Origin: a virus
IMG/VR virus record: IMGVR_UViG_3300038701_001662
Span: 1-28,087 of that record
Strand: one strand, 5' to 3'
DNA: 28,087 nt
Part shown: one piece after another, positions 1 to 28,087 of the stretch
How positions within the stretch are numbered: the stretch's first letter is position 1
How the letters are laid out: each line of letters starts with the position of its first letter
Made by a program: the position numbers and the translations under genes
Notes under the pieces: model-generated
Told to the model about the DNA's origin: nothing
The model's input: only the letters and a program-made list of their open reading frames with translations
The model's database searches: none

Positions 1-51
1 ACCTCAAAGTATTTTAATAGCAAGACTTTTAATTACTTATTAATATTAATT

Positions 52-342
52 TCAATTTTTTAGATGTGTTTCCGCATCCTGAACTACCACCGAGCTTATG
101 TTATGAGCTGCGCAAAACTCATTGAGGTGTGCTGTGTTTAACCCTTGCACATCTTGTGTATTCCAGAAATCCCAAACAAACATTGCTAAGATTTCTTTTG
201 CTTTTTCTGTGATTTTTATTTCATGATAACACAAAAAACCAATGATGTTTTTTGTTGATGGCCTGCATCTTTTGACATAGTTTTTTACGTTGAAATACTT
301 GCCGTAAAAGACGATTAGATCTGAAAGCTGTAATTTTTTCAT
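52..342 (-). CDS. hypothetical protein, last gene of the tail operon
   Basis: I do not recognise this 96-aa protein. It starts MKKLQLSDLIVFYGKYF, has no clear signal peptide or membrane helix, and is a mixed basic/aromatic soluble protein with cysteines near the middle and the end. Its ATG overlaps the stop of the upstream coiled-coil/jelly-roll gene (ATGA), so the two are probably translated together. That makes it part of the tail-tip operon. It could be a fibre chaperone, an adaptor or the first gene of a lysis module, but nothing in the sequence decides between these. About 50 bases of AT-rich DNA follow it to the window edge, without an obvious strong terminator. Confidence 0.75.
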   Translation of the reverse strand: MKKLQLSDLIVFYGKYFNVKNYVKRCRPSTKNIIGFLCYHEIKITEKAKEILAMFVWDFWNTQDVQGLNTAHLNEFCAAHNISSVVVQDAETHLKN

Positions 343-1070
343 TGTGCTTCGATTTTTATATTACTTATTGTAAAAGTGCCACCATCATTATTTCTAGCGC
401 GTATGCCTAGTTTTATTTTTTCAAAACTATTAACGGTATATTCAAAGCTGTGATTACCTTCGCCGTAATAGGTATCTGATAATCTTGTATTGCCTTCGTC
501 GTCGTAAAACCAGAAGTTAATTAAGGCTTCTCTGCTGGTGTCTTCTAACTGTATTGTAAATGATATGGTGTAGGTAGAATTGGGTTTTAGATTTTCTTTA
601 AGATTGAAAACTAAATATTGATAATTTGCAATATTATGATCGTAGCTATACGAGCCATCTTCATTATAAGTCCATGCTTTATGAGAGTTACTTACATCTG
701 CTAATAAATTGGTATCAATAGGATCTACATCTGCCAAGGCAAAATAAACGCTGTCTTTAATAAACGATTGTGTATATTCCAGACGTTTGCTCATTTGCTC
801 TAGCCTTAAACTATCGCGCCAACTCTTTAGAGTAAGCTGTGTAATTAAATCTGATTGACTTTCAACTTTTGATTTTAAGTTATTGATGTCGTTTTGAAGC
901 TTATACATTGCCACACTCATAGCTTGTAACTGCTTTAATTGTTTATCCACAGTTTCGCGCCACTCATTCTCAACCTCTAGTTTTGCCTTAGATATTTCGT
1001 TTACTTTATCGGCTTGTGCGTTTGCATATATGCAAATGATTAGTGCTATGTATGTGATGAGTTTTTTCAT
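339..1070 (-). CDS. secreted-type coiled-coil and jelly-roll protein, probable accessory tail fibre
   Basis: A 243-aa protein in three parts. Residues 1-19 are a convincing Sec signal peptide: KK, then a hydrophobic core, then ANA before Q. Residues about 25-100 are a charged heptad-like segment, predicted coiled coil, suited to trimer formation. Residues about 130-243 form a beta-rich domain with the pattern of family 4/9-type carbohydrate-binding jelly rolls (NLKPNSTYTISFTIQ, then a final strand ending in ISNIKIEAQ). The position directly after the tailspike gene suggests a carbohydrate-binding fibre or spike accessory. The signal peptide is unusual for a virion protein assembled in the cytoplasm. 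It could instead be a lysogenic-conversion protein exported to the host envelope. Confidence 0.82.
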   Translation of the reverse strand: MKKLITYIALIICIYANAQADKVNEISKAKLEVENEWRETVDKQLKQLQAMSVAMYKLQNDINNLKSKVESQSDLITQLTLKSWRDSLRLEQMSKRLEYTQSFIKDSVYFALADVDPIDTNLLADVSNSHKAWTYNEDGSYSYDHNIANYQYLVFNLKENLKPNSTYTISFTIQLEDTSREALINFWFYDDEGNTRLSDTYYGEGNHSFEYTVNSFEKIKLGIRARNNDGGTFTISNIKIEAQ

Positions 1071-1071
1071 T

Positions 1072-3630
1072 TTAATTATCTTTAGTGTGACATGTTACGT
1101 TCCATTCTTGACTTCCTATTTGAACAAACTCCGCCCAATCACCAACTGAAGCACTAAAATTTGTAGCTTGTCCGTGAAATTTTGAGGTTGCATGAGTAAA
1201 ATCTACTGTCGTATTGTTATCGTTGAAATAAACAGTTAATTTCTGGCCTATATAACCATCTGTTAATCTTGTTATAGATGTAGAAGAAGTATTTGCAGTG
1301 TAATAGACTGCTTCACCACTCATAACACTAGGCTGTGTTGCGTTAACTTCTAGTGTGCCATAGCCTACATCTTCAACTGTTATATTATCTTTAATTATGT
1401 AATTTCTATCAGTACCTATACCATAATTAACTATTGGTAATGATTTATTGCCGTATAAAATATTGTCTTTTACTATTATATTTTGAGGTTGAATAGTTTG
1501 TGAAGCAGATTCTCCTAACCTTATGCCATACTCTTGATACTTAGTACCTCTATTATCTGTGCAGTGATTATCTGTTATTATCAAACTCTTTATTGAAGTG
1601 TCAGCTAACATTCCTATACCAGAAACATAACTGCCAGAAACATTAACTCCGTTATTTATGGATGTGTTGCCAATAATTTTTATATTTTCAGAGTTTAAAA
1701 AACCACTATTTTCAACATTAATACCTGCTTTATCGATAGAAGTAATTGCATCACTCTGCACGCATGTATCCACATTATTACCAATAATACTTGCAGATTT
1801 ACAACCTCTAATCGCAATACCTTCAGCGCCAAATCCATAAAAAGAATTACCTGTAATCGAAAAATCACCATCCCCATTTATAAACACACCTCTACCAATT
1901 GCTGTTGTAAATGGTGTATTATTTAAATCTAATTGAGTAAACGTATTTCCATTAACAGAGACAGATTTATAAATTCCACCAGTATCTTCACCTATCTTAA
2001 CACCACCTCCACCAAAAGAATTACCAATGTTATTTGATACATTGATATTAAGGTAGGTTGGGTTTACAGTACCTATGTTCTCTGCTATATTAACAAAGAA
2101 CTTACCTGTGAGTGCATTACAGTTGTTAAAGTGATTGTTGGTGACTGATGTATTTTTAATAATACCATCTGAACTAGCTCTAACAGTTACGTTTCCAGGT
2201 TGTACATAATCAAACCTGTTATTTTCAACAAACACACCTTCTATTTCGTATGATTGATTTAAAACTGTTTGTACACCACCAGAGTAGTTAAAATGATTAT
2301 TTTTTATATATAAACCGTCGGGATTATAAACAATAATTGCACTAGATATATCTTCAACAATATCATTGTTAAATTTACAATTTCCTATATTTATATTTGT
2401 GTTTTTTAAAGAACCAGTTTCACCATATATTAATATGTTATCAGGTATGTTGTTAAAAATACAATTATAAAAAAATTGATTTTTATAGCCATTATTAATG
2501 TAAAAAGCTCTTATATCAACATCATTAACATCTATTATTACATCTTGTATGGTTACATTATCTGTGTTAATATCTATTAATGATGTCGTAGTAGATGAAT
2601 CACATTTTATTGTACTTTTATTTCCTTTTATAACTATATCAGAAGACAATGTTAGTTGAGTTGTTAAATAGGTTTTATTAGTGCCAAGTACCACAACATC
2701 TACTGCATCTATAGCAGCTTGCAAAGCTGTGGTATCATCTGTAACACCGTCACCAACTGCACCATAGTACTCTGGAGTGTATATTGAAATGTATTCTTGA
2801 ACATCCTCAAAAGTCACCTGCCCATTACCACCAGTTGTAAGTACTTGTCCTGCTGTGCCATCTGCTGTTGGTAATGTGTAAGCATTGTTTACTCTAATTA
2901 TTGGTGAAATTAAATCAATTAAATTATCATGTTTTATATTAAATACAGTTCCTAAAGCTTCTAATTTAGCATTACGACCATCTTTTAATGATATTGTGGC
3001 TGATACATTGTTACCCAAAATAAAACCTGTTCCATTAGCTACTATATTGTTTAATAAAGTAACATTACCTACATCTGTTATTTTTGCTACTACAGATGTA
3101 TCGAAAACAATTTCAAAATAACCTGTAGATGAATTTTCTCTTATTTTAAGACCGTTACTACCTATGTTCACAACACCATCATTTACAGTTATGCCTTCTA
3201 CTGTTATGTCTTGGTCTGTCGTTGCACCTCTTTCTGTAACACTTTGTAAAGTGTCTGCTTCATTACCTAAACTTTCCCAACTATCACCATCCCAAATCTG
3301 TATCTCGTTTACACCTGTGTCTACGACGTAGATTTGTTTGCGGTCATTAGCACCTAAAGATAAAGCGTCTCGCTCTGCAATGGTGTAAATCTCAATTCCA
3401 AACACGTCTTTCCATACACCATTTTCTAAAGCTCTGAACTTTCCTAAAACTCTATCATATCTTATAATTCCATATTGATTGGTAAATGAATTATACCAAA
3501 GTGTTTCTACGTTTGGTGTTTGGGCATCATCAAACAAAATACCGTCCTTATGATAACCAGAAGGTTTATCTTGTTGTGTATTTCCTATAAAAAAGGTAAG
3601 AATCGTAAAAATTAAAATTAGTTTTTTCAT
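1072..3630 (-). CDS. tailspike with right-handed beta-helix (pectate-lyase-3-like) and N-terminal signal peptide
   Basis: An 852-aa protein. I chose the ATG at 3630 rather than the in-frame ATG at 3660. It gives a textbook signal peptide (MKKLILIFTILTFFIGNTQQ) and starts 4 bases after the upstream stop, whereas the longer form would overlap that gene. Residues about 80-280 hold phage-fibre-like beta repeats ending in a TADGTAGQVLTTGGNG linker. At residues 289-299 the motif YGAVGDGVTDD opens a Pectate_lyase_3-type beta-helix, followed by many N-rich turns to about residue 770 and a C-terminal beta domain. Proteins of this fold in phages usually bind and cut surface polysaccharide. Catalytic residues cannot be assigned by eye. 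The presence of a Sec signal in a spike gene is the odd feature. Confidence 0.9.
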   Translation of the reverse strand: MKKLILIFTILTFFIGNTQQDKPSGYHKDGILFDDAQTPNVETLWYNSFTNQYGIIRYDRVLGKFRALENGVWKDVFGIEIYTIAERDALSLGANDRKQIYVVDTGVNEIQIWDGDSWESLGNEADTLQSVTERGATTDQDITVEGITVNDGVVNIGSNGLKIRENSSTGYFEIVFDTSVVAKITDVGNVTLLNNIVANGTGFILGNNVSATISLKDGRNAKLEALGTVFNIKHDNLIDLISPIIRVNNAYTLPTADGTAGQVLTTGGNGQVTFEDVQEYISIYTPEYYGAVGDGVTDDTTALQAAIDAVDVVVLGTNKTYLTTQLTLSSDIVIKGNKSTIKCDSSTTTSLIDINTDNVTIQDVIIDVNDVDIRAFYINNGYKNQFFYNCIFNNIPDNILIYGETGSLKNTNINIGNCKFNNDIVEDISSAIIVYNPDGLYIKNNHFNYSGGVQTVLNQSYEIEGVFVENNRFDYVQPGNVTVRASSDGIIKNTSVTNNHFNNCNALTGKFFVNIAENIGTVNPTYLNINVSNNIGNSFGGGGVKIGEDTGGIYKSVSVNGNTFTQLDLNNTPFTTAIGRGVFINGDGDFSITGNSFYGFGAEGIAIRGCKSASIIGNNVDTCVQSDAITSIDKAGINVENSGFLNSENIKIIGNTSINNGVNVSGSYVSGIGMLADTSIKSLIITDNHCTDNRGTKYQEYGIRLGESASQTIQPQNIIVKDNILYGNKSLPIVNYGIGTDRNYIIKDNITVEDVGYGTLEVNATQPSVMSGEAVYYTANTSSTSITRLTDGYIGQKLTVYFNDNNTTVDFTHATSKFHGQATNFSASVGDWAEFVQIGSQEWNVTCHTKDN

Positions 3631-3634
3631 AATA

Positions 3635-4624
3635 TTATTGTGCTGATGTTGGTATGTCATATGAGTCTAATAAATGTAAATTTTCTTCGTCTGTTACTGT
3701 ACCGTAAGGAATATGAACAGGTGAAGGAAAATTGCCAGTATTGTCTATAATTTTATCCCTTACGACATCGTTATTTTGAAGTTTTGTTAAATCTGTATTT
3801 CCTGAAGCTTTTAAAACATCGCTTCCGTCTATATAAATCCAAGGTGTACTTCTTTTTACTGGTAGTTCAAATTGTAGGGTATGGGTTTCCGCAAGTTCAC
3901 CATCTGAAACCCCTGAAACACCTATCTTTAATTTTGTGCTACTATCTACAAGCTCGTAACTTATAATATCACATCTTATATTAGTGCGTGTATTGGCATT
4001 GTAAATATTAAGGCTAAAGGCGTTTGCATCGCTCAAGTTTCTAGCCTTTTCCATTACAGAAGTAAAGGCTTCATCAAAAATAAAATGCGTTATGTTGGTG
4101 CTATCCGTTACAGCTGCTATACTTCCATTTGTAACGTCACCTAGATTTATATTGCCTTCAGTTGTTTTTTGGCGGATGTATTTATTTTTCCAAGATTGCG
4201 AGCTTACAATCTGTTCTACTTCATCATTTCCTAATAGTCTATAATCCGCATAAGATTGTGTATTGGTATCTTTTTTTTCAAAGTACGCATCTTCACCATC
4301 TGGCACACCTGGAAACCCTGTAGCATCTGCAACATATTGAATCCTACCTGTGGTCTGTTGGTTCTGTTGGGTCAAAAGCGGATTTGTTCCGCTCATGGTC
4401 TCGTAATAGTTCTGAACGAATATGTTATTGGCTTCGAGATAGCTCAGAAGTGTTGTAATTGTTGTTCGCTTGTCTACACCATCTTGAGAAATATGTATGT
4501 AGTCCTCACCATTAATAAGTGATGCTAATGGGAAAACTATTATATTCTTAGCATTACTAACAAATTGTGTTAATGTTGCTTGAATGTTAGCGAGTTGCGT
4601 TGTTATCTGTTGTTGCCAAGACAT
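3635..4624 (-). CDS. tail fibre or baseplate-peripheral protein
   Basis: About 329 aa from the ATG at 4624 (MSWQQQITTQLANIQATL). A TTG two codons upstream is possible but less likely. The N-terminal 40 residues look like a short helical attachment segment. The rest is beta-rich with tokens common in phage fibre proteins, such as a residue 96-130 region with FPGVPDGEDAYF, and DLTKLQNNDVVRDKIID near the end. No signal peptide is present, unlike the two genes downstream. It lies at the start of the tail-tip operon, directly behind a 21-bp palindrome and a TATATTTG element, so it probably opens a separately controlled transcription unit. Fibre function is inferred from position and composition. 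Confidence 0.8.
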   Translation of the reverse strand: MSWQQQITTQLANIQATLTQFVSNAKNIIVFPLASLINGEDYIHISQDGVDKRTTITTLLSYLEANNIFVQNYYETMSGTNPLLTQQNQQTTGRIQYVADATGFPGVPDGEDAYFEKKDTNTQSYADYRLLGNDEVEQIVSSQSWKNKYIRQKTTEGNINLGDVTNGSIAAVTDSTNITHFIFDEAFTSVMEKARNLSDANAFSLNIYNANTRTNIRCDIISYELVDSSTKLKIGVSGVSDGELAETHTLQFELPVKRSTPWIYIDGSDVLKASGNTDLTKLQNNDVVRDKIIDNTGNFPSPVHIPYGTVTDEENLHLLDSYDIPTSAQ

Positions 4625-4627
4625 GTT

Positions 4628-4635
4628 CAAATATA
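4628..4635 (-). promoter_or_regulatory. possible -7 element TATATTTG before the fibre gene
   Basis: On the minus strand TATATTTG fits the Bacteroidota TAnnTTTG -7 consensus. It ends only 3 bases before the ATG at 4624, so a transcript from it would be nearly leaderless or would start inside the gene. No good TTTG -33 box is seen. The same element stands in front of the portal gene, also next to the 21-bp palindrome. Confidence 0.35.
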
Positions 4636-4648
4636 ATTAAAATTCAAC

Positions 4649-4669
4649 TATTTAGAATGATTCTAAATA
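4649..4669. promoter_or_regulatory. 21-bp perfect palindrome, putative operator copy 1
   Basis: Core ATTTAGAATGATTCTAAAT flanked by T and A gives a perfect 10-1-10 inverted repeat. It sits between the divergent starts of the fibre gene (4624, minus) and a small membrane protein (4716, plus). An identical copy apart from the central base lies before the portal gene. The TTAGAATnATTCTAA core has the 7-1-7 geometry of Fur/PerR/Zur boxes. Which regulator binds is not known from the sequence. Confidence 0.7.
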
Positions 4670-4715
4670 ATAATCTAACATAAAATTTTTTAACTTTATC
4701 CATTACCTTTGATAA

Positions 4716-4922
4716 ATGGTTTTAATATTTATACTTTTTGTCGGTGGTGGCTATCTTATAGGTAAACTTATTGCTTCTTTCATTCCTGATGAGAAAAAAG
4801 AAACCATCACCTTTATTAACCATACCTACGAAACACATAACCACTTACACATTGATAAGGACACTATTAAATCTCTTACTGATAAGACACAAAGTTCCCA
4901 TCACTATCAATCACAAGATTAG
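4716..4922 (+). CDS. small N-terminally anchored membrane protein, histidine-rich tail
   Basis: A 68-aa protein and the only convincing plus-strand gene in the window. Residues 1-24 form a hydrophobic helix (MVLIFILFVGGGYLIGKLIA). The rest is hydrophilic with a His-rich patch (THNHLHID, then SSHHYQSQD). It fills an otherwise empty gap between two minus-strand genes and overlaps the end of the 688-aa tail gene by 47 bases. It diverges from the fibre gene across a shared palindrome, which supports it being real and regulated. TACCTTTG at 4704-4711 resembles a -7 box but is very close to the ATG. The function is unknown; an envelope-located phage protein such as an exclusion or lysis helper is possible. 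Confidence 0.6.
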   Translation: MVLIFILFVGGGYLIGKLIASFIPDEKKETITFINHTYETHNHLHIDKDTIKSLTDKTQSSHHYQSQD

Positions 4923-6942
4923 GTACTTCAAGACTTTCATTTGTGGCTATTAGCTGTTCGTCTCTGTTTATATATGCTCTTCCTCTCGATTTTAACATTG
5001 GTAAACGTACTTCGTAAAGGTTGCTTTCTTCTAATGGTCCTTCTTTTTCAATTTCACCGTTTTTAATGTAATACGTTCCGTTGATTATTACCACTTCATT
5101 ACTGGCCTGTTCTACAATCATTCTGTAGATTTCTTTTGTTACTGGCCCAATAATAAAAAGGTTTGTTTCGTGCAATGAGCCTGAGACTAAACCGCTAGAC
5201 GTGTCGCCTTTGTTGACCTCGCTTTCCTGATCGTAGTTTCCTTCTATATTAATAATTGGTAAACGTGCCTTTTGCTGAATACCACTTGCATAAAAGACAT
5301 CTGTATTATCTATGCCGTAGCTTATCATTTCAATGGTGTTTTTTTGTTCGGTCTTAACGTTCTGAAATTCCGATAAGCGAACTTTTGTAGGAAATCTATC
5401 ATCGGTTTCGGTTATCCTTACCTGAAAGCACGAGTTGTTATAAGCCGACATGGCAATGGTAAACTCAAAGACATTGAACTCTTGACGGTTAAAAATAGAC
5501 TTTGTTATAATGCTTGTCGTTGCACCGCCAGAATAAACCGAACTAATAACCAGAACTTCAGCTTGTAAATCCTCATCAAAAATGACATTCTCTATCTGAA
5601 ACCATGCAGCACCTATATTTACATAATTTCCGATAACACCCCATTCTGGTAAACCACCGTTTAAAAGATAGTCCGTTCCTGTATCTACATCGGTATCATA
5701 ATCATAGATATTACCAGAGGTAAAATAAATTCCTGTTTTACCATCACCTAAATCATAGCTTATAGCATCTCTAGCATCTTTAATTCCTATAAATTCAGTT
5801 AACTGCAAAGGTGTAACGGTATCTTCAGTACCATCTTCTTTGAGTATCTTAATTTCTATGTTCTGATAGTTAGACCACAATTGACTTGTAATGGTATCGC
5901 AACTGTTCCAACATTGATGTTCTCTGTATGCCAATCTTTGGTTGCGTGCAAAGGCTTGATAGCTCAATGTGTTTTCATCATTTTGTGACGCACCACAAGG
6001 CGCAAAGATTTCTACGACTGCAAATCTTATTGAGTTGCTTTTGCTTATATAACTGTATGGATTGGTAATGTTATTAGCATCCATAACAAAATCAAGACTA
6101 GCCGAACATCCAAAACCATCACGAACATAAACGGTATAGTTGCCATTTTCTAAACCTGGAAAAACGTTAGATGTTTGCCATTCCGTATCGTTCAAAGAAT
6201 ACTCAATTGTTCCGTTTTCAGCTAAGTTTGAAACGGTAATTATTGCAGTTCCGCCATTTGGTGAACTCGTAGAACTTACCGAAATGTTCGCGCTTGTTAA
6301 AAGTGCTGGAACTTCAAAGTTAAATTTACGCGTGTCTACAATTTGACCGTCGGCACTTTCGCAAATCACTTTAAATCCGACACCTCTAGGACGTTCAAAA
6401 ATTAAAGGGTTTGCGATGTTTACATAAGTTGTGTCTGGGTCATCAGTAAAATAAAATTCCGTTACTAAAATACTTGTTGTTATACTTACACGATAATGTG
6501 AACATTGTGTATTGCTTAAAAATTCAGATTCCAACAATTCAACGTCATCTATCGTTAGAATATCACCTGTAAAGTTTTCAATGACCGCAGTAACACTTCC
6601 ACTTAATCCGTAAGGTGGCCCAGTAGTATAATCATCGTAATTATAAAATCCTGAGAAGTCGTTGTTGGCAACTTTAGATTCTATGACTACGACATTATCT
6701 GTTCGAGTTATTTCGTATAAGTTGGTGCTGTTATAATCGAGATTAAAAGCTACCACAAAGTTAATTGCCGACCTTTCGCCAACAATTCCAGTTGCAGTGC
6801 CTTGCGTTACTTGATTGGATTGAGTTCTTTGCGTTTCCCAATTCTCATAAATACTTACGGAATTTAAAGAAGCTGTAAATCCTATACGTTCTTTTAAATC
6901 TAAATCGGCATTGAATGTTAATGTTATCTTAGAAAAACTCAT
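4876..6942 (-). CDS. distal tail / baseplate protein with a SprB-like repeat domain
   Basis: A 688-aa protein starting MSFSKITLTF; its ATG overlaps the stop of the preceding gene (ATGA). It is mostly beta structure without a signal peptide. Residues about 215-287 contain one domain like the SprB repeat of flavobacterial gliding adhesins: IEYSLNDTEWQTSNVF, a glycine/asparagine turn, then YTVYVRDGFGCS. The C-terminal 250 residues hold further beta domains with a conserved-looking ESNLYEVRLPMLKSRGRAY segment. Position after tape measure and a first distal-tail protein suggests a tail-tip or baseplate hub component. It is one of the genes likely to contact the cell surface. The exact role is inferred from order only. 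Confidence 0.82.
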   Translation of the reverse strand: MSFSKITLTFNADLDLKERIGFTASLNSVSIYENWETQRTQSNQVTQGTATGIVGERSAINFVVAFNLDYNSTNLYEITRTDNVVVIESKVANNDFSGFYNYDDYTTGPPYGLSGSVTAVIENFTGDILTIDDVELLESEFLSNTQCSHYRVSITTSILVTEFYFTDDPDTTYVNIANPLIFERPRGVGFKVICESADGQIVDTRKFNFEVPALLTSANISVSSTSSPNGGTAIITVSNLAENGTIEYSLNDTEWQTSNVFPGLENGNYTVYVRDGFGCSASLDFVMDANNITNPYSYISKSNSIRFAVVEIFAPCGASQNDENTLSYQAFARNQRLAYREHQCWNSCDTITSQLWSNYQNIEIKILKEDGTEDTVTPLQLTEFIGIKDARDAISYDLGDGKTGIYFTSGNIYDYDTDVDTGTDYLLNGGLPEWGVIGNYVNIGAAWFQIENVIFDEDLQAEVLVISSVYSGGATTSIITKSIFNRQEFNVFEFTIAMSAYNNSCFQVRITETDDRFPTKVRLSEFQNVKTEQKNTIEMISYGIDNTDVFYASGIQQKARLPIINIEGNYDQESEVNKGDTSSGLVSGSLHETNLFIIGPVTKEIYRMIVEQASNEVVIINGTYYIKNGEIEKEGPLEESNLYEVRLPMLKSRGRAYINRDEQLIATNESLEVPNLVIDSDGNFVSYQ
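6082..6300 (-). other. SprB-like repeat domain inside the 688-aa tail protein
   Basis: This covers residues about 215-287. The visible signature is the order 'IxYSLNDxxWQxSxxFxxLxxGxYTVYVRDxxGC', written here with x for variable positions. This matches the known SprB repeat pattern seen in gliding adhesins and other Bacteroidota surface proteins. A single copy is present. Confidence 0.7.
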
Positions 6943-9230
6943 ATCGCGCTTTGTATTAATGTGAATTGTCCTTTACCGTTTGGCTTTAGGCTTATTATTT
7001 TTCCTTTTTCGAGTTCGCCGTTTTCGTTCATAAACTCTACTTTCCCGTAGATGTTAGGTATCTTAGTTCCGTTTGGTAGAATGGTGTAACCCTCTATTTT
7101 TTTAATGAGTTCCCTATCTATCTTGAATTCAAACTTAACTTCTCTTGGTACGTCTCTTGCTGGTTCTAAATTTGTGTTAGGTACGTTTCCATTTTCGGCA
7201 TATGCTGGTTGTCCTATCGCTTGTATGGTAACTTGGCTTTTTCCTGTTGAGCTTCCGAATATGATGGAATCTAAAGGGTATTTGTTTAATCCAGCCCTTA
7301 ACTTGTAACCGTGTTTTAATAATAATTGTACTGGCGACCATAGGAAATTATACGAGCTGTCTGGGTTGAACATTCCAACTGGTTCAACTTCCAAAACATC
7401 CTGCCATTTTTTAAGTTCAAAAATTCCTGTTGCACTTGGTTTTACGTCATGCGCCCAAATATCTAAATCACCGCTTTGGTCTGTTGTTGGTGCTGTTATT
7501 TTATTACGTCGTCTTATGATTTCTTCACCATACGGATCCCATCTGTACTTAGCTGTTTTTTTGTATTCGTTGGTAGCCCCTTCGATTATGGTCGTGAAAT
7601 TGGCTTGGGTGTTGGTTTCTTGCAATCCCATGACTTCTTCGTAGTCACCGCCCTTGTCCGAGCCTATGGTAATTGATGAGTAGTAATAATCTTCTGCAAC
7701 TTTGCGTTCTACATTTTTAACCTGTAGGTATTCAAAAACACCGTTAACTTCTTTACCTAGTCTTATGGTAACGTTGTTATTATTGAAGTACTTTGAATCC
7801 TCGACGATGATACGTTCCTTAAATCCTATGCGCTCAATTCCCAATCCTACGTTGTGCAATACTTCTAAACTCTCAAAGGCATCTAAAAAAGAGGTTGCAA
7901 AAGGTTTGTAAAGTTCATCTTCTGAAGTAAACTGTCTTATCCAATGGCCATGAGCCAAAAATGTATAAGCACCTGGACCATCTACTGCATAACCTCTATC
8001 AATACGACCGTAATAATCGGATTTGAAGTTTGTTTTGTCGCCTGTCATTATCTCTACCAATCGCTCTAAGAGTTCATAGGCTAATATGCCATTCGTAAGT
8101 GTTGGATCGTAATAACTGTCTTCTTCAATTTTTAGATTTGAAACTATATTTTGAGCAAAACAACGAACACCTGCGTTATTATCTACATACATATCCGATT
8201 GCAATAGACATTCAAGAGCCATGCTTTCACCTTCTAATAATTCTATTTGAGTGCTATAGCTTCCGGAAATAGGTAAAGTAAATGAGGGATAAACACCATC
8301 AAAATCAGAAGGTAATATATTTAGTGATGTTCCGTTAGGGATTAAATCGCCTGTTACACCTTCACCTGACGAACGTAGTTCATAAATAACCCTTCTTTCC
8401 TTTACATCATAGTTTGCACCATTTTCATATATTGTTAAACATACTTGATATCTGCACCATTGTACATTCTCGTATTGTTGAAAATAAGCATAAAAATCAA
8501 AATCTAATGTTATATTCATTGTACGAGGTCTATCATTTAAAGCATAAAACATCATACCCGTAGTTCCGCCAACTTCGTTGCTTGTACTGTTTAAAAATAC
8601 GCTATTGGCTAAATCGTGTGATTGACCCGTTAACTGTAAAGGAATACCACAGACTTGGGCTCTTGTGCTGCCGTCATTAGATTGTACTTGACATTTAGCT
8701 TCATTGTTAATGTTATCTGTTTTAAAATCGGTCTCTAAAAAAATTCGTCTACCTGGTAAGTTGAGTTGTTTTAATTCTAGTTCTGGTATAGCTTTACCTG
8801 TAAATGTTTCGGTGCGCTCAAGTTCTACTTTGTCCTTGCGTCTTGTTTTTAGTGTATTTTCTAAACCACCAGATTCAAACTTCATAGACACTACGTTGTC
8901 TTTATATTCCCATGTACGAACAGATAAAAAACCTTCATAGGCACGTTGCCACTGCATTTGATTGTCCAGTGCGTTTTTTACCAATCGTAACTTAGCGTTG
9001 ATGTCTAATTGATATATGGCATTATTTATCCAGTCTTTGGCTGCACCTTTAAATCTCAATGCGTTTGAAAACTTAGCGAATATGCCCTCGTAATCATCAT
9101 TGCGTGCATATTCTTTATCGTCCTCATTCCAGCCTATAATATCATCTGATGGCACTGGTAGATTACCTACATTGCTGTTTTGTAGCTCGTAATAAACTCT
9201 ATCTATGTAAGCTGTATCTATCATTACCAT
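6939..9230 (-). CDS. distal tail protein (tail-tip/Dit-Tal position)
   Basis: A 763-aa protein beginning MVMIDTAYIDRVYYEL. An alternative ATG at 9224 gives a TAATG overlap with the tape-measure stop and is equally plausible. It is beta-rich, with no signal peptide or membrane helix. There is an N-terminal segment of about 120 residues with EYKDNVVSMKFESGGLENTL and a C-terminal segment ending in a small basic domain (EFMNENGELEKGKIISLKP). It lies directly downstream of the tape measure, where siphophages encode the distal tail protein and tail-associated hub. I infer one of those roles. No peptidase or lysozyme motif was found. Confidence 0.82.
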   Translation of the reverse strand: MVMIDTAYIDRVYYELQNSNVGNLPVPSDDIIGWNEDDKEYARNDDYEGIFAKFSNALRFKGAAKDWINNAIYQLDINAKLRLVKNALDNQMQWQRAYEGFLSVRTWEYKDNVVSMKFESGGLENTLKTRRKDKVELERTETFTGKAIPELELKQLNLPGRRIFLETDFKTDNINNEAKCQVQSNDGSTRAQVCGIPLQLTGQSHDLANSVFLNSTSNEVGGTTGMMFYALNDRPRTMNITLDFDFYAYFQQYENVQWCRYQVCLTIYENGANYDVKERRVIYELRSSGEGVTGDLIPNGTSLNILPSDFDGVYPSFTLPISGSYSTQIELLEGESMALECLLQSDMYVDNNAGVRCFAQNIVSNLKIEEDSYYDPTLTNGILAYELLERLVEIMTGDKTNFKSDYYGRIDRGYAVDGPGAYTFLAHGHWIRQFTSEDELYKPFATSFLDAFESLEVLHNVGLGIERIGFKERIIVEDSKYFNNNNVTIRLGKEVNGVFEYLQVKNVERKVAEDYYYSSITIGSDKGGDYEEVMGLQETNTQANFTTIIEGATNEYKKTAKYRWDPYGEEIIRRRNKITAPTTDQSGDLDIWAHDVKPSATGIFELKKWQDVLEVEPVGMFNPDSSYNFLWSPVQLLLKHGYKLRAGLNKYPLDSIIFGSSTGKSQVTIQAIGQPAYAENGNVPNTNLEPARDVPREVKFEFKIDRELIKKIEGYTILPNGTKIPNIYGKVEFMNENGELEKGKIISLKPNGKGQFTLIQSAI

Positions 9231-12200
9231 TTAATGTTTTGAGAACGGAATAATTGATATGGTATATCGTATTTTTGATTCTGAATGTTGACACCCAACT
9301 TCAATCGTTTTATAGCTCTGGTATTTTCTTTTAGTTCACCTACCATTTCATCTGTGTATTTTTCAAAAGCCAATAAAGTCTCATAATGATTGAGGTTATG
9401 TTTGTCATGCGCTAGGCTCGTCATAATGGATGCTGCAATCATTTGGTTTGAGAATTCCTCTACACTTGGAATTACCTTAGTATGTGGTGCAAGATTTAAG
9501 GTCGCTCTCGTTTTTTGGATGTATGGCTTTTTACCTGGTTCCATTATGACCTCTGGTCTAACTTCTGCTACTTCAGCTAATCCACCTACGTGATCTTCTG
9601 TACCGTATCTATATTTAGGGATTGGCTTGGCTAATACGGCTGCGATTTGCAATGCACCTAATGCACCTGCGGTAATTGCCAAAGGTCCGCCCAATAATGG
9701 CCCTAAACCAACTGGAGGTGGTGCAAGTGCTGCAATAACGGCTTGAGCTGTGGTAACACCTATATTAAATATTGAAAAGGCTTTAGCGAATTTTGCAGCC
9801 TTTATCTGTTCTTGACGTTTCTTTTCTTCTAGTTCTTGACGTTTTAGCTCTCGTTCTTCTTCTAAAGCGGCTCGTTGGCTTTCATCTTCACCTGCTAATT
9901 CTATTTGTCTATCGTAGTATTCTTCTTGTGCATCTATTTGTTCATCGATACCTTGAATATTAGCATCGAAAACCGCACCTACAACATCACCAACAAAAGC
10001 ACTTACTGTAGCAATTTGACCTAAAGTTTCTGCAGCATTTTCAGCTTTTGTTATAAAAACATTAAAGAAATCTTCTATATTTCTTGCATCCAATCCTAAA
10101 CTATCTGCAATGTTCTGAGACGCCTTTGATATAATGTCTTGTTTAAACTCTAATAACGTCTGTAAAACTTCGGCTTCTTTTTCTGCATTTTCTATGCTAT
10201 TATCAGTTTTCTTGTTGGATAAATCAATCTCAGCTGCAGTTAAAGATTCTGTCAACTGCTTTCTAAGTTCTAAGTATTGCTCTTCTTCGGCTATGGAAGT
10301 AAGACCTAGTACCTTTCTTCTAAGGAAAAGCTTGTCTAGGTTCTCGATTTCTATGTTTATGTTATCAATAGCATTCTGTAACTGTTCTTCAGATGCTTCT
10401 CGTCTGATCTGTGCAACCGTTTCTTCATATTGATTTATCCTTTCAATTTTCTGTTTTCCTGAAAGGTTCTCTAGGTCATTTTGTAGTTTTGCTTGTTCTT
10501 GTGCAATTCTTGAGTTAATAGCATCGCTTTCTATTTTTCTTTCTTCCTCTAACCTAGCTTTTGTTTTCTCAAAACTACTTTGTAGTACAGTTTGGGTGTT
10601 GGATGCGCGCTCACGTATCAAAGCATCATAATCATCGGAATAAGCAAGTTCTATTCTTTTGATTTCATCGGCTCGTCCTTTGGCTAGTTTTATGGCACGG
10701 TCTCGCTCTAATTGTAATAACAGAATGGATTTATCGGTATAGTTAACAACTGCTGCTAAACGCCTTGAAGTGGTTTCTTTGTCACTATCCAATATGCGCT
10801 TTTGTGCATCTGCTTGAGATTGTAGGCGTTGTTTGTCTAGGTTGAAGGCGTCTTGTTCTAATAAGTTCTTTCTGTCATTATAAGCTTTGTTTCCACCTAG
10901 AATTGATTCAAGTTCTTTTTCTAAGAGTTTTATTTTTTCCTGAATTATTTTAGCTTCACTTCTTGTTGTGGCTTGGTCTAATCTTTGTTTTTCTTTAGCT
11001 ATTAGTTCATTTAAGTACTTTACGTTTCTTGCCTGTACTTCTTTTTCGTTACCAGCATTTTCTTCTTTTTTTATTTGATTGATATCATCAAGAACATCTG
11101 CGTATCTTTCTGCGAATTGGTTTAATTTTTCTTGAAGGTCAGATGCTTCGTTTCTTAAATCATTGCTTTTGCCTTCAAACCTAACGGATGTTTCCAATGT
11201 TCTACTAACATCTAACAATGCTTTTTGTCTACTGTTTAAAGCATTTACACCTTTGTTTTGAGCTTTTATTAAATCTTCTGTAACACCAACTTCTTCTAAA
11301 GCTAAATCTATAGCCTCTTGAAGTGTTCGTCCATTAGTTAATCTTTCAGCTTCTTCAACCCCTAATGTTTTTGTTAATTTTTCACGTGCTCTATTTTCAG
11401 CTTCAAAAGCTACTCTTAATTTATCGCTAGATTCTTTAGATTTTTCATCTACCTCTTGAGCAAAATCTTGTAGGGCTATTTTGGCAACATAACCTTGGTT
11501 AACTTCTTTAAGCCTGTCCCTAATATCTTCGTTGCTTACCTTTTCTGTATCTAGGTTCTTTAAAAATCCAGGATATTTTTGTTGAAGTGTTTGTATTTTT
11601 TTAGCTCTTTCTTCGTTTGATAGATTGACATCTGTAACTTTTTGGACTAAAATATTGAGTTCGAATTGTTCTTCTTTAACTGCATCAGATAGTCTTTTTG
11701 TAGGTGTTATAGCGTTTAGTACGTTTGCGCCAAAATCATAAATTGCATCACTAGCCTTAGCGACAAATCCTTTTCCTATTTCTAACTGAAAATTCTGGTA
11801 TGCTGCATTGAATCTTTGTTGAGAATTACCTGCTTCATCTAGTATATTTCCAGCTTCTGCAATTTCTCTTTTGGCAATGTTAGCCACTGCCTTAACAAAG
11901 TCTGGTGTTTTTTCGAGTTCGGCATTTAGTTCGGTTGCTGAAATACCAAGGTTGTCGATTCTTAGTTTAGATTCTTTGGATAGACCTTCTACGAGTGAAG
12001 ATTGTAATTGCTCTATACTTTGACCTGTTTGCGCTGCTCTTACTGCTAAAAACTCAAATAAAGTGTCAGATTCTTCTAATGATAGATTAAAGTTATCGAA
12101 ATCTACAAGGGCTTTCTTTATATCTAAATCAGATAACAACCCTCTTGTCGATGCTTTAACACGCTCAAAGGCATCTACACCTGTATCACCTAATCTATCA

Positions 12201-12955
12201 AAGGCAAACTCAACACCTTTGGCTTCAATAGCTAATTGTCTGGCTTCTTTTGCAAAATTAAAAGCTTCACGCAGTCCAAATCCAGCACCTATTAATGGTA
12301 AAAATGATTTGATAGATTTTATTGCACCACCAAATAATCTAGGGTATTTACCGACATCATCTTGCCATTGACCTGTGGCTTTTTTTATAGCTTGTAATTT
12401 CTTTTCGTAAGAAGTATAAGCTTTTGTGCTTTCTCTTAATTCTTTCTGTTCTCTATCCGATAACGAAAAACCTAATGCTTGCTTTGCTTGCAAATCCTGA
12501 ACAGACTTACGAGCTTTGTCACGCTCATTAGTCAACCTACCAATAAAGGTCATATTTCGCTTTATCTCTAAATTTTGAAGTCTCAAGGTTTCCCTTGCTT
12601 CAATATTCTGCTTATTTGTCGTAGTGTTGACGTTCTGTAATTTGTTGGTGGTACGCAATAGACTAGATAATGACTTTTGACGTTCTTCATCTACTTTTGC
12701 TAATGCTTTGCCTTGATCTTCGTATGCTTTTGTGGCAGTTTGGGTAATCTGTATTTGCTTATTTTGGATAGCAACCAATTGTTTGTTATTTGCTACACCT
12801 TGCAATTGCTGGTATAATGTAAATAATTGTTTTGAGGACTTTATAAGTTCGTCATTTTTATCAATGGCAATCTGTAAATTTTTGGCATACTCAGAACCCC
12901 AACTTAAACCCTCGTCGGTTATTAAATCTTTTCTTGTGATGTTTCCTGTTGCCAT
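9224..12955 (-). CDS. tail tape measure protein
   Basis: A 1243-aa protein, the longest in the window. It is dominated by long charged coiled-coil stretches (residues about 30-200 and 440-1060). A short region around residues 205-235 (FGGAIKSIKSFLPLIGAGFG) is amphipathic, and residues about 1085-1140 form a hydrophobic Ala/Gly/Pro-rich segment (APPPVGLGPLLGGPLAITAG). The following segment (YRYGTEDHVGGLAEVAEVRPE) is typical of tape-measure C-termini. The product sets tail length and probably forms the channel for DNA entry. At about 1.5 angstrom per residue the tail would be near 185 nm. The start forms a TAATG overlap with the preceding gene, placing it in one operon. Confidence 0.95.
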   Translation of the reverse strand: MATGNITRKDLITDEGLSWGSEYAKNLQIAIDKNDELIKSSKQLFTLYQQLQGVANNKQLVAIQNKQIQITQTATKAYEDQGKALAKVDEERQKSLSSLLRTTNKLQNVNTTTNKQNIEARETLRLQNLEIKRNMTFIGRLTNERDKARKSVQDLQAKQALGFSLSDREQKELRESTKAYTSYEKKLQAIKKATGQWQDDVGKYPRLFGGAIKSIKSFLPLIGAGFGLREAFNFAKEARQLAIEAKGVEFAFDRLGDTGVDAFERVKASTRGLLSDLDIKKALVDFDNFNLSLEESDTLFEFLAVRAAQTGQSIEQLQSSLVEGLSKESKLRIDNLGISATELNAELEKTPDFVKAVANIAKREIAEAGNILDEAGNSQQRFNAAYQNFQLEIGKGFVAKASDAIYDFGANVLNAITPTKRLSDAVKEEQFELNILVQKVTDVNLSNEERAKKIQTLQQKYPGFLKNLDTEKVSNEDIRDRLKEVNQGYVAKIALQDFAQEVDEKSKESSDKLRVAFEAENRAREKLTKTLGVEEAERLTNGRTLQEAIDLALEEVGVTEDLIKAQNKGVNALNSRQKALLDVSRTLETSVRFEGKSNDLRNEASDLQEKLNQFAERYADVLDDINQIKKEENAGNEKEVQARNVKYLNELIAKEKQRLDQATTRSEAKIIQEKIKLLEKELESILGGNKAYNDRKNLLEQDAFNLDKQRLQSQADAQKRILDSDKETTSRRLAAVVNYTDKSILLLQLERDRAIKLAKGRADEIKRIELAYSDDYDALIRERASNTQTVLQSSFEKTKARLEEERKIESDAINSRIAQEQAKLQNDLENLSGKQKIERINQYEETVAQIRREASEEQLQNAIDNINIEIENLDKLFLRRKVLGLTSIAEEEQYLELRKQLTESLTAAEIDLSNKKTDNSIENAEKEAEVLQTLLEFKQDIISKASQNIADSLGLDARNIEDFFNVFITKAENAAETLGQIATVSAFVGDVVGAVFDANIQGIDEQIDAQEEYYDRQIELAGEDESQRAALEEERELKRQELEEKKRQEQIKAAKFAKAFSIFNIGVTTAQAVIAALAPPPVGLGPLLGGPLAITAGALGALQIAAVLAKPIPKYRYGTEDHVGGLAEVAEVRPEVIMEPGKKPYIQKTRATLNLAPHTKVIPSVEEFSNQMIAASIMTSLAHDKHNLNHYETLLAFEKYTDEMVGELKENTRAIKRLKLGVNIQNQKYDIPYQLFRSQNIKW

Positions 12956-13536
12956 TACTTACGTTTGTTTTTTGCTGCCTGTTGGCGCATTGCTTTCAGT
13001 TTTTCATCAAACACCTTTTTAAGGGCATAGAACTGTGTTACTGTGATGCTGTTGGTGTTGGTGTATTGTAGATTGGTATAACTCGCATAACCTAGTATAA
13101 CTTCGTCCATGCTTGTTGCTTTCTTACCGTTGTGTTTTGGCAATAAGGCTTCGAGTTCTTCAATGAACATTAACAAGGCTTGGCTTTCATTTTTGATAGT
13201 CTCTAAGTCGTTAATGAAATTATCTTCAGATAGTTTAAATCCAAACTCTCTTAATTGGTTTTCGAGGTCTAAATCTCTATCAAACTTCAACGCTTCAATT
13301 GCGAACTGGATGCCATTGTATTGAGTTTTATATTCTTCAATTTCTTTTAAGGTTCTAAAGGTTTTCTGTATTTGGTTTGTTGGGTCTAGTTCCTCAAACT
13401 CGGCTTTGATTTGTTCCCATAACTTAGATACTTTGTTTAAGTCGTTTTTGTCGTCTGTCAATAACGACACGTCACCAGAACTCATAATCTGGTAAAACAG
13501 TTTTAAAGGGATAGTATCTAAGGATGTATAGGTCAT
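12955..13536 (-). CDS. putative tail assembly protein before the tape measure
   Basis: A 193-aa, mostly helical, charged protein ending in a very basic tail (AMRQQAAKNKRK). In siphophages the genes between tail tube and tape measure usually encode the assembly chaperones that coat the tape measure. Size, helical content and position fit this. The ATG overlaps the upstream stop (ATGA) and its TAA overlaps the tape-measure ATG (TAATG). No sequence motif proves the function. Confidence 0.8.
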   Translation of the reverse strand: MTYTSLDTIPLKLFYQIMSSGDVSLLTDDKNDLNKVSKLWEQIKAEFEELDPTNQIQKTFRTLKEIEEYKTQYNGIQFAIEALKFDRDLDLENQLREFGFKLSEDNFINDLETIKNESQALLMFIEELEALLPKHNGKKATSMDEVILGYASYTNLQYTNTNSITVTQFYALKKVFDEKLKAMRQQAAKNKRK

Positions 13537-14009
13537 AGCTTTAGTTCCTTTCGGATATAGTTCTGTAAATAGGGTAGAAGCCTCTCTTGTATTATAAATA
13601 CTTTGTTGACATCTTGAAGTCCAAAAAACGCTTTACTCTTCAATCTTACGTTGTCAAAAATCTCATCGAGCTTTGGATCTGTACTTCCAAATAAGACTTG
13701 ATTGTTTACGACCCTTGCAAAAATTGAAGGCAAAAAGACACCTGTTTGTTTAAAATCGTAAGGCTCACCTTCACGCTTTATAATTGTTCCTTTACCTAAA
13801 AGAGCTTCGTTTGTTGTGATGTATTCGGTAGCCCTTGAGTACGTTCCCAAAGGCTTTCCGAATATATCCTCACTTTCTTTGAATATCTGTTGACGGTTGA
13901 GTTCCGCCATTTCATCTTCAATGGATTTTAGATATTGAAACAGTACATTACTCAGATGCGTTGGCGTTAGCTTCTGAACTCTCTGAAGTTGCTGTTGAAG
14001 TGTTGCCAT
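13533..14009 (-). CDS. putative tail morphogenesis protein
   Basis: A 158-aa protein. The segment about residues 50-60 (FGKPLGTYSRATEY), then GEPYDFKQTGVFLPS and a C-terminal LFGSTDPKLDEIF/FFGL region look like a conserved phage morphogenesis protein of Bacteroidota prophages, possibly analogous to tail-completion or virion-morphogenesis proteins. The first 20 codons overlap the preceding gene in another frame by 62 bases, an unusually long overlap. A later start would lose part of the helical N-terminus, so I keep this ATG. The function is inferred from position. Confidence 0.78.
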   Translation of the reverse strand: MATLQQQLQRVQKLTPTHLSNVLFQYLKSIEDEMAELNRQQIFKESEDIFGKPLGTYSRATEYITTNEALLGKGTIIKREGEPYDFKQTGVFLPSIFARVVNNQVLFGSTDPKLDEIFDNVRLKSKAFFGLQDVNKVFIIQERLLPYLQNYIRKELKL

Positions 14010-14184
14010 TGATTTCTTTTTGTAATGCTGTTTTCTGTTTCTTCGTAATATCCTTACCTGTTAAAGCTTTGTATGCTTCCTCTAGTTCGTCTAATGGGAT
14101 GATATGTGAATGTGACTTCTTGAACTCATCCCATTTAGGACTGTAACTATCGCTGAAAGACACATTTTTATATACTTTTCCCAT
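13948..14184 (-). CDS. small tail-region protein with low-complexity C-terminus
   Basis: A 78-aa protein. Residues 1-58 look folded and lysine-rich (WDEFKKSHSHIIPLDELEEAY, written as seen to residue 39), and the last 20 residues are a Ser/Thr/Ala/Asn/Glu tail. That tail is encoded by the same DNA as the N-terminus of the next gene, which may explain its bias. It starts 2 bases after the tail-tube stop. It could be a short chaperone; a programmed frameshift into the 158-aa gene is not supported by any slippery site I can see. Confidence 0.72.
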   Translation of the reverse strand: MGKVYKNVSFSDSYSPKWDEFKKSHSHIIPLDELEEAYKALTGKDITKKQKTALQKEINGNTSTATSESSEANANASE

Positions 14185-14186
14185 GA

Positions 14187-15065
14187 TTAACTAACTGTGA
14201 ATGATACGGCTTCTTCGGTTTCAAACATTGCTAAGGTCTGTGTTACAACGTTAGTTGCAATAGTACCTGTTGCCAAGTCAGTGTCTACGAACGTGTAAAG
14301 ATTAGCATCGTCACCTGAACCAGCACTTACACTATCTGGTGTTTGGGCTGTTCCGTTTGCTAATAGCACTTTAAAGTCGTCAATATCCATACCTGTCAAC
14401 GGCTTGTTATCACAACCGTAAGTCGCTCTAACAACTAAAGACGTTGCTGAAGGTGTACCCACAACTGTTAAGGTTGCTGGATAGATACCTTTGTACTTTA
14501 AGACGTTAAAGTCTGGCGTAACTACAGCACCGTTATTAGATAGTTCGTTAGGGTCTGCATAAACAAACTCTACGACACAGTTTTGAGGGTCGCCCTCAAT
14601 TACTGGCTCGTTTACGATACCTACCAAGAAGTTGCTTAACTCTTGACCTTTGATTGTACCGTCCGATTGCTCTACACCTTTAATCTGACCATCTTCAGTA
14701 AACTCATATACTCTCGTATATTCGCTTTCTTCGTAAGTTTTTAGAGCACCGTGAGAACAATAGCCCAATAAGTGGGTTACACGTAAGCCTTTACGCGCTT
14801 CTTTGGTTTCGATTCGGCTAATTCTACCTTCGTAGTATGTTGGCTCAACATTGGCAAGTTCTGACTTGTCAACGCTGTACATAACTACGATATCCTTAGC
14901 TTCCTTTGCAGTATCCCATGCTGTTTTGCTTCTAAAAGCGGAAGCATCTGGAAACGACTGACTTTCCTTTGCCAAGGCATAAGCAACCGTTGGTTTAGTA
15001 AGGCACTGTTTGTCAGCACCTGTTAGCTTTTTGGTACTTGTAGTACCGCATTTATCGTTTATCAT
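14187..15065 (-). CDS. major tail tube protein with C-terminal Ig-like domain (predicted)
   Basis: A 292-aa protein between the connector genes and the tail-assembly/tape-measure genes, the usual place for the tail tube. Residues 1-200 are beta-rich with a central LRVTHLLGYCSHGALKTYEE segment. The last 90 residues (ATSLVVRATYGCDNKPLTGM, then VLLANG and a final strand) look like an added Ig-like decoration domain, known from several siphophage tube proteins. Several cysteines are present. Confidence in tail-tube role is moderate because it is inferred from order and architecture. Confidence 0.8.
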   Translation of the reverse strand: MINDKCGTTSTKKLTGADKQCLTKPTVAYALAKESQSFPDASAFRSKTAWDTAKEAKDIVVMYSVDKSELANVEPTYYEGRISRIETKEARKGLRVTHLLGYCSHGALKTYEESEYTRVYEFTEDGQIKGVEQSDGTIKGQELSNFLVGIVNEPVIEGDPQNCVVEFVYADPNELSNNGAVVTPDFNVLKYKGIYPATLTVVGTPSATSLVVRATYGCDNKPLTGMDIDDFKVLLANGTAQTPDSVSAGSGDDANLYTFVDTDLATGTIATNVVTQTLAMFETEEAVSFTVS

Positions 15066-15077
15066 CGTATGTGATTT

Positions 15078-15575
15078 TTAATAATTAATTGTTTTTGTAC
15101 TACAACTTGAGTTTATCTCTACATCTCTACCGAACACAATAGCATCCCATATATCTAAATTAGATTTATCTTCTGCTACGTTGGTGTAATTGTAATGTCT
15201 TGCAAATGTGTTTTGTTCCTGGTTTAAAAATCGAACAAATCCGCATTGCTGTAATGCTGTGATAACATAATCGTAAAGTGGGTCTAGCACGTAATTGAAA
15301 TTACTTTCAATACGCTTTCTATTTTCCATTTCTGTTATCGTTTTTGTTGCAAGTATGAACTTTAAACGTGTTTTAAACAAAGGCTCTTTTCCTTTGAGAT
15401 TAATAGGTGTTTCTAGCCAAATCAAAGGGTACTTCACTTTATTTACGGCCATAAAACGGATACAATCGGCTTCTGTACCAAAATCATACTTAGATGATAT
15501 GGCGTTTCCGTCCATATCTGCGATATTTGGTATAGTATCAAAAACCTCAATAAATCTGTTTTCTAACTGTATCAT
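15078..15575 (-). CDS. predicted tail terminator / head-tail joining protein
   Basis: A 165-aa alpha/beta protein. It contains a segment YPLIWLETPINLKGKEPLF, a helix with ENRKRIESNFNYVLDPLYDY, and a C-terminal FGRDVEINSSC. In this gene position (after the connector, before the tail tube) siphophages encode the stopper or tail terminator. The segments fit proteins annotated as such in Bacteroidota prophages, but this is by pattern and order only. The start overlaps the upstream stop by 4 bases. Confidence 0.75.
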   Translation of the reverse strand: MIQLENRFIEVFDTIPNIADMDGNAISSKYDFGTEADCIRFMAVNKVKYPLIWLETPINLKGKEPLFKTRLKFILATKTITEMENRKRIESNFNYVLDPLYDYVITALQQCGFVRFLNQEQNTFARHYNYTNVAEDKSNLDIWDAIVFGRDVEINSSCSTKTINY

Positions 15576-16210
15576 ATACTAAAGATGTTGACCTTCTTAA
15601 AGTCCTTTGGCATCCAGTTAGGATACGTGTTAGGGCTTTCTTCGTTCTTATCGTTTATAAATTCATAGAGACTACGTACACCTGTACCGATTTCATCACT
15701 ATACCCATTGCAAAAGTTACCTACTACTGCATCTACAAAATCATTATAGGCTTCCGTAAACTTGTAAGCAGGGTTTGCCCTTGTTGCGCCTTTGGCTTGT
15801 GGATTGCTTAAACCTACACCTAAGTGTTTGCTTGTTTCCTTTTTTAGCCATTGGCAGTAAACGTAATTTGTAATAAAACTGCGTTTTACAGTTTCATCGG
15901 TAAAGATGATACCACGCCAAACAACGTCTACACCATTTTTAGTGTAGGTTGTTCCATTTAGCAAATCTTTCCATTTCTGGTCTGCACTGCTTTTGATTGT
16001 GTGCAACTTAGTCTGAGCATCATAATCAAACTGATCCATAAATGCTTTTTTAAGCGAGTACCCTAATGTTTTGGTTAGGATGTCTGGCTCATATCGCATT
16101 ATAGAACTATCCGCTTCAGATTTGTTCCCAACCAATGAAGCGTTGGGAACGTCATCTGAAACAAATGGCAGTTCGGTATTGAGTATGAAATAATCTCTTG
16201 TTGTAATCAT
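15572..16210 (-). CDS. predicted head-tail connector (adaptor) protein
   Basis: A 212-aa, mainly helical protein beginning MITTRDYFILNTELPF. Its middle part resembles the adaptor proteins that follow the capsid gene in Bacteroidota phages: a YEPDILTKTLGYSLKKAF helix, a YVYCQWLKKETSKHLGVGLS segment and a NPAYKFTEAYNDFVDAV helix. It would form the ring under the portal. It lies 2 bases after the 62-aa gene and overlaps the next gene by 4 bases. Confidence 0.78.
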   Translation of the reverse strand: MITTRDYFILNTELPFVSDDVPNASLVGNKSEADSSIMRYEPDILTKTLGYSLKKAFMDQFDYDAQTKLHTIKSSADQKWKDLLNGTTYTKNGVDVVWRGIIFTDETVKRSFITNYVYCQWLKKETSKHLGVGLSNPQAKGATRANPAYKFTEAYNDFVDAVVGNFCNGYSDEIGTGVRSLYEFINDKNEESPNTYPNWMPKDFKKVNIFSI

Positions 16211-16212
16211 TG

Positions 16213-16401
16213 TTATGCCTTATTTGGCTTTTTGTCGTCACCAGCTTTATTAGCTTTTTTCGCTTCCTTAACTTCTGTAGCATATTTCTTTGAAACAAGA
16301 ACTTTACCGCAGTCGTCTGATACTTCTTCTACATGATCCACAGGTAATTTAGATGGACCAACCTCAGTCACCTTAATCGGCTTTGTGATTTTTACCTTCA
16401 T
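16213..16401 (-). CDS. small head protein downstream of the capsid gene
   Basis: A 62-aa protein: a short beta region (MKVKITKPIKVTEVGPSKL, then VSDDCGKVLVSKKYATEV) followed by a lysine/alanine-rich tail. Short proteins with the pattern 'S-D-D-x-x-K-x-L-V-x-K-x-Y-A-x-E-V' often follow the major capsid gene in phages and may act at the head surface or neck. It has 2-base gaps to both neighbours, so it belongs to the head operon. The function is unproven. Confidence 0.75.
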   Translation of the reverse strand: MKVKITKPIKVTEVGPSKLPVDHVEEVSDDCGKVLVSKKYATEVKEAKKANKAGDDKKPNKA

Positions 16402-16403
16402 AA

Positions 16404-18209
16404 TTAATCTGCGTTATCGGTATCAATTAAAGTTTGAAGTGCTGCAAGGTTTTCAATAGATGCTTCACCTGCTATCGTAGCTTTGTACTCAGCTAAGTTT
16501 GCTTCTAATGCACCTGTAACACCAGCGTTAACCAATGTTGCAATAGTTAATTCAGAAGCATCATCACTTGTTGCATAACCTTGAACTCTAGCTAAAGACT
16601 GACCAGCAGTTTCTTTTAGAATTGTGATAGCTTCTGCAATGTTGGTAACGTAAATCGCTGATTTCTTAGCTTTCTGTCCATAAGCACCTCTCATGTCCAT
16701 CACGAAAGAAACTTTACGCTTTTTAAGATCGTCAGCATTGTAACCAAAAGCAGTCTCGATATCTTGACGTAAACCGATACGCTCTAAACCTGAGTTACAC
16801 ACTAATAATGAACCTTCTGGGATTTTAGTAGTCTGACCTTTCATCATTCCTTTAGCACCTACGATTTCACCAATAGCATTTACCGCTAAACGGTTATCTT
16901 TTATTGAGTTTTCGTTAGCATCTTTTAAATCCTCAAGCTCATCTTCTTGGCGTGGGTTCATAATGAACATGTCCGTGTTCCAATCGTTTAATCTCGCTTG
17001 TAATTTAGCCTTACCTATTACTGAAACAATGTTCGCTTTAGGACTTTGACCTGTAAACAATAACGGATTAAACGTATCACAAGAATGTGTTGTATTAAAA
17101 GCACCCCAAGGACTAGCAGAGTTATCACCATCTGCTGTAAAGATGTTTTCGTCTAATACAGTTTTGATGTTACTTGCTAACTGGTTTACTAACTCGTCCA
17201 TCACTTCAGCAGAATCTCTAAGTAAAGACTTACCTATTGTTGCAGTTGCACTAAAGTCAAATACTTTGAAGTCTTTATCGTTTAGCTCAATTCTACTATC
17301 CGCAGATGGTGCTGCACCTTCAGCAACTAATTCACCGTTAGCTTCAAGGTTTTCATATACTAACAAATTCATTAAAGAACCGCTAATGTTTTGAACCGTG
17401 AATAAATCTATCGCATGGTCGTTAGCTGTTAATGGTGGTGCAATACTACCTATTGATGTTCTGTTGATACCTTGACCTGATACCGCTTGTGTACCAGTGC
17501 CACCAATGAACATATTTTCACCAGCTTTACGCACTAAATGCTTCGTAGATAATCGGCGAACGTCTTTAACTTGTGTTACAGCACTTTCACCAATGGTTTG
17601 ATTGCTCTTTAAGTTAATAGGACGAATTTTAACACCGTTTTCTTCGATTTCTTCACCTAATAAACCAGATTTTTCAAAGAAATCTTCAACGATTGAACGG
17701 ATGATCCCTTTGTTTACTTTTCCTTCTGGTGTAATGATGCCTTGATCTTGAAGTTTCTTAAGCTCGATACCTTGAGTTTTTAATTTTTCTTCGTAGTCAT
17801 CTAATAGGTCTTGATTTTTCTTTACAGCTGTCTTTAAAGTTTGAATTTCTTGAGAATCGAAACCTTCTAGTTTTTTCTCGAAATCACCTAATTTACTTTT
17901 TAAAGATTCTTCTGAAATCAATCCTTTTTTAGCATCATCAATCATCTGTTTGAATTCTTTTCTCAATGATTCTTTTTGATACTCAGCCTTATCAGCGAAA
18001 TATTGCGCTTGTTCTTCATCTGAAAGTTTAGCGATTTCATCTACTGATAACTCTTTAAAAGTTCCTTCTTTAATACTTCCCCAAATTGGAACCAAGGAAG
18101 CGATACTCATAGCACCACCAGCTAGTGGGTCTAATAATGCAAATGTTAATGCCACCGCAAAAAGCAGGCATAAAAACAATACTGTTTTGTTTTTAAAAAT
18201 GTTTTTCAT
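16404..18209 (-). CDS. major capsid protein precursor (HK97 fold) with N-terminal membrane segment
   Basis: A 601-aa precursor. Residues 8-27 are a strongly hydrophobic stretch (VLFLCLLFAVALTFALL) after KNIFKNK, like a signal anchor. Residues about 55-185 are a charged coiled coil, which fits an internal scaffolding (delta) domain removed by the prohead protease encoded just upstream. Residues about 215-540 are the HK97-type shell domain, with the E-loop/P-domain region around AAPSADSRIELNDKDFKVFD and a late FVMDMRGAYGQKA segment. Residues about 546-601 form an extra C-terminal domain (LTIATLVNAGVTGALEANLA) not needed for the fold. An ATG at 18110 would remove the hydrophobic segment, but the first ATG has the tight 2-base spacing to the upstream stop seen across this operon. 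Confidence 0.93.
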   Translation of the reverse strand: MKNIFKNKTVLFLCLLFAVALTFALLDPLAGGAMSIASLVPIWGSIKEGTFKELSVDEIAKLSDEEQAQYFADKAEYQKESLRKEFKQMIDDAKKGLISEESLKSKLGDFEKKLEGFDSQEIQTLKTAVKKNQDLLDDYEEKLKTQGIELKKLQDQGIITPEGKVNKGIIRSIVEDFFEKSGLLGEEIEENGVKIRPINLKSNQTIGESAVTQVKDVRRLSTKHLVRKAGENMFIGGTGTQAVSGQGINRTSIGSIAPPLTANDHAIDLFTVQNISGSLMNLLVYENLEANGELVAEGAAPSADSRIELNDKDFKVFDFSATATIGKSLLRDSAEVMDELVNQLASNIKTVLDENIFTADGDNSASPWGAFNTTHSCDTFNPLLFTGQSPKANIVSVIGKAKLQARLNDWNTDMFIMNPRQEDELEDLKDANENSIKDNRLAVNAIGEIVGAKGMMKGQTTKIPEGSLLVCNSGLERIGLRQDIETAFGYNADDLKKRKVSFVMDMRGAYGQKAKKSAIYVTNIAEAITILKETAGQSLARVQGYATSDDASELTIATLVNAGVTGALEANLAEYKATIAGEASIENLAALQTLIDTDNAD

Positions 18210-18211
18210 TT

Positions 18212-19018
18212 TTAGTTGTTTAAATGATTAATAATTAAATTTCGTTTGGCTTGAAGTGCTCTCGCGGCTTCTTTCTGAGTGCTGTTTTGCGGCTCATAGT
18301 TTTTCACCCAAAGGGTAGGTGTAACGCTGTTGCTGCCAAACACAACTGCGCTTCCCTCGCGTTTCTTAGCTTCGTATATTACCCAGAAGTAACCGTACTC
18401 ATCGGCCACATCAGGATTAACACATTGCGCTTTCATTTCGTTAAAGAAATCCATCTGCTTTTGGCTGTCCTCATCGTAATAGGCGATGTCTAAATCGACG
18501 TAAAGCATACCAACGGAATGTTGGTCTACGTCACCGTTTTTATAGGCATCGAACATGAACGGTATTTTTGAACGTTCTAAAACAAATTGATTGATATTAG
18601 CCACCGTTTTAAAGTCAACATCAAGACCTAATTGGTTAAAGTTTGAGTTCTCGTTGTAACTCTTAGCTTTTTTTGAGATGACGCTCTCGAACTTGTTCTC
18701 GTGTTGCTTTAAATGATGACTATATGGATTGTCCTTTACGGTTTTGTTCCAAATCTTTGGCATGTGTAGGTCTAAATGGCTATCAATAATGTTAGTAGTA
18801 TTGATAACAGATTTTACTTCAATGAAATCTGAAGTGATATCCTCAATCATTGGTGTAAATTCCTTAGTTTTTAAACCTTGAATTATAGGCTGTGAGTTAG
18901 TTTTGTACTCAGCCTTTTTGATTTCTCTTAGTTCTTCAAGATGTTTTTTTATAAACCTTGTCTGGTCCATCTTATCCGTGAACTTTTTGCCTGGATATTG
19001 TTTTATGGTATAATTCAT
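18212..19018 (-). CDS. prohead maturation protease (HK97/U35-type)
   Basis: A 268-aa protein. The core about residues 65-180 has the features of phage prohead serine proteases: a strand region IIDSHLDLHMPKIW, a candidate catalytic His106 in LKQHENK, and a candidate catalytic Ser168 in DQHSVGMLYV. The His/Ser spacing and the SVG(F/M) motif fit the HK97 gp4 (MEROPS U35) family. It would cut the scaffolding domain off the capsid precursor encoded next. Its start overlaps the stop of a 42-aa ORF by 4 bases. The N-terminal 60 residues are a lysine-rich helix that may be a binding extension. Confidence 0.88.
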   Translation of the reverse strand: MNYTIKQYPGKKFTDKMDQTRFIKKHLEELREIKKAEYKTNSQPIIQGLKTKEFTPMIEDITSDFIEVKSVINTTNIIDSHLDLHMPKIWNKTVKDNPYSHHLKQHENKFESVISKKAKSYNENSNFNQLGLDVDFKTVANINQFVLERSKIPFMFDAYKNGDVDQHSVGMLYVDLDIAYYDEDSQKQMDFFNEMKAQCVNPDVADEYGYFWVIYEAKKREGSAVVFGSNSVTPTLWVKNYEPQNSTQKEAARALQAKRNLIINHLNN

Positions 19019-19143
19019 TTTGTCACGGTTTTAGAGTTAGACAATGATTTTATCTTGTTATCTAGTGATTCTTTTAACCTTTCGTCACCGTTTTTTTCAG
19101 CCTTACGTCTTAAATCTTTTAGTTTTTCGATTTTCGCTTTCAT
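19015..19143 (-). CDS. 42-aa charged helical protein between portal and protease
   Basis: A very short ORF (MKAKIEKLKDLRRKAEKNGD then a Lys/Ser-rich tail), predicted to be a single charged helix. Its TGA overlaps the protease ATG (ATGA), the same coupling used by other gene pairs here, and it starts 1 base after the stop of the 44-aa ORF. The packing argues for a real gene. Possible roles are a scaffold peptide or simply a translational coupler for the protease; no family is recognised. Confidence 0.6.
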   Translation of the reverse strand: MKAKIEKLKDLRRKAEKNGDERLKESLDNKIKSLSNSKTVTK

Positions 19144-19144
19144 C

Positions 19145-19279
19145 TTATTCGGTTTTAAGTTTTCTTCTCTCGCTTCTTTTCAACTTTCTGTAAAATGGTT
19201 GAAATGAATATTTGTAACCTGTTATTGGGCATGTGGTTATTTGCATCTTTCCTGTATGTCCTATGATTGTACTATTCAT
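19145..19279 (-). CDS. 44-aa basic protein overlapping the portal stop
   Basis: A short ORF starting MNSTIIGHTGKMQITTCPIT and ending in a basic cluster (YRKLKRSERRKLKTE). Its ATG overlaps the portal stop (ATGAATAG), and its stop lies 1 base before the next small ORF. The basic C-terminus suggests nucleic-acid or capsid-interior binding. No known family is recognised, but contiguous packing without gaps supports coding. Confidence 0.58.
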   Translation of the reverse strand: MNSTIIGHTGKMQITTCPITGYKYSFQPFYRKLKRSERRKLKTE

Positions 19280-20669
19280 TTTTAGCGATTTCGGTTTTTA
19301 TGTTAATAGCGTTTAGCTGTTCTGGGCTTAAATCCCAGATGTGCAGTTCGCCTATAGTTTCGTTGTGTGGTAATCCTATGGCTGTTAAATAAGCGTTATA
19401 GTTGATTGCACCACTTCTAAAGGCACGTTCGGCAGTTTGTGAATGCTTTTCTGTGGTTTCGGCTTCTTCTTTTTTGTTGGATTGAAGTATCTTTAAGTGG
19501 TCATACGTACCTATTAATTCTATCCCAAGGCTTTCGGTATTGAAATAGTTATTGAAGTTGAGCATGAAATCTTCTGTCTCTGGTATAATTGTAGAATCGT
19601 AAAGTCGCTTTTCGGATGCGTTAAGGTTTTCGAACGTTCCGCCCTTTACGTAGTATTTAGCCAATAGTTCGGGTACGCCCTTTGAGGTTGCTATTGCAAT
19701 AGCATCGCTTTCGATTTCCTCGAACAACATTAAATCCTTTGTGCTGAAGCCTGTTTTTTGCCACTTCAGTGGTATTGGTGTTATTGCATTAACATATTGT
19801 CCGTCAATAATTCCATATTTAGCCAATGCCTTTTGAGCTGTTTCAATATCTTCTTCTTTATAAGGAATATACCCACCCAATGCATCATCTTTAGAATCAT
19901 TCGTAAAAACACCTTGTGGTCCTCTACGTTCTATGAGTACATTACGAGCTTCAAAGGCTTTTGTAATATTTGTTATTGGTTTAGTGAGTGCCAATAAATC
20001 CGATTTACCTATCGTGAAATCGCTATCGAACCGAATATTGGTGTTATTGAAGTGCATCACAGTATTTGGGTGCAAATCCTTATTGATGTTGTTGAAATTC
20101 TTTAGAACATACTTGCTTATAATTTCCTCTTTTTTGGTAGCTGTAAGCCAGTTGCCTGTAAGCACTGGACTTATACAATAGGGTGGAAGATTGTTAAGCA
20201 CCTCGATATCTTCGTATGTGAAACGGTTTTCCCATCCTATCGGAATCATTCCGTAAACGTAACCGTTGCCGAATACCTCGTAATTAACCTTGAGCTGTCT
20301 CAACCATTCTGATCCTGTCTGTAATGGATTTGGTTTTTTTAGAAGCTTTCTTAATTTACCACCATCTGCATCGTATTGTTCTAAGGGGATTATTTCACCT
20401 GTCTTTAAATCTTTGACCTTAAAGCGCATGTTTGCGAATGCTTCTGACTTGATGTTTATAATGGCATTAACTACTGGATTAGAGTAGTAGCAGTCTAGTA
20501 GGTAAATGAGTTCGGATAGATTTTGCCAAGTTGGTGTACCTTTAGTTAAGAATACTGAAGGTGGTATAAGGTTTAAGGCCTGTTGTGCGGAAGGTGAAAC
20601 GGTAATTGAGCTTTTGTCTACCGTTCTTAATACAAGTTTGTCGTAATTTCTTTTGAGCCAATTAGCCAT
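19272..20669 (-). CDS. portal protein (HK97-type)
   Basis: A 465-aa protein with the typical portal layout. The N-terminal region has YYSNPVVNAIINIKSEAFANM (helix, residues about 62-82), followed by LLKKPNPLQTGSEWLRQLK, a clear phage-portal motif. The wing/stem region is around residues 160-330 and the helical crown is C-terminal (TAERAFRSGAINYNAYL, then IGLPHNE). The portal forms the dodecameric ring for DNA packaging and joins head and tail. It lies about 200 bases downstream of a terminator and behind a promoter/palindrome, so the head genes can be transcribed apart from the terminase genes. Confidence 0.95.
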   Translation of the reverse strand: MANWLKRNYDKLVLRTVDKSSITVSPSAQQALNLIPPSVFLTKGTPTWQNLSELIYLLDCYYSNPVVNAIINIKSEAFANMRFKVKDLKTGEIIPLEQYDADGGKLRKLLKKPNPLQTGSEWLRQLKVNYEVFGNGYVYGMIPIGWENRFTYEDIEVLNNLPPYCISPVLTGNWLTATKKEEIISKYVLKNFNNINKDLHPNTVMHFNNTNIRFDSDFTIGKSDLLALTKPITNITKAFEARNVLIERRGPQGVFTNDSKDDALGGYIPYKEEDIETAQKALAKYGIIDGQYVNAITPIPLKWQKTGFSTKDLMLFEEIESDAIAIATSKGVPELLAKYYVKGGTFENLNASEKRLYDSTIIPETEDFMLNFNNYFNTESLGIELIGTYDHLKILQSNKKEEAETTEKHSQTAERAFRSGAINYNAYLTAIGLPHNETIGELHIWDLSPEQLNAINIKTEIAKNE

Positions 20670-20689
20670 CTAACGTGTTAGTTTTAAAT

Positions 20690-20708
20690 GGCACTCTAAG
20701 GCACTCTA
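20690..20708. repeat. tandem 10-base repeat GGCACTCTA in the portal leader
   Basis: GGCACTCTA occurs twice, ten bases apart on the plus strand, between the putative -7 element and the portal start. On the mRNA this gives two TAGAGTGCC units in the 5' leader. It may be a translational or transcriptional operator; no partner is known. Confidence 0.5.
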
Positions 20709-20711
20709 GAG

Positions 20712-20719
20712 CAAATATA
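20712..20719 (-). promoter_or_regulatory. putative -7 element TATATTTG of the portal/head operon
   Basis: TATATTTG on the minus strand fits the Bacteroidota TAnnTTTG consensus and lies about 45 bases before the portal ATG. A TTTA (not TTTG) stands about 21 bases upstream, inside the palindrome, and may be a weak -33 box. The terminator just upstream supports a new transcript starting here. Confidence 0.55.
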
Positions 20720-20725
20720 AAAAAT

Positions 20726-20746
20726 TATTTAGAATAATTCTAAATA
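20726..20746. promoter_or_regulatory. 21-bp perfect palindrome, putative operator copy 2
   Basis: Core ATTTAGAATAATTCTAAAT plus flanking T and A. It is identical to the copy at 4649-4669 except for the central base. It overlaps the expected -33 to spacer region of the head-operon promoter, the usual place for a repressor site. Geometry is 7-1-7 like Fur-family boxes. Confidence 0.72.
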
Positions 20747-20816
20747 GCGAATTAAATTAATTATATTTGGGCTTGTAGATTTATTTCATTGATTAGAGAT
20801 TTAATTTATTAAATGT

Positions 20817-20848
20817 AAAAACCCTCAGCTAGTTGTTGAGGGTTTTTT
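20817..20848 (-). terminator. bidirectional intrinsic terminator after the terminase/small-gene operon
   Basis: AAAAACCCTCA and TGAGGGTTTTT can form an 11-bp stem around a 9-base loop, with T-rich tracts on both strands. On the minus strand it follows the 56-aa gene by about 20 bases, so it closes the terminase-side operon before the separate head-operon promoter. Confidence 0.85.
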
Positions 20849-20866
20849 GTTTTAAATAAACATCTT

Positions 20867-21037
20867 TCATTTCAATTCAACTTTAAATATTTCGTGTCCT
20901 TTGTAGGTGTAAGGAAAGTCTTTTTTGCTTTTGAGATAACCGTAATTAAATAGGGTAGGATTAGAGCGACATAGTTTTGTAAGCGTTGTAAATGCTTCCA
21001 TGTTATTGTCTTTTTTTAATATCAATACGGTTCTCAT
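20867..21037 (-). CDS. 56-aa conserved-looking small protein
   Basis: A short ORF starting MRTVLILKKDNNMEAFTTLT, then KLCRSNPTLFNYGYLKSKKD and a final YKGHEIFKVELK. The composition is that of a folded alpha/beta mini-protein, and it resembles small proteins I associate with Bacteroidota phages and mobile regions, but I cannot name a family. It is the last gene before the terminator, 38 bases after the lipoprotein stop. An internal ATG at codon 13 is possible. Confidence 0.65.
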   Translation of the reverse strand: MRTVLILKKDNNMEAFTTLTKLCRSNPTLFNYGYLKSKKDFPYTYKGHEIFKVELK

Positions 21038-21075
21038 CAATGTATAAATATTTGCGTTTTCTTTCGAGTGGGAGA

Positions 21076-21309
21076 CTAATTTTTTATGATTACAGTATCG
21101 CCAATATTATACTTTTTAACCGTTGGCTTATGAAAGGTTTGCTCGTACCATCCATTTTTGTCTTTTAACAGAATAAATCCACTTTCCTTAAGTACTACTA
21201 CCGCAGTATTATCTAACTGCGTTTGTTTTCTTTTTTCGTTATAATCAATCCTCTTGTATGTTGAGCAAGAGAATGAAAACATTAGTATTAAGATGATTAG
21301 TTTTTTCAT
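21076..21309 (-). CDS. small lipoprotein in the packaging operon
   Basis: A 77-aa protein with a lipoprotein-type signal peptide: MKKLIILILMFSFSC, with Cys15 as the likely lipidated residue. The lipobox (F-S-F-S-C) is loose but common in Bacteroidota. The mature 62 residues are a small charged, beta-rich domain (VVVLKESGFILLKDKNGWYE, then KKYNIGDTVIIKN), somewhat SH3-like. It starts 3 bases after the Com-like gene. Phage lipoproteins often block superinfection by masking a receptor, which is a possible role here; expression with packaging genes would fit late protection of the infected cell. The function is inferred. Confidence 0.78.
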   Translation of the reverse strand: MKKLIILILMFSFSCSTYKRIDYNEKRKQTQLDNTAVVVLKESGFILLKDKNGWYEQTFHKPTVKKYNIGDTVIIKN

Positions 21310-21312
21310 AAT

Positions 21313-21477
21313 TTATTTTTCAATTTTAGATTCCAAAATTATCTTATCTTTTTTAAGGTTAGTGAACTCAAAGTCTGTTTTGCACCTTTTACAAAATGTC
21401 TGTATATGAGTTGGCCCAAGAGCTTCTGCTATCTTGGCATCACAATTAGGGCATCTTATTTCGGTGGGTTTGCGCAT
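21313..21477 (-). CDS. Com-like zinc-finger small protein
   Basis: A 54-aa ORF with two CxxC knuckles: CPNC at residues 9-12 and CKRC at residues 29-32, spaced 16 residues apart, so one four-cysteine zinc site. The pattern 'IRCPNCDAKIAEALGP...IQTFCKRCKTD' matches the size and layout of phage Mu Com, a zinc-binding translational activator of the mom gene. The in-frame upstream region is closed by a stop, so the ATG is secure. A 9-codon ORF (MNELDKQLF) ends on this ATG (TAATG) and may couple its translation. Its RNA or DNA target is unknown, since no mom gene is seen here. Confidence 0.72.
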   Translation of the reverse strand: MRKPTEIRCPNCDAKIAEALGPTHIQTFCKRCKTDFEFTNLKKDKIILESKIEK

Positions 21478-21530
21478 TAGAAAAGCTGTTTGTCTAGTTC
21501 GTTCATTATTATTGATTTTAAATTACACTT

Positions 21531-22835
21531 CTACCACATCGCCTTAGCCAGCATTACATATCTAGCAGCAGCGAGACAGTCTGGCTCGTGTCCGTCTGGC
21601 TCTGGGATGATGTTTCCGTTCTTGTCTATCTTTCGCATCCAACTATTAAGCCCAGAAACAATATTTGGACTATCTGGCAATACGTGTATGTTATAGCTTC
21701 GCATACGGTTAACGCCTGTCATCTGTGAGCCTTTAGGTTTCTTTACACCTCTAACTGAATAACCATGCTTTGCTAAATCCCTAAGCTCTGTTGCGCCTGA
21801 ACTGTCACCAATGCTCAGATGCTTCTTTATTTTTTGTATTTCAGCCTTTATCTGTCTATCTACATCGGTTTCGGTTTCGTTTTGGTACTTTTCTTTGTTA
21901 TACCCAAAATAGAAGTCCTCATCCTTTGTAAAGTCCGTTGCGCTGAACATTGCCCTTACTTTCTTTAGTACCAATCTATCCTTGAAATCTACGATACTAT
22001 CACGCTCTGCACCTTTTATCTTTTCTGTTAATAGATTGTATTCCGTGAAGACTTCTTTTAAATATAGGTCTGCACCATCTAAATAAACTTCTACCTCGCA
22101 TGTTGGGTCTGGTGACGATCCGAAATCCATACCGTTGGGCAAACGTATTGCGGTACTCGGTAGGGTAGAAGCCATTTTGTATTGGTACATTCTGCGTTCG
22201 GAATACGTTCCTGTTTCCCCACGTCCGTAAACCTTAAACCATTCTTCATCGTGTCGCATACTTTCGATATGCTTTTTCTCTGAAGCTGGACACATCTCAT
22301 TATCTTGGTATGTTATGATTATTTTTTCGCAGTTGTCCTTGACCTCTAACTTGGTGTGTGCCCAAAACTCAAAGTCTGGGTTAAAATCAACGTAAACCTC
22401 TTTACTACGTGCGATATAATGCTTTACTGCTTCCCAACCTACTCGGTTTCCCTCGTTGATGTATAGGATGCCACGTCTAGGGCCTTTTCCTTTGTTTGGT
22501 TTGTTGTCATCGAGATAACGGAACTGTATCTTTGTCTCGCAGTAATAACAGGTTTTGTCCTGTTTATTGTAGTAGTCGTAAAAATCCATTCCCCAAAGAC
22601 TAAATACAAACTCAAAGTCGGCTATTGCACCATCTTTTAAGTTCTCGTAGGTGTCGGTCATTATGGTGATGGTGTCCCTAAATATCTTTTCATCTTCGGC
22701 ACGTTCCAATAACCTTATGGCCATTGCAACATTCTTTCCCGCTGATTGGCCACCTTGAAGCAAATAGATATCTATGCCCTCTTTTTTTTCGAGTTCCTTA
22801 ATCTTCCAATATGTAGTCGTATAGGCTAGGCTCAA
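21531..22835 (-). CDS. terL: terminase large subunit (PBSX/Terminase_3-like)
   Basis: A 434-aa DNA-packaging motor. The ATPase has Walker A GGQSAGKN (residues 28-35) and a Walker-B-like ILYINE (residues 123-128), with a coupling region near IIITYQDNE. The nuclease half has acidic residues expected for an RNase-H-like site: Asp237 in GMDFGSSPD, Asp344 in SIGDSSGATE and Asp419 in HEPDCLAAARY. The protein is of normal length for PBSX-type large subunits. Its ATG overlaps the small-subunit stop by 4 bases. Confidence 0.95.
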   Translation of the reverse strand: MSLAYTTTYWKIKELEKKEGIDIYLLQGGQSAGKNVAMAIRLLERAEDEKIFRDTITIMTDTYENLKDGAIADFEFVFSLWGMDFYDYYNKQDKTCYYCETKIQFRYLDDNKPNKGKGPRRGILYINEGNRVGWEAVKHYIARSKEVYVDFNPDFEFWAHTKLEVKDNCEKIIITYQDNEMCPASEKKHIESMRHDEEWFKVYGRGETGTYSERRMYQYKMASTLPSTAIRLPNGMDFGSSPDPTCEVEVYLDGADLYLKEVFTEYNLLTEKIKGAERDSIVDFKDRLVLKKVRAMFSATDFTKDEDFYFGYNKEKYQNETETDVDRQIKAEIQKIKKHLSIGDSSGATELRDLAKHGYSVRGVKKPKGSQMTGVNRMRSYNIHVLPDSPNIVSGLNSWMRKIDKNGNIIPEPDGHEPDCLAAARYVMLAKAMW

Positions 22836-23302
22836 TCTTGTACTTTATTTTTATAATCGCTCTTGTCAATTATCTGTCTAGGTGGTAATGTCTTTTGTCG
22901 GTTGTCTTTTTCAAAATGTCCGTGCTGTTTAGCTAGTCTATCCCTTGCAGAACTATATCCATGAGAACCTATAAACCGAATGGTTCTTTTTGCAACATCA
23001 ATTTGCTTATCTGTAGCATCTTCGTTTTGAAGAACGTCTAATGCTTTTTCGTATGTGTCAATAATCTTTTTATCACCTCTAACAGATTCTTCTAAAGTGT
23101 AGAGTTCTTTGTCGCTCAATTCTTTTCTTAACTGCTCAATCCTTAACGAAACCTTAACGTGTGTAGATACTTCGTTTGCTTTAACCCAAATACTTTCATC
23201 TGGCATTTTAGAAGCATCATAAGCGTGTCTGTAAGCATCAGATTTGTTTCCGTGCTTTACATAGTGTTGTGCAAATGCTTCTTGTTTAGGTGTTAATGAC
23301 AT
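22832..23302 (-). CDS. terS: terminase small subunit (Terminase_2-like)
   Basis: A 156-aa protein. The N-terminus LTPKQEAFAQHYVKHGNKSD followed by AYRHAYDASKM and VKANEVSTHVKVSLRIEQLR is the classic start of Terminase_2 family small subunits, with a helix-turn-helix for packaging-site recognition. The middle is a coiled-coil oligomerisation part and the C-terminal 30 residues are basic and Pro/Gln-rich, likely to contact the large subunit. The pac/cos site is normally near this gene but cannot be identified here. Confidence 0.93.
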   Translation of the reverse strand: MSLTPKQEAFAQHYVKHGNKSDAYRHAYDASKMPDESIWVKANEVSTHVKVSLRIEQLRKELSDKELYTLEESVRGDKKIIDTYEKALDVLQNEDATDKQIDVAKRTIRFIGSHGYSSARDRLAKQHGHFEKDNRQKTLPPRQIIDKSDYKNKVQD

Positions 23303-23312
23303 ATACTTATTT

Positions 23313-23504
23313 TTAAAACTCTACTTTACTACCATTAACAAATACAGGCTCGTAAGCGTAACCCTCTACATTGTTAGAGGTTAATGTTATATTTCCTTTT
23401 GAGTGGTTTATATCTACTTTGCCTTTTGGTGTTTCGATTTCTTTTTTCATTCCGCCATAGTAGAATGTTATTGTGCTTTCTTTGTAGTGGAATTTGTATC
23501 TCAT
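23313..23504 (-). CDS. 63-aa hypothetical protein
   Basis: A small beta-rich protein starting MRYKFHYKESTITFYYGGMK, with a later KGNITLTSNNVEGYAYEPVF segment. I do not recognise a family. It overlaps the upstream HTH gene by 4 bases (ATGA) and ends 10 bases before the terminase small subunit, so it belongs to the early packaging operon. Confidence 0.72.
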   Translation of the reverse strand: MRYKFHYKESTITFYYGGMKKEIETPKGKVDINHSKGNITLTSNNVEGYAYEPVFVNGSKVEF

Positions 23505-23773
23505 CTTTTACCAACCTTTCTATAAGTCAGTCCAAGGCTATCGAACTTGATGATGTGCTTGACTTTGCTTAACTTTATATTTAATCTTTTAGCTATGGCT
23601 TCTTTGCTTAATCCCTTTTGGTGTGAGTTCATTACCTTGTTTTCGATTTCCTTTTCCTCTTTAATGTCCTTTAGAATCTGTTTTAAGGTTAATCCACTCT
23701 TTGCTATGGCTTCTGGTATGCAACCGCAGTTGTTAAACTTTACTGTGTTTTGGAATCTTATTTCTCTAACCAT
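23501..23773 (-). CDS. HTH-domain protein upstream of the terminase
   Basis: A 90-aa protein with two parts: residues 1-50 with a Cys-containing CGCIPEAIAKSGLTLKQIL segment, and a C-terminal helix-turn-helix (GLSKEAIAKRLNIKLSKVKH, residues about 54-73) of the kind in sigma-like or recombinase-type HTH proteins. It probably binds DNA. Location before terS suggests either a regulator of late genes or a packaging-site-binding partner. It overlaps the 46-aa ORF upstream by 16 bases and the next gene by 4. Confidence 0.8.
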   Translation of the reverse strand: MVREIRFQNTVKFNNCGCIPEAIAKSGLTLKQILKDIKEEKEIENKVMNSHQKGLSKEAIAKRLNIKLSKVKHIIKFDSLGLTYRKVGKR

Positions 23774-23898
23774 ATTTTTAAGCGTGCTATTCTTCTGTCG
23801 ATTTCCTCGATGCTTATTGAGCGTTGTTTTTCGTTTCTTTGTTTCTCATAGTGCTCAATTCTATCGGTTATATGCTTTTTCCCTGCTTTTGAGAGCAT
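23758..23898 (-). CDS. 46-aa charged helical protein
   Basis: A short ORF starting MLSKAGKKHITDRIEHYEKQ and ending RRIARLKIWLEK, predicted to be an almost entirely helical, charged protein. It overlaps the start of the HTH gene by 16 bases, and the heptad-like spacing supports coding. Function unknown. It begins about 10 bases after a hairpin with a T-run, so it may be the first gene of the terminase operon. Confidence 0.58.
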   Translation of the reverse strand: MLSKAGKKHITDRIEHYEKQRNEKQRSISIEEIDRRIARLKIWLEK

Positions 23899-24036
23899 GA
23901 CTTTTTTTAAAAAAAGCCGCACTTTCACGGCAGTCAGAATTACTATTCAATTCGGTCAGATACTTACTTCCACTATCTATTAAGCCTTTTTCATTCGTCT
24001 CCTTGCTGTAGTATTCCTATTCTTTCCAGCTGTCAT
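23861..24036 (-). pseudogene. possible broken or frameshifted small ORF between tRNA and the terminase operon
   Basis: An 18-codon ORF (MTAGKNRNTTARRRMKKA) from the ATG at 24036 stops at 23980. In the -1 frame a protein-like reading continues without a start codon: KGLIDSGSKYLTELNSNSDC, then RESAAFFKKSHALKSREKAY to a stop at 23861. Joined at the GAAAAAG run this would give about 58 residues. It may be a degenerate gene, a frameshifted gene, or chance; the second half also contains the hairpin described at 23909-23931. Confidence 0.3.
23909..23931 (-). terminator. weak intrinsic terminator-like hairpin
   Basis: On the minus strand GCCG and CGGC form a short stem, extended by G-U pairs, around an AAAG loop and followed by seven T residues. 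It could end the tRNA transcript. The stem is short, so confidence is low to moderate. Confidence 0.45.
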
Positions 24037-24113
24037 ACTGTTATATCACGTTACAGTAATCGTAAAGGTTTTTCAAGCTTACCTCAGTATCATTCTTTCA
24101 TCTAGGTACGTTG

Positions 24114-24186
24114 TTGCGCGGACAGGACTCGAACCTGCGACCTTTTGGGTATGAGCCAAACGAGCTACCAACTGCTCTACCGCACG
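24114..24186 (-). tRNA. tRNA with CAT anticodon (elongator Met-like)
   Basis: A full cloverleaf can be drawn. It has acceptor strands CGTGCGG and CCGCGCA, a D arm GAGC/GCTC, an anticodon stem TTTGG/CCAAA with loop CTCATAC (anticodon CAT), a 5-base variable loop and a T arm with GGTTCGAGTCC. CCA is not encoded. Pair 1-72 is a C-A mismatch, a hallmark of initiator tRNAs, but the anticodon stem lacks the three G-C pairs of initiators, so it looks elongator-like. A tRNA-Ile2 (lysidine-modified CAT) is a further possibility. It lies between integrase and terminase genes on the same strand. Confidence 0.93.
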
Positions 24187-24354
24187 ATATATAAAAAAAG
24201 CATATAGCCTTAATCTGCATATCTGCAAACAGCCTTATTGGTAAGGAAATAATTTAAGAAATGATTTATGCCTTGCTAAGTTGCCTGGACTTGAAATGAT
24301 TTGAATTGTAAATATAGTAATTTTTTGAATAAGTTTCGAGTAAAACACTATTTT

Positions 24355-25170
24355 TTACATGGCTTGCTTTATAGTTTTAAGACTTCTATTTGAAACGTGA
24401 GCATAGAATGATTCTGTTGTTTTAGTTGAATTGTGTCCAAGTGAATTTGAAAGTGCCCACATTTCTGTTCCGTTATCCAAGGCATATGTAGAATACGAAT
24501 GTCTAAGCCAATGATATGACATTCTTTGATCTAAATACTTTTTTACCAACTTCTGAATACTGGATGCCGAATATTGAGGTTTGTTTTGACCCACAAATAC
24601 ATATTCCTTATGGTTAAGTTGTGGATCTATTTTTTTGAACGTATACCAGTACTGTTTTAACAAAGTAATGATACCATCGTTTAATATACAACAACGGTCT
24701 TTTTTACCTTTTCCGTTTATAACGTTTAAGATATTACGGTTACGATCTAAATGTTCCCATTTAAGATTTATAACTTCAGATACTCTAAGACCACAGCTTA
24801 ATCCAAGAGCTAAAATAGCTTTGTGCTTCAGATTTTCAATAGCTTTTATTTTAGTTGCCAAGAGTTCGGCATCTATGACTTTGGGCAATTTCTTTTCTTT
24901 TCGAGGTCTGGTAAAGTCTATTTTAAGATACTTTTTACCTAATGCTTGTTCCCACGCAAATTTTAGAGCACTTATAATAATATTCTGCTGGCTTGCAGAT
25001 GTGAATTGGTATTGGTCGATGTAATTCTGAAAATCACTAGAATTTAATCTTGAGTGATGTTTACCTACTTTAGATTCAAATTCTGCGATATATCCAAGGT
25101 AATTGTCAATAGTGTTTTGAGCATATCGTCTTTGATACAATTTTTGACTTGTAATTTTGTATAAACTCAT
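24355..25170 (-). CDS. tyrosine recombinase / integrase
   Basis: A 271-aa protein with an N-terminal SAM-like core-binding domain (residues about 1-85, with RRYAQNTIDNYLGYIAEF) and a catalytic domain. Catalytic residues are visible: Arg129 in CGLRVSEV, Lys154/156 in NGKGKKDR, His220 and Arg223 in YHWLRHSY, His246 in LGHNS, and Tyr256 in SFYAHVS. All are intact. It is short, nearer XerC/D or integron-integrase size than the roughly 400-aa Bacteroidota transposon integrases. It stands at the junction between the phage genes and the hairpin-separated gene array, so it may integrate the phage, act on the array, or both. No excisionase is seen. Confidence 0.95.
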   Translation of the reverse strand: MSLYKITSQKLYQRRYAQNTIDNYLGYIAEFESKVGKHHSRLNSSDFQNYIDQYQFTSASQQNIIISALKFAWEQALGKKYLKIDFTRPRKEKKLPKVIDAELLATKIKAIENLKHKAILALGLSCGLRVSEVINLKWEHLDRNRNILNVINGKGKKDRCCILNDGIITLLKQYWYTFKKIDPQLNHKEYVFVGQNKPQYSASSIQKLVKKYLDQRMSYHWLRHSYSTYALDNGTEMWALSNSLGHNSTKTTESFYAHVSNRSLKTIKQAM

Positions 25171-25211
25171 AGTGTATATATTGATTTTATTGGTATTGTT
25201 GATATATAGTA

Positions 25212-25321
25212 GTTATATACAAGTGGTGGCGTGTTGGTTAGCTCATTTCCAACCTCTGTGTTTGTTCGGGAGTTCTCTCTCCTTGATAGGCATTATAGAT
25301 TGCCACCACCAGATATATAAC
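25212..25321. repeat. imperfect hairpin junction between integrase and cassette 1
   Basis: The arms GTTATATACAAGTGGTGGC (25212-25230) and GCCACCACCAGATATATAAC (25302-25321) pair almost fully. The loop contains two smaller hairpins, GTTGG/CCAAC (25233-25253) and GGAG/CTCC (25269-25282). The outer ends read GTT...AAC, like the other junctions in the array. It could also carry the phage attachment site, since it adjoins the integrase start. Confidence 0.75.
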
Positions 25322-25346
25322 AATGTATATAAAAAATAATTTTAAG
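25322..25346. repeat. terminal inverted repeat of the 89-aa gene cassette, left copy
   Basis: The 25 bases match the reverse complement of 25628-25652 at 23 positions, with a shared core GTATATAAAAA then TAATTTTAAG. The repeat overlaps the last codons and stop region of the 89-aa gene. Confidence 0.85.
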
Positions 25347-25611
25347 CTAAGTAATCATTATAAAAGTCATTTATTACTTGCTCACAATATTCTTTTGCTT
25401 GTGCTTCTGTGCTAAATTGGTTTTCAAATTTACCGCTACCTAAGTAAACATAAGCTGTATATTTGCCGTTTAATTTATTTATCCAAGCTATCTGTTCTCT
25501 TTTAAAAGGGTCTTTAGACTTATGTTCTAAATAACCAGGTCTTGCCCATCTTCCTAAATCGTCAGGCTCATTTGTTCCGCTGTATCGTTTTGTCCAAATT
25601 ACTTTTTTCAT
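25342..25611 (-). CDS. hypothetical 89-aa protein in a TIR-bounded cassette
   Basis: A soluble 89-aa protein starting MKKVIWTKRYSGTNEPDDLG. It is rich in aromatic and charged residues, with a beta hairpin (GKYTAYVYLGSGKFENQF) followed by a helix (TEAQAKEYCEQVINDFYNDY). I recognise no family. The whole gene with short flanks is bounded by 25-bp inverted repeats. It has no neighbour with a related function. Confidence 0.72.
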   Translation of the reverse strand: MKKVIWTKRYSGTNEPDDLGRWARPGYLEHKSKDPFKREQIAWINKLNGKYTAYVYLGSGKFENQFSTEAQAKEYCEQVINDFYNDYLA

Positions 25612-25627
25612 CTTTTTGTTTATTTTA

Positions 25628-25652
25628 CTTAAAATTACTTTTTATATACGTT
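25628..25652. repeat. terminal inverted repeat of the 89-aa gene cassette, right copy
   Basis: Partner of the repeat at 25322-25346 in inverted orientation, 23 of 25 positions the same. It lies just upstream of the 89-aa start and directly abuts the end repeat of the next cassette. Confidence 0.85.
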
Positions 25653-25655
25653 AAC

Positions 25656-25670
25656 GTTGTGGTGCATGGC
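25656..25670. repeat. terminal inverted repeat of the 90-aa gene cassette, left copy
   Basis: GTTGTGGTGCATGGC, which matches inverted GTTGTGGTGTCGTGGC at 25959-25974 apart from a three-base difference. It covers the stop of the 90-aa gene. Confidence 0.7.
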
Positions 25671-25942
25671 TACAAATCGTTTCCATTAGCATCACACGGA
25701 ACCATATATGACATTCCTAAGTCATTATGCTTATACTTCATTTTCTGCGTTACCCTTCCAATATCATAGCCGCCTGAAATTCCTTCAAACAAGGCTACTG
25801 CGGAATGATTACCTAACGCCCATGCTTGACTTTTAAGCGTTCTAATTTCCTCGGTTCCATCGTCTCGCTTTAGAAGTAATGGAGTTCCTACTTTATACAG
25901 CTGGTTAAATGCGGCTATTCCTTCTCGTAATTTATTTGACAT
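25670..25942 (-). CDS. hypothetical 90-aa protein in a cassette
   Basis: From the ATG at 25942 the protein is 90 aa, starting MSNKLREGIAAFNQLYKVGT. It has a beta-rich middle (PLLLKRDDGTEEIRTLKSQA, then LFEGISGGYDIGRV) like a small SH3-type or barrel domain. An in-frame ATG at 26017 would add 25 residues, but these are read from the hairpin repeat and look non-coding. Function unknown. Its stop codon lies inside the cassette-end repeat. Confidence 0.7.
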   Translation of the reverse strand: MSNKLREGIAAFNQLYKVGTPLLLKRDDGTEEIRTLKSQAWALGNHSAVALFEGISGGYDIGRVTQKMKYKHNDLGMSYMVPCDANGNDL

Positions 25943-25958
25943 TTCCGTTAATTTACCC

Positions 25959-25974
25959 GCCACGACACCACAAC
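25959..25974. repeat. terminal inverted repeat of the 90-aa gene cassette, right copy
   Basis: The inverted partner of 25656-25670. It overlaps the left arm of the next junction hairpin by a few bases (CACCACAAC). Confidence 0.7.
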
Positions 25975-26055
25975 AAAGTGTATGTGCCATGCAGCGAAAG
26001 TTAGTGCCGTAATTCAATGGTTAGTGGTTTGCACGGCACATACACAAACCGTTGT
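25970..26055. repeat. imperfect hairpin junction between cassettes 2 and 3
   Basis: The arms at 25970-25992 (with GTGTATGTGCCATGC) and 26031-26055 (GCACGGCACATACAC then AAACCGTTGT) pair over about 20 bases around a 38-base loop. Confidence 0.78.
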
Positions 26056-26066
26056 AAAAAAGTTTG

Positions 26067-26351
26067 CTAAAATATTCTTTTACTAATTTCTATATAAATC
26101 AAGCAATTTATCCAACCACCAAATAATAGTATTCCTTTGCTAACATTTTCAAAAGAAGTGCTTATTAAAATAAATAATATATTTATCAAAACACATAGAA
26201 TTATAATCGCAAACCATTTCACAACACCATATATAAAAAATTGCTTCTTAGGTGCTTGTTTTTCAAGTTCTGTGATATATCTTAACACACTTATAGGTGT
26301 TTTAATATAATCTTCTTCGCAGTTGTTTTTGTAATAATTTAAGTCTTTCAT
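26067..26351 (-). CDS. small two-helix membrane protein in a cassette
   Basis: A 94-aa protein from the ATG at 26351 (MKDLNYYKNNCEEDYIKTPI). Residues about 38-64 (FFIYGVVKWFAIIILCVLIN) and 70-90 (ILLFGGWINCLIYIEIS) are two hydrophobic helices. An in-frame start at 26399 is possible, but the extra 16 residues would be read from the cassette-end repeat. No family is recognised. Its unit ends resemble each other as inverted repeats only weakly (AAAAGTTGCGAAAA against AAAAGTTTGCTAAAA). Confidence 0.72.
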   Translation of the reverse strand: MKDLNYYKNNCEEDYIKTPISVLRYITELEKQAPKKQFFIYGVVKWFAIIILCVLINILFILISTSFENVSKGILLFGGWINCLIYIEISKRIF

Positions 26352-26410
26352 TTCGTGTTTATTTATTAAGTTATTTTCTTTTTTTTCGCAACTTTTCATA
26401 TATGCGATAC

Positions 26411-26471
26411 GTTAGTAGCAAGCCGCCAATCTTTGTGCAAGTGTTACGGGTTAGAGCGGCCAGCTACTAAC
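26411..26471. repeat. imperfect hairpin junction between cassettes 3 and 4
   Basis: GTTAGTAGCAAGCCGCC (26411-26427) pairs with GAGCGGCCAGCTACTAAC (26454-26471) apart from a two-base interior mismatch. The outer ends read GTT...AAC. Confidence 0.8.
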
Positions 26472-26490
26472 ACCGTACATAAAGCATTGC
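26469..26490. repeat. terminal inverted repeat of the methyltransferase cassette, left copy
   Basis: The core GTACATAAAGCATTGC (26475-26490) is matched, inverted, by GCAACGCTTCATGTAC near 27947-27962 at 14 of 16 positions. Confidence 0.72.
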
Positions 26491-26540
26491 TAAAGTCAGT
26501 TCTTTTTATTAAGGTCATTTCTTAACTCGAAGAAAAAAAC

Positions 26541-26578
26541 AAAAAGCCTTTGCCCTCTTTTCCATCGCACAGGCAAAG
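26541..26578 (-). terminator. intrinsic terminator after the methyltransferase gene
   Basis: On the minus strand CTTTGCC and GGCAAAG form a 7-bp stem around a long loop, followed by a T-rich run (GGCTTTTTGTTTTTTT). It lies about 55 bases past the stop of the methyltransferase and so gives this gene its own transcript end. Confidence 0.72.
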
Positions 26579-26633
26579 AGTTGAGAAAAACAACACATTG
26601 CCTTTTTTCCGCCTACGCTTTGCTATGGTTCGT

Positions 26634-27830
26634 TCATAAATTCAATCTATCTATTATTTTTGCCAATACATTTACTACAATACTGTTTCCAGCTTGCTTG
26701 TATAATTGGCTATTACTACACACAAATTCAAAAGTATCTGGAAAGTCCATTAATCTAAAACATTCACGAGGTGTTAAACGTCTAATAGTTTGGTTTCTAA
26801 TTACTCTTTTATCACCACCATCTGCTATTGTTCTAATTGTTCCACAAACACCACCTTTAAAAAACCTTAAACCCTCATCGTTTCTTTCTTCACAAACTAC
26901 TACGTTATCTTTTTGTACAGTAGTTAAAGCGTTTGAAGTTCCATTCATATTTAATTCTAAACGTTGTTCAGTTGGTAATCCAACAACTCTACTTAAAGGG
27001 TTTTCAGGGTTTCTACCTCTAATAGCACCCATTAAAACTGTTTTATCTTCTGTTTTTACGTTTAAAACATTCATGCCTCTTGCAATTTTGTAATCACTTG
27101 CACAAACAGTACTAGCAATATCATCATCATTTTTAGGCTCACTAATAAAACCACTTTCATTGTAACAAAGTCTTTTTATAGCTTCATCGCTTAAATAAAA
27201 CTTTTTATCTACATCAACTTCTAAAACATCTTTTAATCGTTTTTTAAGAGGTTGTTTCTTGGGCCAATGAAAATTATTATCTGCATCATCACGAATACCA
27301 ATAATAAAAACACGTTCTCGGTTTTGAGGCACACCAAAATGTTTAGCGTTTAAAACCTTATGATAGATGTGGTAAGGTGTTGCATCTTCTCTTGGAAATA
27401 TTACAGGGTTTCCGTTTACACTTTTACCACCCAACATATCAAGCCAAATTTGAAAAGTTCTACCTTTTGCATCAGACAACAAGCCTTTTACGTTTTCAAA
27501 TATGAAGTAACGAGGTTTATTTTTTACAATAAATTCGTGGCTATTATAAAATAAAACACCTCTTTTATCATCTTCACCTTTTCGGTTTCCAGCCATACTA
27601 AAAGCTTGACAAGGAGGAGAAGTCATATAAATATCTAAACTTTCACTTGGTATTTTTCTGTCGTAAACATCAAATGGATAATAAGCAGGTTCGCCATAAT
27701 TAGCCATATAACTTTCTCGTGCAAACAAATCCATATCACAACTAAATACAGTTTTATAATCTATATTTAATCTTCTTAATGCTTGGTCAAATGCACCTAC
27801 ACCACTAAAATCACTTCCTACTTTAATCAT
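26634..27830 (-). CDS. DNA (cytosine-5)-methyltransferase, orphan
   Basis: A complete 398-aa C5-methyltransferase. Motif I is DFSGVGAFDQAL (residues 7-18, AdoMet binding), motif IV is SPPCQAFSMAG with catalytic Cys74, motif VI is ENVKG (112-116), and motif VIII is QNRERVFIIG (169-178). Motif IX is RRLTPRECFRLMDFPDTF and motif X is QAGNSIVVN near the C-terminus. The target-recognition region lies between about residues 190 and 340; the target sequence cannot be read from it. No partner restriction gene is in the window, so it is an orphan. It probably protects phage or element DNA, or the cell's. It is carried inside a unit with inverted repeats at both ends and has its own terminator. Confidence 0.96.
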   Translation of the reverse strand: MIKVGSDFSGVGAFDQALRRLNIDYKTVFSCDMDLFARESYMANYGEPAYYPFDVYDRKIPSESLDIYMTSPPCQAFSMAGNRKGEDDKRGVLFYNSHEFIVKNKPRYFIFENVKGLLSDAKGRTFQIWLDMLGGKSVNGNPVIFPREDATPYHIYHKVLNAKHFGVPQNRERVFIIGIRDDADNNFHWPKKQPLKKRLKDVLEVDVDKKFYLSDEAIKRLCYNESGFISEPKNDDDIASTVCASDYKIARGMNVLNVKTEDKTVLMGAIRGRNPENPLSRVVGLPTEQRLELNMNGTSNALTTVQKDNVVVCEERNDEGLRFFKGGVCGTIRTIADGGDKRVIRNQTIRRLTPRECFRLMDFPDTFEFVCSNSQLYKQAGNSIVVNVLAKIIDRLNL

Positions 27831-27945
27831 AATTTATCTACTTATTACCGTAAACAGTTGCGAAAAGCAACCCTTTACTACATTCTAAAAATCCCACCTC
27901 TATTTTTTGTTTTTTTGGTATATCAACTAACTTTTGTGCTAAATC

Positions 27946-27971
27946 GGCAACGCTTCATGTACGTAACCGTT
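27946..27971. repeat. terminal inverted repeat of the methyltransferase cassette, right copy
   Basis: The inverted partner of 26469-26490, sharing the GTACATRAAGCRTTGC core. It lies about 115-140 bases upstream of the methyltransferase start. Confidence 0.72.
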
Positions 27972-28087
27972 GTGTGTAATTGTGGTTATAAAGTCGGCTA
28001 ACCAAAGTTAACGGCTTCTATTATTCTCTTTCTAAAAATCAAACTGCATTATAGATAACCACAACTACAAGCCTTTCGGCACACAAC
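27969..28087. repeat. imperfect hairpin junction at the right window edge
   Basis: GTTGTGTG then ATTGTGGTTATA (27969-27990) pairs with ATAACCACAACTACAA and the terminal CACACAAC (28052-28087), with an extra small hairpin GCC/GGC bulged from the right arm. The right arm ends exactly at the window end with GTT...AAC ends like the others, so the array probably goes on beyond. Confidence 0.75.

Follow-up and report, generated by a model that had tools for sequence, protein, structure and literature searches.

Virion production in a phage of Bacteroidota, probably of flavobacteria, may be tied to host iron through two Fur boxes at its structural operons. The DNA analysed, called the window here, is a 28-kb IMG/VR virus record (28,087 bases) with genes for terminase, portal, tape-measure and tail proteins, an integrase and a tRNA-Met. 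Two exact copies of the palindrome TATTTAGAATnATTCTAAATA lie at 4649-4669, between the minus-strand fibre operon and a divergent plus-strand gene, and at 20726-20746, upstream of the portal operon. Sequence comparison strongly supports reading them as Bacteroidota Fur (iron) boxes. With a probability of about 0.6, iron-loaded host Fur would block the fibre and portal promoters, together with that of the divergent gene for a small histidine-rich membrane protein, and low iron or an action of the phage would release them. The exact match to a Fur box, the placement over promoters, the conservation in place and the recurrence in unrelated phages can all be read from the sequences.

A preliminary description of this DNA had reported the two palindromes as unique in it, with a 7-1-7 inverted-repeat layout and a minus-strand TATATTTG beside each, and these observations hold. 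No further site with three or fewer mismatches occurs in the 28,087 bases, and the two copies differ only at the centre base, G at 4659 and A at 20736. Chance origin is ruled out by the palindrome's absence from 100 dinucleotide shuffles of the window and by a reversed-letter control palindrome of the same composition, which has no match in IMG/VR. Bacteroidota promoters have TAnnTTTG as their -7 element. The window's only minus-strand copies of TATATTTG, an element of this type, lie at 4628-4635 and 20712-20719, one per palindrome, 13 nt (fibre unit) and 6 nt (portal unit) from the palindrome end in the direction of transcription. The TTG expected at the usual -33 place is absent from both promoters, and the palindrome fills that region; the -7/-33 promoter type is noted in PMC5609570. 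In other words, both palindromes appear to cover promoters of the Bacteroidota type, one serving the tail-fibre operon and the other the portal operon.

The genes behind the two sites largely match what had been proposed. The portal gene (19272-20669, minus strand; PHROG portal, E 2e-23; 65% identical in the Polaribacter phages Freya and Danklef) indeed opens the head/tail unit. The fibre assignment was nearly right: a 329-aa protein gene of no PHROG family comes first (3635-4624, minus strand; 93% identical in the same place in a close relative, G001), and a gene for an 862-aa tail spike/fibre-like protein follows it (1072-3660, minus strand), recognised by weak matches to PHROG tail spike (E 9e-4) and Pfam End_N_terminal (E 0.002). 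On the plus strand, a further TATATTTG stands 15 nt from the portal-side palindrome and is followed about 50 nt on by a strong terminator hairpin (aaaaccctcagc..gagggtttttt; 20762-20850), an arrangement that could yield a short RNA under that palindrome; since it is not kept in G001, this -7 box may be due to chance. A complete tRNA-Met (24113-24186, minus strand), between the integrase and terminase genes, is either a phage tRNA or an attachment-site copy, and tRNA is the only known RNA family found in the window.

Comparison with a characterised flavobacterial regulator identifies the palindrome. In Riemerella anatipestifer (Flavobacteriia), the Fur box is ATTTAGAATTATTCTAAAT, and Fur gel shifts (EMSA) were obtained on four promoters (PMC5609570). 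The inner 19 bp of the window palindrome are identical to this Riemerella consensus, and the site matches ATTTAGAATnATTCTAAAT exactly. In both systems the boxes lie within about 100 bp of a start codon, but the Riemerella boxes serve host iron genes and those of the window face phage portal and fibre operons.

Bacterial genomes carry the same palindrome in front of iron genes. When a single genome from each species was scanned, it turned up in at least 119 stretches, mostly of Bacteroidota, and among the matches listed only 12 of 119 sites fall inside open reading frames of at least 100 aa, compared with 276 of 357 random positions. One hundred proteins encoded behind the palindrome, again from the matches listed, include TonB plug (18), FUR (5), HmuY (4), SufBD (3) and FeoA (2) domains. 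Cytochromes and a family of haem-synthesis enzymes also appear. In a control of 96 other genes from these loci, each of the five domains occurs fewer than two times. Non-Bacteroidota had been dropped from this set by title, a filter that left in a few loci of Verrucomicrobia and Streptococcus. Single sites in hosts mostly deviate from the palindrome: only two exact ones occur across 60 Flavobacteriaceae genomes, and 17 of these genomes carry a site with no more than one mismatch, the control giving none. The preliminary description had left the choice between Fur, PerR and Zur. The Riemerella consensus with its gel shifts and the iron genes behind the palindrome strongly support Fur; PerR and peroxide control find no support, as the 25 commonest families behind the palindrome (matches listed) include no catalase or peroxidase and the genes found there are iron genes, which makes PerR unnecessary. 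That description also named absence of the motif from host metal promoters and homologous phages as evidence to the contrary, and the motif is present in both.

Both sites have stayed in place within the window's own family. Seven relatives, the viral records G001 to G005 together with Danklef and Freya, were gathered by portal similarity. The portal-side box is exact in G001, G002 and G004, has one mismatch in G005, Danklef and Freya, and is degenerate in G003, with four mismatches by eye; on the fibre side the box persists in G001, G005 (two mismatches), Danklef and Freya. This positional conservation extends to relatives whose proteins share as little as about 30% identity, and outside the closest pair the flanks diverge and the box and promoter element persist. 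Gaps to TATATTTG, counted by eye, are 6 nt in the window and G001, 14 in G004 and G002, 5 in G005 and 15 in Danklef and Freya on the portal side, and 13, 13, 13 (TATATTTA), 2 and 2 on the fibre side. Danklef and Freya have three boxes per genome, the third standing before the tape-measure block with gaps of 4 and 4 (also by eye). Within the family the gaps form two classes, about one helical turn apart.

The fibre-side palindrome also faces a small gene transcribed away from the fibre operon. This 68-aa reading frame (4716-4922, plus strand), with its start codon 46 nt from the palindrome, encodes an N-terminal hydrophobic stretch and an HxHxH cluster (THNHLH). It is 93% identical in G001, and outside the overlap with the neighbouring gene the two copies differ by 14 synonymous and 3 non-synonymous codon changes, which marks it as a real gene. 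AlphaFold predicts one confident helix at residues 2-29 and gives the histidine region low confidence; the protein is possibly metal-binding. Freya gp23, Danklef gene 13 and one reading frame of G005 share its layout, and sequence relatives at several box-bearing viral loci give a consensus of about LFIVxVGGGWLIGK...FIDxSVHHHYHEHKNIxIIDD.

Relatives of this protein usually adjoin such a box. A search by the protein type alone returned 20 loci, 11 of them on contigs outside the palindrome set; just upstream of the gene, six of these 11 have a box with at most two mismatches, one with three and two with four, and two have none. In some 3,700 control windows there was no match with two or fewer mismatches. 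On the far side of the box, the neighbouring gene is often of tail spike, minor tail or tail-fibre-like type. The two-site plan of the window recurs in at least six other records, with one box before an operon of the phrog_5824 type and another at the junction with the histidine-rich gene; examples are IMGVR 3300025518_000025 (L133, L147), where the phrog_5824-type operon of L133 includes a capsid gene, and 2775507239_000002 (L171, L208). A small phage membrane-protein family is thereby defined here, recognisable by the box next to it. The closest relative of the window's protein in a bacterial genome, 68% identical (L112, 7186-7401), stands by an exact box in a Winogradskyella MAG, hinting at the host group of the window phage.

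Beyond this family, the exact palindrome occurs in at least 118 IMG/VR stretches. Among the matches listed, 2 of 123 viral sites lie inside open reading frames, versus 250 of 369 random positions, and all 48 viral records checked carry one to six sites with at most two mismatches and no control site. Unrelated phages have the palindrome before capsid, terminase or tail-fibre operons, and the operons behind viral boxes hold genes for capsid (L133; phrog_29, E 5e-44), terminase (L126), portal, tail and tape-measure proteins. Among the matches listed, the gene that comes first behind an exact box belongs most often, by a wide margin, to one of two PHROG families without a name: phrog_5824 (L122, L133, L171 and about 20 more), with a capsid gene third in the operon, and phrog_32199 (L124, L125 and about 15 more). 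In one lineage (L183 at 6382-6402, also L193, L207 and L229) the exact box precedes genes for a single-strand DNA-binding protein and a primase; the association is therefore not restricted to late genes, and such boxes stand on replication genes too. Two more distant isolated phages, Tenacibaculum phage JQ and Nonlabens phage P12024L, lack the box, their best matches having five mismatches.

Viral and genomic boxes resemble each other in spacing and differ in sequence detail. Box-to-promoter gaps in the viral set are mainly 12-15 nt, with smaller groups at 3-7 and 33, and the genome set spreads over -2, 5-7, 12-15, 25-28 and 33, so the viral classes (mainly 12-15, also 3-7 nt) occur at genome sites as well; the final TA of the palindrome may be what produces the -2 class. 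Exactness is far commoner in viral boxes than in those of Flavobacteriaceae genomes. The centre base is C or G at 88% of viral sites (L122-L239) versus 41% of genome sites, and counting by cluster of downstream protein gives 36 of 46 versus 19 of 51 (P 8e-5). Viral boxes, with their greater exactness and their preference for C or G at the centre, may thus have a partly different reader.

Under the favoured mechanism, iron-loaded host Fur would sit on the boxes, just upstream of the -7 element, and bound Fur would block the portal/head-tail promoter and the divergent fibre and histidine-rich membrane-protein promoters, as it does at host iron genes. A fall in cellular iron would then release the virion genes. 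Lytic growth might alternatively escape the block if the phage removes, dilutes or outcompetes Fur, through gene dosage or a competitor such as Freya gp09. From binding onward, each step of this scheme is our proposal: we infer host Fur as the bound protein, repression as its effect and iron status as the signal. A precedent is the stx1 promoter of the Stx1 prophage, which is repressed by host Fur (PMC5552940). There, as here, a Fur box lies over a phage-borne promoter; the response of stx1 to the host iron regulator is known, whereas the window boxes are recognised from sequence. Besides the exactness and centre bias of viral boxes, two points weigh against repression by host Fur. The missing clear -33 TTG would also suit an activator, and a phage needing its late genes in iron-replete cells must evade Fur somehow.

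A rival reading is a regulator of the phage's own. In both Freya and Danklef, a gene for a Fur-family protein lies a short way upstream of the terminase genes. Freya gp09 (L246, 4082-4510) scores 32.4 bits against Pfam FUR, above the cut-off of 23.1, and the profile matches only at residues 2-77 of 121. Aligned with Bacteroidota Fur, it has retained RVSRATI in the DNA-reading helix, but the HF histidine and the HDH and HSLYFYG segments are missing; it thus has a Fur DNA-binding domain with its recognition helix, but neither the metal-binding ligands nor a full dimerisation domain. Such a protein could be the main reader of a borrowed Fur site, activating late promoters or displacing host Fur independently of iron, with another small DNA-binding protein, or one encoded outside the fragment, doing the same in the window. 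The three boxes per Freya or Danklef genome, the near-perfect viral boxes with their C/G centre and the lack of a -33 TTG are consistent with this proposal. No Fur homologue, however, is found in the window, its five relatives G001 to G005 or the 48 other box-bearing viral records, some of which are fragments; a search of IMG/VR by peptide patterns found no relative of the Freya type, and all 17 records with that type are Freya or Danklef. The Freya-type protein, being absent from all these, cannot be the general reader, and we regard a phage-encoded main reader as rather unlikely.

Nor do ordinary phage operators account well for the sites. Two near-identical operators before two transcription units are a common phage layout, and the window has a candidate regulator, a 90-aa helix-turn-helix protein (23501-23773, minus strand; PHROG HTH, E 6e-5; relatives in G002 and G004), encoded upstream of the terminase genes in the region that holds the Fur homologue in Freya and Danklef. 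An unrelated repressor would make the likeness to a Fur box coincidental, and yet the palindrome equals the flavobacterial Fur consensus letter for letter, has iron genes behind it in genomes and recurs in unrelated phages, so we consider such a repressor very improbable. Multicopy Fur boxes on plasmids titrate Fur. Boxes on replicating phage DNA might likewise act as decoys that derepress host iron uptake during infection, and viral records, each with one to six near-perfect boxes, are far more densely set with them than host genomes, but the sites are not free-standing, keeping set spacings upstream of -7 boxes and starts and the same gene neighbours. We consider this reading very improbable as well; it and repression by host Fur are not mutually exclusive.

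Freya and Danklef (Freyavirus, Forsetiviridae; PMC8776804), with portals about 65% identical, are the window's nearest isolated relatives. They share its boxes at the same two places and its type of divergent histidine-rich small gene; unlike the window, they have the extra box before the tape-measure block, with a histidine-rich gene at that third box, and the Fur-family protein. Passages of PMC8776804 report integrases in both, so they may be temperate; the boxes go unmentioned in those passages, and the word 'iron' was not found in the paper. HxH iron sites are known in the tail fibres of T4 (gp37) and Alteromonas phage R22Y (PMC11705849). The window likewise has histidine HxH motifs next to tail-fibre genes, but its HxHxH cluster, a putative metal site, lies in a separate small membrane protein; the fibre itself has a single HxH, and an iron-loaded fibre was therefore rejected.

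Host Fur control of accessory prophage genes is already known, as for the stx1 toxin gene in a single phage; the sites described here cover virion-building operons of many unrelated phages. The open-access literature, with most subscription journals outside it, yielded no report of Fur boxes on phage structural or virion operons or of a phage-encoded, metal-blind Fur. A wider proposal is that many Bacteroidota phage lineages share an iron switch, made up of consensus host Fur boxes over virion operons, a divergent histidine-rich, possibly metal-binding membrane protein by the tail fibre and, as an addition in Forsetiviridae, a Fur blind to metal that overrides the host regulator. Virion production would then be gated by host iron and not by a classical phage repressor alone; we put this forward tentatively, at somewhat less than even odds. 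A natural metal-blind Fur could show how a regulator drops its metal sensor yet keeps its site. Consensus-like Fur boxes in many related and unrelated phages suggest that these viruses read host iron before making particles. If host Fur binds them, the number of virions produced in iron-poor waters would hinge directly on iron, and phage production would be linked to iron cycling.
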